This document shows positions 1 through 64,000 of a stretch of DNA of 64,000 bases, in pieces; positions within the stretch are counted from its first letter, which is position 1, and each line of letters begins with the position of its first letter. The position numbers and the translations under genes were made by a program. The stretch comes from Bosea sp. ANAM02 (GTDB taxonomy: Bacteria > Pseudomonadota > Alphaproteobacteria > Rhizobiales > Beijerinckiaceae): the NCBI RefSeq assembly GCF_011764485.1, contig NZ_AP022848.1, positions 1,578,001 through 1,642,000 of the forward strand, in the 5' to 3' direction. Below the pieces are notes generated by a model, which was not told the origin of the DNA, ran no database searches, and saw only the letters and a program-made list of their open reading frames with translations.

Positions 1-702
1 AGCCTCGGGTTAGCGCGGAGAGAGGCGCTCTGGGCGATCCGCGTCCTGCGCGACGAACCGCTGCCGCTGTTCTCCGCGGCTGCGGATAGGCAGGCCGATG
101 AGACGCCCGAGCCTGCCATCGCGCTCCGGCCGATGACGCCCGGTGGAGATGTGGTCGAGGACTATCGCCATGTCGGGCTGTCGCTTCGCGATCATCCGGT
201 CTCATTCCTGCGGCAGGATCTTCGGCGCAGGGGCATTGTCAGCTGTCAGGCCGCAATGGAAGCGCGCGATGGACGTTGGCTCGAAGCCGCCGGCATCGTC
301 TTGGTACGGCAGCGGCCTGGCTCGGCCAAGGGTGTCATGTTCATTACCCTCGAGGATGAAAGCGGGATCGCGAACCTCGTGGTTTGGCCCAAGGTGTTCG
401 AGCTGTTCAGGCGGACGATCCTTTCCGCAGGGATGATCTCGGTCCGCGGACGCATCCAGCGCGAGGGCGAGGTTGTCCACCTCGTGGCGCAGAGGCTCAC
501 TGATCTATCTGCCGTCATCGCCGGTGTTGGGAAGCGCGGGCAGCCTTTCCCGCTGCCTCATGGACGAGGTGACGAGTTTCATCATGGCTCTGCAACGCCT
601 GATCCGCGCAATCTTCCGCCCAAGGGACTACGAGCCCGGGACATTTATATCCCCGATCTGCATATCGACGCGATCAAGGTGAAGACGCGGGATTTTCGTT
701 GA
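1..702 (+). CDS. dnaE2: Error-prone DNA polymerase DnaE2 (ImuC), 3' part only
   Basis: C-terminal part of the damage-inducible translesion polymerase DnaE2. The reading frame is open at base 1, so PHP and polymerase domains lie outside the window; about 233 residues remain. The visible part begins with the stretch ARREALWAIRVLRDEPLP, then LSLRDHPVSFLR and an OB-fold (MFITLEDESGIANLVVW), and ends in the basic tail IKVKTRDFR, all usual for this family. DnaE2 normally works with ImuA and ImuB, which would be expected upstream (inference). The next gene downstream is a DEDDh exonuclease 69 bp away on the same strand. Confidence 0.93.
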   Translation, partial: SLGLARREALWAIRVLRDEPLPLFSAAADRQADETPEPAIALRPMTPGGDVVEDYRHVGLSLRDHPVSFLRQDLRRRGIVSCQAAMEARDGRWLEAAGIVLVRQRPGSAKGVMFITLEDESGIANLVVWPKVFELFRRTILSAGMISVRGRIQREGEVVHLVAQRLTDLSAVIAGVGKRGQPFPLPHGRGDEFHHGSATPDPRNLPPKGLRARDIYIPDLHIDAIKVKTRDFR

Positions 703-771
703 TCCACCTGCCAGCGGGGATGGAAAGGCTCCTGCCTTGTATGGACCAACGGAAATGCTGATCTACAATCC

Positions 772-1518
772 ATGCTCAGTAATCGCGTTCGGGTCATCGA
801 CCTTGAGACGGCCGGCGACGGCCCCCACGACGTCTGTGAAATCGGTTGGCAGGACGTCTCGCTAGGAGCCGATGGACGCTGGGAAGTCACCGAGGAACGC
901 GGCGCGCTTCTCGTCAATCCCGGACGCGCCATCTCCGCCGATACGATGGCAGTGCACCATATTCGGGATGAGGACGTTGCTGGCGCGCCGTACTGGAAGG
1001 ATATAGCGCCGTCTATCCTGAAGCCTGAGCGCGGAGTATTGGCTTTGGCGGCGCACCGAGCGGCGTTCGAACAGCGATACTGCCGACCGCGGCTGAGCGC
1101 GGGTGCTCAATGGATCTGCACCTGGAAATGCGCCTTGCGCCTCTGGCCGGAGCTGCCCCGGTTCTCAAATCAGATGCTTCGGTATCAGCGGAAGCCGGCG
1201 GGCCTCGTGCACGAGATTGGCTTGCCCGCTCATCGCGCGATGCCCGATGCGTACGTAACTGCGCACCATCTCCGTGACATGTTGAATGAAGCTTCGATCG
1301 ACCAATTACTTGCGTGGAGCATAGAGCCCGGCTTGCTCCCTCGCGTGCCAACGGGGCCTGATCGCGGCAAGACATGGAATCAGTTGAGCGCGTCGGCGCT
1401 GTCAGAACTCGCCGCCAGTCGTGATGTCGATCTTCGGTTCAGTGCTAAGACTGAACTTAAGCGGCGAAATGGCAGGAACGAAGTCGACCGCGAACCACCA
1501 CAGGCACGCTTGCTCTGA
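772..1518 (+). CDS. DnaQ-like DEDDh 3'-5' exonuclease
   Basis: Predicted 248-aa exonuclease of the DnaQ/RNase T fold. Exo I motif is VIDLETAG near residue 9, with the metal-binding Asp and Glu. A weaker Exo II region is AAHRAAFEQRY, where the usual Asp appears as Glu. Exo III is HRAMPDAY with the conserved His and Asp. The C-terminal tail (GKTWNQLSASALSELA, then a basic segment) resembles that of exodeoxyribonuclease X-like proteins. It follows dnaE2 on the same strand, so a repair or proofreading role is plausible but inferred. ATG start chosen; no strong ribosome site is visible. Confidence 0.75.
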   Translation: MLSNRVRVIDLETAGDGPHDVCEIGWQDVSLGADGRWEVTEERGALLVNPGRAISADTMAVHHIRDEDVAGAPYWKDIAPSILKPERGVLALAAHRAAFEQRYCRPRLSAGAQWICTWKCALRLWPELPRFSNQMLRYQRKPAGLVHEIGLPAHRAMPDAYVTAHHLRDMLNEASIDQLLAWSIEPGLLPRVPTGPDRGKTWNQLSASALSELAASRDVDLRFSAKTELKRRNGRNEVDREPPQARLL

Positions 1519-1646
1519 CCCGTCCCCGCCATGGTACGATTGTTGCGCTCGACCGAGGCTAAGGTCCTGCGAACGCCTGGCGGAGGTCCCGCAAGAGAGA
1601 TACCCGCTAATCGCTGGCAGTGCTTCAGATTCCCTTGCCCCTCCGA

Positions 1647-1990
1647 TTAGACATGACTGCGCCAGTCGTTCGCTTCAGTTCGGTCTGAGAGAACGGCTTG
1701 GATAGGCGCAAGACGTCGCTCGCATCGGAGCCAGGAGGCTATGCGCGAAATGCTCTCCTTGGCTTCGGTGAGCAGGTGGCACGCCATCTCAAGGCTTATC
1801 TCAGCGACAATTTCGCTGTAACTCGTGCCCATCATGGCAAGGTGACGCTGGAGTGAACATCGGCTCACGCCCAAATGACTTGCAGTCGATAGTAGAGGAG
1901 CGCCATTATGCTGGAGCCACGCAGCAAAAGCTGCTCGCACTTGGCGTCGGGAGGGCGTATGGACGAGCTGCATAGCCACGTCGTAAATGA
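1647..1990 (-). pseudogene. AraC-family HTH remnant, truncated and frameshifted
   Basis: The reading frame carries a recognisable AraC-type helix-turn-helix (ASHLGVSRCSLQRHLAMMG, then ISLEMACHLLTEAKESISRIASWL). It is open at its 5' side and stops abruptly at the left end of the IS3-family element at 1991, which evidently removed the N-terminal domain. After SRIASWL the frame departs from the family; shifting frame restores SDAS, as in the LGYSDAS motif that normally follows, so a small deletion likely broke the gene. What follows in that frame (LRLSKPFSQTELKR) looks more like the tail of a receiver domain. Not expected to be functional. Confidence 0.5.
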
Positions 1991-2093
1991 TGACCTGAGA
2001 CCCTTTTCTCCTCCGTTCTGAGGGAGAGTCCTGGGTTTCATTGATCCGAGACCATTTGCTGGAGCGCCGGAGGTTGGAGTTTCCGGCCTTCGA

Positions 2094-2936
2094 TCACGGC
2101 GGTGGGCTGGGCGCTCCGCCGGGATTTTGCAGCAGGATCGGTGGCTTGTTGCCGATGGCCCCGTGCGGCCGATCCTCATTGTAGTATCTGAGCCAAGCCT
2201 CCATCTTTTCCACCGCATCCGCAAGGGTCAGGAACCAGTGCGTGTTCAGACACTCGCTGCGGAAGCGCCCGTTGAACGCCTCGATGAAGGCGTTGTCGGT
2301 CGGCTTCCCCGGGCGGGAGAAGTCCAGCGTGACGCCCTTGGCATAGGCCCACAGGTCGAGGTCGCGGCTGACGAACTCGGAGCCCTGATCGACCCGGATC
2401 GTCTTCGGATAGCCCAGTTTCGCACAGACCCTTTCCAGCGTGGCAACGACGTCTTCGGCCCGGTAGCTGAAGCGTGGATCGGCCGCCGGCGAGAAGCGGG
2501 AGAAGGTGTCGACCACCGTCAGAACCCGGATCTTGCGCCCTGTGGCGAGTTGGTCATGGACGAAATCCATTGCCCAGACATCGTTCGGCCGCGTCGCCGG
2601 CGCGCGATCCTCGCGCAGCTTCGCCTTGACCCGGCGCTTGGGCGTCTTGTTCCGGAGTTGTAAGCCTAACTCATTGTAGATCCTTCGAATCCGCTTCTGA
2701 TTGACGTGCCAACCCTCGCGCCGCAGCAGGACGTCGACACGGCGATAGCCATAGCGAACGCGGGTTTCGCAGATCGCCTTGATCCGCGCTGCCAAGGAGG
2801 CCTGATCGGGCCGGCACGATTTGTAGTGGTAGCTCGACGTGTCGAACTCCAGGACCGCACAGGCCCGCCGGATCGACACCTGCCACTCTCCACAGACCAG
2901 GCCGACGAGCTCGCGCTTGCGACCAGGCCTTAGATT
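2094..2936 (-). CDS. IS3-family transposase OrfB (DDE catalytic part)
   Basis: Integrase-core transposase with DDE residues in AMDFVHDQL, RVDQGSEFV and NAFIEAFNGRFRSECL, and the usual tail YYNEDRPHGAIGNKPP. It has no convincing start of its own: the frame continues upstream (NLRPGRKRELVGLVCGEW) to meet orfA in the -1 frame at a run of five A residues (2935-2939, coding strand), so it is expected to be made as an OrfAB fusion by -1 ribosomal slippage. The first in-frame start codon is at 2879. Intact. Confidence 0.9.
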   Translation of the reverse strand, partial: NLRPGRKRELVGLVCGEWQVSIRRACAVLEFDTSSYHYKSCRPDQASLAARIKAICETRVRYGYRRVDVLLRREGWHVNQKRIRRIYNELGLQLRNKTPKRRVKAKLREDRAPATRPNDVWAMDFVHDQLATGRKIRVLTVVDTFSRFSPAADPRFSYRAEDVVATLERVCAKLGYPKTIRVDQGSEFVSRDLDLWAYAKGVTLDFSRPGKPTDNAFIEAFNGRFRSECLNTHWFLTLADAVEKMEAWLRYYNEDRPHGAIGNKPPILLQNPGGAPSPPP

Positions 2937-3196
2937 TTTCGGCGGATGACGTCCTGCAGCATCTCACGGTCCAGCGCGAGGTCGGCGACGAGCTTGCGCA
3001 ACTTCGTGTTCTCGTCCTCGAGCTGCTTCAGCCGGCGCATCTCGGCCGGCAGCAGCCCGTCGTACTTCTTCTTCCAGTTGAAATAGGTCGCCTGGCTGAT
3101 CCCGGCCCGCCGGCAGATCTCCGCCACCGGAATCCCGTCCGCACCCTGCTTCAGGATGAACGCCTTCTGCGCGTCCGAGAACTTCGAATCCTTCAT
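2930..3196 (-). CDS. IS3-family transposase OrfA (HTH)
   Basis: An 88-aa OrfA with an N-terminal helix-turn-helix (FSDAQKAFILKQGADGIPV, then CRRAGISQATYFNWKKKY) that binds the IS ends, followed by a leucine-zipper-like coiled coil (RLKQLEDENTKLRKLVADL). ATG at 3196 is preferred over an upstream start at 3238 because family members begin MK-SKF. The gene ends at an A-rich slippery stretch used to enter orfB. Confidence 0.88.
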   Translation of the reverse strand: MKDSKFSDAQKAFILKQGADGIPVAEICRRAGISQATYFNWKKKYDGLLPAEMRRLKQLEDENTKLRKLVADLALDREMLQDVIRRKI

Positions 3197-3463
3197 CGTC
3201 TTCCGCTCCTCCCCGCCCAAGGGAAACGACGCGGACAACTCTAACTCAAAGCGGTCCAGTTTTAAGGGCTCAGATCACTCAGATCAAACCCGCATCTGAG
3301 CCCATTCACAGGTGCGGACATTGGACGAGTGCCCGGAAGCGGACATTGCCAGCTGCCTTCGGGCGAGCGCTCCGGGATGTCGGAGATGGCGGCCGCCCGT
3401 CGACCGACCGTGTCATACGAAGTCAACTTTCAATGAGAAGCCGAGCCAATCAGCTTTGTACCA

Positions 3464-4543
3464 TTGGCTCTGAAACCATTTTCTGCGACGGAGGTTATCG
3501 CACGCGCGATCACTAACGAGGATGACACATTGCCCGCAACCAAACTTTATGAAAGCGGGCTGCCGGTTACGGAAGCAACCTTCAAGATCCTGACCGATGC
3601 CATGCCGCAGATGGTCTGGTCCACGCTGCCAGATGGCTTCCACGACTACTACAACGAGCGCTGGTACGAATTCACAGGTGTTCCGCGTGGGTCCACCGAT
3701 GGTGAAGGCTGGGCGGGGATGTTCCACGAGGACGACCAGCCGGAGGCATGGCGTCGCTGGCGCCATTCGCTGGACACCGGTGAGCCATACGAGGTCGAGT
3801 ACCGCCTCCGTCACCATACCGGTCAGTATCGTTGGACGATCGGCCGAGCGCAGGCCGTCCGAGATCAAAACGGGAAGATCGTGCGGTGGATCGGCACCTG
3901 CACTGATATTCACGAGGCGAAACTCGTCGCCGAGGCCAACGAGCTACTGAGCCATGAACTCAGTCATCGCATCAAGAACATCTTTTCGGTGGTAGGAAGC
4001 CTGATCGCTTTGACGGCCCGGGAGTTCCCACAAGCTAAAGCGTTCGCGACACAGTTTCGGGAAAGGGTTGCTTCGTTGGGTCGGGCGCATGAATTCGTTC
4101 GATTGCACAGCGAGTCGTCGCGCCCCGCGGTGGAGATAACAACGCTACAGGGACTACTTGCGTCGTTGTTCGAACCCTATCCTGCGTTCGATATTGGCCG
4201 CATCGCGATCTCCGGCGATGACCCGATGGTCGATGATCGTGGGGCTACCCCCCTCGCGCTTTTATTTCACGAGCTTGTCACCAACGCGATCAAGTATGGC
4301 GCGCTTTCAAATGACACTGGGACAGTCGCGATCAAAATTTATCGCCAAAAGGCCAATATCGTCATCGATTGGGTCGAGCGTGGTGGTCCGGAGATTACAG
4401 GCGAACCGTCACATGCTGGCTTCGGGAGCAAACTCGCGGTGATGAGTGTCGAGCGTCAGCTGGGCGGCAGTTTCAAGCGCGAATGGGATATTTTAGGCCT
4501 CCGTGCAACCGCGACAATCGCGGAGCGACGGCTCGCTAGATAA
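3464..4543 (+). CDS. PAS domain HWE-family sensor histidine kinase
   Basis: Cytoplasmic sensor kinase of 359 aa. A PAS domain covers about residues 38-153 (FKILTDAMPQMVWSTLPDG to RWIGTCTDIHEAK). The phospho-acceptor His is H168 in ELSHRIKNIFS, and the N box is FHELVTNAIKYGAL. The WxE signature that names the HWE family is present in DWVERGGPE. No membrane segment. The start is a TTG at 3464; no better in-frame start was seen upstream of the PAS domain. A receiver-only protein lies 6 bp downstream in convergent orientation and is a natural partner (inference). Confidence 0.88.
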   Translation: MALKPFSATEVIARAITNEDDTLPATKLYESGLPVTEATFKILTDAMPQMVWSTLPDGFHDYYNERWYEFTGVPRGSTDGEGWAGMFHEDDQPEAWRRWRHSLDTGEPYEVEYRLRHHTGQYRWTIGRAQAVRDQNGKIVRWIGTCTDIHEAKLVAEANELLSHELSHRIKNIFSVVGSLIALTAREFPQAKAFATQFRERVASLGRAHEFVRLHSESSRPAVEITTLQGLLASLFEPYPAFDIGRIAISGDDPMVDDRGATPLALLFHELVTNAIKYGALSNDTGTVAIKIYRQKANIVIDWVERGGPEITGEPSHAGFGSKLAVMSVERQLGGSFKREWDILGLRATATIAERRLAR

Positions 4544-4549
4544 TCGCGG

Positions 4550-4939
4550 TCAAAAAAGCCGAAGCCGGGGAGGTGGCTGCGTTGTCTGCGCCGTCAGGAA
4601 CGCAATCACCTTTCCAAGCTCGGTTTCCGCCACAGGCTTATCGAGAACGCCGACAGCTTTGGCGACCTGCTTCGCGATGGTCCGGGGATTGGCGGTAAGA
4701 AATACGACCGCAACGCCGCGCTCTGCCAATGCGGCGCCGACACGAGGACCCGTCGGTCCGTCCGCTAAATTCACGTCCACAAATGCGATGTCTGGAAGCT
4801 GTGCAGCCGCCATCTGGAGAGCCTCAGCCTCAGTCGCTGCGATGCCGAGCGAGGTGTGACCGAGATCCTCAATCGCGGCCTCAGTCTCCATCCCGATGAT
4901 TATCTCGTCTTCAACGATGAGGATTTTGGCAGGCATCAA
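4550..4939 (-). CDS. Single-domain response regulator (CheY-like)
   Basis: A 129-aa receiver with no output domain. Acidic pocket in ILIVEDEIIIG, phospho-acceptor Asp in IAFVDVNLADG, switch Thr in VVFLTANP and invariant Lys in VLDKPV. Similar receivers pass phosphate from HWE kinases or act as sinks. It converges on the kinase ending at 4543 with 6 bp between the stop codons, so the two are not one transcript but are likely functional partners. ATG at 4939 (a second ATG follows immediately). Confidence 0.88.
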   Translation of the reverse strand: MMPAKILIVEDEIIIGMETEAAIEDLGHTSLGIAATEAEALQMAAAQLPDIAFVDVNLADGPTGPRVGAALAERGVAVVFLTANPRTIAKQVAKAVGVLDKPVAETELGKVIAFLTAQTTQPPPRLRLF

Positions 4940-5115
4940 AAGAACGAGCTCCTATCAGCCCCATATAATTGTGGAGGGCAATGAACGTTCCAAAGGTTGC
5001 AATATTTAATGCGATAGCTCGTCCACGCGTCGGCTCCGATTGAGGCTGAGTGAAAAGGCGCAGCTTCTAATCGAATTGCCGGACCGCTCTGCCACGCGTT
5101 CGTTCGCTTCGCCGT

Positions 5116-6999
5116 TCAGCCATCGCCGAAGTTTCGCGTCATCAGCCGGTTGAGCCTCTCAGCGAATGCGTTTGCGTTTGTCGGGCGTTCGCCGTCCAGG
5201 ACGCGGGCGGTATCCAGGAGTAGGTGGGCAATGTCGCTACGCAGCACGCCATCCTCAACAGACGCCAGGGCCGAAACCATCGCATGGCCAGGGTTGACCT
5301 CGAGGATCGGCTTGGCAGCACTTTCGACGCGCCCCGCGGCGCTGAGCAGGCGTTCGAACTGGCGATCCGGCCCTTTGTCTGACGCAACAAGGCAGACCGC
5401 GCTCTCCGTCAGTCGATCGGAGGAGCGGACATCCGCAACCTCTTCGGCCAGAATCTCCTTCATCGTTGCGATCAGAGCGCCGACCTTCTCACTCGCTTCA
5501 GCCGACGGGGGCGTTGCGCCGTCAAGCAGCGGGATGAGACCGAGATCGGCCGCACCTTGGGTCACGGATTTGAACGGCTTGCCTTCGAAATCCGGGGCTG
5601 CCGATGCCCAGAAGCTGTCGATCGGATCCGACAGCAACAGCACCTCGATGCCGCGCGCCCGAAAACCTTCGAGCTGCGGGGAGTTGGCGATCCGGGAGGC
5701 ATCGTCGCCGGCGATGTAGTAGATCGCGGTCTGGTTGTCCTTGAGCGCGCCGACATAGTCCTTGAGGCTACGCCACCCTTCGCCGGAGGCCGTGGTCCGG
5801 AAGCGAGCGAGGCCGAGCAGTTGCTCCCGGCGCGCGAAATCCTCGTACAGTCCTTCCTTGATGACGACGCCGAAATTGTCCCAGATCAGTCGGAAGGTGT
5901 CCGGATCCTGTTCGGCCAGTTTCGCAAAATCGGCCAGGATACGATTGGTGACCCCCTTCTTGATCGCCCCGAGCATTGGGCTGTCCTGGATCATCTCGCG
6001 AGAGACGTTGAGCGGCAGGTCGGCGGTGTCGACGATGCCGCGAACGAAGCGCAGGTAGCGCGGAAGGAGTTCGGCTTCGTCCGTAATGAAGACGCGCTTC
6101 ACATAAAGCTTGATCCGGCCCTTCCGATCGGCGTCGAAGAGATCGAACGGACGCGCTCCCGGGACGAAGGCGAGCGCGGTATATTCGTGCAGGCCTTCGG
6201 CGCGAAAATGGATCGTGGCCGCCGGCTCGTCATATTGTCCCGCAACGCTGCGGTAGAAATCGGCGTATTCGTCCTTCGTGATCTCGCTTTTCGGCCTGGT
6301 CCAAAGCGCGGCTCCCTCGGAGAGGGCGACTGCATCGGCGCCCGGCTCCGTGATCAGCGAGATCGGGACCGGTACATGGCCGGACTGTTCCTTGACGATG
6401 CGCTCCAGCGTCCAGCGCTCGGCATAGGGCTTGGCCTCCTCAATCAGGTGAAGCGTCACGCGCGTCCCGCGGGACGGAGCCTCGTCCAGCGCCGCAGGCG
6501 CCACGGTGAACTCGCCCTTGCCGTCCGAAGACCAGATCCAAGCTTCGGCGCTGCTGGCACGGCGGCTGACAACCTCGACCTTCTCGGCCACCATGAAGGC
6601 GGAATAGAAGCCAACGCCGAACTGGCCGATGAGCTGGGCGCCGTCCTTGCCATCGGCCGTCGCGACCCGCTCCATGAAGCTGCGCGTGCCGGAGCGGGCG
6701 ATCGTGCCGAGAGCCTCTATCATATCGTCATGACTCATGCCGATGCCGTTGTCGGCAATAGTCAGCTTGCCGCCCTCCGGATCGGCCGAGATGGTGATCG
6801 CGAGCTTCGGGTCGTCGCCCAGAAGCTCGGGCTTGGCGATCGCTTCGTAGCGCAGCTTCTCGCACGCGTCGGCTGCGTTCGAGATCAGCTCGCGCAGGAA
6901 AACGTCCCTGTCCGAGTAAACTGAATGCACCATCATGTGGAGCAGGCGGGAGACGTCGGCTTCGAAGCTGCGATGCTCGGGCGTGGCGGTCGTGGTCAT
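5116..6999 (-). CDS. htpG: Molecular chaperone HtpG (Hsp90)
   Basis: Bacterial Hsp90 of 627 aa, the usual length. The N-terminal ATPase (GHKL) domain shows FLRELISNAADACEKLR, the nucleotide-binding loop IADNGIGMS, and the lid QLIGQFGVGFYSAFMVA; middle-domain motifs DLPLNVSREMIQDSP and the C-terminal dimerisation region follow. The frame is open further upstream, but the ATG at 6999 (MTTTATPEHRSFEADVS) matches family N-termini and has a GAGAAAG ribosome site, so the longer version is rejected. Part of a local chaperone block with groESL. Confidence 0.97.
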   Translation of the reverse strand: MTTTATPEHRSFEADVSRLLHMMVHSVYSDRDVFLRELISNAADACEKLRYEAIAKPELLGDDPKLAITISADPEGGKLTIADNGIGMSHDDMIEALGTIARSGTRSFMERVATADGKDGAQLIGQFGVGFYSAFMVAEKVEVVSRRASSAEAWIWSSDGKGEFTVAPAALDEAPSRGTRVTLHLIEEAKPYAERWTLERIVKEQSGHVPVPISLITEPGADAVALSEGAALWTRPKSEITKDEYADFYRSVAGQYDEPAATIHFRAEGLHEYTALAFVPGARPFDLFDADRKGRIKLYVKRVFITDEAELLPRYLRFVRGIVDTADLPLNVSREMIQDSPMLGAIKKGVTNRILADFAKLAEQDPDTFRLIWDNFGVVIKEGLYEDFARREQLLGLARFRTTASGEGWRSLKDYVGALKDNQTAIYYIAGDDASRIANSPQLEGFRARGIEVLLLSDPIDSFWASAAPDFEGKPFKSVTQGAADLGLIPLLDGATPPSAEASEKVGALIATMKEILAEEVADVRSSDRLTESAVCLVASDKGPDRQFERLLSAAGRVESAAKPILEVNPGHAMVSALASVEDGVLRSDIAHLLLDTARVLDGERPTNANAFAERLNRLMTRNFGDG

Positions 7000-7112
7000 T
7001 CGGCTTTCTCGAATAGATTGGCAGCGGGGAGACGCTGACAGAGAGCGATATCGCGCGGGACCGCGGCGAGCCAGCCTGTTTGCTGACGGCCGGGGACTAT
7101 AGAGAGCCACGC

Positions 7113-7418
7113 TCACCCGCTCCCGGACGTTTGTCGGTTGGATAGCGTCCTGATTAGAGCAAGTATGGCGTTCAACCGCGCGGTCGCGAACTCACCGGCG
7201 CCGGGCAACTGAGCCTCGATGTGAGCGGCGACAGTCTGCCACGTTGCCGATCCATCCCGCGTCATGACCGCCAGGAGATTATCCTTGAGGCCATATGTTG
7301 CGCTCTCGGCGTTGGTGATGAGGGCCTTGCAGCGGTCGGACGGTGAGATGTCCTTAGGTTCCTGTGTGCCGTCGGTCATGTCGGTCTGACGCGATTGAGA
7401 GAATGCAGGGGCTTTCAC
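7113..7418 (-). CDS. Small hypothetical protein, downstream of a second small gene
   Basis: A 101-aa soluble protein that I do not recognise; it is mostly helical with a hydrophilic N-terminus. The GTG start at 7418 has a GAAAGG ribosome site six bases upstream and lies 12 bp after the stop of the small gene at 7431-7646, so the two look co-transcribed. An internal ATG at 7379 (MTDGTQEPK) lacks a ribosome site. Its position between groEL and htpG suggests a stress-related role, but nothing in the sequence proves it. Confidence 0.55.
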   Translation of the reverse strand: MKAPAFSQSRQTDMTDGTQEPKDISPSDRCKALITNAESATYGLKDNLLAVMTRDGSATWQTVAAHIEAQLPGAGEFATARLNAILALIRTLSNRQTSGSG

Positions 7419-7430
7419 GGAGCCTTTCGC

Positions 7431-7646
7431 CTAGGCCTTCTCGCGAAACCGGTCGATCGCACGCTGTGCGAGATCATCCTCGTCGAGCGCCAGCGGAACC
7501 AGCGAAGCCACGATATAGGCGAGGTTGTTTCGCTCCAGCTCGTCGGATTCAGCCGGAAGCGACGGCTTGAGTTCCGCCCATGCCTTTTCAAGAGCAGCTT
7601 CGGCACGGGCCAGATCGATGGGATCGGTCAATGATGAAAAGGGCAT
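7431..7646 (-). CDS. Small hypothetical helical protein downstream of groEL
   Basis: A 71-aa acidic protein, predicted nearly all helical (ARAEAALEKAWAELKP, then YIVASLVPLALDEDDLAQ). No family recognised. It has a strong ribosome site (GGGGAAGG) just before its ATG and is followed by the 101-aa gene. It starts 76 bp after the groEL stop, beyond a hairpin, so it may be read from groESL by readthrough or have its own promoter. Confidence 0.6.
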   Translation of the reverse strand: MPFSSLTDPIDLARAEAALEKAWAELKPSLPAESDELERNNLAYIVASLVPLALDEDDLAQRAIDRFREKA

Positions 7647-7688
7647 AGCCTTCCCCTCGGCATAGCTTGTGCGGCTGGGATCCTGAGA

Positions 7689-7717
7689 GGGGGCGCCGCG
7701 GAAGCTGCGGCGCCCCC
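7689..7717 (-). terminator. Hairpin after groEL
   Basis: Perfect 11-bp stem (GGGGGCGCCGC / GCGGCGCCCCC) with a 7-base loop directly after the groEL stop codon. No T-run follows on the minus strand, so it may attenuate or protect the transcript 3' end rather than fully terminate. Confidence 0.55.
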
Positions 7718-7722
7718 GATGC

Positions 7723-9354
<1,632 letters not shown>

Positions 9355-9404
9355 TCACTCCTTCAGACTTGAGGTTTCAGGTTGAAGATATGGATGAGGC
9401 CCCG

Positions 9405-9719
9405 TCAGGCGGCCTTCTTGAGGGCAGCCGTCGTCTCGACGACGCCCATGATGTCGGATTCCTTCATGATCAGGAGATCCTGGCCATCGATCTTGACCTC
9501 GGTGCCGCTCCATTTGCCGAAGAGCACGCGGTCGCCGACCTTTACGTCCGGCGGCACGAGCTTGCCGGTCTCGTCGCGCGCGCCGGCGCCGACGGCGACG
9601 ACCTCGCCCTCCTGCGGCTTTTCCTTGGCGGTGTCAGGAATGATGATCCCGCCCTTGGTCTTCTCCTCGGCGTCGATGCGCTTCACGACGACGCGGTCAT
9701 GCAGTGGCCGAAACTTCAT
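9405..9719 (-). CDS. groS: Co-chaperonin GroES (10 kDa)
   Basis: A 104-aa GroES lid protein beginning [21 protein letters not shown], with the mobile loop around [19 protein letters not shown], the glycine-rich [13 protein letters not shown] and the C-terminal [12 protein letters not shown]. First gene of the groES-groEL operon; the CIRCE operator lies about 140 bp upstream of its ATG. Confidence 0.97.
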
Positions 9720-9859
9720 GAGTTCCTCCAGTTTCCATGTCGGTCACATGTCAAAGCGGGCCGGCCCTGCGCGGGGTTCGCGGCGACGTTCCGCGCGCCC
9801 CTGAGGCGCCGTGCCCGCGCGATGATTTGGGTTGCCCGATTTTTGCCTTCAAGAGGCCG

Positions 9860-9886
9860 GCAGCACTTTTTTTGATCGAGTGCTAA
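9860..9886 (-). promoter_or_regulatory. CIRCE operator (HrcA binding site), one arm degenerate
   Basis: The consensus is TTAGCACTC-N9-GAGTGCTAA. On the plus strand the right arm GAGTGCTAA is exact, the spacer is exactly 9 bases, and the left arm reads GCAGCACTT, keeping only the AGCACT core. Position upstream of groES fits HrcA heat-shock repression of groESL; weaker repression because of the damaged arm is an inference. Confidence 0.8.
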
Positions 9887-9980
9887 CAGGCTGAAAAGGC
9901 GGCACAACCGCAACCTTTCAGCTTGCCAGGGCGTTGAAAATCCGCTGCCATCGGCACAGTGAACTAGGGAGCTGAAAGGA

Positions 9981-10250
9981 ATGGCTTCAACGGACATCGC
10001 CCGCCAGATCGCCGGCTACGGATTGACCACTGCCGGCATCCTCTACCGCCTGCCCGACCACCCTTCGATCCTCCAGGAATATGTCTGGCAGGACTACGAC
10101 CTCGCCCCGCGCTTCCCCGAGCTCAACAAGTTCCTCGCCTTCTGGCAGGCCAAGCTCGACGGCAAGCTGTTTCGCATCACCGTGGCCCACAAGGACCTGA
10201 TCGGCCCGGCTGACCTCTGCGCGGTCAGCGGCGAGTTCCGGCTCCAGTGA
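9981..10250 (+). CDS. usg: Usg family protein
   Basis: An 89-aa protein of the alphaproteobacterial Usg family, recognised from YGLTTAGILYRLPDHPSILQ, VWQDYDLAPRFPELNKFL and FWQAKLDGKLFRITVAHKD. Molecular function is not established; the family was first noted beside tryptophan genes in Caulobacter. It has the normal family length and a good ribosome site (GAAAGGA) before its ATG. It is divergent from groES, sharing the intergenic region that carries CIRCE. Confidence 0.9.
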   Translation: MASTDIARQIAGYGLTTAGILYRLPDHPSILQEYVWQDYDLAPRFPELNKFLAFWQAKLDGKLFRITVAHKDLIGPADLCAVSGEFRLQ

Positions 10251-10373
10251 CGTCGATGCTTCGGAGGGCTTGATCCGAGGAAAACATATCCCAAATCATC
10301 GCAGCCGCCGACAGCGACAGCGCGCTCGACGCGGCGATCAACCAAACCGGATCCATGTTGCTTCCAGGAGGAT

Positions 10374-10424
10374 ATGGCTATGGCAACGTTGGCAATCGCT
10401 CCCCGCCAAGGGAGGACTGCATGA
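10374..10424 (+). CDS. 16-codon mini-ORF overlapping the DUF982 start (possible leader peptide)
   Basis: A very short reading frame (MAMATLAIAPRQGRTA) preceded by a strong AGGAGG ribosome site. Its stop codon overlaps the start of the next gene as ATGA, the classic arrangement for translational coupling. It may be a leader peptide or upstream ORF; there is no evidence that the peptide itself has a function. Confidence 0.4.
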   Translation: MAMATLAIAPRQGRTA

Positions 10425-10717
10425 TGACATCAGACGACTTCGAGAGGCCGGTCGTGATCCTCACCGGGCTCGGGCATCCGGCGGCGATCGCGTCCGCAAT
10501 GGAGGCCTACATGTTCCTGGCCGACTGGCCGGAGAGCAGGCGCGATCCGGTCCACGGTTTTGCGCTGAAAGCCTGCCTGGCGGCGATCCGCGGCGAGATA
10601 GAGCCAGACACGGCGCGCGGCCTGTTCGCGTCATGGGCCGAAAAGCATGATCTCCTTGCGCCCGACGTTGCTGCGTTCGCCAGCAGCCGCAAGGAGGGCT
10701 CGCGCGGTCACGCCTGA
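10421..10717 (+). CDS. DUF982 family protein
   Basis: A 98-aa protein matching DUF982, small cytoplasmic proteins found mainly in Rhizobiales, with unknown role. The typical pattern is visible: PVVILTGLGHPAAIASAMEA, ADWPESRRDPVHGFALKACL and AAIRGEIEPDTARGLFASWA. The ATG at 10421 (MMTSDDFERP) is preferred to an upstream start at 10355 because the family begins just before this motif and GGGAGG precedes it. Confidence 0.78.
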   Translation: MMTSDDFERPVVILTGLGHPAAIASAMEAYMFLADWPESRRDPVHGFALKACLAAIRGEIEPDTARGLFASWAEKHDLLAPDVAAFASSRKEGSRGHA

Positions 10718-11111
10718 CCTAAAGCCCGGCGCCGCGCCAGCGGCGCCGGGCGTCTTTGAGACGAAGGTGCCATTCAAAGGATATGAATGTTCCGGAGCGA
10801 GAAAGTGCCGTTGTTTCGCTTGCCTCGCATCCGCCTGGAGGTCAGCAAATGCGAGAAGAGATTCGTGCGGGCGCTCGCACAGAACTCTCCGAGCGGGAGC
10901 GGTCGAGCTGCCACGGCCCTCGGATGGGCCTGTGATGCCACGGCCCTCGGATGGGCCTGTGATGCGCGAACGTTATTGAGAGGGGGAGCGATCTGGTGGC
11001 TGGTCTCGCCCCCGGGGAAGCGATAAACCGGCCTGCCACCTGAAAAGTGCGGCAGCAAAGCTATTTGATAACGACGGCTACAGTGATATCGAGGAATCGG
11101 AGGTCGATGCT
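10718..11111. other. Non-coding stretch with a short tandem duplication
   Basis: No credible gene in about 390 bp. It holds a hairpin of GGCGCCGG type directly after the DUF982 gene (near 10722-10752) and a two-copy 27-bp tandem repeat listed separately. Small frames across it on both strands have no family match and no ribosome site. Confidence 0.5.
10909..10962. repeat. 27-bp tandem direct repeat, two perfect copies
   Basis: The unit begins TGCCACGGCCCTCGG and ends ATGGGCCTGTGA; copies at 10909-10935 and 10936-10962 are identical and head to tail. It lies in non-coding DNA and probably arose by slippage. Confidence 0.9.
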
Positions 11112-11504
11112 GTGTGCCATCGCAACGGATCTGTGGTCAGGAGCTGGGTCGCAATTTTCGCGGCCTATCTGCTCGTGGTCCAGACTCTGTTCGCAGGTTT
11201 CGCCGCGGGCACTTATGCGAATGCGATGTCTCTTGATAGGACGCTCGCGCTGACGCACTGCGCCCCCAGCGGGGACGTCCAAGCCGGAAGCGACCATGAC
11301 AAGTCGCAGAACCATGCCGGCATGAGCTGCTGCACCGCCGGCTGCCCGATGCTCGTCGGCGCCGATCCGGTCCAGCCCCAATTCCAGCTCCTGGTTCAAC
11401 GACCGGTCGATCAGGTCGCTTTTGTTCGCCGGCTCGACCGGCCCGTCGGATTCTTGTCCGACCATCCTCCCGGCAGTCCGCGCGCACCGCCCGTCCTCGC
11501 CTGA
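11112..11504 (+). CDS. Cys/His-rich exported small protein (DUF2946-like), metal-uptake locus
   Basis: A 130-aa protein with an N-terminal hydrophobic segment (WVAIFAAYLLVVQTLFAGFAA, signal or anchor) and a Cys/His/Met-rich patch (HDKSQNHAGMSCCTAGCPML) that suggests metal binding. Similar DUF2946-type proteins sit beside copper-related TonB receptors, and a TonB receptor follows here. A GTG start at 11112 with GGAGG upstream is used; an ATG at 11108 is in another frame. Confidence 0.6.
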   Translation: MCHRNGSVVRSWVAIFAAYLLVVQTLFAGFAAGTYANAMSLDRTLALTHCAPSGDVQAGSDHDKSQNHAGMSCCTAGCPMLVGADPVQPQFQLLVQRPVDQVAFVRRLDRPVGFLSDHPPGSPRAPPVLA

Positions 11505-11614
11505 GCCGCCGTCCGGCGCCATGGCGTCCGCGACGGCTGTCTTCAGCCTGCCGCCGGTCGTCCTGAGGGCATTCTGACCCGATCCGACACCGTGCCGGTG
11601 CGGAATCCGGTGTA

Positions 11615-11803
11615 ATGCCATCTCATCCCTTGGTTCGCCTAGCGGGCTGCTTCGCGACCGGCGCGCTCGCAGCCGCTGTCGCACTCATCGGCCTCGATCA
11701 GGCCGCCCCGCTCGCCTTCCCGCTGAAGGTCGCCTGGCTCTGGCTCGGCGGCAACGGCGCTGTCGCGCTTGGCTTCGCACTGCCGGCGATCGCGCGCTTC
11801 TGA
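11615..11803 (+). CDS. Small membrane protein
   Basis: A 62-aa protein made of two hydrophobic segments (GCFATGALAAAVALIGL and AWLWLGGNGAVALGFALPAI) joined by a short loop. No family assigned. It sits between the Cys-rich protein and the TonB receptor on the same strand and is likely part of that transport locus. Confidence 0.55.
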   Translation: MPSHPLVRLAGCFATGALAAAVALIGLDQAAPLAFPLKVAWLWLGGNGAVALGFALPAIARF

Positions 11804-11865
11804 AATCTCGTCGCAAGGCCGTGGGCACGTGCCTGCGCGCGACTGCATCGAAAACAGGACAGGAC

Positions 11866-12469
11866 ATGCCTACCGCCTTCACACGACCGCTCTCGGTCTC
11901 CTTGTTCGCGCTCCTCGCCGGCTTCGGTGCCCCGGCACTGGCTCAGCCGACGCAGATCGCGCTTCCTGAGATCAACGTCCAGGGCGGGGGCTCGCTCACC
12001 GTTCCGACGATCGACGGCGCCCGGGAGATTATCCAGAGGACGCCCGGAGCCGTGGCGGTGGTGCCGGGGAGTGCCTTCAAGGATTCGCCCGCTTCCACCA
12101 TCAAGGACATCGTCGACTATGTGCCCGGCGTCTTCGCACAGCCCAAATGGGGTGATGACACGCGGCTATCGATCCGTGGCTCGGGGCTCTCGCGCAATTT
12201 CCACCTGCGCGGCACCCAACTGCTGATGGACGGGATCATCCCGCTCAACACGGCCGATGGTTACGGCGATTTTCAGGAGATCGAACCGAGCTTCTATCGC
12301 TATGTCGAGGTGTTCAGGGGCTCAAATGCGCTGCGCTTCGGCGCCAATGCGTTGGGTAGCGCGATCAACTTTGTGATGCCGACCGGCTACGACGCGCCGC
12401 GCGCGGAGCTCCGTGTCGATGCTGGCAGCTTCGGAGCGCTCAGGACGCAAGGCGCCGTCGCCGGCGTCA
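11866..12469 (+). pseudogene. TonB-dependent outer-membrane receptor, 3' part lost to an IS element
   Basis: The N-terminal ~200 residues of a TonB-dependent receptor: signal peptide ending GAPALA, TonB-box-like region, then the plug domain (STIKDIVDYVPGVFAQPKW, LSIRGSGLSRNFHLRG, FRGSNALRFGANALGSAINF). The beta-barrel is missing because the IS3-family element at 12470 interrupts the frame; the far side of the IS carries an unrelated gene fragment, so the 3' end has been deleted, not merely displaced. ATG at 11866 has a GGACAGG site. Substrate probably a metal, judged from the neighbours. Confidence 0.85.
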
Positions 12470-12503
12470 TGATCCGCCCCTGCCGAGAGGTCCGGGTTGA
12501 ATG

Positions 12504-13310
12504 TTAGTGGCTTGTTGGCCTCGGCGCCAGCGCGGGCGGCGTAGCCGGTCGGGATAGCGCAGCCGCCCGCGCGGTCATGGCGGGCACGAAGACTTCCGGA
12601 GCCGGCGGTTTGTAGCCGAGCGAGCCGTGCGGGCGCACCGTGTTGAAGTGGCGCCGCCAGCTTTCGATGACGATCTTCGCTTCAGCGAGGGTATAGAAGA
12701 TCTCGCCGTCGAGAAGCTCGTCGCGGAGCCTGGCGTTGAACGGCTCGATGAAGCCGTTCTCCCATGGGCTGCCGGGCGCGATGTAGGCGGTCTTCGCGCC
12801 AACCGCGCCGATCCAGGCCTGCACGGCCTTGGCGACGAATTCAGGTCCGTTATCTGAACGAACATGCTCCGGCACGCCGCGCAGGATGAACAGGTCCGAG
12901 AGCACGTCGATGACGTCAGTCGCCTTCAGCCGGCGATCGATGCGGATCGCCAGGCATTCGTGGGTGAACTCATCGATGATGTTCAGCATCCGGTATTTTC
13001 TCCCGTCATGGGTGCGGTCCTCGACAAAGTCGTAGGACCAGACATGGTTCGGGCGCTCGGCGCGCAGGCGGATGCAGGATCCGTCCGCGAGCCAGAGACG
13101 GCCGCGTTTGGGTTGTCGGGCTGGAACCTTCAGCCCCTCGCGTCGCCAGATCCGCTCGACCCGCTTGTCGTTGATCACCCAGCCTGCCGTCGAACGCAGC
13201 AGCGCGGCAATCTTGCGATAGCCGTAGCGGCCGTAGCAGCGGGCCAGTTCGACGAGGTCGGCGATGAGTTGCTCCTCATCGTCGCGGCCGCGCGGGATCC
13301 GGCGCTGCTT
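12504..13310 (-). CDS. IS3-family transposase OrfB (DDE catalytic part)
   Basis: Integrase-core transposase with catalytic residues in YDFVEDRTHDGRKYRMLN, HVRSDNGPEFVAKA and NGFIEPFNARLRDELL, and the C-terminal FNTVRPHGSLGYKPPAPE. The frame continues above the first start codon (GTG at 13178) through ARCYGRYGYRKIAALLRST to meet orfA, so expression through ribosomal frameshifting from orfA is expected. The C-terminal tail (residues after PAMTARA) is a variable Pro/Ala-rich extension. Confidence 0.88.
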   Translation of the reverse strand, partial: KQRRIPRGRDDEEQLIADLVELARCYGRYGYRKIAALLRSTAGWVINDKRVERIWRREGLKVPARQPKRGRLWLADGSCIRLRAERPNHVWSYDFVEDRTHDGRKYRMLNIIDEFTHECLAIRIDRRLKATDVIDVLSDLFILRGVPEHVRSDNGPEFVAKAVQAWIGAVGAKTAYIAPGSPWENGFIEPFNARLRDELLDGEIFYTLAEAKIVIESWRRHFNTVRPHGSLGYKPPAPEVFVPAMTARAAALSRPATPPALAPRPTSH

Positions 13311-13589
13311 ACCAGTTTCCCGACGCGGCTTCCTTCAGGATCAGCTTGTCGAGCGTCAGGTCCGCGACGGCGCGACGGAGCCGGGCATTCTCGGCCTGGT
13401 GCTCCTTCATCCGCCTGACCTGATCCGTCTTCAGCCCACCGAACTCCCGGCGCCAGCGGTAATAGCTAACCTCCGTCACGCCGATCGAGCGGATCGCGTC
13501 GGCAACGGACTGTCCCTGCGAGACCAACACATCGACCCCTGCCGCAGCTTCGCGACGATCTCTTCGGGCTTGTGGCGCTTCTTCGGCAT
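13309..13589 (-). pseudogene. IS3-family OrfA with an N-terminal frameshift
   Basis: Most of OrfA is intact (VLVSQGQSVADAIRSIG, VSYYRWRREFGG, then the zipper RRMKEHQAENARLRRAV). The expected first residues MPKKRHKPEEIVAKLRQ are encoded from ATG 13589 but in a different frame; two extra G bases after the CAG codon (near 13538-13541) separate the two parts. Unless read through, this copy makes no normal OrfA and so may be unable to transpose alone. Confidence 0.7.
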
Positions 13590-13652
13590 GGCGGTCCTCC
13601 TGTCTGCCAAAAGACATACTTCAGGGTGGACCAATTCAACGGGGGTGGATCA

Positions 13653-13850
13653 GTCACCCCGAGCTCCTCGGCATTGATCAGCGCGAACAGGGTCCAACGG
13701 ACGAGATTGAACCAGGTAGTGTCGCCGCTGCGCACCCAGGGGCCGAGCGGTTCCTTGGAAATGACCTCGGGCAACACGACATGCTCGCCAGGGGCCTTGA
13801 ACTTCAGAAGGTTGGCCAACAGCGCGGAGACGTCGGTCGTATATACGTGC
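13653..13850 (-). pseudogene. Fragment of amino-acid ABC transporter binding protein (AapJ-like)
   Basis: About 65 residues from the C-terminal half of a general L-amino-acid binding protein: YTTDVSALLANLLKF, VVLPEVISKEPLGPWVRSGD, then TWFNLVRWTLFALINAEELG. Its 3' end is cut by the IS right end at 13652, and upstream homology ends near 13850 with an in-frame stop at 13874-13876. Neither the rest of aapJ nor aapQMP is present, so this is a relic of a rearrangement. Confidence 0.75.
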
Positions 13851-14367
13851 GTGCAGATGCGAGTGCTGGGGTACTAGGCCTTTTGATGCGCTGCGTCGCG
13901 CTGATGCAGCTGGGGCAGGCCTCTGTCGGTGACCTTCTCCGCGATGGCTCTGCTCAGGCCAGATGATCGACCTTAGCAGCGCGAGAGGGTTCTGGAGGTC
14001 CCGCTGGGCTTATTCGCGACACCGTTTGAGCGCGCTTGCGGCGCAACCTGTGCATTGGCATCATTTAAGTAGCGTTGATTCGGGGCCGGCAGCCGCCCCC
14101 AATGCTGACAGTTCAGGCCGGGCCGCGGCTTGAAGCGACGTTCCCAGTTGAGATCGGGGGCGGGGTCGATCCTACGGTGAGCGTGCGGCTCTTGAGGCCG
14201 CTTAATGGGTGCTAACCCGCGCAAGAACGTCCGACGGCTTCGGCCGAGATCTCAGCCCTTCCGACTGGAGAACGCATCATGCGCAACACCGCGCGTCACT
14301 GTCACGTCTGGATCGCCTATGCGGTCTCGATGGATTGCTCTGTCACGAATTCGTCGGGAGGTCGGCG
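13851..14367. other. No recognisable gene
   Basis: About 500 bp between the aapJ relic and the next gene. Short frames on both strands lack ribosome sites and family resemblance. It is probably further debris from the rearrangement that joined the TonB-receptor and aapJ fragments. Confidence 0.4.
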
Positions 14368-14997
14368 ATGACGGACTCTCCCCAGCAGAGTGATGATTTC
14401 GACCCGCACGAGACCGACTGGGAGGAGCACTATCTCGAGCAGTTCGGATCAAAGGCCGCCATCGAGGCGGAAACCGAGCATGAGATGCTGATCGATCAGG
14501 CCCTGGCTCGCTGGAAGAGCGTAACCAAGCGCATCGACCCTCGGACAAAAGAGGAAATCCGCCTGATCACCTACCACGGCCTCGAGACCTATCCAGGCAG
14601 CTTCGCGGACCTGAAGCCTCACATCATCGACGCGGTTTCTGCTGCGTATCCGATCCCGGTCGAGCTGCGGGGCGTGCTTCAGGAATATCAGGATTGGCAG
14701 GATCTCCGAGCGGCGCGGTATCAGGTCTGCGGCTGGGAGATGTCCCAGGGCGTCGGCGCTAGGGAGCTGATCCTGGAGGATATCCTCTCCAATCGGCCGG
14801 GCAAAACGTTGGACGACATCGCCGTGCGTGCGACGTGGTGGCACTCCCAGTGCACCGAGGACTTCGATGTCGGAAACGAAACCCATGACCAGCTGCACGA
14901 ACGGATCTTGGCGGACATCGCCGAGCTGTCGGCTGCTCCCCACGCCGCGCGCGTCTCCACCGGCTTCTTGAGCCGTTGGCTCAAGAAGGGGAGCTGA
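14368..14997 (+). CDS. Hypothetical acidic protein of the accessory region
   Basis: A 209-aa cytoplasmic protein with no recognised domain. The N-terminus is strongly acidic (DSPQQSDDFDPHETDWEEHY), followed by helical segments and a central YPIPVELRGVLQEYQDWQDLR. The ATG at 14368 has GGGAGG upstream; the frame is open to 14209 but the extra part is low-complexity Arg/Ser-rich and has no ribosome site. First of a run of unrecognised genes up to 22.6 kb. Confidence 0.6.
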   Translation: MTDSPQQSDDFDPHETDWEEHYLEQFGSKAAIEAETEHEMLIDQALARWKSVTKRIDPRTKEEIRLITYHGLETYPGSFADLKPHIIDAVSAAYPIPVELRGVLQEYQDWQDLRAARYQVCGWEMSQGVGARELILEDILSNRPGKTLDDIAVRATWWHSQCTEDFDVGNETHDQLHERILADIAELSAAPHAARVSTGFLSRWLKKGS

Positions 14998-15076
14998 GCG
15001 ATGCGGGGTGTCCGACATGACGTTCCGGAGACGACGGTCTCGGCAGAGACTGCTCCAATGAGCAGGGAGGTGACTA

Positions 15077-15493
15077 ATGGTTCGGGAGCCTGATCGACCG
15101 GTGATTTTCGATCGCCTCGATTTTCGTCCGCTGGGCGGTGAACTCTGTGTCACCTCAAAGGAACTCGCCCGCGAAATCGGTTTCCGCGATCCGCAACGCC
15201 TTCACCGATGGATCGGCGGCCACGCCGACAAGATGGCCTCGTTCGGTGTGCCGCGCTCCGTCGATGTGGTCGTGGCGACGGGGCGTGGGAAAGCCAGATG
15301 GGCCCAAACCTACTGGCTCAACGAGGCGCATGTCTTCTTCATTATGCTGGAATGCCGGGGACCGGTCGCGAGACGTGCGCGATTTGATGCCATCAGGCAG
15401 ATCAAGCGGGCCGAGGAAGATATGGGGCTACAGCCGATGAGCTTTTTTGGCGCCGTCCTCAGTCAGGCGCATAAGAACCCGCGTCACGACTAG
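15077..15493 (+). CDS. Rha-like phage regulatory protein (putative)
   Basis: A 138-aa protein. The middle part (QTYWLNEAHVFFIMLECRG then ARRARFDAIRQIKRAEED) follows the pattern seen in phage Rha/ORF11-type regulators: a WLN-containing strand, a helix, then a helix ending in basic residues. The 380-aa protein at 21453 shares the pattern, which suggests a common phage or plasmid source. GGGAGG precedes the ATG. It overlaps the end of the convergent gene at 15459-16391 by 35 bp. Confidence 0.45.
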   Translation: MVREPDRPVIFDRLDFRPLGGELCVTSKELAREIGFRDPQRLHRWIGGHADKMASFGVPRSVDVVVATGRGKARWAQTYWLNEAHVFFIMLECRGPVARRARFDAIRQIKRAEEDMGLQPMSFFGAVLSQAHKNPRHD

Positions 15494-16391
15494 GTTCGCT
15501 ATGTCGGCGCCTTCGCTGACGATAGGCCTTCCCATCCGACTTGCGAGGGCGCCCGGGTTTCCCGGGCGCCCGAACCGTTTCAAGCGACGGCTCCGATGGC
15601 GTGTATTCGCGGCAACGCACGATCCGCCGTCGCGTTATGCCCAGCCGCAGTCCGCAGGCGTCGGATCTGAAGCTCTCTGCAAACCAGGGATGCGTCGGGT
15701 CCGGGTCGAACCTCCGGACCCGCAGGCAATAGTCGATCGTCCGCTCCAAGTGGCGTCGGATTGGGAGGATGGGCTTCGACCAGATTCGAACGTCTTCCGG
15801 TCCGCCGGCACCGTAGATCTCGCGATTGAGCTGCCTCAACGCATAGTCGAATTCACCTTGCCGGTCACGAGGCACGGCCAGGACATAGTCCCAGTGCGGA
15901 TACTTCTGCTTGTCGACGTGAAGGGACCTGACATAGCCGGTCACCAGCTTCGAAAGCCGCCGCCACATGTAAAGCCTCACCCCTTGCAGCCTCTGGGCGT
16001 GATGAAGGCGGCAGCGGCTCGATTTCACGTTCAAGACGAGATGGACGAAGTAATGGCTGCGCGCCAATGGCCATAGCCGGTCGAAAGCTGCCTGACCGCG
16101 CTTCGAGAGCTCCATGCGCCTGTAGGCCTGAATGTGCTCGTATTGCACGACTGACGGCTCCAGCTCGCCGAGATTCGCGCGCGCCCGCTGTTCGCGCATG
16201 ATCTCGTAGTGCTGGTTGGTAAAGCGCAGTTCGATCTCCTTGCGCTGGAGGTAATCGCGCTCTGCCCACTTTAGGATTGTTGCGTGGACTTCTGGATCAC
16301 GCGGAGCCGGCCGCACTGGGCAGGCCTCGGCCAGTACCATGCGAGGCCGGCCCTGGCTGCGTTTCGGCGGTGGGGTGACAACGTCCTTCAT
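15459..16391 (-). CDS. Hypothetical basic protein, possibly replication or DNA-binding
   Basis: A 310-aa, very Arg/His-rich protein. The start (PPPKRSQGRPRM) and the end (GKPGRPRKSDGKAYRQRRRR) are AT-hook-like basic tails. The middle contains HYFVHLVLNVKSSRCRLHH and HWDYVLAVPRDRQGEFDYAL, which vaguely recall His-hydrophobe-rich strands of nicking Rep proteins, but no HUH motif or catalytic Tyr can be fixed. Function unknown. An AT-richer promoter region precedes it. Confidence 0.5.
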   Translation of the reverse strand: MKDVVTPPPKRSQGRPRMVLAEACPVRPAPRDPEVHATILKWAERDYLQRKEIELRFTNQHYEIMREQRARANLGELEPSVVQYEHIQAYRRMELSKRGQAAFDRLWPLARSHYFVHLVLNVKSSRCRLHHAQRLQGVRLYMWRRLSKLVTGYVRSLHVDKQKYPHWDYVLAVPRDRQGEFDYALRQLNREIYGAGGPEDVRIWSKPILPIRRHLERTIDYCLRVRRFDPDPTHPWFAESFRSDACGLRLGITRRRIVRCREYTPSEPSLETVRAPGKPGRPRKSDGKAYRQRRRRHSEPSRDAGSYAPD

Positions 16392-16658
16392 CAGCCAACT
16401 GCTTTACCGCCAACAGTTTAAGACCGTGTTCTTCGCTTAGGATAAGCTTTAGCTGCATGTAGCCGATGAACGACAATATTTTTCAGGCGAATAACGTAGC
16501 TTTGCCAATGGCGTAATGCCGATAAGGAGCACTGAGAAGTCAGATTTGCGCGAGGAGGTAGTTAAAATACTACCTAATTTTCCTGCGCGCCGCTACGCGG
16601 CGCGATCCTCAGAATTCAAGGGAAGATTGCTCTTGCAAGCAATTGCAGAAGACCCCTG
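16392..16658. promoter_or_regulatory. Divergent intergenic region with two inverted repeats
   Basis: AT-richer spacer between divergent genes. It holds AGGTAGT-TAAAAT-ACTACCT (16556-16575, perfect 7-bp arms) and, 10 bases further, CGCGCCG-CTACG-CGGCGCG (16586-16604, perfect 7-bp arms). The first looks like an operator, the second like an RNA hairpin or attenuator in front of the gene at 16659. No exact -35/-10 pair could be fixed. Confidence 0.5.
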
Positions 16659-17414
16659 ATGAATAAGGATTGCACGATGTACATCACGCTCTCGCATACC
16701 GTGAATACCTGCTACGGCCACGTCAGCTTCGACGACGCTCCCCGCGTCGCCGACGCGCTCAGCGATCTCATCGATCGCGCGCCTACCGGCGCAATCGCGC
16801 GCCGCCTCTATCTGCGAAACTTCGGCTCGAAGGCCAATGCCGGCCGCTACCTCGGCCGGGCTTGGAAGCGGCTCGGGGCGCTCTCCGAAGCGCTGGAGGC
16901 GCGCCGCGGTGGGCCGATGAGTCACGAATTCGGCGAGGCCACGAAGGGGGCAACGCTTCTCATCGGCGCAGACCTGATCGCGGCGACGCTGGTCGACCAG
17001 TCCAAGGAAACCAGGGACAAGGTCGTCTCGCTGATCGCCATCACCTTCCCCGAGATGCAGGCGGCCGACCTCTACCGCGACTTCGACTGCGCGGTGACTG
17101 GCAGCCGTCAGGATGCCGAGGCGATCGTCGCGATCACCGGCAAGGCCTTCGAGCGGGAATTCCCGGCTATCGCCCGCTGGTACCGGCGCACCATCGCAAC
17201 CCCGGTCGCCCGGGTCACGGATGCGAAAGGTCTGCTTCACGACGCCACGATCGCGCGCTTCCAGCTTCTCGCGCCGCTGCAGGGTGAAGACCTCCTCGAC
17301 TTCTCCGAAACGATGTCGCCTCGCGCGCTGCACGCAGGCCTGATCGCAATGCTCGTCGGCATTCAGATGACGCAGCGCCAGTTCACGGCGCACCGCGCAC
17401 CGCACGCGGCCTGA
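16659..17414 (+). CDS. Hypothetical protein of the accessory region
   Basis: A 251-aa soluble protein with no recognised domain. It has an N-terminal segment MYITLSHTVNTCYGHVSFDD, a basic helical part (RRLYLRNFGSKANAGRYLGR) and a long helical C-terminal half. The start may be 16659 or the second ATG at 16677. A GC-rich hairpin (AGCCGGC...GCCGGCT) follows its stop, before the next gene 56 bp on, the same gene-hairpin-gene pattern as in the 50-62 kb island. Confidence 0.5.
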   Translation: MNKDCTMYITLSHTVNTCYGHVSFDDAPRVADALSDLIDRAPTGAIARRLYLRNFGSKANAGRYLGRAWKRLGALSEALEARRGGPMSHEFGEATKGATLLIGADLIAATLVDQSKETRDKVVSLIAITFPEMQAADLYRDFDCAVTGSRQDAEAIVAITGKAFEREFPAIARWYRRTIATPVARVTDAKGLLHDATIARFQLLAPLQGEDLLDFSETMSPRALHAGLIAMLVGIQMTQRQFTAHRAPHAA

Positions 17415-17470
17415 AAGCGACCAGCCGGCGGGCAGGGCGCCTGCCGGCTCCTCAGCCATAGAAAGATCGG

Positions 17471-18250
17471 ATGATGACAACGATGTCTGCCACGCATGGG
17501 CGCGCGCTTATCAAGAAGAATGCGGAGAAAGCGCTCAAGCTGCACGGCTTCCGCGCCACGCTCTACGGAGATCACAACACGCAGCTCTTCCAGTGGAGCG
17601 GGAAAGCAACTTCCGCCGCCAATGCCGAACAGCTCTGCTTCGACATCTACTCACTTGCCGTGCGGGCGCTTTGCCAGGCTCAGGGGGTATCCGCGTCGCT
17701 CGGTGCACTTGGTCTGACTATCACAGCCTCAGATGTGCAAAAGTCCTCGGCGCCGGAAGGCTGGCGCATTCGCTTCGATGTGCCCGAGCGGATCAAGGAT
17801 CAGCGAGGCGCTAGCCTCTTACCGATTCAGCATTCTGAGCTGCGGGCCCTTCTGGCGAGCGGCGCGCTGATTGACCCGGTCTGTAGGGAGGCCGCCCGTG
17901 CTCTTCACCCGATGCGGATCGGCTTCTGGTTCTGCCACGCGCGGAAGGGGCTCAATGATGTTGGGGCATGCCTCCTGATCAACCGGGACGGCAGGGAAAT
18001 CCGGCATCAGTTCGAAAATGCCGCGCTCCGCGACGCACTGCGTCTTCTTAGCCTGCGCACCCGCATACCGTTCGCAGGTGGGACGGCGCTGCCGGAATAT
18101 CATCCCTTTGCTGGTCCCACCTGCGAGGTGGTCCTGCCCGGCAGCGCGGTCGTCAGGGCGATCATCCTGACGGACCCGCCCCAGCCACCCGAGCTGTTGA
18201 TCCAGTGGCTGATCCAGGAAGGCTACACATCCGTCGCTCATCGGCTCTAA
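17471..18250 (+). CDS. Hypothetical protein of the accessory region
   Basis: A 259-aa soluble protein with no recognised domain. The N-terminal basic part (HGRALIKKNAEKALKLHGF) is followed by mixed alpha/beta sequence including ITASDVQKSSAPEGWRIRFD and MRIGFWFCHARKGLND. The ATG at 17471 is followed closely by others. It probably shares a transcript with the preceding gene. Confidence 0.5.
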   Translation: MMTTMSATHGRALIKKNAEKALKLHGFRATLYGDHNTQLFQWSGKATSAANAEQLCFDIYSLAVRALCQAQGVSASLGALGLTITASDVQKSSAPEGWRIRFDVPERIKDQRGASLLPIQHSELRALLASGALIDPVCREAARALHPMRIGFWFCHARKGLNDVGACLLINRDGREIRHQFENAALRDALRLLSLRTRIPFAGGTALPEYHPFAGPTCEVVLPGSAVVRAIILTDPPQPPELLIQWLIQEGYTSVAHRL

Positions 18251-18304
18251 GCGGTTCCGTGGTGGCCGGCGGCCCACGCCGGTGACCCTGAGCAAGACCA
18301 GGTC

Positions 18305-18356
18305 AGCCACTGGATATCGGACGCCTCACCTCGGAGGCATCCGATATCTAGTGGCT
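18305..18356. repeat. Large inverted repeat (23-bp arms, 6-base loop)
   Basis: Arms at 18305-18327 and 18334-18356 match at 21 of 23 positions around the loop ACCTCG; the core GATATCGGA pairs with TCCGATATC. It lies 54 bp after the stop of the gene ending at 18250. It is not followed by a T-run. It could be an RNA stem, a recombinase or Rep site, or the trace of a small palindromic element. Confidence 0.75.
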
Positions 18357-18926
18357 GCTCGGGCATCCGCCCCTGACGATCCCGGAACCGCCAGACGTAT
18401 GATCCTCACCGCCAGCTACGGCGCCGTCCTCCTGCGGATCGCCTACGTTGTCGAGGCCATGGACAAGCTCAACTTTTAGAGCCTCGGCCTTGCGCGTGCA
18501 CGACCGCGCCAATGTTATCGCCTCGCAGATCCCCGAGACCGCCTCAGGGTAGGCCTCTGCCACCACCGGCCGGAGGAGGATCGCCTGCATCGCCTGCTAG
18601 GCGGCGAATGGCGTTGGACTGGGCAGACCGACCGGAAGCCGTCCTGCCCTCGCGCCTTCCCATCGGGAGACCGTCCCAAGAAGACAGCGACGACTGTTCG
18701 CGTCAGACGAAACGGAGGAGCTCCGTCCCCGGCTCGCCCACCTCGCAAAGCTCGGAAGACAGAGGGCTCGCCAGAGGGCGCCGTCCAAGAGGGCCGGCCC
18801 AAGATGCCAGCCTCCCATAAACGAAGATGCCGGCCACGAGGGACCGGCACCAGGGAGGCGTCAACGTGAGGGAGGCCGTCCAAGGGGACGATCCATCCCG
18901 GGCGCCATGCTGCGCCCCTCGGCCGC
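18357..18926. other. No clear gene; weak minus-strand frame at 18348-18590
   Basis: About 570 bp without a convincing gene. A minus-strand frame of 80 codons (starting MQAILLRPVVAEAYPE) has moderately protein-like composition but no family match and overlaps the inverted repeat, so it is noted only. A minor GC-rich hairpin (GCCGG...CCGGC) lies near 18829-18848. Confidence 0.35.
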
Positions 18927-19967
18927 TCAAGCCGAGGCGAATGCGGGGACCCAGTCGAAGCCCTGCTCGACGACGAGATCCCCAGGATCGGCGCGATCCC
19001 GGTTCTCCAGGACCCTCATGCCGAACGTGACGCCGATGGTCCGCTCTGGCCGCTCCCTCACGGGACGATCCGACCAGACCGCCCCAGGACCGGCCTTCAG
19101 GCGCCGGTAGAGCTCGGCGAACCCCGGCCCCAGGGCGCGCTTGTCTGGATCGGGCTCCCCCGGATCATCCCGGGACACTACGTCCACCAGCCGGAGGTTG
19201 ATCCCGCCATAGAGGCCGGACTGGACCGACCAGGGCTCGGCGCCGGAGGCACCGGCCGCGGCCGCCGCGAGGCAGAGGTCCCGGGCGGCGGCCAGGCGCA
19301 CGGCGAGCATTGTCGCATCGAGACCGCGCCAGCACAGCGCCGCGACGTCGTAGCCCGACATCACGTCGTCCCAGAAGCCGTGGACCAAGCCCTCGCACGC
19401 GAATGGCGCAATCCCGGCGAGGCGCCGGCGCTGCCACATCTGATAACCGGCGATGCGCAGCTCGCGCGGCACGAGGTCGAACCGGAAGTAGGGCGCGACC
19501 GTCGCGACCGCCGCACGCCCCGCCGGACCGAGGGCCGAGAGCTCGTCGCCGGCCGCCTCGGCATCCGACATCTGCAGGCGCTCCGCATCGGGATACCAGC
19601 CCTTCGGGACCTCGGCGTACGTCTTCGCGACGTAGGTCGCGATCGCCCGGTCGGACTTGATGCGCGCAGCCCAGGCCTTGGGGAAGTCCTTCGTCAAACG
19701 CTCGGCCGTGCCGTCGGGACGGGCCCGGATGATGGGCATGCCGAGGCGGCCGAGCGCGATGTCGACGGGGAGCATCCGGGGGATCGGCGGCTCCTTCCCC
19801 GTCGGGTCGACGAACCCGAGGGACTCGATCACCTCATGGGGCTCGAGCCTGGACATCGCGATGACCTGCTCCGACACGGGCTTCGCCCCCGCAAGAGGCG
19901 GCAGGCCGAGCTTCGCCCTCAGCACCCGACGGCGCAGGCCTTCCTTCGAGAGCTCGTTGGCGGACAC
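18927..19967 (-). CDS. Hypothetical protein, second gene of a two-gene operon
   Basis: A 346-aa soluble, largely helical protein that I do not recognise. Notable stretches are FPKAWAARIKSDRAIATYVA, FDLVPRELRIAGYQMWQRRR and a low-complexity Ala-rich segment before SGAEPWSVQSGLYGG. It starts 4 bp after the stop of the upstream 208-aa gene, so the two are one operon and probably act together. No transmembrane segments. Confidence 0.55.
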   Translation of the reverse strand: MSANELSKEGLRRRVLRAKLGLPPLAGAKPVSEQVIAMSRLEPHEVIESLGFVDPTGKEPPIPRMLPVDIALGRLGMPIIRARPDGTAERLTKDFPKAWAARIKSDRAIATYVAKTYAEVPKGWYPDAERLQMSDAEAAGDELSALGPAGRAAVATVAPYFRFDLVPRELRIAGYQMWQRRRLAGIAPFACEGLVHGFWDDVMSGYDVAALCWRGLDATMLAVRLAAARDLCLAAAAAGASGAEPWSVQSGLYGGINLRLVDVVSRDDPGEPDPDKRALGPGFAELYRRLKAGPGAVWSDRPVRERPERTIGVTFGMRVLENRDRADPGDLVVEQGFDWVPAFASA

Positions 19968-19971
19968 GGCG

Positions 19972-20598
19972 TCAGAAATCCTGCTGCGCCAGATCGTACT
20001 TGACCGCCGCCAAGATCATGGCGCGCTGCTTCCCCGTCACCTTCAGGGGAAGCGGAGCCGTCAGGCTCGGCTCCGTCTGCTCGGCATAGGCCAGATGCAG
20101 ACGCTCCAGGAACCGGTTGAACCCGATGTAGGCGCACTGCTGGTTCATGATCGCTCCCATCAGCTTCGCCGACGAGGTGATCTGACGCTCCAGCACCGCG
20201 CCCGAGATCGCGGACTTCGGCTTCGCGGCCTCGGCCTCGCCGTCCTCATCGTCCAACTCGGCCCCGGCGTCGTCCTTGCCGTCGCCCGCCCCCCAGTGGG
20301 CGACCCGCTTGCGCAAGGTCTCCTCGACCTGCCTCTGGAAGACGTCGGTCCGGCCGACAAGGAGGAAGACCTCCCAGATCGCATCCGCCACCTGGTCGGC
20401 GATCACATCCACCTCGGGGCCCTTCGGGACCAAGCCCGTCTCACGCGCCTTGCGCCTGTCGGCCTGATCGCCCATGACAGAGGCCGCATAGTCGAAGACG
20501 TCGGGCTTGATCTTCCCGAACTTCTGCTCGAGCGCGACCAAGCAAGCAGCACGCCGGCGATCGCGCGCATCCTTCACGAGCTTGAATTCGGCGATCAT
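19972..20598 (-). CDS. Hypothetical protein, first gene of a two-gene operon
   Basis: A 208-aa soluble protein with a basic N-terminus (DARDRRRAACLVALEQKFG), an acidic linker (GAELDDEDGEAEAAKPK) and a C-terminal helical part (GFNRFLERLHLAYAEQ). No family recognised. It heads the operon and is divergent from the 21453 gene across an 850-bp non-coding block. Confidence 0.55.
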   Translation of the reverse strand: MIAEFKLVKDARDRRRAACLVALEQKFGKIKPDVFDYAASVMGDQADRRKARETGLVPKGPEVDVIADQVADAIWEVFLLVGRTDVFQRQVEETLRKRVAHWGAGDGKDDAGAELDDEDGEAEAAKPKSAISGAVLERQITSSAKLMGAIMNQQCAYIGFNRFLERLHLAYAEQTEPSLTAPLPLKVTGKQRAMILAAVKYDLAQQDF

Positions 20599-21452
20599 GG
20601 AAGCCTCCGATTTTGATTCTCGTCACGGAGTATAGCAGCCCTATACGGGCCCGTAGACCGGCGACAAAGAAAATTGTCGTTTTTGGATAAAATCGCCTCT
20701 CCTGAGTCTGTGCAGCCTTCGGAGGCGCTTGTAGGCCGCAAACAATATCGGAGCGGACCTACAAAGGGGACCTCTGTCGAAAATGACAGGATTCCGGCAT
20801 ACAGGGGATCAAAGCCTGCCTACCACGACAGGCTGTATGCCGACTACAGGCCGTTAAAGGCCTACGAACTGCGGTTTCACGCTGTCCGGGGCTCTACCAC
20901 GAGCCTAAGAAAAAAACCCTCCAGTGCGTCCTGAAAAGGGCAAGCCCATCGCTCTACAACGCGCTTTTTCAAGGACTTACATTACAGGCTAGGAGTCAGA
21001 GAGCTACAACGCTCATAGCCTGTCAGAGGAGGGGAAAGGAGGGCACGACATACAAAGTTGCAGCACTGGCTTCTCCACCGCGTCAACTTCGTCGGAAGTT
21101 GCGCTCCCGCTTACTTCCCCGTGCTCTCCGAGGGGTCCTGCAGACGGCGGATCGGGGCGCTTCGCGGCCGCCGATCAAGGGCTCCCGAGACGGTCCAAGG
21201 ACCTCAATCCCGCGCGTCTCGTTCCGAGCCGCACCACCCTGACAGGGCGGTGGCAGGTTTGTCGAGAGTTTAGGGGAATGCCCCGGCAGGTCGGAGGCGA
21301 AACCTCCTCGGAGCCGGGCCATTCCCGGCCTTTCAGGCCCAAAAGGCTGCCGCGAGGGGCCATCTGGACGATCCCGACAGGATTCGCCCGAGGCCGCCGC
21401 GGCAGGCAGAATGCGCTTGACACACTGATTCGCGCCTACGGGCGATCCGAGG
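20599..21452. other. 850-bp non-coding block with recurring CTACA/TACAGGC words and hairpins
   Basis: The first part (20640-21030) is less GC-rich than its surroundings and repeatedly shows CTACA or its complement (cttgtaggcc, acctacaaag, gactacaggc, gctctacaac, agctacaacg, attacaggct). No precise iteron spacing could be fixed. The second part contains stems such as CCACCCT-GAC-AGGGCGGTGG near 21230 and GGAGG-CGAAA-CCTCC near 21295. A perfect TTGACA lies at about 21418 upstream of the next gene, without a clear -10. It may be a replication origin, a regulatory region or a structured leader. Confidence 0.4.
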
Positions 21453-22595
21453 ATGACCATGGCCCGCAAGCCCAAGACCGAGCGTCTACCGACCGTCAAG
21501 CCGGTGCGCAAGAAGCGCGCTCCCAAGGAGCCGACGAAGATCGTCATCAAGGGTCACCAGACCTTCGAGCACCTAGGCATGATCGCGACGATGATCGACG
21601 GCGTCGTCCATTTCTTCGACCGTTCCTACGCAAGGAGCGTCGGTCGCGTCGAGAACATGATCGGCAAGACGATCAACGAAAATATCGTTGAATTAGAAGG
21701 ATATGGAACACTTAAACTAGTAGTTGACGTGTTCTCCATAGGCGGGAACGGAGCCGAGATCCCGATGAAGGCATGCTGGCTCAATCCCGACCAGATGATG
21801 ATCCTTCTGATGCTCTCCCGCACGCCGGCGGGCAAGGCCATGCGGCGCAAGATGGTCGACCTGAAGAATGCCATCCGCGACGGCCGCCTCGTCTACGCCG
21901 ACGGCGGCCTCGTGACCTCCGAGCCCGCCAAGTCCGCAGGCACGGCCGTCGTTCCGGCCCGCTTCGTCCCCGCCCAATCAAGATGGTCTGACGAAGCAGA
22001 GTTCGACACGATCGAGGCCCAGGACAGGCGCGCCAGAGGGATCCACAATCCCACGCCCTTCCTCGTCGATACAAGGAATGCGCTCCGCATCCGCTACGAC
22101 CACTTCGCCCGCCGCGTCGACATTCCCATGCGCAGCGTCTGGCTTTCGTTCAGGGACGCCCGAGACGCCCTTGCGAAGCTCGCGCCGATCCTCACCAGAA
22201 AGGAGGACGGTCCGCTGCCGTACTCCCAGATGGACGGGGGCTGCCACGAGGCCATCTACCTGACGCTCGGCCAGGCCCACCACTTGTGTCTGGACCTCGA
22301 CGTCGAGCACCACTGGCAGTCCGTGATCGCGGCCTTCGAGGCGTACAACGCTTTCCTGACCGGCGAGACCGAGCAGGAGATCGCCTGGCGCAAGAGCCGA
22401 GAGGCCGATGCCGCGCGGCTGGCGGCGACGCCCACGACCTTCGGCCTGATCGAGAGCATGACGACCCGGACGGAAAGCGCCTCGGCACAGGTTTCGGGCA
22501 GCGTAGACGCTCTCGCCGAAGCCGTCGCAAAGATGTCGGGCCTCCTGACGGCAAGCCTCGAGCAGCAGGCGAAGAGGAAGTGGCCAGTCGCTTAG
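21453..22595 (+). CDS. Rha-like phage/plasmid regulatory protein (putative), two-part
   Basis: A 380-aa protein. A Lys/Arg-rich start (RKPKTERLPTVKPVRKKRA) is followed by about 120 residues containing HFFDRSYARSVGRVENMIG and CWLNPDQMMILLMLSRTPA-G-AMRRKMVDLKNAI, a pattern like phage Rha/Bro-type regulators. The second half (FLVDTRNALRIRYDHFARR, LTLGQAHHLCLDLDVEHHW) is a further unrecognised domain ending in a coiled coil (SVDALAEAVAKMSGLL). A ~60-base AT-rich patch (about 21676-21736) breaks the otherwise GC-rich codon use. Confidence 0.5.
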   Translation: MTMARKPKTERLPTVKPVRKKRAPKEPTKIVIKGHQTFEHLGMIATMIDGVVHFFDRSYARSVGRVENMIGKTINENIVELEGYGTLKLVVDVFSIGGNGAEIPMKACWLNPDQMMILLMLSRTPAGKAMRRKMVDLKNAIRDGRLVYADGGLVTSEPAKSAGTAVVPARFVPAQSRWSDEAEFDTIEAQDRRARGIHNPTPFLVDTRNALRIRYDHFARRVDIPMRSVWLSFRDARDALAKLAPILTRKEDGPLPYSQMDGGCHEAIYLTLGQAHHLCLDLDVEHHWQSVIAAFEAYNAFLTGETEQEIAWRKSREADAARLAATPTTFGLIESMTTRTESASAQVSGSVDALAEAVAKMSGLLTASLEQQAKRKWPVA

Positions 22596-22959
22596 GACGA
22601 GCCCTTCTCTCGTGCCACGCAGAAAACGGGCCGCCCAAGGATCGCCCAGGATCCGTGGTCTCACCATGACCGAATCCGTCATAGCCAGCACAGCCGTCGT
22701 GCCCGAAACGAGCTCGCAGGATCATGCGGCCAACAAACTCCGCGACACGGGCCCCGAGATGAAGGTCCACCGCTGGCTACGCGATGGCACTGCTAGAACC
22801 TAAGGCGGAAGCCGATTGCCGGCCGCTGCCTTAGATAACCAGAATGCCATTGAAGCTAACCTCGCTCAGCTCTTTTGGTCTCTTGCGCGCCATCAGCGGA
22901 CGATCGGTGCTTGTCCGGAGACCGACTCAAACTCGTGTGCCTCGCCGAGCCAACTCGCG
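22596..22959. other. Spacer with one short frame (22666-22803)
   Basis: No full gene. The frame at 22666-22803 would give 45 aa ending KLRDTGPEMKVHRWLRDG, which faintly resembles the start of Vsr-type endonucleases (DTGPE), but has no body. 22804-22959 shows nothing; it is the 3' side of the MFS gene. Confidence 0.3.
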
Positions 22960-24156
22960 TTATTTGCCGAGCTGTGCTTCTAATCCTTTTGGCGCCTGTC
23001 GGTCAGACAAGACCAGCAGCAGCCCCATCGTCGCAGCCAAGCCACCGATCAGGAAGATCGACGCATAGCCCGTTCGGTCGGCGAGCGCACCGGCAAGCGG
23101 CCCGGTCGCGCCATAGGCGAGGTCCTGGAAGGCTGCAAACCCACCGACCGCGGTTCCGCGCATATGAGGCTGAACGCGCTTGACCACCTCCGAGCCCATG
23201 GCCGGGAACACCATCGAGCAGCCGATCCCCGTCAGCAGGGCACCCGCGAGCGCGGCGTAAGGGCCGGGCGCGAGCCAGATGAGATACTGGCCGCAGGCCT
23301 CCACGCAAAGCGACGCGATCGCGACGGGCCGTCCGCCGATCCGGTCCGGGAGATGGCCGCAGAGCAGACGCATGGCGACGAAGCCGGTGCCGAAGAAGGT
23401 CAGGCCGAGGCTCGCATGCGCCCATCCCTTGCTCAACACATAGAGCGAGAAGAAGGCCCCCAGCGCCGCAAAGCCCACACCCTGCAGTCCGACCGCCAGG
23501 CCGGGGCGCCAGATCTGGCCGATGATCGTCCAGAACGACTGCCGCTGCCCAACGTGCGGCCCCACAGCCGGTAGCCGATGAATGGCGAGCAACCCAGCGA
23601 TTGGCAGGAGCGAGCAGACGAGCATCAGCCCGCCGAAGCCGAAACGGTCGAGCAAGGCTAGGCCGAGCGGCCCACCGGCCGCGAAGGCGCCATACATGCC
23701 CATTCCGACGAGGGAGATCACCAGGCCGGAACGGGCCTGGCCCATCACGCCGATGGCCCAGCCGATCATACCGACCATCGCAACGCTTTCGCCGACACCG
23801 AGCAGCAGGCGCCCGGCGATCAGCACGGCATAGCTTGCCGTCGTTGAGAAGCCTGTCCAGCTGGCTGCCAGGCAGATCACCCCCGCCGCAGCATAGATGA
23901 CCAGGCCGCGCTGCATGCACTGCTTGCCGCCGAGCCGGTCGGCCCAGGCGCCTGCCCGGCCACGGGTCAGGATCGTCGAGAGGAAAGCGATGCCGACCGC
24001 TAGGCCGCCATAGGTATTGTCGAAGCCCAGCCCCTGCACGACATGCACGGGCACGGCCGGCAGCGACATCGCGACGGTCAGGTAGGAGAGGAACAGTGGG
24101 CCCGTCAGGGCAAGCACGCGGCGATAGGCCAGATCGGGCCGATCCGTGTCGGTCAT
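22960..24156 (-). CDS. MFS efflux transporter
   Basis: A 398-aa major facilitator with about 12 hydrophobic helices and the family loop between TM2 and TM3 (RGRAGAWADRLGGKQC). Motif LLLGVGESVAMVGMIGW is in the fifth helix region and the second-half repeat loop is LCGHLPDRIGGRPVA. It resembles YhhS/arabinose-type exporters. It is the last gene of a three-gene operon (O-methyltransferase, SDR, MFS) divergent from a TetR regulator, a layout common for inducible efflux. Substrate unknown. Confidence 0.88.
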   Translation of the reverse strand: MTDTDRPDLAYRRVLALTGPLFLSYLTVAMSLPAVPVHVVQGLGFDNTYGGLAVGIAFLSTILTRGRAGAWADRLGGKQCMQRGLVIYAAAGVICLAASWTGFSTTASYAVLIAGRLLLGVGESVAMVGMIGWAIGVMGQARSGLVISLVGMGMYGAFAAGGPLGLALLDRFGFGGLMLVCSLLPIAGLLAIHRLPAVGPHVGQRQSFWTIIGQIWRPGLAVGLQGVGFAALGAFFSLYVLSKGWAHASLGLTFFGTGFVAMRLLCGHLPDRIGGRPVAIASLCVEACGQYLIWLAPGPYAALAGALLTGIGCSMVFPAMGSEVVKRVQPHMRGTAVGGFAAFQDLAYGATGPLAGALADRTGYASIFLIGGLAATMGLLLVLSDRQAPKGLEAQLGK

Positions 24157-24197
24157 TTTCTTGATCTCTGCTTGGAAGTCGATTTCGCTTCCCGGGC

Positions 24198-25076
24198 TCA
24201 GGCGGCGTAGTAGTCCGCACGGTCGAGCTCGGCGATGAGGCTGGGGCCGGACGGCTCCCAGCCGAGCCGTGAGCGGGTGACTTCACTCGATGCGGCCATC
24301 GATGCCGCCACCATCATGGCAAATCCGCCAAAATGCTCGCGTTGCCGGGCTTCGACCGGGAGCCCGAGCTGACGACCGATCGCCGCGGCAATATCCCGGA
24401 ACGGCACGGCCTCGTCGGCAACGGCATGGTAGACGGGCTCGGTCGCGCCCCTTTCGAGCGCGAGCCGATAGACCCTGGCCGCATCGGACCGATGCACGCC
24501 CGACCAGCAATTCGAGCTATCGCCGATATAGGCTGAGACGCCGGTTTCGCGCGCCAGACGAGCGAGCATCGCGACGAAGCCGTAGTCGCCGAGACCATGA
24601 ACCGACGGGGCCAGCCGGATCGTCGCCGCTCTTGCGCCGCGCTCGGCAAGTGCTCTAGCGGCGGTCTCGGATCGTCGCGGGGAGCCGGATGTCGGGCGAT
24701 CGGCCTCCGTCGCACCCTGCTGCAGTCCCGAGAGACCGGAACTTACCAGGAGCGGGCGATCAGAACCGAGCAATGCCTGTCCCAGCGCCTCGATGGCCCG
24801 TTCGTCCTGGGCGGCATTCACGGGGAACAGGGAAAAATCCTTCAGGAAGTCATGGTTGAAAGCGGTATGGACCACCGCATCGGCTCGTGACGCCGCGCTC
24901 TGGAGAACATCCAGGTCGTCGAGCGTGCCCGGCACGATCTCCACGCCATTGGCAGAGAGCGCCGACGCTTTCTCGATCGATCGCGCGAGCGCGGTCACGC
25001 GGTGTCCGGCCCCGAGAAGATCGGCGACGACGGCGGAGCCGACCCAGCCGGTCGCTCCCGTTACGAAAACATTCAT
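24198..25076 (-). CDS. Extended SDR: NAD(P)-dependent epimerase/reductase
   Basis: A 292-aa Rossmann-fold protein. The dinucleotide-binding motif is VTGATGWVGSAVV at the N-terminus, an acidic DDLD loop follows, and later motifs include VHTAFNHDFLKDF and RLAPSVHGLGDYGFVA. The canonical YxxxK active site is not clearly visible, as in several atypical SDRs. It lies 17 bp after the O-methyltransferase and 41 bp before the MFS gene on the same strand, under likely TetR control. Confidence 0.85.
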   Translation of the reverse strand: MNVFVTGATGWVGSAVVADLLGAGHRVTALARSIEKASALSANGVEIVPGTLDDLDVLQSAASRADAVVHTAFNHDFLKDFSLFPVNAAQDERAIEALGQALLGSDRPLLVSSGLSGLQQGATEADRPTSGSPRRSETAARALAERGARAATIRLAPSVHGLGDYGFVAMLARLARETGVSAYIGDSSNCWSGVHRSDAARVYRLALERGATEPVYHAVADEAVPFRDIAAAIGRQLGLPVEARQREHFGGFAMMVAASMAASSEVTRSRLGWEPSGPSLIAELDRADYYAA

Positions 25077-25093
25077 GGTCGTTTCCTTGCGGC

Positions 25094-25750
25094 TTAGCCG
25101 ATGCGCATCGACAATTCGACGTCCTCGGCGAAAGGGGCGGACAGGTAGCCTCTGCCTGACGCTCGCATGCGCTGCAGGTAGTTCGGGCTGTGATCGGCAT
25201 TGTCCGCGACGATGAGCGAACCGGGGCGAAGGTTGCCTTCGATCAGATCGAGGATCTCGGGATAGAGCGACTTGGCGCCGTCGAGCAGCAGCAGGTCGAC
25301 CTGTTCGGGCAGATTGGCGGCGAGCGTCTTCAACGCATCGCCTTCCCGGATCTCGACGAGGTCGGCGAGGCCGCCGGCTTCAAGATGCTTGCGCGCCTGA
25401 GCCACCTTGGAAGGCTCGAACTCGGTGGTGATCAGGCGTCCCCCGCCATTGTCGCGCAGGGCGGCGGCGAGATGCAGGGTCGAGATGCCGAAGGACGTGC
25501 CGAATTCGATGATCGTCCGGGCCCGGCTGCTCCGGGCGAGCATGTAGAGCAGCATGCCGGTCTCCCGCGAGACCGAAAGCCAGAGATCCTTCAGGCGACC
25601 ATAGAGATCGAGATACTCGGTCTTGCTGCGCATCAGGCGCTCGCGCTCATCGCGGGAGAAGCCGGCGAATGCCGAGCTCGGAGCTACATCCGCCTGCGCG
25701 AACAGATGGTCGAGAAGAGGCGCCAGCGGCGCATCTGTCAGGGTCGTCAT
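25094..25750 (-). CDS. SAM-dependent O-methyltransferase (class I)
   Basis: A 218-aa methyltransferase. The SAM-binding motif is IIEFGTSFGISTLHLAAAL, followed by the acidic ITTEFEPSK and motif LLLLDGAKSLYPEILDLIE, as in COMT/caffeoyl-CoA-type enzymes. The ATG at 25750 (MTTLTDAPLAP) with GGAG upstream is used; a longer frame begins inside the operator region and is rejected. First gene of the operon divergent from tetR. Confidence 0.88.
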   Translation of the reverse strand: MTTLTDAPLAPLLDHLFAQADVAPSSAFAGFSRDERERLMRSKTEYLDLYGRLKDLWLSVSRETGMLLYMLARSSRARTIIEFGTSFGISTLHLAAALRDNGGGRLITTEFEPSKVAQARKHLEAGGLADLVEIREGDALKTLAANLPEQVDLLLLDGAKSLYPEILDLIEGNLRPGSLIVADNADHSPNYLQRMRASGRGYLSAPFAEDVELSMRIG

Positions 25751-25799
25751 GGAAGGCTCCGAGGGAAAAAGGGTTGCTGCTTGTCTCGGAGCCGAAAAT

Positions 25800-25812
25800 A
25801 CGAATAATTCGT
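25800..25812. promoter_or_regulatory. Probable TetR operator
   Basis: A perfect 13-bp palindrome, ACGAAT-A-ATTCGT, in the 94-bp divergent gap between the O-methyltransferase and tetR genes, with the partial copy TATTCGCA 18 bases on. Position and symmetry fit autoregulation by the adjacent TetR protein. Confidence 0.6.
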
Positions 25813-25844
25813 CGCGTTTTCTATTCGCATTGCCGGAGCGCGTC

Positions 25845-26468
25845 ATGGCCGAGCGGCCAACATCCCGAATTTCCTCACGAAAAGCGCCGAAGCAAGCCCG
25901 CTCGACGGAGCTTGTTTCAGCGATTCTGGAGGCTGCTGTTCACGTTCTGGCGCAGGAGGGCGCGCAGCGCTTCACAACCGCCCGCGTAGCGGAGAAGGCG
26001 GGCGTCAGCGTCGGCTCCCTTTATCAATACTTCCCCAATAAGGCGGCGATCCTCTTCCGACTGCAGAGCGACGAGTGGCGGCAGACGCACGAGATGCTCA
26101 CCAACATTCTCGGCGATGCTGCGAAGCCTCCGCTCACCAGGCTTCGCGACCTGGTTCACGCCTTTATCCGTTCCGAGTGCGAAGAGGCCGCTGTGCGAGG
26201 AGCGCTCGATGATGCAGCCCCACTTTACCGCGACGCACCCGAGGCGAAGGAGGCTCGTGCCGCAGGCGCGCGCCTGTTCAAGAGGTTCATGGAGGAGGCA
26301 TTGCCGGTTGCCTCAGCCAGCGAGCGCGCACTGGCTGGAAATCTGATCATCACAACCATGAGCGCGGTCGGCAAGGAATTTTCGGAATTACCGAGGACCG
26401 ACGCCGAGATTCAGGTGTATGCTGACGGCCTCGCCGATATGTTCTGCGCCTATCTCGGCGCCAACTAA
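25845..26468 (+). CDS. TetR/AcrR-family transcriptional regulator
   Basis: A 207-aa repressor. The N-terminal HTH is clear: KQARSTELVSAILEAAVHVL, GAQRFTTARVAEKAGVSVGS and LYQYFPNKAAIL. The C-terminal ligand-binding half is variable. ATG 25845 is preceded by GGAG; the much longer open frame upstream overlaps the divergent gene and is rejected. It likely controls the divergent O-methyltransferase/SDR/MFS operon. Confidence 0.92.
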   Translation: MAERPTSRISSRKAPKQARSTELVSAILEAAVHVLAQEGAQRFTTARVAEKAGVSVGSLYQYFPNKAAILFRLQSDEWRQTHEMLTNILGDAAKPPLTRLRDLVHAFIRSECEEAAVRGALDDAAPLYRDAPEAKEARAAGARLFKRFMEEALPVASASERALAGNLIITTMSAVGKEFSELPRTDAEIQVYADGLADMFCAYLGAN

Positions 26469-26534
26469 ACGCCTAGAAGAAGAGTTCAGCGAAGAACAGC
26501 GGAACAGCAATCCCTCTCTTCCACTAGAGCCGCT

Positions 26535-26620
26535 CCGGGCGCAATGCGCCAATTGCGGACGTTCGAGCCTCGCAGGAAGTGGACATTGCTAAGGCAGGGG
26601 TGTTCCTGACGGCTCCCGGC
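26535..26620. repeat. Degenerate copy of a dispersed GGACGTTCG/GGACATTG element
   Basis: Between tetR and the amine oxidase gene. It carries the words ATTGCGGACGTTCG and GAAGTGGACATTGCT about 25 bases apart. Related words occur at 3300-3350 and 40960-41070. The remaining 26469-26684 contains no gene. Confidence 0.45.
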
Positions 26621-26684
26621 CAAATCCGTCCCCTGTCTAATAATACAATTGCGTTATACTGCGAATAACGAGATGTGCTAATAA

Positions 26685-27911
26685 TTACTCTTCCAGCGAA
26701 TTGAGGACAGCCTTTGCCGCGGCAAGGCCAGTTTGAAGAGCACCATGCGCGGTCGAGAAATCCTGTATCGAGCAGGCCTCGCCAGCGAAAAAGAGCCGGC
26801 CGTCGACAGCCCGGGTAAGCACCGCCCGCGCCTCCGCATGGCCCGGCAGCGCATGGCTGTAGGATCCTCGGACAAAAGAGGCTCGGCCCCAACGCGATTG
26901 CGCGATCGGCTCCAACCGGCGCGTGATCCCGGAGCCGAACAGCCGGGCCAGTTCGTCCTTCGCAAATTCGGTGAAGGCGTCTCCGTCGGCTTCCAACTCG
27001 CGCGCGGCCTCGCCGCCGACGAAGCACTCGATCAGGGGCCGGCCGAAAGGCCGCAGATGATAGGTCGCCGTTCGTTTCGAGGCAGGATTGCCCAGCACCT
27101 GCGTATCAGGCTCGAAGCCGTCGCAATCGGACAGCTTGAAGATGATCTTGTCCGCCAGCCCTAGCGGCAGCGCGGCGGCCGCGTGGATATGGTCCGCGGT
27201 ACGCGGCGGCAGGCGGATCGCGCCCGAGGCCAGCACATCGGTCGGGACCGTGACAATGACGCGCTTTGCCTCGATCCCGCCGCCCGCGCTGGTCAGCCGC
27301 AAACCGTGCCCCGATGCGTCGATGCCGGTGATCGCCGTATTCAACGCGACCGGCACGTCCTTCGCCGCTGCGGCAACAAGGCTGCCATAGCCCTCGCTCA
27401 CGCGCCAGTTCACCCCGGTCTCGGCATCGGCATAGGCGAGATAGTCGCGGATCGAGAGCTGCTCCAGCTCCGTGCCGTTGATATAGGTGCTGAGCGCTTC
27501 CAGATAAGGCGTCCAGCGATCCCCGGGGTCGAGCAGGTCGGAGGCGCGGTCGCTTGCGGAAGGCGCCTCGCGCAGGCGTTGCTCGAAGCGGGCGAAGGCC
27601 GTGCGGGCCGCCTGCTGATCGCCAGCAGGGAAACCGAGATCGCGGAACTGGACGCCCCATGGCGGCGCCGTGCGGTCGATATGGAAGCCGAGCTGCGGTG
27701 CAAGCGCGGCCCAGCCGTTGCGATCCGCCGAATGGAGCCAGCCGCAGCCGAGGTCGAAATGCAGGCCGTCGTGGAAAGCTGTCTGCGCCCGCCCGCCGAT
27801 CCTGTCCGTCGCTTCGATCAAAAGCACGTCGAGCCCGGACGCGGCGAGGTACCGGCCGGCCGCGACGCCGGCCGCTCCGGCTCCAACGATCGCGACATCG
27901 AGCGGCCTCAC
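26685..27911 (-). CDS. FAD-dependent amine oxidase
   Basis: A 408-aa flavoprotein of the monoamine-oxidase fold. N-terminal FAD motif DVAIVGAGAAGVAAGRYLA then LLIEATDRIGGRAQT; the C-terminal FAD site is RLFFAGEACSIQDFSTAHGA. Probable role: oxidative deamination of an amine in the cytoplasm. The GTG at 27911 is chosen because it overlaps the antiporter stop as GTGA and has GGGAGGG upstream; an upstream start at 27950 lies within the antiporter gene. Translational coupling to the antiporter is likely. Confidence 0.87.
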   Translation of the reverse strand: MRPLDVAIVGAGAAGVAAGRYLAASGLDVLLIEATDRIGGRAQTAFHDGLHFDLGCGWLHSADRNGWAALAPQLGFHIDRTAPPWGVQFRDLGFPAGDQQAARTAFARFEQRLREAPSASDRASDLLDPGDRWTPYLEALSTYINGTELEQLSIRDYLAYADAETGVNWRVSEGYGSLVAAAAKDVPVALNTAITGIDASGHGLRLTSAGGGIEAKRVIVTVPTDVLASGAIRLPPRTADHIHAAAALPLGLADKIIFKLSDCDGFEPDTQVLGNPASKRTATYHLRPFGRPLIECFVGGEAARELEADGDAFTEFAKDELARLFGSGITRRLEPIAQSRWGRASFVRGSYSHALPGHAEARAVLTRAVDGRLFFAGEACSIQDFSTAHGALQTGLAAAKAVLNSLEE

Positions 27912-29473
27912 GCGCTGCCCTCCCGCGGGGCGGCGCCGAGTTCCAGCCAATCGAGCTCCTCCTCGAGCCGATGGAAGGCGTCGTCGCCGATGTTCCCGCT
28001 GCCTCGCAGGTCGAGTGCGGTCTTTCGCGCGACCGCGAGCGCTGTCCGCCGTAGGGCGTTATGGTCCGTGTCGAGCTGCGCAGCACGCCCGGTCTGCTCC
28101 AGCATATCGCGATATTCCTGCCGGATCGCCGCCGCAGCCGAGGCCCCCGCCCCTTCCAGCGAGCCGATCGCGGCCTCCAGCGCCGCCCTTCGCGCGAAGG
28201 CGAACTCGCGATCGACAGGGTTATCGTCGCTGATCGCGAGATGACGCAGCAGCGGCGCCAGCGTCAGCCCCTGGATCAGCAAGGTGCCGACCACGACCGT
28301 GAAGGCACAGAGCAGGATCAGGTCGCGATAGGGGAAACCGGCGGGAAGAGCGAAGGCGGCCGCGAGGGTCACGATGCCACGCATGCCGCACCAGCCGACG
28401 ACGACGCTGCCCTTGGCGTTCTCAAGCGAGGCGGCTTTCGCGCCGGGGCCGGAAGGCCGGCCGGAGAACACGGAAGCGAGGCCCCTATAGGTCGCGATCC
28501 AGGTCAGCCGCACGAGAATGACCGTCGCGAGGACGGCCAGCGCGATCCAGGGGTAATTGACCTGCTGCGCAGCATCCAACCCTTCCAGGATCGGCCGCAA
28601 CTGCAACCCGACCAGAACGAAGGCGAGCACCTGGAGCACGAAGACGGTGGTTTCCCAGACGGCATAGGAGGGTATGCGCAGCCGCGCGCTGGTCACGGCC
28701 GGGGCCGTGCGCGCAAGCGTGATGCCATAGACGACGACGGTGATGATCCCCGACAGATGCAGCCTTTCCGCCAGGATCCAGACACCGAAGGTCGTGATGA
28801 ACTGCACGATGATGGCGCTGGGCGGGTCCTTGAACAGCGCTAGCTGGCGGACGGTGGCCCAGCCCAGGAGCGCGCCGAGAACGATGCTGCCGAAAGTGAC
28901 CAGCGCGAAGGCCGGCAGTGCACTCGTCAGGCTGAAGCTGCCGGCCGCGACCGCCCCGACCGCCAGGCGGTAGATCAACAGCGCGGTCGCATCGTTTAGC
29001 AGGCTCTCGCCTTCCAGGATGACGACGACGCGGTGGGGTGGCCGCACCCTGCGCAGGATTGCCGTGGCCGCGACTGCATCGGGCGGCGCGACGATCGCCC
29101 CAAGCGCAATCGCCGCAGCCCAGGACATATCAGGCACGAACCATCGCGCCGCAATGGCGACGGCAGCCGTCGTGAGGCCGATGGCGATGAAGACTAGGCT
29201 GGAGACTGGCAGCCAACTTCGGCGCAGGTCCCGCGGCGAGCTGTCGAAGGCCGCGTCAAGCAGGATTGGCGCGACGAACAAGGCAAGGACCAACTCCGGG
29301 TCTAACGCGATGCGAGGCGCATTGGGAACCAGGGCCAAAGCCGTACCGCCGATGGCGAGAACAACCGGATAAGGGATGCCGGCTCGTCGTGACCACGCCG
29401 CGAGGATCACCGCCCCAAACATGATGGCGAGGATCGACTCGAACAATACAATAGGCATGGTTCTATCGTTCAT
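27908..29473 (-). CDS. Na+/H+ antiporter, CPA1 (NhaP) family
   Basis: A 521-aa inner-membrane cation/proton antiporter with about 12 helices. The ion-binding segment shows ALGAIVAPPDAVAATAI and VVVILEGESLLNDATALLIY, with the conserved Asp residues of CPA1 exchangers; GWCGMRGIVTLAAAFALP is another family signature. A ~90-residue cytoplasmic helical tail follows. ATG 29473 chosen; TTG 29479 and ATG 29458 are alternatives. It overlaps the amine oxidase gene by 4 bases. Confidence 0.9.
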   Translation of the reverse strand: MNDRTMPIVLFESILAIMFGAVILAAWSRRAGIPYPVVLAIGGTALALVPNAPRIALDPELVLALFVAPILLDAAFDSSPRDLRRSWLPVSSLVFIAIGLTTAAVAIAARWFVPDMSWAAAIALGAIVAPPDAVAATAILRRVRPPHRVVVILEGESLLNDATALLIYRLAVGAVAAGSFSLTSALPAFALVTFGSIVLGALLGWATVRQLALFKDPPSAIIVQFITTFGVWILAERLHLSGIITVVVYGITLARTAPAVTSARLRIPSYAVWETTVFVLQVLAFVLVGLQLRPILEGLDAAQQVNYPWIALAVLATVILVRLTWIATYRGLASVFSGRPSGPGAKAASLENAKGSVVVGWCGMRGIVTLAAAFALPAGFPYRDLILLCAFTVVVGTLLIQGLTLAPLLRHLAISDDNPVDREFAFARRAALEAAIGSLEGAGASAAAAIRQEYRDMLEQTGRAAQLDTDHNALRRTALAVARKTALDLRGSGNIGDDAFHRLEEELDWLELGAAPREGSA

Positions 29474-29527
29474 TGCCAAGCTGTCGATGAATCGGTCGCT
29501 CGTTCAACGGAGCTCGCACTGCTCGAC

Positions 29528-30175
29528 TTACGAGCCTTTTTCCGAAGCTATGCCGAAGGGGTCATCGTCAGGGTCATCTCTCCAGACGTACTCCGCCCGC
29601 CGGGCTGTCTCTTGGGCCGTAGGTCGGTCATAGAGATGCGCCACTAACGCGAGCGCCATGTCGGTGCCTGCCGAAACGCCCGATGAGGTCCAAAACCTGC
29701 CGTCGACCACCCAGCGCGCCCGGCGCAGCCAGTCAACCTCGGACGACTGCTTCGCGACCCAATCGAAGGCAATCTTATTGGTGGTCGCTCGCTTGCCGTC
29801 CAGGATTCCTGCTTTCGCGAGTAAAGCGGCGCCCGTGCAGACAGATGCGATCCAGGCGGCACCCTCTGATTGCAGGCGCAAGAAATCGAGCATGGCCGGG
29901 TTGTCGATCTCTCGGCGCGTACCTTGCCCGCCCGGCACGAGCAAGCCATCGAGTTTTGGTGCCGTAGCGAAGCTGTGATGGACGCCGGCCGACAAGCCCT
30001 GGGATGACGTGACGCTTGCTCCGCTCTCCGAGAGTGCCACGAGTTGGTAGTCCGGAAGGCGGCCGAGCATCTGCACAGGGCCGAAGACGTCGAGTGTCTC
30101 GAACTGCTTGAACAGCACGATGCCGATTTTGCGCGCCTTGGGCGGAGCCGTCGTCGTCATATCGGGCTTGGTCAT
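29528..30175 (-). CDS. DJ-1/PfpI family protein (isonitrile hydratase-like)
   Basis: A 215-aa class I glutamine-amidotransferase-like protein. Motifs: IGIVLFKQFETLDVFGPVQM with the conserved acidic residue, LLVPGGQGTR, and the nucleophile elbow ASVCTGAALLAKAGILDG with the reactive Cys. ATTNKIAFDW resembles the ATTHW motif of isonitrile hydratases and AraC-linked members. ATG 30175 has GGAGG six bases upstream. It lies 72 bp after paoC on the same strand. Confidence 0.85.
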   Translation of the reverse strand: MTKPDMTTTAPPKARKIGIVLFKQFETLDVFGPVQMLGRLPDYQLVALSESGASVTSSQGLSAGVHHSFATAPKLDGLLVPGGQGTRREIDNPAMLDFLRLQSEGAAWIASVCTGAALLAKAGILDGKRATTNKIAFDWVAKQSSEVDWLRRARWVVDGRFWTSSGVSAGTDMALALVAHLYDRPTAQETARRAEYVWRDDPDDDPFGIASEKGS

Positions 30176-30247
30176 GTCGCCTCCGTGGTGACCCACCCTG
30201 TCACATGCGACCCGCATCCGACAGGGTGGCGATGCTCATTCCGCTCG

Positions 30248-32479
30248 TCACTCGGCGATTGGCGGAAGACCGGACAGGAGCTTGTCCAGCGTGATCGGAA
30301 ACTGCCGCACCCGCACGCCGGTGGCGTTGTAGACGGCGTTGGCGACTGCAGCGCCGGCCCCACACACCCCGAGCTCCCCGACCCCTTTGGCGTGCAGCGG
30401 ATTGGCCACCAGGTCGCGTTCTTCCAGGAACTGGATGTCGATGGGCGGGATGTCGGCATGGGCCGGCACGTGATACTCGCCGAGATCGCGATTGACGATC
30501 TTCCCGGTTCGCGGATCGTGGACCAGTTCCTCGGTCAGCGCGCCCCCGATGCCGAACACCACGCCGCCGATCGCCTGCGATATCGCGGTTTGGAGATTGA
30601 GGATGCGACCTGCTGCGAAGACGCTCGTCCAGCGCGAAACACGCACCTCGCCCGTAATCGCGTGCACTCGCACCTCACAGAAATGCGCGCCATACGATGT
30701 CTGGTTGAAGCGCTGGTTGCTCTCGCCGGGCTCGGTCGCTCCTTCGACCGAAAGCCCATTGCCGACGAGTTCCGTGATTGGGCAGCTGATGCCGGGAGCC
30801 GTGAGGATGCCATCGGCGAGTGTGACGGCATCCACAGACGCGCCGGCGGCTGCCGCGAGGTGGGCGCGCAGCTCGGCGCAAGCCGCATAAAGGGCAGAGC
30901 CGCTGGTCGTCGCGCCCCAGCTGCCGCCCGATCCGGCACTGCGAGGATCGTCGGTGTCCCCCAGACGAACCTCGACCTGCTCCAGCGGCACGCCCAGCAG
31001 GTCCGCCGCGATCTGCGCGAGGATGGTGTAGGTGCCGGTGCCGATATCGGTCATCTCGGTTTCGACCACGACCCGACCGTCGCCCTGGATCGTCGCGCGA
31101 ACGCGGCTCGGGCCGAACAGATTGCCGCGTGCCGCTGCCGCGACGCCGTGGCCGACGAGCCAATCCCCGTCGCGCATGTGGCCGGGGCGGGTGTTGCGCC
31201 TGTTCCAACCGAACCGCGCCGCACCCTGGCTAAAACAGTCGACGAGCGCACGGCTCGAAAACGGCACATCCATCTCGGGATGGCTCTCGGGCTCGTTGCG
31301 CAGCCGCAGCTCGATGGGGTCGAGCCCCAGCTTCTCGGCAAGTTCGTCCATCGCACATTCGAGCGTCAGCAGTCCGACAGCCTCGCCCGGTGCCCGCATC
31401 GACACGGCGAGCTGCTTGTTGGTACGGACGACCTTGTGATCGACCACCCGGTTCTCGCCCGCATAAAGCAGATGCGTGGCGAGGCCCGCCGGCTCGAAGA
31501 AGACCTCGCCTTCAAGCTGGTCGGTGATGGTCTCATGCTGCACGAGGGTAAGCCGCCCGTCGCGCTTCGCGCCGAGGCGGACGCGCTGATGGGTCATCGG
31601 GCGTCGCCCGGTGGTCTCGAAGACCTGCTGGCGGGTCATCACGACCTTGACCGGGCGGCCGAGCTGCTGCGCGGCGATGGCCGCCGCCACCGCTTCCGGC
31701 ATGACCCCGAGCTTGCCGCCGAAGCCGCCGCCGACGAAAGGCGACAGCACCCTGACCTGCGAGGGCGCAAGCCCCATCACCGTCGCAAGCTGATCGCGCG
31801 TGACGACCGGTGACTGATAGGAGCCGTGGAGCGTCAGCCGCCCCTCCTTCCAGATCGCGACGGAGGCGTGGGGCTCCATCGCCGCATGGTTCTGGCTCGG
31901 CGTCTCCCAGACCGTGTCGATCAAGTCCTCGGCTTCGCCGGCCGCCCGCTCCACATCGCCCTGCTCGGTATGGATCAGGAACAGGCCGAAGATGTCGTCC
32001 GTCGGAGGCATGGCGCTGTCGCGGGCTGCCATCATGTCGAAGACGCCAGGCCTGGATTCGAACGAGATGCGCACGCATAGCGACGCGGCACGCGCTCGTT
32101 CCAGACTGTCGGCCACGACGAGGCCGATCGGCTGGCCGAAATAGGCCACCTCGTCGACGCCCTGCACGGGCGCGGCGTCGCCACCGAAATCGCCGGCATT
32201 GCGGATCATCCGCTCGTCGCGGATCACCGCGAGAACCCCCGGCATAGCAAGCGCCGCGGTCGCATCGACCGCGGTGATGCGTGCGCACCCGACCGGCGCA
32301 CGCAGCAGCACACCATGCACGACTTCGTCCGGGAAATGCTCGGCAGCATAGCGTGCAGCCCCCGACACCTTCCGAGGCCCGTCGATCCTCGCGATCTCCC
32401 TGCCGATCGTGGGTGCGGCAGCCCGGTCGAGCAGGCTCTTCTCGAAGGGCGAGTCCATCTTCACGCTCGCATCCGTCAT
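30248..32479 (-). CDS. paoC: Aldehyde oxidoreductase, molybdenum-cofactor subunit PaoC-like
   Basis: A 743-aa xanthine-oxidase-family large subunit that binds the molybdenum cytosine dinucleotide cofactor and oxidises aldehydes. Motifs: [52 protein letters not shown], and the C-terminal [20 protein letters not shown] with the catalytic Glu. ATG 32479 overlaps the paoB stop as ATGA. The order paoA-paoB-paoC matches the E. coli periplasmic aldehyde oxidase operon, though the small subunit here lacks an export signal. Confidence 0.92.
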
Positions 32480-33465
32480 GACTCGCCTCCGGTCAGCTTG
32501 GTAAGGCAGGAAACCAGCGTTTGTCGCAGCAAGGGAATCTTGAAGTCGTTGCCGCCATGGCCGGTCGCTTCGGCGAGCACGGCATCCGCGCAACGTTCAA
32601 ACACCGCGACTGATGGCGCCCGACCGATCAGCAGCGCCTCGGCATCGCGATTGCGCCACGGCATGGTGCCGACGCCGCCGAAGGCGAGCGCGGCCTCGGT
32701 GATCCGTCCTTCCTGCACGGAGACGACGGCAGCCACCGAAACGAGCGCAAAGGCATAGGACGCGCGGTCTCTCACCTTGCGGTAGCTTTGCCGACCGGGA
32801 GTGGGAGGCGGCAGCACCACCGCGGTGATCAATTCGTCCGGCGCAAGACGATGGTCGATATGCGGTGTCTCGCCCGGCAGCCGGTAGAGTGCTTCAAGCG
32901 TGTGCGAGCTCGTTTGGCCATCCGGCAACCTCGTCTCGAGGCTGGCATCGAGGACCCTCATGGCGACCGCCATGTCGGAGGGATGGGAGGCGATGCAATG
33001 CGACGAGGTGCCCAGAATCGCCATGATGCGGTTGAAACCGCCGATCGCGCTGCATCCCGCACCGGGCTCGCGTTTGTTGCAGGGGGAGGCCGGGTCGTAG
33101 AAGAAGTAGCACCGCGTCCGCTGGAGCAGGTTGCCCCCGGTCGTCGCCTTGTTGCGCAACTGCCCCGATGCACCCGCCAGGATCGCCTGGGAGAGAACCG
33201 GATAACGCTGCCGCACCAGCGGATGTGCCGCGAGCACGGCATTCGTGACCAGCGCGCCGATCCGCAGCCCGCCCTCGGGTGTCTCCGTCACCTCTCGCAG
33301 ATCCAGACCCCCGATATCGACGAGGTGCCGCGGCCGCTCGATGCCGAGTTTCATCAGATCCAGCAGGTTGGTGCCGCCGGCGATAAAGCGCGCTCCTGGC
33401 CGCTCGGTCGCAGCGTGAAGTGCCGCCGTCTCGTCGGAGGGACGGATATAATCGAAGGCGATCAC
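32476..33465 (-). CDS. paoB: Aldehyde oxidoreductase, FAD subunit PaoB-like
   Basis: A 329-aa FAD-binding subunit. The FAD motif is [17 protein letters not shown] and the second site is [20 protein letters not shown] Cys-rich insertion ([20 protein letters not shown]) matches the extra 4Fe-4S cluster known for PaoB-type subunits and absent from ordinary xanthine dehydrogenase FAD subunits. It overlaps both neighbours by 4 bases (ATGA). Confidence 0.92.
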
Positions 33466-34004
33466 GTGTCCGCTCCTTCATGTGTGGCGTAATGCTCGAT
33501 CGCTTCGACGATGCGCGGGTAGGCGGCACAGCGGCAGAGATTGCCACTCATCCGCTCGCGGATCTCGGCGGCGCCGATCGCGGATGCAACCTCGGCACGA
33601 TCCCCAAGATGGCTCGGCCACCCTTCACGCCACTCTTCCAGCATCCCGATGGCGGAGCAGATCTGGCCCGAGGTGCAATAGCCACACTGGAAGCCGTCCT
33701 TCGCCACGAAGGCCGCCTGAAGCGGATGGAGGTTTTCGGGCGTCCCCAGCCCCTCGATCGTCGTGATCTCGTCGGCCTGGTGCATGACGGCGAGCGACAG
33801 GCAGCTGTTGATGCGCCGGCCATTCACCAGAACGGTGCAGGCGCCGCACTGGCCGTGGTCGCAGCCCTTCTTCGTGCCCGTGAGTTGCAGATGCTCGCGC
33901 AGCGCGTCGAGCAACGTCACGCGCGCATCGAGTTCTAGATTGTGCCGCGTGCCGTTGACGCTGAGCGTCAGGGCGGCGCCGGAATCCGCTTCGATCCAGG
34001 ACAA
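33462..34004 (-). CDS. paoA: Aldehyde oxidoreductase, 2Fe-2S subunit PaoA-like (cytoplasmic form)
   Basis: A 180-aa electron-transfer subunit. The plant-type 2Fe-2S ligands are in [16 protein letters not shown] with a following C in INSCL; the second cluster is in [12 protein letters not shown] and [16 protein letters not shown]. Start is a TTG at 34004 with GGAGG eight bases upstream. There is no Tat signal, unlike E. coli PaoA, so this complex probably stays in the cytoplasm. First gene of paoABC. Confidence 0.92.
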
Positions 34005-34052
34005 GAGGTGCCTCCTCTGCAGACGATGGAAAAGGGTCTTGCGGGTCGGCGC

Positions 34053-34574
34053 TCAGCGCGCCGGTACGGGCAGCGCCAGCGCCGCCTTGAAGCTCGGAAT
34101 GTCGAGAAAGGCCGTGACCGCGACCACCCGGTCGTCCCTCACGGTCATGATCCAGAGATAGCTGTTTTTGTAAGTCGAGCCGTTGACGAGCTCGGCGCTG
34201 CCGTCCCAGTGGACCAGCACATCCGCGCCATCGGCCCAGATCCTGCGGACGCTGGGCTTCAGCGGCGTCGTCAGCCTCTCGGCGAGCGGGCGGGCCGCGC
34301 CGGCCAGTAGCGCTTCCCGGCTTTGATAGGTCCGCGCGATCTCTGGGTCGGAGCCGATGATCTCCCAACGTGCATCGTCCGTCAGCAGGCTGAAGACGTC
34401 GCCGTCCCCGCCGGCCCAACGCTCGAAGGCTGCTGCGATCACCTTTCGGTTTCTCTCCTCGACCGGCGATGCCGTGCTGCCGGTGCCGTGGGCTCCGCCG
34501 TGCTCGGGCGCGGCAAGCAGCAGTGTGCCGGCAAGAACCATTGCCCTGCGAAAAGCCATCGCTGCCGTCTCCAT
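34053..34574 (-). CDS. Exported SnoaL/NTF2-like protein
   Basis: A 173-aa protein with an N-terminal signal peptide (MAFRRAMVLAGTLLLAAP) and an NTF2-like cone fold: AAAFERWAGGDGDVFSLLT, ARWEIIGSDPEIARTYQSRE and VRRIWADGADVLVHWDGSAE. Likely periplasmic. Start is 34574 or the second ATG at 34559; the long upstream frame overlaps lysR antisense-free sequence but lacks a signal and is rejected. It precedes paoABC by 48 bp on the same strand and may belong to that transcript. Confidence 0.78.
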   Translation of the reverse strand: METAAMAFRRAMVLAGTLLLAAPEHGGAHGTGSTASPVEERNRKVIAAAFERWAGGDGDVFSLLTDDARWEIIGSDPEIARTYQSREALLAGAARPLAERLTTPLKPSVRRIWADGADVLVHWDGSAELVNGSTYKNSYLWIMTVRDDRVVAVTAFLDIPSFKAALALPVPAR

Positions 34575-34663
34575 GGTCGCTGCGGATACGGGCGATAATG
34601 CCTGAGCTATTGCCCAGGTTCGTCTCCTAAACGTCGTGTCAGCGAGGACGCGCGATCGACGTC

Positions 34664-35593
34664 TCAGGCCGAGAGGCGCCCGAAATCCTGCTCGAAAATG
34701 AAGCGCTTGAAGGCCTGGACCGCCGGCGTCGGCCGGGCCGTCCTTGGCGAATAGAGAAAGGCCGGCCAAAGATGATGGTTCCAGTCCGGCAGCACCTCGA
34801 CCAGCCGCCCGGCGCGCAGATGGTCGACGACCAGGAAGTCCAGCATCCGGACAATCCCGACATGGTTGAGCGCAGCCGTCACCAGAAGCGGCGCGTCGTT
34901 GACGACGAGCCCGCAGGCAGGCTCGACCAGCCGGCTCTCGCCGGCATCGTTCCGGAAAAGCCAGCGATAAGGCTTGCCCGTGACATCATCCAGAAGGCGC
35001 ACGCAGTTGTGGCCGTCCGCCACATCGCCGGGCGTCTCGGGGACGCCATGCTCGGCGAGATAGGCAGGGGAGGCACAGGTGACGATGCGGCTCTGCAGGA
35101 CAGCCCGCTTCTCCAGCCCATGGGATTCGGGCTCACCGAAGCGGATGGCCACATCGACGCCTTCGACGAGGAGATTGTCGATCCGGTCCCGGACCAGAAG
35201 GTCGATCCGCAAGCGGGGATGAGCGGCGAGCAGAGCCGGCAAGGCCGGCATCAGCAGAGCCGGTCCGAATGCGGCGTCTGTCGAGACGCGGAGCCGGCCC
35301 CGGATCTCGGCCGGAGAGGTCGGTGCCGCAATAACGCCAAGCCGCTCCAGCAGGGGCGTGACCTCTTCGAGGAAGCCCCGTCCCTGATCGGTCAGCTTGA
35401 GCGCCCGGCTGGTCCGATCGAACAGGCGCATGCCGGTTCGGTCTTCCAGCCGGGCAATCGACTTCCCCACCCCGGAGCGCGACAGCCCCACCTGGTCCGC
35501 CGCACGCGCATAGCTTCCGGTGTTGGCAACCGCCACGAAGACGGTGATGCCGGCAATGATCCTGCCGTCGAACAACATTGGCTTGGCCCCCAA
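34664..35593 (-). CDS. LysR-family transcriptional regulator
   Basis: A 309-aa regulator with the N-terminal winged HTH FVAVANTGSYARAADQVGLS, RSGVGKSIARLEDRTGMRLF, and the periplasmic-binding-like effector domain RGRLRVSTDAAFGPALLMP. Start at 35593, or ATG 35578 (MLFDGR), which matches family length better. It is upstream of the SnoaL-like protein and paoABC on the same strand and may control them. Confidence 0.92.
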   Translation of the reverse strand: MGAKPMLFDGRIIAGITVFVAVANTGSYARAADQVGLSRSGVGKSIARLEDRTGMRLFDRTSRALKLTDQGRGFLEEVTPLLERLGVIAAPTSPAEIRGRLRVSTDAAFGPALLMPALPALLAAHPRLRIDLLVRDRIDNLLVEGVDVAIRFGEPESHGLEKRAVLQSRIVTCASPAYLAEHGVPETPGDVADGHNCVRLLDDVTGKPYRWLFRNDAGESRLVEPACGLVVNDAPLLVTAALNHVGIVRMLDFLVVDHLRAGRLVEVLPDWNHHLWPAFLYSPRTARPTPAVQAFKRFIFEQDFGRLSA

Positions 35594-35701
35594 AGCCTCT
35601 CATTGACGCATGCTGCAGTTTGGAAGTCGAATAAACAGCAGCATTGCCTGCAGGATTGCAATTTCTTGCTGTGCAATGCCGACGCCGAGGCCGGCAGATC
35701 G

Positions 35702-37726
<2,025 letters not shown>

Positions 37727-37767
37727 CCCGGACGACGGCGGGCCGCCCGGCACGACCTATTGGTCCG

Positions 37768-38073
37768 TCAGTCCGGCCGCATCTTCGAGGAGGCATCCTC
37801 ACCCACCACGGTGGCCCACTCGCGGATGCGCCACTCCCGAACAAGGCCGTTGTTGATATAGGGATCGTCCTTCACGAACCGCTCGACAATCTCCGGGCTA
37901 TTTCCCTTGAAGAGAATGACACCCGTATCCAGGGGATCGGTCAGCGCTCCTGCCAACACCAGCTCTCCGCGCGCAGCGGCGGCCCAAGCCTTCTTCAGAT
38001 GGTCGTTCCGAAACTCCGGCCGGCGGGCCTCGTAGCTAACCGAGAATTCAAGGAAGAGAACATAGTGTTTCAC
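37768..38073 (-). CDS. YCII-related protein
   Basis: A 101-aa YciI-like ferredoxin-fold protein. Recognised from MKHYVLFLEF, the central GELVLAGALTDPLDTGVILF and FVKDDPYINNGLVREWRIRE, where the conserved Asp-Pro-Tyr (DPY) lies. Cellular role unclear. It converges with the LysR gene 41 bp away. Confidence 0.88.
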   Translation of the reverse strand: MKHYVLFLEFSVSYEARRPEFRNDHLKKAWAAAARGELVLAGALTDPLDTGVILFKGNSPEIVERFVKDDPYINNGLVREWRIREWATVVGEDASSKMRPD

Positions 38074-38556
38074 GGCCTTGTTGCTCCTTATGCAGTGTCT
38101 AGTCTGAGCGGAGGCATTCAGGACGCGAAAGCGCTTGCCGCCCCGACTGAAAGGGACCTCAGCGCGCCTCTAAATAGCCAAGTTAGATCAGGTTCGTCCG
38201 AAGTCCCGCTGGAAACGCGCGCTGGAATATGACACGGGCCACAACCCCGCGTCAGACGCCGATTTGTCGGTGCAGTGGGGACCATAAAGACGTGGCGACG
38301 GCGCCGAAATCCGTTGATCGGCTCTCATTTGCCGAGCGAAAGTACGCAGCTTTCCAAGCAAGGCTGGCGCTTTGCATCCCCTTAAGGCGTTGAGGTTGTC
38401 GTGTTTTTGACCCCGTTAGGAAACGGTGGACGTGCGCCAACGGACTAAGCCGCTCTCGCGGCAGGGCGCTGCGGCGCGGTCATTGCTGAGATTTCGCCTG
38501 TGAGGCGCTGCATCCGAGGATTTCGGGGTCGTTTCCCCTGATCCCTGGAGGCCTCC
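38074..38556. other. No recognisable gene; left flank of the IS91-type module
   Basis: About 480 bp without a convincing frame. The left end of the IS91-type element should lie here, perhaps near 38400-38460 where GC-rich imperfect palindromes occur, but no conserved end could be fixed. Confidence 0.35.
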
Positions 38557-39420
38557 ATGACCGATGCCGTCACCGTCAGTCCGCTGCGTCAGCGGATGAT
38601 CGAGGACATGACCATCCGCCGGTTTGGCGAGCATACGCAGCGCGATTATGTGCGGCAGGTCCGTGAGTTCACCGCCTTCCTCGGCCTGCCGCCGGACCGG
38701 GCCGAGCCTGAGGATCTGCGGCGCTACCAGCTCCACCTGGCCTCGCTCGGTGCCAGCTACGCGCGGATGAACCTGGCCTGCACCGCACTGCGCTTCTTCT
38801 TCCATGTCACGCTGGGACGGACCGGCTTCGGTGACCGCATGGCGCGGATCCCGACGCCGGAGCGGTTGCCAGTCGTGCTGGACACGCAAGAGGTGGCGTT
38901 GCTGCTGGCCCATGCGCGGAGCCTGAAGGACCGGGCCGCGCTGAGTATCGCCTATGGCTGCGGCCTGCGCGTGTCGGAGATCGCCAACCTCAAGGTCGCC
39001 GACGTCGACAGCGCGCGCATGCTGATCCGGGTCGAGCAGGGCAAGGGCCGCAAGGACCGCTATGTCATGCTCGCGCCCGACCTGCTCGACCTCCTGCGGC
39101 AATGGTGGCGGGTGAAGCGCCCGCGTGGCTGGCTCTTCCCCGGCCAGCAGCCGGGCCAGCCGATCACGACGCGCCAGCTCAATCGGGCCTGTCATGCCGC
39201 AGCCGTTGCGGCCAAGCTCGACAAGCGGGTGTCCATGCACACGCTGCGGCACAGCTTCGCCACGCATCTGCTGGAGCGGAAGACCGATATCCGGGTGATC
39301 CAGGTCCTGCTCGGCCACAGGAAGCTCGACACCACCGCCGTCTACACCCGCGTCGCGCGGAAGACGCTGCGCGAGGTGACCAGCCCGCTCGCGCTGCTGG
39401 CGCCGCCGCCGCCGCCGTAA
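38557..39420 (+). CDS. Tyrosine recombinase of the IS91-type element
   Basis: A 287-aa site-specific recombinase. N-terminal SAM-like domain (MTIRRFGEHTQRDYVRQVRE) and catalytic domain with Arg in AYGCGLRVSEIANLKVADVD, Lys in GKGRKDRYV, HTLRHSFATHLLE, and HRKLDTTAVYTRVA with the nucleophile Tyr. The Pro-run at the C-terminus is typical. GGAGGCC precedes the ATG. It ends 15 bp before the transposase gene. Confidence 0.92.
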   Translation: MTDAVTVSPLRQRMIEDMTIRRFGEHTQRDYVRQVREFTAFLGLPPDRAEPEDLRRYQLHLASLGASYARMNLACTALRFFFHVTLGRTGFGDRMARIPTPERLPVVLDTQEVALLLAHARSLKDRAALSIAYGCGLRVSEIANLKVADVDSARMLIRVEQGKGRKDRYVMLAPDLLDLLRQWWRVKRPRGWLFPGQQPGQPITTRQLNRACHAAAVAAKLDKRVSMHTLRHSFATHLLERKTDIRVIQVLLGHRKLDTTAVYTRVARKTLREVTSPLALLAPPPPP

Positions 39421-39435
39421 CGCTCCGCGTCGATC

Positions 39436-40650
39436 ATGGCGCGGCCTTCGCTGGAGGTCGCGGACATCCTGAACCGACATGGCGACGCCTTCCTCGCGCG
39501 CCATCGGCTCAGCCGTGGCCAGCTCAAGGTGATCGGTGCAATCCGGGCCTGCCGGACGGCTGCGCTCGGCGGCCATGTCATGGCCTGCGGCGACTGCGAT
39601 CACGCGACGATCGCCTATAACTCCTGCCGCAACCGGCACTGCCCACGATGCCAGGGCGCGGCGGCGAAGGACTGGCTCGCGGACCGGCAGGCCGACCTGC
39701 TGCCCGTGCCCTACTATCATCTCGTCTTCACCCTGCCGGCACCGGTCGCGGCCATCGCCTTCCAAAACAAGGCCGCCGTCTACGGCCTTCTGTTCAAGGC
39801 AGCAGCCGAGACGCTCGCCACCATCGCGAGCGATCCCCGGCATCTCGGTACCCGCATCGGCTTCACCTCGGTGCTGCACACCTGGGGATCGGCGATGACC
39901 CATCATCCCCATCTCCACATCATCGCACCCGGAGGCGGATTGTCGCCTGACAGCGCTCGCTGGATCCCGTGCCGGCCTGGCTTCTTCCTGCCCGTGCGCG
40001 TGCTCTCGCGGCTGTTCCGCAGGCTCTTCCTCGAAGGGCTCACCGCTCTCAATGCTTCCGGGCGGCTCGCCTTCCATGGCGATCTCGCCCATCTGGCCGA
40101 AGCCGAGGCCTTCGCCACCGTGCTGGCGCCGCTGCGACGAGCCGACTGGGTCGTCTATGCCAAGCGCCCCTTCGGCGGACCTGAGGCCGTGCTGGCCTAT
40201 CTCGCCCGCTACACCCACCGCGTCGCCATCGCCAACAGCCGCATCATTGCCATGGATCGGCACGGGGTCACGTTCCGCTGGAAGGATTATCGCGCCCGCT
40301 CCGCCGGCGAGACCTGGCGCAAGACCATGACGCTGACGGCCTTCGAGTTCATCCGCCGCTTCCTGCTCCACGTCCTGCCCGACGGATTCCACCGCATCCG
40401 GCATTATGGATTGCTCGCCTCGAGCCGGCGCGCCGGCACCATCGCCCGCATCAGGCAGATCATCGCGGCGCCAACACCGGACGCCATGACGGCAGATCGT
40501 GGAGCAGAGATCTCGGCCGAACAATCCGATCCGGTCGATGAGCGGAGGCCTCCTTGCCCGTGCTGCGGTGGCCGCATGATCCTCGTCGAGCGCTTCGCAC
40601 CGGGCACAGCGCCGCGCACCATCCTCGCCGTCAGAATCGACACCTCATGA
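39436..40650 (+). CDS. IS91-family transposase (HUH, rolling-circle)
   Basis: A 404-aa rolling-circle transposase. Zinc-binding N-terminus CGDCDHATIAYNSCRNRHCP, HUH motif TPHPHLHII-type (MTHHPHLHIIAPGGG) and catalytic Tyr region LAYLARYTHRVAIANSR. A second zinc-like CPCCGG is near the end. Full length for the family and intact. Confidence 0.94.
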   Translation: MARPSLEVADILNRHGDAFLARHRLSRGQLKVIGAIRACRTAALGGHVMACGDCDHATIAYNSCRNRHCPRCQGAAAKDWLADRQADLLPVPYYHLVFTLPAPVAAIAFQNKAAVYGLLFKAAAETLATIASDPRHLGTRIGFTSVLHTWGSAMTHHPHLHIIAPGGGLSPDSARWIPCRPGFFLPVRVLSRLFRRLFLEGLTALNASGRLAFHGDLAHLAEAEAFATVLAPLRRADWVVYAKRPFGGPEAVLAYLARYTHRVAIANSRIIAMDRHGVTFRWKDYRARSAGETWRKTMTLTAFEFIRRFLLHVLPDGFHRIRHYGLLASSRRAGTIARIRQIIAAPTPDAMTADRGAEISAEQSDPVDERRPPCPCCGGRMILVERFAPGTAPRTILAVRIDTS

Positions 40651-40957
40651 CGATGGCGCCGGGACGACACCCCGAGGAAGCGCCGCCGATCTCGGCCAGA
40701 GAGCGGGCGATCCTGTTCGCCCCAGTCGCGGAAATGGAGATCGCGGTGGGCCCGGATACGTCCGATGGGCAGCCAAGCGCGGGCTCCCGGGCATCAAGGT
40801 CGGAGCATCGCGCCGCCGTTACGCGCCTCGCGCGCTCCCGCAGACCACGCCGCTCAGCGAAATCCCCATAGCCCACGGCCTCGGGCCGCAGCTTCCTCCA
40901 CTGGAGGTTCTCAGACGCGGGCCCAAGAGCCGCGCCATCAATGCTGCGCAAGGGCCC
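40651..40957. other. Tail region after the IS91-type transposase
   Basis: Probably the 3' end of the element. A short frame starts at 40647 overlapping the transposase stop as ATGA (MTMAPGRHPEEAPPISARER) but has no family match and low-complexity Arg/Ser content. No gene called. Confidence 0.35.
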
Positions 40958-41070
40958 GCATCTGAGACCCTTCACAATTTCTGACATTGAGACTGTGCCA
41001 AGAACCGGACGTTCGAAGCTGAGCGAAATAGGGACGCAAGCAAGCGACCTGCCAGCCCGTACGGACATTT
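40958..41070. repeat. Copy of a dispersed CATCTGAG / GGACATT element
   Basis: Shares words in the same order with 3288-3350: CCCGCATCTGAG, CCCTTCAC/CCCATTCAC, then GACATTG. It also contains AACCGGACGTTCGAAG, as in the copy near 26550. It ends in CGGACATT directly where the cold-shock gene fragment begins. Confidence 0.5.
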
Positions 41071-41072
41071 AG

Positions 41073-41225
41073 CCCGACGATGGCGGTCAGGACGTGTTCG
41101 TCCATGTCTCCGCCGTCGAGCGGGCTGGCATGCGGGATCTCCGCGAAGGCCAGAAGATCGGGTTTGAGGTCGCTCGCGACAACAAGTCCGGGAAGATGAC
41201 TGCGGAGCAGCTCCAGGCTGCGTAA
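41073..41225 (+). pseudogene. Cold-shock protein (CspA family), 5' end missing
   Basis: Encodes only the C-terminal ~50 residues of a cold-shock domain protein: PDDGGQDVFVHVSAVERAGM, RDLREGQKIGFEVARDNKSG, KMTAEQLQAA then stop. The second RNA-binding motif (VFVH) is kept; the first (KGFGFI) and the start are lost. The codon just before is TAG, and upstream sequence is the dispersed repeat. A downstream terminator survives. Confidence 0.88.
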
Positions 41226-41283
41226 TCAGGCGATGCGTCAACGGCGACCACGGATGTACTGGCGCTTTGACCATAGCCATCGG

Positions 41284-41312
41284 AAAGGCCGGGCTGATGC
41301 TCGGCCTTTTTT
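41284..41312 (+). terminator. Rho-independent terminator after the csp fragment
   Basis: Stem AAAGGCCGGG / CTCGGCCTTT with a short loop, followed by TTTT. It probably served the cold-shock gene. Confidence 0.8.
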
Positions 41313-41371
41313 GCTTTCAGCCTACTCGCGCTGAACATCCAGTGCTCGACGACAACGCAAGGAGAAGCGGC

Positions 41372-41611
41372 ATGCTTCAACACTCCAAGCAGCGCATGAC
41401 GGCCGATAATCAATTCCTTAAACTTCAGACCGAGTCGCTGACGAGAGGTCGGATGACATCGGAGATGGACAGCATCATCCAACAGCGCGCCGAGAACACA
41501 GCCCGTCTGAGGGGCCTTCGGCTTGCGAAGGAGGCACAAGACCAGGCCATGGCTCTCGCGTTGCCGCCGCTCAAAGCCAAGCGCGCGAAGGTGTCTAAAA
41601 TCTCCGCATAG
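41372..41611 (+). CDS. Small hypothetical basic helical protein
   Basis: A 79-aa Gln/Lys/Arg-rich protein, all helical in appearance (MLQHSKQRMTADNQFLKLQT to RLRGLRLAKEAQDQAMA, basic tail LKAKRAKVSKISA). No family recognised. ATG 41372 has GGAGAAG upstream; the longer frame runs into the terminator and is rejected. Confidence 0.55.
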   Translation: MLQHSKQRMTADNQFLKLQTESLTRGRMTSEMDSIIQQRAENTARLRGLRLAKEAQDQAMALALPPLKAKRAKVSKISA

Positions 41612-41617
41612 TCGCCC

Positions 41618-41643
41618 GGAACTCGGCTCTGTGGCCTTGTGTT
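41618..41643 (+). promoter_or_regulatory. Possible EcfG-type promoter (one mismatch)
   Basis: GGAAC, 17 bases, then TGTT in place of CGTT, 33 bp before the transglutaminase-like gene. A weak match, noted because exact versions lie 4.4-4.7 kb away. Confidence 0.3.
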
Positions 41644-41675
41644 GCGGTCTCACCCGTTCAGGTGAGAGGACATCC

Positions 41676-42503
41676 ATGGACATTCGCGTCGGCTACCGGA
41701 TCGAGATCGGTACGATCCAGGCTACTCCGGGCATCTTGCTGCTCGACCCGCATCCGAGCCGACAGCCGGATTTCGTGACCGGCCCCCACGCGCGGGCCGC
41801 CTCTCTCGTCGACGGAAGCGATGTGCCCGTGCAGGAATACACGGACGGCTTCGGCAATCTCTGCCGCAGGCTCGTCATTCCCGCAGGCGGCGCGATCCTC
41901 ACCAACGACATGGTCGTGCGCGATTCCGGCATGCCCGATCAGTTCGATCAGGCGGCGGCGGAGATATGGCCCGCCGATCTGCCTTTTGACGTGATCGAAT
42001 ACATGCTACCGAGCCGCTATTGCGAGGTCGACGAGCTGTCGGCCACGGCCTGGAATCTGTTCGGGAGTTTCGCGCCGGGCTGGAACAGGGTTCAGCAGAT
42101 CTGCAATTACGTGAACGCGCAGATTCGCTTCGACTATCAGTGCGCGCGCAACACGAGAACAGCCGCCCAGGCTATGAGCGAGCGCGTCGGCGTCTGCCGC
42201 GACTTCACGCATCTGGCCATCGCATTATGCCGGGCGATGAACATTCCGGCGCGCTATTGCAACGGCTTCCTCGGCGATATCGGGGTTCCACCGGATCCGG
42301 CGCCCATGGATTACAACGCCTGGTTCGAGGCTTATCTCGGCGGTACGTGGTGGACTTTCGATGCGCGCCACAACGTGCCGCGCATCGGTCGAATCCTCGT
42401 GGCGCGAGGGCGCGACGCAGCCGACATCCCGATGGTCCATACCTTCGGCCCGCATGTGCTGAACCGTTTCGAGGTCATCACTGAAGAGGTGGCTGTGGAC
42501 TGA
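41676..42503 (+). CDS. Transglutaminase-like family protein
   Basis: A 275-aa protein. The core shows SERVGVCRDFTHLAIALCRA with the nucleophile Cys, MNIPARYCNGFLGDIGVPPD, and FEAYLGGTWWTFDARHNVPR with the Asp. At the place where many family members have His-Ala-Trp, this one reads NAWFEAYL, so the catalytic His is not in its usual position and activity is uncertain. An N-terminal beta domain precedes it. ATG 41676 has GAGAGGA upstream. Confidence 0.85.
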   Translation: MDIRVGYRIEIGTIQATPGILLLDPHPSRQPDFVTGPHARAASLVDGSDVPVQEYTDGFGNLCRRLVIPAGGAILTNDMVVRDSGMPDQFDQAAAEIWPADLPFDVIEYMLPSRYCEVDELSATAWNLFGSFAPGWNRVQQICNYVNAQIRFDYQCARNTRTAAQAMSERVGVCRDFTHLAIALCRAMNIPARYCNGFLGDIGVPPDPAPMDYNAWFEAYLGGTWWTFDARHNVPRIGRILVARGRDAADIPMVHTFGPHVLNRFEVITEEVAVD

Positions 42504-42611
42504 TCGGATCGCGCGACCCAGAGGGCCGTTCCAGTCACACGGATGCCGAATGAGAAACTGTTGACATGAGCCAACCGGCAGCCGATGCCCGCCCCATGAT
42601 GACCGGTCAAA

Positions 42612-45600
42612 ATGCGCGACATTTCCCTTACGCCCGAGCTCGACGATTTCATATCCGAGCAAGTGGCCTCAGGCGATTATGCCGATACAAGCGCGGTCGT
42701 CCGCGCAGCCTTGAAAGCCCTCCGGGATAAGCCTCGCCCTTGGACGTCGAAGGAACGCTCGGCGTGGCCGGTGGCGGGGGGAGAATGTGGTGCGTTGATC
42801 CGCGAGCGGGACTGGGCGACGACCAGCCTCGGCGCCGTCGACACCTGGCCTGTCGAAATGCGAGCCACAATCGCCAATATCGTGAACTCCCCGGTGGCGA
42901 AGGTGCTGATGTGGGGGCCCGATCACATCATGCTCTACAACGATGCCTACAGGACGATTGCCGGGCAACGTCATCCTTCGGCTCTCGGCAGCCCGGTTGC
43001 GACGGCGTTTCCTGAGGTCTGGGATTGGAACCGCCCAATTCTGGAAGCCGGCCTGCGCGGCGAAACCATGTCCTATCGCGACCAGCCCATCGAATTCGAC
43101 AGGCCGGACGGCGCCAAAACGCTCTATCTCGACCTCTTCTATACGCCGGTCTACGAAGCCGATGGCGGCGTCGGCGGCGTCATGTGCACGATCGTCGACA
43201 ACAGCGCACGGGTCGAGGCAGAACGGCGCGTCGCCGTCAGCGAAACAGAACTGCTTAGAGTCACGGACGCGCTGCCGATGCTGGTCTCCTATGTCGACCG
43301 GGAGCATGTCTATCGCTTCGCGAACATCGCCTATGAAACCTGGTTTGGGATGTCGCCGGCGGGCATGATCGGGCGGCACGTCAGGGACGTCATCGGCGAT
43401 ACCCCTTATCAGGATCGCCGAGCTGATCTCGACCGTGGGCTTGCGGGTGAGCGCTTCACCGCTGAAACGACGATGCCGCACCGCGACGGCGTAACCCGGA
43501 GGCTCGAGGTTCGCTATGTGCCGCGCGTCGAGCCGAACGGTTCGATCCCTGGCGTATACGTACTAGGAATCGATGTGCAGGAGCGCGCCCTGCGCGAAGC
43601 TGCGCTCGCCCGGAGAAACAGCCGGTTTCGGACGGCGATGGATGCCGTGCACGGGGTATTGTGGACCAACAGTCCCGATGGCCGGATGGAGGGCGAGCAG
43701 CCGGGCTGGGCCGCGCTCACCGGTCAGGCCTATGAGGAGTACCAGGGCTTCGGTTGGGCGGAGGCAGTGCACCCAGATGACCGGTCCGGATCCGTCGAAA
43801 GCTGGAACGCAGCGGTCGCGGCGAAGAGCATGTACGTTCACGAGCACCGCGTGCGCCACAGAAATGGCAGCTGGCGCAACTTCACCATCCGGGCCTTGCC
43901 CATGCTCGATACGACCGGCGAGATCGTCGAATGGGTCGGCGTCCATACCGACATCACGCACCAGCGGGCCGCCGAAGCAGCCCTTCGCGCGCAGGCCGAG
44001 GATCTCTCCCGGCAGGTCCGGCATCGCGAGCGGGCCGAGGCGCAGCTGCGACAGCTCTACGATACGCTGGAGGCGCGCGTCATCGCAGAGATCGACGAGC
44101 GGCGGCAGGCTGAGGCAAAGCTCGCGCAAGCTCAGAAGATGGAGACGGTCGGCAAACTGACAGGTGGCGTCGCGCACGACTTCAACAACTTGCTTCAGGT
44201 CGTGGCTGGCAACCTGCAGCTTCTCGCCAAGGACATCGCCGGCAACGAGCGCGCCGAGCGACGCGTCACCAACGCGATGGCCGGCGTTTCCCGCGGTTCC
44301 AAGCTCGCCTCGCAGCTTCTCGCCTTCGGCCGCCGCCAGGCGCTCGAACCCAAGGTCGTCAATGTCAGCCGCTTCGTGCGCGGCATGGACGATATGCTGC
44401 GCCGCGCGCTCGGCGAGGCGATCGAGATCGAGACCGTGGTCGGCGGCGGCTTGTGGAACACGTTCATCGACCCCGCCCAGATCGAGAACGCCTTGCTCAA
44501 TCTCGCAATCAATGCCCGTGACGCGATGGAGGGCCAGGGCAAGCTAACCATCGAACTCGCCAACACCATGCTGGACGATGCCTATGTCCGCGCCCACGAC
44601 GAGGTCACGGCAGGGCAGTATGTCATGCTCGCCGTCTCCGACACGGGCAGCGGCATGGCGCCCGAGATCATCGACAAGGTGTTCGAGCCGTTCTTCTCGA
44701 CGAAGGGCGAGGGCAAGGGTTCGGGCCTCGGCCTCTCCATGGTCTATGGCTTCGTCAAACAGTCGGGCGGCCATGTGAAGATCTATTCCGAGGTTGGGCA
44801 TGGCACGACGATCAAACTCTATCTACCCCGCGCGTTGGAGAGCGAGGATGTAGAGGTCGCGGTCGATACTGGACCCGTGGCGGGCGGAACCGAGACGGTG
44901 CTGGTGGTCGAGGACGACGAGGAGGTCCGCGCGACTGTCGTCGAGCTGCTGGCCGATCTGGGCTACCGCGTCCTCAAGGCCGTCGATGCCGCGAGCGCGC
45001 TGAATGTGATCGAGAGCGGCATTCCCATCGACATACTCTTCACGGATGTGGTGATGCCCGGCTCGTTGAAGAGCCCCGAGCTGGCGCGAAAGGCGCGCGA
45101 GCGCCTTCCGAACATCGCGGTGCTGTTCACCTCGGGCTACACCGAGAACTCGATCGTCCATGGGGGAAAGCTCGATACGGGCGTCGAGCTGCTTTCGAAG
45201 CCGTACACGCGCGAAGCGCTGGCGCGGAAGTTCAGGCATGTGCTTGCAAACCAGCAGCAACGTAACGCCGCCGCGGCGCACCAACGCCCTCAGGAGAGCG
45301 CTGCGGTGCCGGCGCCGACCGTTGCCGATGCACGACGTACCGTGCTGCTGGTCGAGGACGACGCGCTGATTCGGATGAACACCGCTGAAATACTGGAGGA
45401 TGGTGGGTTTATCGTCGTCGATGCAGGGAGCGCGGAAGAAGCGATGGCGGCGCTCCAGACTGCTCCGGTCGACATCCTCGTGACCGACATCAACCTCCCG
45501 GGAGCGTCGGGAACGGAGCTCGCGGCGAGAGCGCGAGAGCTGCGGCCGCAGGTCGTCGTTGTCTTCGCGACCGGTGACGCCTCGACGGTCGGCAAGGATG

Positions 45601-45719
45601 ATCAGGCGTCAATTCTTGTCAAACCCTATGCCGAGCACACGTTGCTGTCGCTGCTGGGTACAGCTTCGTCCTCAGCACCTGACCCGCGGGTCAACAAGAC
45701 GGACGCCGATCAAGCGTAG
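42612..45719 (+). CDS. Hybrid histidine kinase: RHH-PAS-PAS-PAS-HisKA-HATPase-REC-REC
   Basis: A 1035-aa cytoplasmic hybrid kinase. Residues 1-42 look like a ParD/CC2985-type ribbon-helix-helix (DISLTPELDDFISEQVASGD, YADTSAVVRAALKALRDK). Then comes the usual start of PAS kinases (VAGGECGALIRERDWATTSL) and three PAS-like segments. The phospho-acceptor His is H522 in TGGVAHDFNNLLQV; ATPase motifs NLAINARDAM and DTGSGMAPEI, GKGSGLGLSMVYGF. Two receivers follow (about 763-880 and 908-1020), each with Asp and Lys (LFTDVVMP, LLSKPYT; LVTDINLP, LVKPYA). The RHH fusion is unusual; an internal GTG near residue 54 could be the ancestral start. Confidence 0.88.
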   Translation: MRDISLTPELDDFISEQVASGDYADTSAVVRAALKALRDKPRPWTSKERSAWPVAGGECGALIRERDWATTSLGAVDTWPVEMRATIANIVNSPVAKVLMWGPDHIMLYNDAYRTIAGQRHPSALGSPVATAFPEVWDWNRPILEAGLRGETMSYRDQPIEFDRPDGAKTLYLDLFYTPVYEADGGVGGVMCTIVDNSARVEAERRVAVSETELLRVTDALPMLVSYVDREHVYRFANIAYETWFGMSPAGMIGRHVRDVIGDTPYQDRRADLDRGLAGERFTAETTMPHRDGVTRRLEVRYVPRVEPNGSIPGVYVLGIDVQERALREAALARRNSRFRTAMDAVHGVLWTNSPDGRMEGEQPGWAALTGQAYEEYQGFGWAEAVHPDDRSGSVESWNAAVAAKSMYVHEHRVRHRNGSWRNFTIRALPMLDTTGEIVEWVGVHTDITHQRAAEAALRAQAEDLSRQVRHRERAEAQLRQLYDTLEARVIAEIDERRQAEAKLAQAQKMETVGKLTGGVAHDFNNLLQVVAGNLQLLAKDIAGNERAERRVTNAMAGVSRGSKLASQLLAFGRRQALEPKVVNVSRFVRGMDDMLRRALGEAIEIETVVGGGLWNTFIDPAQIENALLNLAINARDAMEGQGKLTIELANTMLDDAYVRAHDEVTAGQYVMLAVSDTGSGMAPEIIDKVFEPFFSTKGEGKGSGLGLSMVYGFVKQSGGHVKIYSEVGHGTTIKLYLPRALESEDVEVAVDTGPVAGGTETVLVVEDDEEVRATVVELLADLGYRVLKAVDAASALNVIESGIPIDILFTDVVMPGSLKSPELARKARERLPNIAVLFTSGYTENSIVHGGKLDTGVELLSKPYTREALARKFRHVLANQQQRNAAAAHQRPQESAAVPAPTVADARRTVLLVEDDALIRMNTAEILEDGGFIVVDAGSAEEAMAALQTAPVDILVTDINLPGASGTELAARARELRPQVVVVFATGDASTVGKDDQASILVKPYAEHTLLSLLGTASSSAPDPRVNKTDADQA

Positions 45720-45755
45720 CGGCCATCGGCCGCCTGTCGTGCGCAGTGGCGACAC

Positions 45756-45788
45756 AAAAAAGCGAGCTACCTTTCGGTAGCTCGCTTT
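45756..45788. terminator. Bidirectional terminator between kinase and csbD genes
   Basis: Perfect 13-bp stem AAAGCGAGCTACC / GGTAGCTCGCTTT with loop TTTC, flanked by A-run and T-run so that it can stop transcripts from both sides. The converging genes end at 45719 and 45807. Confidence 0.9.
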
Positions 45789-45806
45789 GCGTCCAATCGC
45801 TGATGA

Positions 45807-45998
45807 TCAAGCCTTGTCGACGACCTTCTTCACCGCTTCCTTGCCTTTGCCGAGAGCCTGCTGTGCCTCGCCCCTGCGCTCCTGAGCGATGCCCTCGGCC
45901 TGAAGGCTCGGCTTGTCCAGCGCCTTGCCGGCAGCCTGCTTGACATTGCCGGCGGCCTCATTGGCCAAACCCTTGATCTTGTCCATGGTGCTGCCCAT
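45807..45998 (-). CDS. CsbD-family stress protein
   Basis: A 63-aa CsbD-like protein: MDKIKGLANEAAGNVKQAAG, KALDKPSLQAEGIAQERRGE, then GKGKEAVKKVVDKA. Family members are abundant small stress proteins of unknown mechanism. ATG 45998 has AGGGA upstream; the longer frame to 46079 includes the promoter and is rejected. An exact EcfG-type promoter lies 56 bp upstream. Confidence 0.9.
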   Translation of the reverse strand: MGSTMDKIKGLANEAAGNVKQAAGKALDKPSLQAEGIAQERRGEAQQALGKGKEAVKKVVDKA

Positions 45999-46053
45999 CG
46001 GAATATTCCCTGTCGACTGAGCTAGCCGCTCCATGACGGCGTCGACGGGCATA

Positions 46054-46078
46054 ACGACTAGGTTTGGAACAGGTTCCA
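46054..46078 (-). promoter_or_regulatory. EcfG-type (general stress response) promoter of csbD
   Basis: On the minus strand: GGAAC, exactly 16 bases, CGTT. This matches the consensus of alphaproteobacterial EcfG sigma factors in both elements and spacing. Confidence 0.8.
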
Positions 46079-46340
46079 TTGCCTTTGGGGCATCGCGCCC
46101 GCGTTATCTCGTCGTATCAGCGTCTGCTTACGGTCCCCGTTGCTATGCTTCATGCTCGGCGATGCGAAGGTGATACAGGGCCTTAGCCGATGCCGAGGCA
46201 GCAGCGGGAAGCGCATGATCAGGCTCATCAGTCCCTGCTTCAGAAGCCGCGCTGCAGTCTGGCCGGTTCGAGATGAAGAGAGAGATTCGCTGCGCGACAG
46301 CCAGCAGGTCCTTCATCTCAAAAAAGAAAGGGATATTCCG

Positions 46341-46365
46341 GGAACAGTCCACCTCTCCTGCCGTT
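46341..46365 (+). promoter_or_regulatory. EcfG-type (general stress response) promoter of the DUF6894-receiver operon
   Basis: GGAAC, exactly 16 bases, CGTT, 28 bp upstream of the ATG at 46394. Both elements are exact and the spacing equals that of the csbD promoter. Confidence 0.8.
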
Positions 46366-46393
46366 CGGCATCATGGGGTCGGAGAGGAACACG

Positions 46394-46675
46394 ATGCCTA
46401 CCTATAATGTACGCATGGATGTCGGCGAAGGGCCCGACGGGGGAGAGCCGATGGAATTCTCCGACGCATCGGCCGCCCGCCGTGATGCACAGATCGCAAT
46501 GACTGAGATGGCCCGTGATCATATCCCTGGAAAACGCAAGGCTCATTTAGCCGTCGAGATAGACGACGACAGAGGCGCCGCGATCTATCGGGCGAAACTC
46601 GAATTCAGCGGTTACGACGGCGAAGAGCCGGAGACGGACCCAGAGCAGCAGCTTCCGAACGGACCACGTGAGTGA
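46394..46675 (+). CDS. DUF6894-like small protein
   Basis: A 93-aa protein with the pattern of DUF6894, common in Rhizobiales and of unknown function: MPTYNVRMDVGEGPDGGEPM, EFSDASAARRDAQIAMTEMA, RDHIPGKRKAHLAVEIDDD. ATG 46394 has GGAGAGG upstream; the ATG at 46373 lies close to the promoter and is rejected. Its stop overlaps the start of the receiver gene as GTGA, so the two are translationally coupled under EcfG-type control. Confidence 0.75.
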   Translation: MPTYNVRMDVGEGPDGGEPMEFSDASAARRDAQIAMTEMARDHIPGKRKAHLAVEIDDDRGAAIYRAKLEFSGYDGEEPETDPEQQLPNGPRE

Positions 46676-47028
46676 GCAAACCAATCGCGTTGACCGTAGA
46701 AGACGAGCCTTTGCTGATGATCCACGCGGTGGATATCGTCGAAAGCGCGGGGTTCGAGGTTCTGGAGGCGGCCAACGCGGACGAGGCGGTCGCCATCTTG
46801 GAGGGCCGCGAAGATATCCGTGTCGTCATCACCGACGTCCAGATGCCCGGCAGCATGGATGGGGTCAAGCTGGCCAATGCTGTGCGCGATCGATGGCCGC
46901 CGATCCTGATTATCGTCGTGTCGGGTCACCACAAGTTGCAACCGGGTGAGTTGCCAGACGATGTAACTTTCCTGACCAAGCCATATTCCGAGCGCCAGAT
47001 GCACCAGGCGCTGTCGCGCATCGGTTAG
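46672..47028 (+). CDS. Single-domain response regulator
   Basis: A 118-aa receiver without an output domain: VEDEPLLMIHAVDIVESAGF, phospho-acceptor Asp in VVITDVQMPGSMDG, Ser in IIVVSGHHK and Lys in TFLTKPYSERQ. GTG start overlapping the DUF6894 stop. It converges with the LOV-HWE kinase, overlapping its 3' end by 4 bp, and is a likely phosphotransfer partner of one of the local HWE kinases. Confidence 0.88.
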   Translation: MSKPIALTVEDEPLLMIHAVDIVESAGFEVLEAANADEAVAILEGREDIRVVITDVQMPGSMDGVKLANAVRDRWPPILIIVVSGHHKLQPGELPDDVTFLTKPYSERQMHQALSRIG

Positions 47029-48458
47029 TCGAAGGATGTGCTGATATTGCGCCGGAAGAGCTCCTCGTCGTCCGGCGTGCCGCTGATCTTGTCCTGATCA
47101 GGGAGCGGCGCTTCGAGAGTGAAGACGACGCCTGAAGGCAGGTAGCGTAGCGCGCCCTTGCCCTTCAGTTCAGCCGTCAGCACCTTCTCGATGAGCCGGG
47201 TGCCGAAGCCGCGGCGGCTGGGCTTGCTCGCGACCACAGGCCCGCCAACCTCTTGCCAGCGGAACTCGATCACCTTCGAGCCGGCGTGATCAGCGACGTG
47301 CCAATCGATGACGACATGCCCGTCTGGCACCGACAACGCGCCGTACTTCGCCGCGTTGGTCGACAGTTCGTGCAAGGCCAGCACCATCGCCATGGCGGCG
47401 CGCGGCGGCAGGCTGATAGCTGGACCGCCGACCCGGAAGGGCCTAGCGCCAGGGACGTCGAAGGATTCCGTAGCACTCGCGACGACCTCTGCAATGGTCG
47501 CGCTCTGCCATTCCTCACGGGTGAGCAGATCGTGAGCCGATGCCAGCGACTGCATGCGGGCTGTGAGGACCTCCGTCGCCTCCTTGAGCGAGCCCGCGTT
47601 ACGCAAAGTCTGCGTCGCGATGGACTGAATGGTCGCCATCGAGTTCTTGACGCGATGCTTCAACTCGGCGGTGAGCAGCAGCCGCTGCTCCTCGTTGCGG
47701 CGACTTTCGGTGATGTCGAGGGTGACACCGGCCATGCTGAGCGGCTTGCCCTCCGCGGAGTAATAGGGCCGTGCGCGTGCCATGATCCAGCGGGTCTCGC
47801 CGGAGGGCGTCTCGATCCTGTACTCGTGCTCGTAGTCGTGATGGTTCTCAATCGCGTCCTTGACCGATTGCTGCATGCGCGGACGCTCTCCCGGCAGGAT
47901 CGTCGCAATGAGGTCCTGATAGGTGAAAGGCTCATTAGGCTCGCGCCCGAAATTGCGCTTGCAGATGTCCGAGCAGGTCAGCCGCATATCGGTGAGGTCG
48001 AGCGTCCATGAGCCGAGGCGGGCGGCCTGGATCGTGAACTTCAGGCGTTCCTCGGAAAGCCTGAGCTCCCGGGTGCGGCGTTCGACCTCCTTCTCCAGCT
48101 TGTCATGCTCGCGCTGAAGCCGCACCAAGCGGTCGCGCTCCAGCGTGACGTCGAACTGCGAAGCGAAGAAATACGTCAGGTGACCGTCGTCGTCGAAGAC
48201 TGGCGAGATCAGCACGCGATTGTAGAAGCGCGAGCCATCCTTCCGATGATTGATAATGTCCATCTCAATCTGCGAACGGCGTGCAATGGCGTCCCGCAGC
48301 TTGGCGACGTCCTCTGGATCAGTCTCCGGTCCTTGGAGGAACCGACAGTTCCGGCCTAAAACTTCCTCGCGCGTGTAGCCGGTCAAACGCGTGAAGGAAT
48401 CGTTGGCGAATACGATCGGATTGTCGGGCTGGTTAGGGTCCGTGATCAGCATCGGCAT
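47025..48458 (-). CDS. LOV-PAS HWE histidine kinase (blue-light sensor), N-terminus frameshifted
   Basis: A 477-aa sensor kinase. The first PAS is a LOV domain: ITDPNQPDNPIVFANDSFTR, then the flavin-binding GRNCRFLQG with photoreactive Cys (C38 here). A second PAS follows, then HWE kinase motifs ELKHRVKNSMATIQ (H268), ALHELSTNAAKYGAL and FRWQEVGGP. In the DNA the family N-terminus DPFASAVRATRM lies just upstream in frame, and a proper start with a GGAG site (ATG at 48553, MSAETEHDRIESEIEKV) lies one frame away, separated by an apparent 1-base deletion near 48491-48497. As it stands translation may begin at 48458. Confidence 0.87.
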   Translation of the reverse strand: MPMLITDPNQPDNPIVFANDSFTRLTGYTREEVLGRNCRFLQGPETDPEDVAKLRDAIARRSQIEMDIINHRKDGSRFYNRVLISPVFDDDGHLTYFFASQFDVTLERDRLVRLQREHDKLEKEVERRTRELRLSEERLKFTIQAARLGSWTLDLTDMRLTCSDICKRNFGREPNEPFTYQDLIATILPGERPRMQQSVKDAIENHHDYEHEYRIETPSGETRWIMARARPYYSAEGKPLSMAGVTLDITESRRNEEQRLLLTAELKHRVKNSMATIQSIATQTLRNAGSLKEATEVLTARMQSLASAHDLLTREEWQSATIAEVVASATESFDVPGARPFRVGGPAISLPPRAAMAMVLALHELSTNAAKYGALSVPDGHVVIDWHVADHAGSKVIEFRWQEVGGPVVASKPSRRGFGTRLIEKVLTAELKGKGALRYLPSGVVFTLEAPLPDQDKISGTPDDEELFRRNISTSFD

Positions 48459-48612
48459 CCGCGTCGCGCGAACCGCAGATGCGAAGGGGTCCGCGACTTG
48501 CCCACCTTCTCGATCTCACTCTCGATCCGGTCGTGCTCGGTCTCGGCGGACATGTGTCGTTGATCTCCTTACGTGCCTCATAGCGCAAGGCAATTGCGGT
48601 GGGCATGTCATT

Positions 48613-48629
48613 TGCTGCGTGACGCAGCA
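48613..48629. promoter_or_regulatory. 17-bp perfect palindrome between two divergent kinases
   Basis: TGCTGCGT-G-ACGCAGCA, 60 bp before the original start of the LOV kinase and 116 bp before the PAS-HWE kinase. Candidate operator for both; the binding protein is unknown. Confidence 0.45.
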
Positions 48630-48744
48630 GCATATTGCTGTAGCGAGATGGCAACTCTCTCGGCCTCGCCGAGTTCAATCGCTGATTCGTCAAACAGGCC
48701 GTACATCCTTATGGATGCGACGCTAACTCAGATTACAGAGCAGA

Positions 48745-49713
48745 ATGAACTCCGCCGAACGCGAAGCCCCTTTCCTGCGCAGTCTCCTTGCTGCGTCCGA
48801 CGATTGCATCAAGGTCCTCGATCTTGACGGCAAGCTGACCTTCATGAGCGAGGGCGGCCAGCGCGTGATGGAGGTCAGCGACTTCAACGCGCTTTCGGGT
48901 TGCCCGTGGCCGGACTTCTGGGCCGATGCCGGGAACGCCGAAGCCAGGCACGCGATCGCTGAGGCTCAGGCCGGTCGAAGCTATCGCTTCCAGGGTGCAG
49001 CGAACACCGCGGCCGGCAATCCCCGATATTGGGATGTGAAGGTCTCTCCGATTATCGGCCCCGATGGCAATCCTGAGCGGATCCTCTCCGTGTCCCGCGA
49101 TATCACCGAGTTGAAGGCCGCCGAAGATCGCTTGCTGCTGCTCGCGCAGGAACTGAAGCACCGGATGAAGAACACGATCGCGATGATCCAGGCGATCGCC
49201 GGCCAGACGCTGCGCGGTGATGACATCCCTTTAGCCGCCCGCGAGGCCTTCAACGACCGGCTCCGCGTTCTTGCCGAAGCCCAGGATCTGCTGATGCCGT
49301 CAGCCTGGGCGCGCGGTCCGATCCGCGGCGTCGTCGAACGCGCAGTCGCGCCACACGGTCTGGACAGGTTTGATATCGTCGGGCCGCCGCGAGATATCTC
49401 TTCGAAATGCGCCGTCGCTTTAGCCCTGGCCCTGCATGAGATGGCGACGAATTCGGTCAAGTATGGCGCGCTCCGCGCAGACGGCCGCGTCCGCGTGGAA
49501 TGGTCGGTTGACGACGAATTTCGCTTCACTTGGACGGAAGCCGGCGGACCGAAGGTCGAAGAACCGACCCGGAAGGGCTTCGGCTCACGCATGATCGAGC
49601 GAGTGTTGGCGAGCTATTTCCGTGGCACGGGCAGCGTTGAGTACAGGCCGGAAGGCCTGGTGTTCACACTGGTTGCTCCAATCGACGCCCTAGACGACGA
49701 GAGCGGAGCATAA
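48745..49713 (+). CDS. PAS domain HWE-family sensor histidine kinase
   Basis: A 322-aa cytoplasmic kinase. PAS at about residues 10-125 (LRSLLAASDDCIKVLDLDGK to ILSVSRDITELK). Phospho-acceptor H139 in ELKHRMKNTIAMIQ, N box LHEMATNSVKYGAL and WxE in FTWTEAGGP. It is divergent from the LOV kinase and closely related in the kinase core. Third HWE kinase in the window. Confidence 0.9.
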   Translation: MNSAEREAPFLRSLLAASDDCIKVLDLDGKLTFMSEGGQRVMEVSDFNALSGCPWPDFWADAGNAEARHAIAEAQAGRSYRFQGAANTAAGNPRYWDVKVSPIIGPDGNPERILSVSRDITELKAAEDRLLLLAQELKHRMKNTIAMIQAIAGQTLRGDDIPLAAREAFNDRLRVLAEAQDLLMPSAWARGPIRGVVERAVAPHGLDRFDIVGPPRDISSKCAVALALALHEMATNSVKYGALRADGRVRVEWSVDDEFRFTWTEAGGPKVEEPTRKGFGSRMIERVLASYFRGTGSVEYRPEGLVFTLVAPIDALDDESGA

Positions 49714-50081
49714 AAATGCCCCCAGCATCGAGGCGATACGCGCGCTCTAAGCGATGCCACGGGGCCGGACAGGCTTGGAGGCGCGACGGACGACGCGGCG
49801 CTTATGCGGCTGCGCAGCTAATCTCAAAACTGAAGTGATCTAAAACCAGAAGCTTCGGACGTCCGTTTTTGGCCGGCCTTTTTCGTTGCGGCGCGGCGCA
49901 CATTGAATTGCCCGAAAGCAGAAGTTCTAGAAGTCGGCTAGGGGCCAGATTTGCGCCTTGGGCGAAGCTGCTTCATGCGATGTTTGGTAGAGGCAGGCTG
50001 AGTGGAACCCGATTTCGGGAACCCCCGCGAATCTGAGCCGACGAGCCGTTCCGGGTCATACCAGCCCGAACGGATATTGGG
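49714..50081. other. No gene; probable left border zone of the island
   Basis: About 370 bp between the signalling block and the island. Contains GCTTCGGACGTCCG (near 49851), related to the dispersed element, and several imperfect palindromes. No tRNA gene and no obvious attachment repeat could be found. Confidence 0.35.
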
Positions 50082-50543
50082 ATGAAGACGATGAACACGG
50101 GCGACGACACCGCCCGGGATGAAGCGCGTCCGAGCGCGGAGCATCTGGCGCGGTATGCGCGCAGCTACCGGATGACGACGGATCAGCCGGAGCGGTTCTA
50201 CTGGCTTTGGCAGGAAGCGATGGCGCATGCGCTGCTGCTCGAGCAGCAGGCTGAGGCGTCTTTCGTGGAGCTTGGCGGTATGACCGCGCTGCAGTTGGCC
50301 GAGGGAGCGCGCTCGACGGCGCGGCTCTTCGCCTTCCTGCTGGCGGAAGCGCCCGCCCGCGAGACCGGGCACCTCGAGGCCAAGATCATGGCCTACGAGG
50401 CGATGGCGTTCGACGAAGAGGAGATCCGCCGGACGCGGACCTCGTGGATGGTCGAGGCGGAGATGCAGCAGGATGCGCGCGAGCTCGGCATCAGTTTGAA
50501 CAAGGTCGCGGTCGAGCCCGGCGGCTCGCCGAGCCGGCATTGA
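50082..50543 (+). CDS. Hypothetical helical protein, first gene of the island
   Basis: A 153-aa acidic, all-helical protein (SAEHLARYARSYRMTTDQPE, FYWLWQEAMAHALLLEQQAE, RSTARLFAFLLAEAPARE). No family recognised and no signal peptide. Start 50082, or the second ATG at 50091. It ends 11 bp before the exonuclease gene and is probably translated from the same message. Confidence 0.6.
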   Translation: MKTMNTGDDTARDEARPSAEHLARYARSYRMTTDQPERFYWLWQEAMAHALLLEQQAEASFVELGGMTALQLAEGARSTARLFAFLLAEAPARETGHLEAKIMAYEAMAFDEEEIRRTRTSWMVEAEMQQDARELGISLNKVAVEPGGSPSRH

Positions 50544-50554
50544 GGACTGGCCCC

Positions 50555-51961
50555 ATGTCCTTCGTGATCTACGATCTCGAGACCTCGGGTCTCGAACCGC
50601 AATGGAACGTGCCGCTGCAGTCGGCGCTGATCCACACCGATGCCGAGCTAAAGCCCTTGGGCGAGCTCTCGCTACGCTGCCGTCTGCCGGCCCATATCGT
50701 ACCGGCGCCGGGAGCTCTGCTGACCACAGGCATCCGACCCGAGCAGTTGGAGCAGACGCCGCTCTCCTCGATCGAGATGCTCGGCATCATCGCGCGGGCG
50801 TTGGACGCCTGGGCGCCGGCGACCATCATCGGCTACAACACGCTGCGCTATGACGAGGAGATCCTGCGTCACGCGTTCTTCACGCATCTGCTGCCGCCTT
50901 ACGCGACCTCGCTGAACGGCCATCGCCGCGCCGACCTGCTGACGATGGTGCGGGCGGTGGCGATGCTCGAGCCCGGCGCCATCACCATCCCTCTGGGAGC
51001 GACGGGCAAGCCGAGCTTCCGGCTTGGGGATGTCTGCCGGGCCAACGGCATCGCGCTCTCGGAAGACGAAGCACATGATGCGATGGCCGACACAAAGGCG
51101 ACGCTAGCCTTGTTGCGCCATTTGCGCGAGGTCGCGCCGACCACCGTCGCAACGATGCTCGGCCTCGCCGACAAGGGTATAGCGAGTCGGATGCTCGCCA
51201 GCCGGGACGTCCTGCTGCTCGGCGGCCAGTCGCGGCTGACGCCGGTCATCGGCGTGACGCCGCACCCGACCATCGCGACGTCCTGGGCGGCGGTCGATCT
51301 CACGGTCGATCCGGCAGATTATGTCGACCTGCCTACTGAGGATCTCATCACGCTGTTCTCGCAGCGCGGTGTCCGGCCGATCCGGACGGTCAAGACTAAC
51401 GCCCAGTCGATCCTGGTAGGCTATGAGCAGGGCTGCCACGCCCTGGCAGAGGATCAGCGCGATCTTGCGCTCTACCACGAGCGCGCCGCCCGCATCCGCG
51501 AGCATGCAGTCTTCCGGGCGAACCTCGCCACAGCGATGGCGAACCGCTTCGCAGATCGCGAACCGTCGCCCCATCCCGAGGCGACACTCTATTCGGGCGG
51601 CTTGCTGTCAAACGCGGATGCCCGCGCCTGCGCCCGCTGGCATGCCTCGCCCTGGAGCGATCGGCCGACGATCGCGGCGGATCTTGGCGACGAGCGTCTG
51701 AAGGCCTTCGCCAACCGGATCACATTGATGGAGGCGCCGCAGTCTCTGTCGCCGCCCGCCTGGCAGAAGGGCCAGGCCTGGCTTCGCGATCGGCTCATGA
51801 CGGAATCCGATGTGCCCTGGCTCACCCTGCCGAAGGCATTCGCCGAGGTCGCGATGCTGCGGCAGACGGTGCCGATCGAGGATGTTGCCCGCCATGCGCT
51901 TCTCGATACGATCGAGCGCTGGCTGTCCGAGCGCAGCCAATTCTTTAGGCTCGCCGCCTGA
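50555..51961 (+). CDS. Exodeoxyribonuclease I-like DEDDh exonuclease
   Basis: A 468-aa exonuclease close in length and layout to E. coli ExoI/SbcB. Exo I motif IYDLETSGLEPQWN (D7, E9), Exo II IIGYNTLRYDEEILRHAFF, Exo III DEAHDAMADTKATLALLRHL. The C-terminal half carries the ExoI-type linker and helical extension. ExoI degrades single-stranded DNA 3' to 5'; here the gene belongs to a mobile island, not to a core recombination locus, so it may protect or process the element, or act in defence (inference). ATG 50555, GAGG upstream. Confidence 0.85.
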   Translation: MSFVIYDLETSGLEPQWNVPLQSALIHTDAELKPLGELSLRCRLPAHIVPAPGALLTTGIRPEQLEQTPLSSIEMLGIIARALDAWAPATIIGYNTLRYDEEILRHAFFTHLLPPYATSLNGHRRADLLTMVRAVAMLEPGAITIPLGATGKPSFRLGDVCRANGIALSEDEAHDAMADTKATLALLRHLREVAPTTVATMLGLADKGIASRMLASRDVLLLGGQSRLTPVIGVTPHPTIATSWAAVDLTVDPADYVDLPTEDLITLFSQRGVRPIRTVKTNAQSILVGYEQGCHALAEDQRDLALYHERAARIREHAVFRANLATAMANRFADREPSPHPEATLYSGGLLSNADARACARWHASPWSDRPTIAADLGDERLKAFANRITLMEAPQSLSPPAWQKGQAWLRDRLMTESDVPWLTLPKAFAEVAMLRQTVPIEDVARHALLDTIERWLSERSQFFRLAA

Positions 51962-51988
51962 GTCCGACCGCAGGACACTGGTGATGAC

Positions 51989-52018
51989 GAAGAAGGCGCC
52001 GGCGACGGCGCCTTCTTC
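51989..52018 (+). terminator. Hairpin after the exonuclease gene
   Basis: Perfect 12-bp stem GAAGAAGGCGCC / GGCGCCTTCTTC with loop GGCGAC, 27 bp after the stop. It leads directly into the conserved leader of the next gene. Confidence 0.7.
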
Positions 52019-52067
52019 GAGTCTGGGGATCGGAGGGGAAGCGCAGCCGAGATGGCTGTAACCCCAA
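52016..52067 (+). promoter_or_regulatory. Conserved leader, copy 1 (before the first 333-aa paralogue)
   Basis: Starts TTCGAGTCTGGGGATCGGAG and ends ATGGCTGTAACCCCAA. Closely similar to 53150-53199. The G-rich start and ACCCC end could pair. Role unknown. Confidence 0.55.
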
Positions 52068-52083
52068 TGAGCAGGTACCCGAG

Positions 52084-53085
52084 ATGACCAAGGACAATCA
52101 GGATCGCGGCCTCGCGCCGCTGGCCAGCGATGGACAGGATGGAGGCGGTGGGCCTCTGGGCCAGATTCGCGATCCGCTGGCCGCGATCACGGATGCGATC
52201 GGCGACGATCCCTCGCTCGGCGAGCTCGTCGCCTTCCGCGACAGCCGGCCGGATCTCGCGCTGTTCGCCCGCGAGGCGAAGCGCTGCGAAGACGAGGCGG
52301 ACCGTCTGCCTTACAGCCTCGACCAGACCAATGAGGTGCGGCTGGGCAGGATCGGGCTCAGGATCGTGGCGTTGAGCTGCACCGCCATGGTCGCGATCTG
52401 GCCGGTCGATACGGTCGCGGAGTCCGATGCCAAGCGGACGCTCGCCCATGAGACGCGCCTGCGCAGCGGCGAGACCGACTACGGGATGGCGGCGATGCTC
52501 TCTGTCGAAGATGCTGCCCGCATCAGGCTGCACCGCGCCGCCTTCGCGGTCGGCGAGCTGATCGTACCGCCGGCTCCGCCGCCGCCGTCAGCGGATGACC
52601 GCGGTCTCGCCCGCTGGCCGCTCTCGCGCCTCGATTTGGTCTACACGGTGCCTCTGGCGGGCGGCGACGCCTCGCTCGACGGCGGGCAGGTCGCGCGCTG
52701 GGCCGCCTTCACCGACGCCTATCCGACGATCTCGGATTGCGTCGATCGCTTCGCGCGGATGATCGCGATCGCAGACCGGCTCGATGTGCTGGCGGAAGGC
52801 CGCACCGAAGACGCGCCCGAGCTGCGGCGCGGGGCGGAGGGCGCCCGCATCCTGGCCTATCTCGCGACGGCACGCGCCGCGATCTGGCCGGCGATGCGCT
52901 ACTCGGCGGATGCGCAGGCCAAGCTCAGGCTGGTCGAACTGGTCAATGAGCGCGCCTGCCGCCGCGATCCGCTGCACCAGCAGGCCGCGATCCGGCACAT
53001 CGTCTCCGAGGCGAACTGGATCGCCAAGGCCTTCAGGCTCGGGGCGACGCTGGAGCTCGAGCCGGACTGGATCCCGATCGTCTGA
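52084..53085 (+). CDS. WPA-repeat paralogue 1 (333 aa), unknown function
   Basis: A 333-aa cytoplasmic, mostly helical protein with no recognised domain. It has an internal duplication: GLRIVALSCTAMVAIWPVDT (Trp-Pro at 106-107) and ARILAYLATARAAIWPAMRY (Trp-Pro at 268-269), each followed after about eight residues by Ala-Lys. Other shared parts with the next gene are DDPSLGELVAFRDSRPDL near residue 41 and RWPLSRLDLVYTVPLAGG. It is the same length as paralogue 2 and behind the same leader. No signal peptide or membrane segment. Confidence 0.7.
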   Translation: MTKDNQDRGLAPLASDGQDGGGGPLGQIRDPLAAITDAIGDDPSLGELVAFRDSRPDLALFAREAKRCEDEADRLPYSLDQTNEVRLGRIGLRIVALSCTAMVAIWPVDTVAESDAKRTLAHETRLRSGETDYGMAAMLSVEDAARIRLHRAAFAVGELIVPPAPPPPSADDRGLARWPLSRLDLVYTVPLAGGDASLDGGQVARWAAFTDAYPTISDCVDRFARMIAIADRLDVLAEGRTEDAPELRRGAEGARILAYLATARAAIWPAMRYSADAQAKLRLVELVNERACRRDPLHQQAAIRHIVSEANWIAKAFRLGATLELEPDWIPIV

Positions 53086-53124
53086 CGGACGGCGCGGAGA
53101 CCACAACGCGGACCATTACGACGA

Positions 53125-53149
53125 CGAGGCGCTCGGGAACGGCGCCTCG
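53125..53149 (+). terminator. Hairpin before the second paralogue
   Basis: Stem CGAGGCGC / GCGCCTCG (8 bp, perfect) with a 9-base loop, 39 bp after the stop of paralogue 1. It leads straight into the second leader copy, as the hairpin at 51989 does for the first. Confidence 0.6.
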
Positions 53150-53199
53150 TTCGATTCCGGGGACGGAGGGGACGTGCGGCCAAATGGTCGTAACCCCAA
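53150..53199 (+). promoter_or_regulatory. Conserved leader, copy 2 (before the second 333-aa paralogue)
   Basis: Starts TTCGATTCCGGGGACGGAGG and ends ATGGTCGTAACCCCAA; aligns with 52016-52067 with small gaps. Ends 16 bp before the ATG. Confidence 0.55.
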
Positions 53200-53215
53200 C
53201 GGAAAGTTCGAAGAC

Positions 53216-54217
53216 ATGACCAGGAATGACCAGGGCAGCGGGCGCTCGCTCGCCCCGCTGGGCGGGCAACTCCCGCACGAGTACGACACCGGCGCGCTGC
53301 AGGATCCGATCACGCTGGTGACGGCGATCGCCGGCAGCGACGATCCGAGCCTCGACGAACTGGTGGCCTTCCGTCGCCAGCCGATCGACCTGAAGGCTGC
53401 GGCGCGCCACGCCAAGGCCCTCCAGAACGAGGAGTTCCGGGTGAGCCTCGCCCGTGAGCTCGGAGACGAGCAGGGCGAACTCGCCTGCGCTGGCCTGCAG
53501 ATCATGGGCCTGTCTCTCGTGGCCCTGGTCGCGACCTGGCCGGCGGATGATCTCGATCAGGCCGAGGCGAAGCTGGCGCTCGCCGAGAAGACCGGTGCGC
53601 TGCATCCCCGGCACGAGCCGGACTACGTCGCGAGCCTGGATGCGACGCATGCGCGCCGCCTGCGCTGGAAGCGCGCCGCCTTCGCCGTGCCCGAGCTGAT
53701 GCTGCCACTAGGCCCCGCCATGCCGCAAGGCTCGAGCCAGGGCCTCTCGACCTGGCCGCTCGCGCGCTGGGACCTGGTCGCCGGCCTGCCGCTGCGGGGC
53801 GGGCCGCCCACCTTCGCCCACACCGAGCTCGCCGCCTGGGCCGGCTTCGCCAGGGCGACGCCCGATCTCGACCGGCTGCTGGCGCGCGCCCGCAAGATGT
53901 TCGAGACCTGCGATCGGCTGGTCGCGCTCGCCCAGCGCGGTCCGGAGAATGCCAGCGAGCTGATGGTCGCGGCAGAGGGTGCGCGCCTCGCCGGGTACCT
54001 CGCCGCGGTGCAGGTCATGATCTGGCCGGTCCACAACAGGCTGAGCCTCGCGACGAAGCGCGAGGTCGTCGCGCTGATCAACCTGCGCGGCGTGGTCGGT
54101 GACCCCGTGCACATGCAGGCTGCCGTCAGGCATGTCACGGCCGATGCCGCCTGGATCAAGTCCCTGCCGGTCGACGCCCGCGACACGTTGAACTTCGACT
54201 GGAGCGAAATCGTCTGA
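53216..54217 (+). CDS. WPA-repeat paralogue 2 (333 aa), unknown function
   Basis: Sister of the preceding gene and also 333 aa. First motif LQIMGLSLVALVATWPADDL (Trp 108), second ARLAGYLAAVQVMIWPVHNR (Trp 270), with DDPSLDELVAFRRQPIDL near residue 42 and TWPLARWDLVAGLPLRGG before the second half; ends NFDWSEIV, as paralogue 1 ends EPDWIPIV. Divergence is large enough to suggest distinct roles kept side by side. ATG 53216 chosen by the match to paralogue 1; the open frame upstream is the shadow of that gene. Confidence 0.7.
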   Translation: MTRNDQGSGRSLAPLGGQLPHEYDTGALQDPITLVTAIAGSDDPSLDELVAFRRQPIDLKAAARHAKALQNEEFRVSLARELGDEQGELACAGLQIMGLSLVALVATWPADDLDQAEAKLALAEKTGALHPRHEPDYVASLDATHARRLRWKRAAFAVPELMLPLGPAMPQGSSQGLSTWPLARWDLVAGLPLRGGPPTFAHTELAAWAGFARATPDLDRLLARARKMFETCDRLVALAQRGPENASELMVAAEGARLAGYLAAVQVMIWPVHNRLSLATKREVVALINLRGVVGDPVHMQAAVRHVTADAAWIKSLPVDARDTLNFDWSEIV

Positions 54218-54245
54218 CCGGCGAGGAACGATCCCGATCATCGTG

Positions 54246-54274
54246 ATGGGCGGCGCCGGCACGGCGCTGCCCAT
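54246..54274 (+). terminator. Terminator-like hairpin after paralogue 2
   Basis: 12-bp stem ATGGGCGGCGCC / GGCGCTGCCCAT (one G-T pair), loop GGCAC, followed by TTTGTCTT. It sits between paralogue 2 and the convergent exported-protein gene. Confidence 0.7.
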
Positions 54275-54298
54275 TTGTCTTGCTGGCACGCGGCTTCA

Positions 54299-55318
54299 TC
54301 ATCCCCTTTTCCGGCAGCGCGTGATGGCGGCCCGCAGGGTGGCTTTGTAGCTATTCATTCCCTCTGCCACGAGATCGTCGATGCGCCAGCCCGCCGGTAT
54401 TCGGATCAGAGCGACGCGCGTGCGCGAGACGGCATCGGGCGCCTCTGCTTGCCCGGCGGTGACGATGATCGTTCGTCGATCGGTTGAATCCTGACGGATG
54501 TCGGACTCATAACGCATCCGCGTCGGGCCGCCGGCGCCTTGCGCGCCGCCGAGGCGAGGATCGCCGTCATAGATCGGGCAGCGCGGCGACAGCGCCATCG
54601 CCTCATGCACGAGCCTGGCGAGGCCGGGCGACAGCATGGCGTTCGCGGCGGAACTCCCGCCGATTATCGCGGCATAGTCTTCCCCCGCCTCGTAGAGCCG
54701 TTTGACGAGCTCGAGCGCATCGTCGCCTCGCTGTGGCGGTCGAGCCGAGGCGGTCCTGTCGAAGCCCGTCCGCTGGATCGTTGTGCGACCGATGCCGTTT
54801 GCCCCGAGTGGAACCTCGTAGCGCCTGCGGCCGGTCGGCTGACTGCGAGAATCAGCTGGCCGCAGATAGGGCGTCGCGTACGTGATTCGCTGCGCCTCGA
54901 AGATGACGTCGCTGACGCTCTCGCCGATCAGTTCGGTCTCTCCGAGCAGGCGGAACGGGCCGTTACGGTCGGCGACGAACACCAGTCCCTTCGCTTCGAC
55001 CGCATTGCCGGTGGGGTCGAATTGCCAGCGCACCGAGACGAAGGCGAAACGCCGGTCTGCGGCGCAGCCGTAATGCACATCGGCGCTGACCGCGTTGTCG
55101 GCGAGCGAGCAGCGCCTGGGCTGGAAATCCATGCCCGTGCAGCTTCGCGTCTTCGCCGCCAGGGCCGCGCGGATCTCCATTGCTGCCGCCCCGCGCGCGG
55201 CACCGAGCGCGCCGTCCTGATCGGCATAGTGCTCTGTCGTCTCGGCGACCACCGAGCCGGCCAGCATCCAAAGCGATATCGCTCCAAAGGCGATGAAACG
55301 GATGGTCGAGCGCATCAT
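54299..55318 (-). CDS. Exported hypothetical protein A
   Basis: A 339-aa protein with a signal peptide (STIRFIAFGAISLWMLAG then SVVAE). The mature part has Cys residues (TRSCTGMDFQPRRCSLAD, DVHYGCAADRRF, LSPRCPIYD) that may form disulfides, and ends in a basic tail. No family recognised. Its start overlaps the stop of the upstream exported protein as ATGA, so the two are translationally coupled. Probable location periplasm. Confidence 0.65.
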   Translation of the reverse strand: MMRSTIRFIAFGAISLWMLAGSVVAETTEHYADQDGALGAARGAAAMEIRAALAAKTRSCTGMDFQPRRCSLADNAVSADVHYGCAADRRFAFVSVRWQFDPTGNAVEAKGLVFVADRNGPFRLLGETELIGESVSDVIFEAQRITYATPYLRPADSRSQPTGRRRYEVPLGANGIGRTTIQRTGFDRTASARPPQRGDDALELVKRLYEAGEDYAAIIGGSSAANAMLSPGLARLVHEAMALSPRCPIYDGDPRLGGAQGAGGPTRMRYESDIRQDSTDRRTIIVTAGQAEAPDAVSRTRVALIRIPAGWRIDDLVAEGMNSYKATLRAAITRCRKRG

Positions 55319-56775
55319 GATGCGCCCTCCAGCCAGCGCAGCTTGGCCTCGCGGCAGGCGAAGGTGGTCAGGCTGCTGCCGCTCATCAGATCGGCGAGCG
55401 TCACCACCGCGCCGGTCGCAAAGCCGAGGCTCCGGACAACCGGGGTCGGATCGTTGCGGTCGAGGGTCGTCGCCAGGCAGCCGACCAGATCCGAGGCGGT
55501 GGTCAGCGGGATCTTGCCTTCGAGGTCGCCGATCGCCCAGATCTCGACACCGCCCTCGCGGGTCGCCTTGCGCAGCTTCAGGGTCGCGGACGGCCCGCCA
55601 CGAGCAGGCGCGATGGTGATCGAGGGAGAGCCGAACCAGGAGGACGTAGTCGTAACGGCAAAGCCATCGATCGCGGCGGCGCAGACCATGGTGTTGTGGT
55701 CGACCGGCCCCAGCGTTCCGTTCGCGCGCGGCACGCCCATCAGCTTCGGCCCACCGAGCGTCTCAATCCCGGCCTTGTCGAGCGCAGCCTTGCAGGCGCG
55801 CTGAACGAAGGCGGCTTCCATGCGCTTGCAGGAGGTGTCGATGGCGCGAATGCCATCGTCCTGGCTGGAGAACAGCGTCTTCGACCAGACCTCGTTGCAG
55901 GCCTGGCGGGCCGTGCGGATCAGCTTGTCGGCGACGACCTTGCTGCCATAGGCCTGCTCGAGCTTCTCGACGATCTCGTCGGTCACCTGACGGCGGATCG
56001 GCAGGACGGCCGCCTCATAACGCTCCTTCAGCGTGCGAGCCAAGGCGGCATCGCCGATGCGCAGATCCGGCATCGGCAGCCATTTGGCCGCGACCATGGC
56101 CTCCAGCGTCCGGTCGGAGCGCTCGGCCGCCGCGATCGCGGTCTGGATTCGAGCTTCGGCCACCTTGGCCAGCACGGCCTCAGCGCGCGCGGTGCAGCCG
56201 GCGATGACGGCGTTGATCAGGTCGTCGGGATAAAAGCTGCGCAGCGGCCACCAGTCGTCCTGCGCGCCGTAACCGGTGCACCAGCCCCGCGCCGTGCCGA
56301 TCGGCTCCTTCGAGGCCCAGGTCGCGATCCAGCCGAGCATGCCGGTGACGATGACGTCCTTGTTAGCCAGAAGATGCGCGTTGAGCGCGTTCCAGCAGCC
56401 GATGGTCAAACCCCGCGCCGCACGCGTGCGGGCGTCGATCTGCGCCGCATTGCTGTCGAGCAGTGGCGGTCCCGCCGAGTACCAGGGTCCGAGCAGCTCG
56501 GAACAGACATTCGCAGCTTTGGGGATCGCCGGGCGCGACAGGTCGAGCAGTCCGATCACGCGCGAGACCTCGGACGACAGGCGAGCCGCCTGGCCCGGCC
56601 CATCGACGCCACGCTCGCCGCCGAGCTGCCGGAACCGCTGCTGCAGCGTCTTGGCCTGGGTCGCGGCCCCGTCGTCGCGGAAGCGCAACCCAGCATCCGG
56701 AAAGGCCAATGACGCCGTCGCCGCGACGCAGAGGCTCGCTGATATCAGGAAGCGGGACAGGAGTTGCCGGATCAT
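55315..56775 (-). CDS. Exported hypothetical protein B
   Basis: A 486-aa protein with a signal peptide (QLLSRFLISASLCVAATASL). The mature part is helical with scattered Cys (AANVCSELLGPWYSA, TIGCWNALNAHLL, IDTSCKRMEAAFVQRACKAA, TTFACREAKLRWLEGAS). No family recognised. First gene of a two-gene minus-strand operon inside the island, divergent from the XRE regulator at 56957. Confidence 0.65.
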   Translation of the reverse strand: MIRQLLSRFLISASLCVAATASLAFPDAGLRFRDDGAATQAKTLQQRFRQLGGERGVDGPGQAARLSSEVSRVIGLLDLSRPAIPKAANVCSELLGPWYSAGPPLLDSNAAQIDARTRAARGLTIGCWNALNAHLLANKDVIVTGMLGWIATWASKEPIGTARGWCTGYGAQDDWWPLRSFYPDDLINAVIAGCTARAEAVLAKVAEARIQTAIAAAERSDRTLEAMVAAKWLPMPDLRIGDAALARTLKERYEAAVLPIRRQVTDEIVEKLEQAYGSKVVADKLIRTARQACNEVWSKTLFSSQDDGIRAIDTSCKRMEAAFVQRACKAALDKAGIETLGGPKLMGVPRANGTLGPVDHNTMVCAAAIDGFAVTTTSSWFGSPSITIAPARGGPSATLKLRKATREGGVEIWAIGDLEGKIPLTTASDLVGCLATTLDRNDPTPVVRSLGFATGAVVTLADLMSGSSLTTFACREAKLRWLEGAS

Positions 56776-56956
56776 GTGGATGTATCCTCAGGCGCCATCG
56801 TTCGCTCAATCGAAATATGGGCCTATGGGCATCTTATTTAATCGGCGCTGAATCCGGCGAGGCGCGAGTGCCTGCGTCGCGGGAAAGACGGGTCAGGTTT
56901 AATAATGGGTCTAATTACCGTGGATAAATCGACCTTGCTGCGGTCGACATCGCGAC

Positions 56957-57220
56957 GTGGATGCGCGCGAACTCCTTGCCTGGAACATGAGACGGCTGCG
57001 GGTCGAGCGTGGCCTGTCGCAGGAGAAGCTGGCGCTCGATAGCGGCATCGACCGGACCTATGTCAGCCGGCTGGAGCGGCAGATCGAGAATCCCTCGATC
57101 GGCATCGTCGAGAAGCTGGCGCTGACGCTGGGCGTCCCCATCGCGCAGATGTTCGCCGAACCCGGCCGGGGCGACACCGCCCCGCAACCGCTGCGCGCCG
57201 GACGCAAGCCGAAGGGCTGA
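56957..57220 (+). CDS. XRE-family regulator 1
   Basis: An 87-aa HTH protein: NMRRLRVERGLSQEKLALDS, GIDRTYVSRLERQIENPSIG, VEKLALTLGVPIAQMFAEP. Complete Cro/CI-type domain with a short basic tail. It is divergent from the exported pair across 181 bp (no operator could be fixed there) and probably controls that pair or the downstream genes. Confidence 0.88.
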   Translation: MDARELLAWNMRRLRVERGLSQEKLALDSGIDRTYVSRLERQIENPSIGIVEKLALTLGVPIAQMFAEPGRGDTAPQPLRAGRKPKG

Positions 57221-57295
57221 GCGGCGGTACGCCGTCGGCCTGAGAGGGGCCGCAGAAAAAGGGAACTTCCGATCCAACCGGGACGGGAACCCCAC

Positions 57296-57523
57296 ATGAA
57301 TCCATCTGAACAATTGAAGGCTGCCGAGCTCCTCGCCCGCAACCTGCGGCGATTGCGCGAGGAACGCGGCTTGACGATCGATGATCTTGCCCGCCTGACC
57401 GGCATTGCAGCACGTCGCATCGAGGCGATCGAGGCCGGGAGCGTTCATGCCCATCTCGACGAGGTGAGTCTCGTGGCACTCGGGCTCGGCGTACGCATCG
57501 CAGCGCTCTTCGCGACGGAATAA
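57296..57523 (+). CDS. XRE-family regulator 2
   Basis: A 75-aa HTH protein: LARNLRRLREERGLTIDDLA, RLTGIAARRIEAIEAGSVHA, VALGLGVRIAALFATE. Shorter and more divergent than regulator 1 and 75 bp downstream of it. A leader with GGGG ... ACCCC precedes it, as before the paralogues. Confidence 0.82.
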   Translation: MNPSEQLKAAELLARNLRRLREERGLTIDDLARLTGIAARRIEAIEAGSVHAHLDEVSLVALGLGVRIAALFATE

Positions 57524-57535
57524 GCCGACCTGGCC

Positions 57536-57556
57536 GGGGCGTCCGACAGACGCCCC
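57536..57556 (+). terminator. Hairpin after XRE regulator 2
   Basis: Perfect 8-bp stem GGGGCGTC / GACGCCCC with loop CGACA, 12 bp after the stop. No T-run. Confidence 0.5.
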
Positions 57557-57700
57557 GCTTCGAGCAGCAATGACAGGCAGCATCTTCGCGGGCGCTGCCT
57601 GTTCGCATTCCAAGGCCGGCGGGAAGCGGACCGAGGACCAGGAGAGAGGAGGAAGACGACGGAACGACACCGTCACCCCTCATGAACCCAAGGAAACACC

Positions 57701-58648
57701 ATGAAGACCACCGCCCATTGCGACGAGCTGCTCAGCACCATCCTCCTCGACCCGAACGTGCATCCTGTCGTCGACGACCTCGCGGGCCTAGAGCGCCTCG
57801 TCCCCGACGCGCCGAGCGAGACCGAAAGCCTCGCCATCTTCCGCAACCAGCTGCCCGGCCTGCTCGCGCTTCGGGCCCGGGGTCAGGCACATACCGAACA
57901 GGTCCGGCGCCTCATCCTGCTTCTTGCCCGTGAGAAGGGGCAGATCGAGCGCTGGATCGATGTCGCCAACGCGCTGACGGTGCTGACCAATGCCTCGAAC
58001 CTCGCCCTGCTCCTACTGCCGACCCGGTCGGAGGACGACATCTGGGCACGCGAGCAGTTCGGCCGCAACCTGCTGCGCCACGCCCGCCGGAATGGCGATG
58101 GCGAGGACATCGCGCTCGTGCGTCGTGCGGTCGCCGATCTGCCGCCGCGTGCCGCGCATCTGGCGCTGCCGACCAGCGCCAATGCGGTCGCCGAGATGAT
58201 CGAGACCATGGCGCGGCGGGTCGGCGCTCTCCAGCCGAAACCGCAGGATGAGACCGAACCCGGCGCGCCCCGCGCGTGGGCGCTCGAGCAGGCCGACAGC
58301 TTGAAGGCCTACTTCGCCGACGCGCCCGATCTCGCCGGACTGCTCGGCGGTGCTCAGCAGGTGCTGGCGCTGGTCGATGGGCTGCGCGGCATCGCCGAGC
58401 CGGATGCCATGACCCTAAACGCGATCGAAGGCGGGCTGATCCTGGCCTATGCCAAGCTGATCCGCGTCGCGCTCTGGCCGGCACGCTACTACGATGACGT
58501 CTCGGCGAAGACCGCCGCCCGCGATCTCGTCCGCACGCGTGATACCGATCCGGACCATCTCGGCGCGCTCTGGGAAATCGCGTTCGGCCAGGGCGAAACC
58601 GTGGCCGGCCAGAGCAATCGGTTCCTCAATATCGACGAGATCGGCTGA
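57701..58648 (+). CDS. WPA-repeat paralogue 3 (315 aa), unknown function
   Basis: A 315-aa helical protein. The C-terminal motif GGLILAYAKLIRVALWPARY (Trp 259) and following Ala-Lys match paralogues 1 and 2; the equivalent of the first motif is ANALTVLTNASNLALLLLPT (Pro 107, Trp replaced). The N-terminus (HPVVDDLAGLERLVPDAP) matches paralogue 4. No signal peptide, no recognised domain. ATG 57701 with AAGGAAAC upstream. Confidence 0.68.
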   Translation: MKTTAHCDELLSTILLDPNVHPVVDDLAGLERLVPDAPSETESLAIFRNQLPGLLALRARGQAHTEQVRRLILLLAREKGQIERWIDVANALTVLTNASNLALLLLPTRSEDDIWAREQFGRNLLRHARRNGDGEDIALVRRAVADLPPRAAHLALPTSANAVAEMIETMARRVGALQPKPQDETEPGAPRAWALEQADSLKAYFADAPDLAGLLGGAQQVLALVDGLRGIAEPDAMTLNAIEGGLILAYAKLIRVALWPARYYDDVSAKTAARDLVRTRDTDPDHLGALWEIAFGQGETVAGQSNRFLNIDEIG

Positions 58649-58684
58649 CGGCAGCGCAACGGCGATACGTCGGAACATCTGGAT

Positions 58685-58708
58685 GGCGCGCCCACGGGGC
58701 GCGCCTTT
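58685..58708 (+). terminator. Terminator after paralogue 3
   Basis: Perfect 9-bp stem GGCGCGCCC / GGGCGCGCC with loop ACG, followed by TTT. Confidence 0.7.
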
Positions 58709-58772
58709 CTGCATGGCGATGGGGAGCGGTGAAGGGGCGGACGAGCCGACCCCGAGGAACAGGTTCAAGACC

Positions 58773-59714
58773 ATGACCGACACCACCGCACACTCCCTGC
58801 GCGACCTCGTCTTCGAGGCCGAGGCAGTGCCCGTCATCGACGAACTCGCCGCGCTGGACACGCTCCTGCCGGACATGTCGGACGAACTCGAGCGCTCCGC
58901 CGCTTTGCTCGAGCGGCTCCCGCCGCTCCTCGACCTGCGCGGGAGGGCGCTGGTTCATGCCCGGGAATATCAGCGCTTCCTGACCCTCGCCGAGGCCGAT
59001 CCTTCGGCGTTGGAGCACTTCGCTGATATCGGCAATGCGCTCGCGCTCCTGTCGCATGCCGGCGAGATCGCGATGTTGCTGGTGCCAGCGGGCTCGCCCG
59101 AGGACCTCTTCGCCAAGGCCATGCTCGCGAAGGAACGCGGCGAGCAGTATCGCTCCGGCGGCGGAGTCCATGATCCGAAGCTGATGGAGCGCGCGCTGCG
59201 GCGGTCCTTCGCCGACAGCCATCCGCGCCTCGTCATCGGCGCGCGCATTCCGCCCGGGATGGAGGAGGCCTCCCGGCGCTTCAGCGGTGCGGTTCTGCCG
59301 CAGCCGATGGCCGGCGACGGTAACGCGCCCGGCATCTATCACCTCGAGCACGGGCTGGCGTTGGAGGACTGGTTCGACGATCCGCCCGATCTCGCCCTCG
59401 TGCTCGACGAGGCGAGGACGCTGTTTGCGAGCGTCGAAGCGTGGTCGCAAGCCGAGCCACCATCGCCGTTCTGGTACGGCGCGAGGCGCGGCGCCCTCAT
59501 CCTCGCCTATGCACGCCTCTGCCAGATCGGGCTCTGGCCGGCGCGCAGCTCCGCCGAAGTCGTCGTGAAGATGGAAGTGGAGCGGCTCATCTCCGAACGT
59601 GCGGCCGATCCCGATCCGATGCGTGCCGCGGTCGAGATCGCGCTCGGCGTCGGACGCCGCATCGCCAAGCAGGGCGGACGCTTCGTAACCGTCCTCGGCG
59701 GCGTCGAGCTGTGA
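58773..59714 (+). CDS. WPA-repeat paralogue 4 (313 aa), unknown function
   Basis: Sister of paralogue 3. N-terminus VPVIDELAALDTLLPDMSDE, first-half motif GNALALLSHAGEIAMLLVPA (Pro 105), second-half motif GALILAYARLCQIGLWPARS (Trp 255) with Val-Lys in place of Ala-Lys, and DPDPMRAAVEIALGVG as in the others. ATG 58773; the longer frame is the shadow of paralogue 3. The ATPase gene starts 8 bp after its stop, so these two are one transcript. Confidence 0.68.
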   Translation: MTDTTAHSLRDLVFEAEAVPVIDELAALDTLLPDMSDELERSAALLERLPPLLDLRGRALVHAREYQRFLTLAEADPSALEHFADIGNALALLSHAGEIAMLLVPAGSPEDLFAKAMLAKERGEQYRSGGGVHDPKLMERALRRSFADSHPRLVIGARIPPGMEEASRRFSGAVLPQPMAGDGNAPGIYHLEHGLALEDWFDDPPDLALVLDEARTLFASVEAWSQAEPPSPFWYGARRGALILAYARLCQIGLWPARSSAEVVVKMEVERLISERAADPDPMRAAVEIALGVGRRIAKQGGRFVTVLGGVEL

Positions 59715-59722
59715 GGCGCGTG

Positions 59723-60919
59723 ATGACCAAGATTTCCGACTACGATGCCGAGGCCGTCACGACCCTCAGCGATCTGGACTGCCAGAGATTGCTCGGCCAT
59801 CTGCGCGATCAGCGTCCCGATGGCGGAGAGCCTGAGCCTCGGCAGTTCCCCGATCAGCAAAAGCCCGAGCCCACCGAACCTGCGATCGCGATCTACGATG
59901 CCGAGCGGCTGGCGCGTCGTCTCGGGCACGGCGATGGGTTCGTCGGAGATCCGGCTGAGGCCAACAACGACGAGGATGCCAGTCAGGCCCGTCAGATCCG
60001 GCTCTGGACCAGGATGCATGCCGACGAGCGAGGGCCCTGGCGCAAGCTGGTCATTGCCGACGCGGTGATGATCGCGCGCCTCGCCGGCCTCGACGCGATC
60101 TGCCCCCACTTCGCGGAGGTCACGGCCTGGATCGTCAGGGCCGCGGGGCTCAGTGCCTCCACCGGGACGCCGCTGCGGCTCGATCCGGCCGTGGTCGTTG
60201 GGCCTCCCGGAACGGGGAAGACCTTCTATGCCCGCAAGCTCGCCGAGGCGCTCGGCGTACTCTCCGAGGTCATCGCCATGAATCTGATGACGGATCGCGG
60301 TTCGGCATTCTCCGGCCTGACGCCGGTTTGGAAGGCCTCCGGTCCCGGCAAGGTCGCCAAACTCCTGATCGAGGGCAGTCATGCCTCGCCCCTCATCGTG
60401 ATCGACGAAATCGAGAAGGCATCCCCGATCAATCCGCGAGAGACCCCGGAGAATGTGCTGCACTCGCTGCTTGAGCGCGAGAATGCCGCCCGGTTCGTCG
60501 ACGAGTTTGTCGATCTGCCGATCAGGGCCGATCACATATTCTGGTTCGCGACGGCCAATAGCCTCGATCCGCTACCCCAAAGCATCGTCGACCGGCTGAT
60601 CGTGTTTTCGGTCGAGCCGAAGGAGGCCGAGATGCTCCTCATCCAGAAGAGTATCTTCAACGAGGCGAACCTGCGCGTCGGCTGCAGTTTCACCGAGCCC
60701 GACGAGGAGTTGTTCCGGGTAACCGCCGGCCACAGCCCGCGCACCCTGTCGCGACTCTGGGACATCGCCATGGGCTTCGCCGTAGCGGCCGGCCGACGGC
60801 ATCTCGTCACTGCGGATATCCGTGGGGCCGAGCAGGTCCTGCTCTCCGGAAAGGAGGGCGCGAGGAGGTCGATCGGATTTATCCGGTCGGCCGCGAAGGG
60901 ATCAAAAAGTCTGGAGTGA
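59723..60919 (+). CDS. AAA-family ATPase
   Basis: A 398-aa ATPase. The N-terminal third is helical and unrecognised. The AAA module has Walker A VVGPPGTGKTFYARKLAEAL (about residue 160), Walker B LIVIDEIEKASP, sensor 1 FWFATANSLDPLP and an arginine-finger-like SIVDRLIVF, followed by a lid (HSPRTLSRLWDIAMGF). It resembles the ATPase part of Lon-type proteins but has no protease domain. Start ATG 59723, 8 bp after paralogue 4. It is likely the motor of the island system, remodelling a protein complex or nucleic acid (inference). Confidence 0.88.
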   Translation: MTKISDYDAEAVTTLSDLDCQRLLGHLRDQRPDGGEPEPRQFPDQQKPEPTEPAIAIYDAERLARRLGHGDGFVGDPAEANNDEDASQARQIRLWTRMHADERGPWRKLVIADAVMIARLAGLDAICPHFAEVTAWIVRAAGLSASTGTPLRLDPAVVVGPPGTGKTFYARKLAEALGVLSEVIAMNLMTDRGSAFSGLTPVWKASGPGKVAKLLIEGSHASPLIVIDEIEKASPINPRETPENVLHSLLERENAARFVDEFVDLPIRADHIFWFATANSLDPLPQSIVDRLIVFSVEPKEAEMLLIQKSIFNEANLRVGCSFTEPDEELFRVTAGHSPRTLSRLWDIAMGFAVAAGRRHLVTADIRGAEQVLLSGKEGARRSIGFIRSAAKGSKSLE

Positions 60920-60978
60920 GGGGAAGATCGGGAATGCCCCCATGAAGCCCCGGACAACGGAAACTCGGAAACCAGACA

Positions 60979-61872
60979 ATGACGACACACAGCAACAATG
61001 CCATGCTCACGCCTGAGACCGGCAACGGTAGCGTCGCACAGGAGCCGCTCCTCGCGGCGGCGCGCCGCCTCCTGCCAGAAGGATCGCCCGGCGCGGTGAC
61101 ACATCACCTGCCGACGCAGTGGCCGCGTCCCGGCGGCGTCGCGCTGCAGCCGCTGCCCAACGACGCCTTCACGTCTGATGCCTTCACCAAAGCCTACCAA
61201 CCCGGCTTCCTGATCTCGATCTACGCCGCGGGATGTGGCCGCGACCACGCAAATGCCGCAGCGACCGGCCTGCTCGGGCTCGCGCGAACGCTCAAGGCAG
61301 CCCTCCACAAAGTCGGGGTCACCACACAGACGGATCCCAGGAACCGGATGCGCGAGATGAGCAAGGTGCACTATGGCGCGCTGACGATCACGGCTGACGG
61401 CAACGCGTGCAGCGATCTTGGGTACAACACCTGGGCGCTGACCCATATCCTGCCGCATAATGATCCTCTTCCGAATTCTCCCGTGTCCATAGGCGAGATG
61501 GTCCTCAACGTCCGCCTCCCGCATGATCTGCCGGCTGAGGAATTCGACAAACGCCTGGACAAGCTGATGCGCAACGCGCTGCTCAATGACTGGCTCCAGT
61601 CGCTGGATGGCAAGCGCCACTGCGGCTATCTCGGCATCTACCCCGAAACGCTGTCGCGAAAGACCGTCTACCGCTTCAGCAAGAGCATGCGCCGGTCGGA
61701 CACGGCGGAGATCTACTTCTTCCGCCCGAAATCCCGAGACGCTGACCGGCTCGTGCGGCTTGCCGAGGTGATCATCTACAGCCATGTCACCCAGCCGCAG
61801 AACCGGCCGCAGGTCTCGTACCGGTCCCTCGGCCAGGGCCTTCGCGAGGACTTCAAGTCTCCTGCAGCGTAG
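60979..61872 (+). CDS. Hypothetical protein, last gene of the island operon
   Basis: A 297-aa soluble protein that I do not recognise. Mixed alpha/beta with FLISIYAAGCGRDHANAAAT, KVHYGALTITADGNACSDLG, VLNVRLPHDLPAEEFDKRLD and RHCGYLGIYPETLSRKTVYR. The Tyr/His/Arg-rich C-terminal half could bind nucleic acid, but no catalytic motif can be fixed. It follows the ATPase by 59 bp behind a GGGGA ... CCCC leader and ends at a strong terminator. Confidence 0.6.
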   Translation: MTTHSNNAMLTPETGNGSVAQEPLLAAARRLLPEGSPGAVTHHLPTQWPRPGGVALQPLPNDAFTSDAFTKAYQPGFLISIYAAGCGRDHANAAATGLLGLARTLKAALHKVGVTTQTDPRNRMREMSKVHYGALTITADGNACSDLGYNTWALTHILPHNDPLPNSPVSIGEMVLNVRLPHDLPAEEFDKRLDKLMRNALLNDWLQSLDGKRHCGYLGIYPETLSRKTVYRFSKSMRRSDTAEIYFFRPKSRDADRLVRLAEVIIYSHVTQPQNRPQVSYRSLGQGLREDFKSPAA

Positions 61873-61908
61873 ACCGGAGCTCCCAGGCCGTCGCAACGAT
61901 CGAAAAGC

Positions 61909-61945
61909 AAATGCCCGGACGCCTTGACGCGGCCCGGGCATTTTT
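61909..61945. terminator. Bidirectional terminator at the end of the island operon
   Basis: Perfect 10-bp stem AAATGCCCGG / CCGGGCATTT with T-run on the plus strand and A-rich flank on the other. It separates the plus-strand operon from the convergent integrase gene. Confidence 0.85.
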
Positions 61946-61987
61946 GCGTTCATGCTGTCAGGGGGGCCTGACCCGTCGGCAACGGGG

Positions 61988-63949
61988 CTAATCAGCCTTC
62001 TTCTTCCCGGGCGCGCGCGTGAGTGGCCGTGTTGGCCTGAGCAAGATCAATCTCCCGGCATCTGCATCCTGCTTTCGAGGCACCAGGATCTCTCGCATGC
62101 CCTCGATCAGGGGACTGGTGATACCAGAGAATTCCTTGAACTCGTCGGCGGAAAGCAAACCATTGCGACCATAATTGCCCGCGGAGGTTTCGGAGTTCGC
62201 GTGGCCGAGAACACGGTCCCGTGTCCGAGCCGATAACTTCAGCTGGTCGATCATGTCGGCCATCGTGTGCCGCGTGCTGTAGAGCGTGACATCCTGGCGA
62301 TTGGCGACGTTGAAGCGGCGTTTGACGTATTGCCAGCTCTTCGTCATCTCCTGGCTCCAACGGAGCTGCCCGTCCGGCTTTTTATATGGCTCGCAGTCGG
62401 GGAAGAGCCTTGCCACGCCATGCCTGGCCATCTCGTCGCGATGATCGAGCAGACCGAGCTCGACGAGGAGCGGATGGATCGGAACGACGCGCGCGGATGC
62501 GCTCGTCTTCAAAGTCCTCAACTCTGCCAGTGTGACCCGGCCCTTTCTGGCGTCGAACGGCCTGAGGTCGAAACAGGCAAATCCGTGCGAGACGATCAAA
62601 TCATCGACCTTTAATGGACCCACCTCGCCAGTGCGCATGCCCGTCAGCAGGAGGATCAGATACTGCCAGTATACAGATCCCTGGATGAGATAACGCCCTT
62701 CGGTCCAGCAGCGCTTCCGGCTATGGCAGCCGGTGAACAGGGGCAAGCTCACCAGTTTCAGGATCTCGTCGTCCTCGAAACTGTCTCGCGGTAACGCGGC
62801 CCTGTTTTGCGGAGTGGTTTCGTCGAGAACCGGCACCACGTCGATCAACCGCTGCTTGTGCAGCCAGTTGAAGAACCGATCCAAACCGGCATGGTAGTTT
62901 TTTTTGATGGTTCCGACGGCGGCGGTGACCAGCTTGGCGTCTGGATTGTCGATGCCATAGCGATAGCGGGCGTAAAGGGTTCTGCCGACATGCGCCGGGA
63001 TGTTCTTGGGCGTCGGGATGCGCGGAATTTCCGCGTTCAACTTCGAAAAATCGTCGCGATCATAGTCCCGGGGGCGCTTGTCGCCGATCAGGGCGATGGC
63101 GAATGTCACGATCGGTCCGATCTCGCTCCTGGCGCGATCATCACCATTCACGCGAAGTCGCCCGGCGAGATATTCCTCGAGGAAATCGCTGAGGCGTTTC
63201 ACATCATCCTTTTTCGGGGATGATGCGGCTGGTGGTTGAACGAACACATCGCACGCGGCTCCATTGTGGTCGGTCGGCCCCACCGTGGACACGTTTGAAA
63301 GACCGGTTGAATGTACTGCGGGCGTTGGTGTCAACGCCTGCTGTCGCGCCAGTATGACGTCGACATCGCTCGATGCGGTGTCACGCCCATTGCCCTGACC
63401 GACGAGAATCACGCCTTTGTCCGGCCGCGTGGGGTCAAAGCGATGCGGTTTAAGCGTCCCGAACGGCAGGGCAGGGGCGATTCCCAACGAGCGCATCGCG
63501 TCGGCCCGGCCCCGCTCATAGGCATCAGTCCGGTCGTCGGTCGCAATCCGCTTTTCGGCGACGAGGTTTTCCTGGCAGAAGGTCATCCAGGCGGCGTTGA
63601 ACGGCCCGTCCTGCGCCAGGCCTCCCATCTCGTCGATCAGGCCACGGACGACATGCTCGAACATGATGCGCGAGGAGAGCTTGTTTCGTTCGCTGACAGG
63701 GCCCTGAGCATTGAAGGCATGCAGCTGGTCCCGGATGTGCTGATAGCGCTGGTTCATGCTCTGCGAGGTTTGCAAGGGAAGGAGCCATGTCATCCGATCC
63801 GCCAGGACGTGACGGGCGGTGGCATAGTCGCTCGTGCCCAGTGAAAACCGCACTAAGCGACTGGGTGTACCGGAACTGAAGGTTTTGAGGCGAATTTGAA
63901 GATAATAGCGTCCGCCTTCACGGCGGGCGAGATGGGACGAGCGGGCCAC
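61988..63949 (-). CDS. Large tyrosine-type integrase of the island
   Basis: A 653-aa site-specific integrase. N-terminus RREGGRYYLQIRLKTFSSGT and SLGTSDYATARHVLADRMTW as in DUF6538-type phage integrases; long middle region; C-terminal catalytic domain with Arg in LLTGMRTGEVGPLKVDDL, Lys in LRTLKTSASARVVP, His-Arg box TLYSTRHTMADMI, and RVLGHANSETSAGNYGRNG with the nucleophile Tyr. Intact. It converges on the island operon; it probably integrated the 50-62 kb cargo. Confidence 0.92.
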   Translation of the reverse strand: MARSSHLARREGGRYYLQIRLKTFSSGTPSRLVRFSLGTSDYATARHVLADRMTWLLPLQTSQSMNQRYQHIRDQLHAFNAQGPVSERNKLSSRIMFEHVVRGLIDEMGGLAQDGPFNAAWMTFCQENLVAEKRIATDDRTDAYERGRADAMRSLGIAPALPFGTLKPHRFDPTRPDKGVILVGQGNGRDTASSDVDVILARQQALTPTPAVHSTGLSNVSTVGPTDHNGAACDVFVQPPAASSPKKDDVKRLSDFLEEYLAGRLRVNGDDRARSEIGPIVTFAIALIGDKRPRDYDRDDFSKLNAEIPRIPTPKNIPAHVGRTLYARYRYGIDNPDAKLVTAAVGTIKKNYHAGLDRFFNWLHKQRLIDVVPVLDETTPQNRAALPRDSFEDDEILKLVSLPLFTGCHSRKRCWTEGRYLIQGSVYWQYLILLLTGMRTGEVGPLKVDDLIVSHGFACFDLRPFDARKGRVTLAELRTLKTSASARVVPIHPLLVELGLLDHRDEMARHGVARLFPDCEPYKKPDGQLRWSQEMTKSWQYVKRRFNVANRQDVTLYSTRHTMADMIDQLKLSARTRDRVLGHANSETSAGNYGRNGLLSADEFKEFSGITSPLIEGMREILVPRKQDADAGRLILLRPTRPLTRAPGKKKAD

Positions 63950-64000
63950 GCGAAGCCTCGGAAACGAGAGGAATCGGTGTGAGACATCCCCGTGAGATAT
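63950..64000. other. Window end upstream of the integrase
   Basis: Fifty bases with no gene; likely promoter or attachment-site side of the integrase gene. No tRNA end is visible. Confidence 0.4.

Follow-up and report, generated by a model that had tools for sequence, protein, structure and literature searches.

A conserved gene set of an exonuclease, an AAA ATPase and duplicated helical proteins beside island integrases in Bosea: a candidate mobile immune system

Why do an ExoI-like exonuclease, an AAA ATPase and four related proteins lie together beside a large integrase in Bosea sp. ANAM02, and what might such a set do? An earlier note on this DNA had listed these genes with a 297-aa protein, two regulators and two exported proteins, and had suggested a role in defence or element maintenance. 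In the window, by which we mean the whole stretch of 64,000 nucleotides that was analysed, every gene named there was found at positions 50082-61872, and the adjoining large integrase was present at 61988-63949.

A153, 50082..50543, + strand: small protein, first core gene, with weak similarity to one P repeat
EXO, 50555..51961, + strand: ExoI (SbcB)-like DEDDh exonuclease, from Pfam, PDB and catalytic residues
P1, 52084..53085, + strand: two-repeat helical protein of the long subfamily, with internal duplication
P2, 53216..54217, + strand: two-repeat helical protein of the long subfamily, with internal duplication, 40% identical to P1
X339, 54299..55318, - strand: putative exported protein (signal peptide judged by eye), optional, 5/44 loci
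X486, 55315..56775, - strand: putative exported protein (signal peptide judged by eye), optional, 4/44 loci
XRE1, 56957..57220, + strand: small helix-turn-helix regulator (domain named from sequence alone), optional, 4/44 loci
XRE2, 57296..57523, + strand: small helix-turn-helix regulator (domain named from sequence alone), optional, 8/44 loci
P3, 57701..58648, + strand: two-repeat helical protein of the short subfamily, P cluster 1
P4, 58773..59714, + strand: two-repeat helical protein of the short subfamily, immediately 5' of AAA
AAA, 59723..60919, + strand: AAA ATPase module of Lon type, lacking a protease domain
U297, 60979..61872, + strand: probable GIY-YIG-like nuclease carrying a large insertion
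INT, 61988..63949, - strand: large tyrosine integrase (family named from sequence alone), convergent with the system

A core of five families

Comparison of 44 loci defined a core of five families, namely A153, EXO, the P paralogues, AAA and U297. The earlier gene set was right in its core families, but the exported pair and the XRE genes are optional and lie outside the core (4-8 of 44 loci), and the list was incomplete, as the 153-aa gene at 50082-50543, which it had left unnamed, belongs to the core (37 of 44 loci). XRE1 and XRE2 sit between the two paralogue pairs (P1/P2 and P3/P4). The reading frames of X339 and X486 overlap by 4 bp, and neither protein had a confident family match in Pfam, NCBIfam, PHROGs or PADLOC.

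Among 67 Bosea genomes, AAA was present in 25 and U297 in 26, with 25 genomes carrying both and one carrying U297 alone. The two lay less than 8 kb apart at 41 of the 46 places of each. Copies were often multiple: AAA occupied up to five places per genome and at least three in six genomes, and in one locus (L091) two systems adjoined each other. All five core families occurred together in 36 of the 44 loci, a count that concerns the presence rather than the intactness of each copy (the EXO of L119 is split over two frames). Because of this recurrence, we dismissed chance clustering: these are genuine genes that move together. The earlier note had proposed asking whether paralogues, ATPase and nuclease co-occur in other genomes, and they were mostly found together. 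Flanking families outside the core rarely recurred, the commonest being found in 6 of 44 loci. Module identities showed rank correlations of 0.12 for EXO-AAA, 0.08 for AAA-U297 and 0.58 for EXO-A153; modules have been swapped between loci with gene order largely kept.

The earlier statement that these genes match no named system still holds, in that none of the models in Pfam, NCBIfam, PHROGs and PADLOC spans the set. A literature search with narrow terms, covering titles and the openings of abstracts, returned no description of this gene set, and the papers found on Bosea in connection with islands or defence did not, by their titles, concern such a system. Whereas the enzymes fall into known families, neither the P/A153 repeat nor the gene set as a whole matched anything in these libraries.

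The core proteins

The ExoI-like assignment of EXO made earlier was borne out, as both of its Pfam domains passed the gathering score (RNase_T, 29.2 bits, cut-off 24; Exonuc_X-T_C, 58.1 bits, cut-off 27). EXO resembles exonuclease I (SbcB; PDB 4rg8 and 1fxx) over most of its length, matching 4rg8 at E 1.8e-41, and residues D7, E9, D100, H174 and D179, which we take to be the DEDDh catalytic residues, are kept in all 36 copies long enough for alignment. It differs from exonuclease I in scoring 191.4 bits against the NCBIfam equivalog NF008746, below the cut-off of 260, and in its constant company, in these loci, of A153 and P genes. Residues 1-433 also match phrog_19080, an uncharacterised family of phage proteins with no assigned function (E 2.3e-68); A153, P1-P4 and U297 match no PHROG. 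The best match in the defence library was PADLOC RTasSbcB (E 1.4e-76), an exonuclease listed with DRT systems, although none of the remaining core genes matches a model from such a system. We considered a DRT system with SbcB on the strength of this match and rejected it because a search of the whole genome for the reverse transcriptase domain RVT_1 gave 0 matches; the control search was positive in 3 of 14 named genomes.

AAA scored 48.2 bits against PF00004 (Pfam cut-off 21.2). Walker A was found by a strict pattern in 43 of 44 loci, the remaining locus having GDAGIGKT, and Walker B in all 44, in keeping with the earlier call of an AAA ATPase with complete Walker motifs. In the PDB it comes closest to the AAA modules of Lon (E 2.2e-18). 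It is nonetheless distinct from Lon protease, since no protease domain was matched and the Lon model TIGR00763 aligned to residues 158-297 only, at 70.1 bits against a whole-protein cut-off of 608. Against PADLOC-DB 2.0.0, AAA had weak ATPase matches only (best E 0.0012; TRIP13, E 0.008), and A153, P1-P4 and U297 had none.

The P family is present in all 44 loci, at one to six proteins per locus. As the earlier note had it, the four paralogues of the window form two sister pairs, with 40% identity between P1 and P2, 31% between P3 and P4, and 22-23% between P1 and P3/P4. Each paralogue is itself an internal tandem duplication (E 1.6e-9). In P cluster 1, which includes P3, 27 of 45 members lie immediately 5' of AAA. 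An AlphaFold2 model of P4 was nearly all helical (mean pLDDT 86.6) and had no clear match in the PDB. A153 is weakly similar to a single P repeat: its hhalign score against the C-terminal half of P was 22.7, compared with a maximum of 19.1 in 40 shuffles, and its score against the N-terminal half did not exceed shuffles.

U297, described earlier as a protein of unknown fold, is probably a GIY-YIG-like nuclease with a large insertion, and we regard the evidence for this as moderate. Only a wider alignment that included other genera stood clear of its shuffles, with a profile score of 30.45 against GIY-YIG, where the maximum of 60 shuffles was 18.33. The Pfam cut-off was not reached, however: the best match to PF10544, in one of 18 diverse members, was 16.4 bits, below the gathering score of 20, and the 53 closer members had no such match. 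With a narrower alignment, the hhalign score to GIY-YIG was 17.3, which 6 of 100 shuffles reached (not significant). With another master row, the full profile scored 21.75; after excision of the insert, the core scored 19.54, above all of 100 shuffles, although random excisions scored equal or higher. At the candidate GIY, YIG and Arg motifs, Y82 and K111 are kept in at least 90% of members and R123 is invariant (alignment A9). E263, the candidate catalytic Glu on a late helix, is invariant in alignment A6 and lost in several distant members. Compared with GIY-YIG nucleases such as T5orf172 and Slx1, U297 has an additional helix that separates strand one from strand two, about 100 additional residues ahead of the final strand and helix, a Lys where the second Tyr would stand, and a Pfam score below cut-off. 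A Foldseek search of the PDB and a viral library with U297 found nothing at E<=0.001. The name RES-domain protein, attached to one UniRef entry among 96 hits, was rejected, as it had no Pfam support in 53 members.

Mobility and genomic surroundings

A recombinase of one of four groups, three tyrosine-type and one serine-type, lay less than 6 kb downstream of the system in 28 of 44 loci and upstream in none. The other 16 loci had no recombinase in the stretch examined, some of them being at contig ends. Relatives of INT itself were found in 8 of 44 loci. At the window copy, a tRNA-Met gene (L009:85-161) starts 136 bases beyond the far end of INT, and an exact 21-base repeat of the tRNA end lies 104 kb away (C1:1537691-1537711). 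With an integrase at the 3' end of a tRNA gene and a direct repeat, the window copy has the organisation of a tRNA-targeted island. A left end of the island was sought within the window and placed outside it, because the best match there to the tRNA end was just 21 of 33 bases. The ANAM02 genome shows signs of two tandem elements at one tRNA-Met; of the two flanks of this tRNA, one is present in 67 of 67 genomes and the other is variable. Among called genes of at least 120 aa across the 104-kb interval, no relaxase or type IV secretion genes were recognised by eye.

Several systems lie beside known immune genes. One has QatA and QatC directly upstream; upstream of another lie CBASS TRIP13 and a SAVED endonuclease effector, and upstream of a third GajA/GajB of Gabija. 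Further flank matches, among the 25 of 50 models listed, included QatD, HmaB, UzuA and a CBASS cyclase; several of the flank matches are overlapping models of one protein, and eight broad-family models were matched at control places. The immune systems Gabija, Qat and CBASS resemble the present set in being built of several genes, nucleases or ATPases among them, but no core protein matches their models, save for the weak generic ATPase matches. These neighbours support the earlier suggestion of a defence role as genomic context, and they may be shared cargo of a hotspot.

U297 also occurs in 20 stretches from distant genera, where AAA adjoins it in nine, two of these with ExoI. In three stretches, two of them with AAA, a relative of the ExoVII large subunit lies directly 3' of U297; in some distant loci an ExoVII relative takes the place of ExoI, and a single-strand exonuclease recurs despite the change of family. 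AAA was lacking in 11 of the 20 stretches and either exonuclease in 15, several being at contig ends, and neither P nor A153 was found in any of the 20. At least three distant stretches have integrase-family genes near U297: those in L182 and L184 pass the PF00589 cut-off, and that in L176 falls below it. In a class sample of 385 genomes, U297 was found in one, the window's own, with the limited sensitivity of at most six candidates scored per genome and at most nine in the family search. The system has so far been seen in one bacterial family, Beijerinckiaceae.

Plasmids and phages searched with AAA yielded distant Lon-like ATPases only, below 60% identity and at every place over less than 80% of the query length. 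Three plasmid stretches and three viral contigs had no match to the U297, EXO, P and A153 profiles. A gene annotated as a GIY-YIG nuclease is present in two of the plasmid stretches: in L024 it precedes the ATPase by about 1.5 kb, and in L026 it follows the ATPase at a distance of about 7 kb.

What the set may do

On balance, we favour by a modest degree a hitherto undescribed mobile immune system, directed against phages or other elements, that sits beside island integrases in Beijerinckiaceae. Sequence and context point this way because the set is conserved in related bacteria, often beside an integrase and sometimes beside antiviral systems. The co-occurrence of AAA and U297, their patchy and multi-copy distribution, the exchange of modules, the downstream recombinase, the defence flanks and the recurrent single-strand exonuclease argue likewise. 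Counted against it are the loci with no recombinase in the stretch, the distant stretches lacking AAA or an exonuclease, the phrog_19080 match and the weak U297 scores.

We infer that the proteins act as one machine. A153 and the P proteins, of which a locus has one to six, would recognise some feature of incoming DNA or of a stalled intermediate, or act as a scaffold there, and the Lon-type AAA would be recruited next and would remodel or translocate the target. U297, as a GIY-YIG-like endonuclease, could then open the DNA, and the single-strand exonuclease (ExoI, or ExoVII in some distant relatives) would degrade it from the exposed end.

A more specific version of this immune reading, which we hold only tentatively, is that of a new immune system that is native to a single family of Alphaproteobacteria and built on a novel family of helical proteins with duplicated repeats. 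A153, with one repeat, and the P proteins, with two, would form interchangeable recognition arrays that load the Lon-type AAA motor, and the motor would drive the GIY-YIG-like endonuclease and then the single-strand exonuclease in a two-step attack on DNA. The AAA, U297 and exonuclease modules would swap between loci, and the whole would move with any available integrase.

We think it less probable that the set maintains its element, for example by processing ends or branched intermediates at excision, transfer, re-integration or repair. In that case EXO and U297 would trim the ends, and AAA would remodel the recombinase complex. The strictly downstream position of the recombinases would fit this, as would the integrase-family genes near U297 in distant genera and the reported cutting of branched DNA by Slx1-type GIY-YIG nucleases. 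The recombinase group is not fixed, however, which argues against a dedicated partner; immune genes are among the neighbours, and the three to five AAA copies in six genomes exceed the needs of one element's upkeep.

We consider it improbable that the set excludes rival elements at the same tRNA or damages cells from which the island has been lost, with the XRE and exported genes as optional regulators or outputs. The signs of tandem elements at one tRNA-Met, the paired systems of L091 and the variable side of the tRNA flank could be read this way, but two copies coexist at one site, so exclusion would not be strict, and the core contains no known toxin family in Pfam, NCBIfam, PHROGs or PADLOC. 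An accidental pile-up of unrelated genes at integrases, forming no functional unit, would suit the weak correlation of module identities but is very hard to credit, given five families kept together across four recombinase groups, a commonest other flank family in only 6 of 44 loci, and AAA and U297 still adjoining in nine of 20 stretches of other genera.

If the defence reading is true, the genus Bosea would have a new multi-gene immune system with a new repeat-protein family and a design of two nucleases and one motor. The occurrence of an ExoVII relative next to U297 and AAA makes it testable whether the machine needs a single-strand exonuclease of no particular family, and the 44 loci offer natural module swaps for locating the determinant of specificity.

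Gene content and conservation within the genus

The gene system at 50082-61872 of the window is real and conserved. Every gene that the earlier note listed there is present in the sequence, and its description of the set as unmatched by any named system was borne out, as scans of ten of the proteins against Pfam, NCBIfam, PADLOC and PHROGs placed the set in no system of these libraries. Two proteins were identified, both in agreement with the note's domain calls: an ExoI-type exonuclease (EXO) and a Lon-type AAA ATPase (AAA). None of the four libraries gave a convincing match for P1-P4 (the helical paralogues), U297 (the 297-aa protein), A153 (the 153-aa protein) or the exported-looking pair. 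Over most of its length, EXO matches an uncharacterised phage family in PHROGs (phrog_19080) and aligns with exonuclease I (PDB 4rg8, E 1.8e-41), and its five DEDDh residues are kept in all 36 alignable copies. AAA is a Lon-type module with no matched protease domain; a strict pattern found Walker A in 43 of 44 copies, and Walker B is present in all 44.

Relatives fetched by AAA comprised 11 loci in named genomes, nine of them labelled Bosea, and from these named relatives we infer that the host is Bosea (Beijerinckiaceae). Among 67 genomes of this genus, U297 occurred in 26, AAA in 25 and both in 25 (Fisher p 1.6e-17, treating genomes as independent). AAA lay within 8 kb of 41 of 46 U297 places, and U297 likewise for 41 of 46 AAA places, excluding two rows that represent only the second half of a broken AAA copy. 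Two of the five U297 places without AAA start right at a contig's first base.

We then compared 44 loci: the window, two others from its own genome and 41 that had been fetched. The earlier note had asked whether paralogues, ATPase and nuclease co-occur elsewhere, and A153, EXO, P, AAA and U297 were found together in 36 of these loci. By family, P was present in 44, AAA in 44 (by construction, AAA having been the query), U297 in 42, EXO in 38 and A153 in 37; these counts include non-intact copies, such as an EXO split over two frames in L119. The commonest order was A153-EXO-P(n)-AAA-U297; in variant loci AAA stands ahead of P, or P comes after U297. Of the gene set proposed in the note, EXO, P, AAA and U297 travel together, joined by A153, but the exported pair and XRE genes occurred in just 4 to 8 of the 44 loci. 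In the window the exported pair and XRE genes form a cassette between the paralogue pairs, possibly an accessory with a regulatory or effector role:

54299-57523: two exported-looking proteins and two XRE genes, the latter named from sequence

Repeat proteins and exchange of modules

Copies of P per locus varied across the 36 full loci: one (1 locus), two (8), three (9), four (11), five (5) or six (2), where L091 takes in two adjoining systems and L095 a fragment. The P4 model is helical (mean pLDDT 86.6), and structure comparison returned no clear structural relative of the P proteins. The N- and C-halves of P are homologous (hhalign probability 96, E 1.6e-9, score 58.0, 139-sequence alignment), against a maximum score of 14.7 in 40 column shuffles. 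A153 weakly resembles the C-half repeat (22.7 vs. a shuffle maximum of 19.1) and does not resemble the N-half (score 11.1). Given this weak likeness, the four paralogues of the earlier note may belong, with A153, to a single repeat family of five members.

Between-locus identity of one gene hardly predicted that of another, with rank correlations of 0.12 for EXO-AAA, 0.08 for AAA-U297, 0.20 for AAA-A153, 0.01 for U297-A153 and 0.07 for EXO-U297; EXO-A153 was the exception (0.58). In 37 locus pairs AAA was ≥72% identical and U297 <45%, and in 49 pairs AAA was <40% and U297 >60%.

In wider searches, U297 relatives were found in 24 of 248 sampled family genomes (10 of 43 genera, own genus included) and in one of 385 genomes of the class sample, the window's own, with few candidates scored per genome in both searches. 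In 20 distant stretches, covering 22 of the 28 U297 places outside the genus, AAA stood beside U297 in nine and ExoI in two; P and A153 were not found, and stretches without AAA or without an exonuclease were the majority. In three, an exonuclease VII large-subunit relative directly follows U297 (called by Pfam in two stretches, the third joined by BLAST):

L193:9978-11792
L194:11399-13129
L195:10054-11850

Because U297 and AAA pair outside the genus without P or A153, they look like the older pair; a single-strand exonuclease would then be a third member that recurs, and the window's genus would have gained the P/A153 array. In another genus, EXO and AAA are separated by a sister pair of genes (165 and 186 aa; L178:4521-5637) that the P profile does not match; this pair may be a different paralogue array in the equivalent place. 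Annotated GIY-YIG nucleases near distant Lon-like ATPases on two plasmids (L024:7274-8350, L026:18198-19388) did not match U297 profiles.

Recombinases and the tRNA-Met site

Within the stretches examined, 28 of 44 loci had a recombinase ≤6 kb downstream of the system, and no locus had one on the upstream side. These recombinases formed three tyrosine-type groups, two with members confirmed by Pfam, and one serine-type group named, like the window's large tyrosine integrase, from sequence. The serine-type recombinases replace the tyrosine integrase at four loci, 1.5-3 kb downstream of the system:

L106:3909-5699, and loci L105, L109 and L113

A tRNA-Met adjoins the window integrase, its 3' end facing it. 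The flank beyond this tRNA was matched in 67 of 67 genomes, the best match starting within about ten bases of the tRNA 3' end in roughly 40, and the opposite side differs among 11 of these loci compared. Since one side is shared and the other differs, we read the site as an integration hotspot. The tRNA end recurs 104 kb to the left as an exact 21-base repeat, which falls just within the end of a divergent second copy of the system. Both further copies in this genome (C1, contig coordinates) are as follows:

L008:9444-15744 (C1:1531443-1537743), left end of the 104-kb interval: second copy with A153, EXO, P, AAA, P
L007:9041-12232 (C1:4.707-4.710 Mb): decayed copy with P, P4-like and AAA in pieces, without EXO or U297

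The last P gene of the second copy breaks off near residue 108 and continues in frame into a tail that carries the repeat and that we take, from its motifs, to be serine-recombinase-like. In another genome the same tRNA is bordered by a similar tail (L151; 69% over 263 bases). This is most simply read as two elements arranged in tandem at a single tRNA. No conjugation genes were seen by eye across the 104 kb. Genes for Ku/LigD-like end joining also lie in this interval, as does an ImuA-ImuB-DnaE2-like cassette, both assigned by eye (C1:1566259-1578703; L198 and the window start). The decayed copy is common to another species (L018), in the same surroundings. Elsewhere in the window, at 38557-40650, a small tyrosine recombinase is paired with a transposase, and by their motifs the two resemble an IS91-type element.

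Defence genes beside the system

We scanned 120 of 220 proteins ≤7 kb from the system at 37 loci against PADLOC (E≤1e-20). As a control, 120 of the 182 proteins encoded at 20 arbitrary sites in seven of these genomes were scanned at the same threshold. Flanks matched 50 models and controls eight. Among the 25 of 50 flank matches listed were QatA, QatC, QatD, HmaB, a CBASS cyclase, TRIP13, SAVED endonuclease effectors, capP, UzuA and GajB; the control matches (mad3, mad8, three RtcR, two ShosA and PsyrA) we judged to be broad families. Distinct flank defence genes number fewer than 50, because several models overlap on a shared protein (SAVED and effector models on one; DpdF and PsyrT models on one helicase-like protein). 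QatA and QatC lie directly upstream of A153 in L111, TRIP13 and an effector upstream of the system in L119, and GajA and GajB upstream in L017. Five of ten flank proteins in each of two sets examined matched no model. Such neighbours are context for a defence role rather than proof of it.

The most likely reading, which we hold with moderate confidence, is an island-borne immune system whose parts are helical repeat proteins, a motor of Lon type and a pair of nucleases; its main rival is that the genes serve upkeep of the element instead. Confidence in the immune reading is slightly reduced because it draws on 25 of the 50 flank matches and because most distant stretches lack AAA or lack an exonuclease. 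The novelty is the set, undescribed in the literature found by narrow-term searching; the component enzymes are from known families. For the same two reasons we put forward only tentatively, as a rather doubtful extension, that this is an immune system undescribed so far, built on new duplicated helical repeat proteins that would serve as interchangeable arrays, with modules swapped and any integrase employed.
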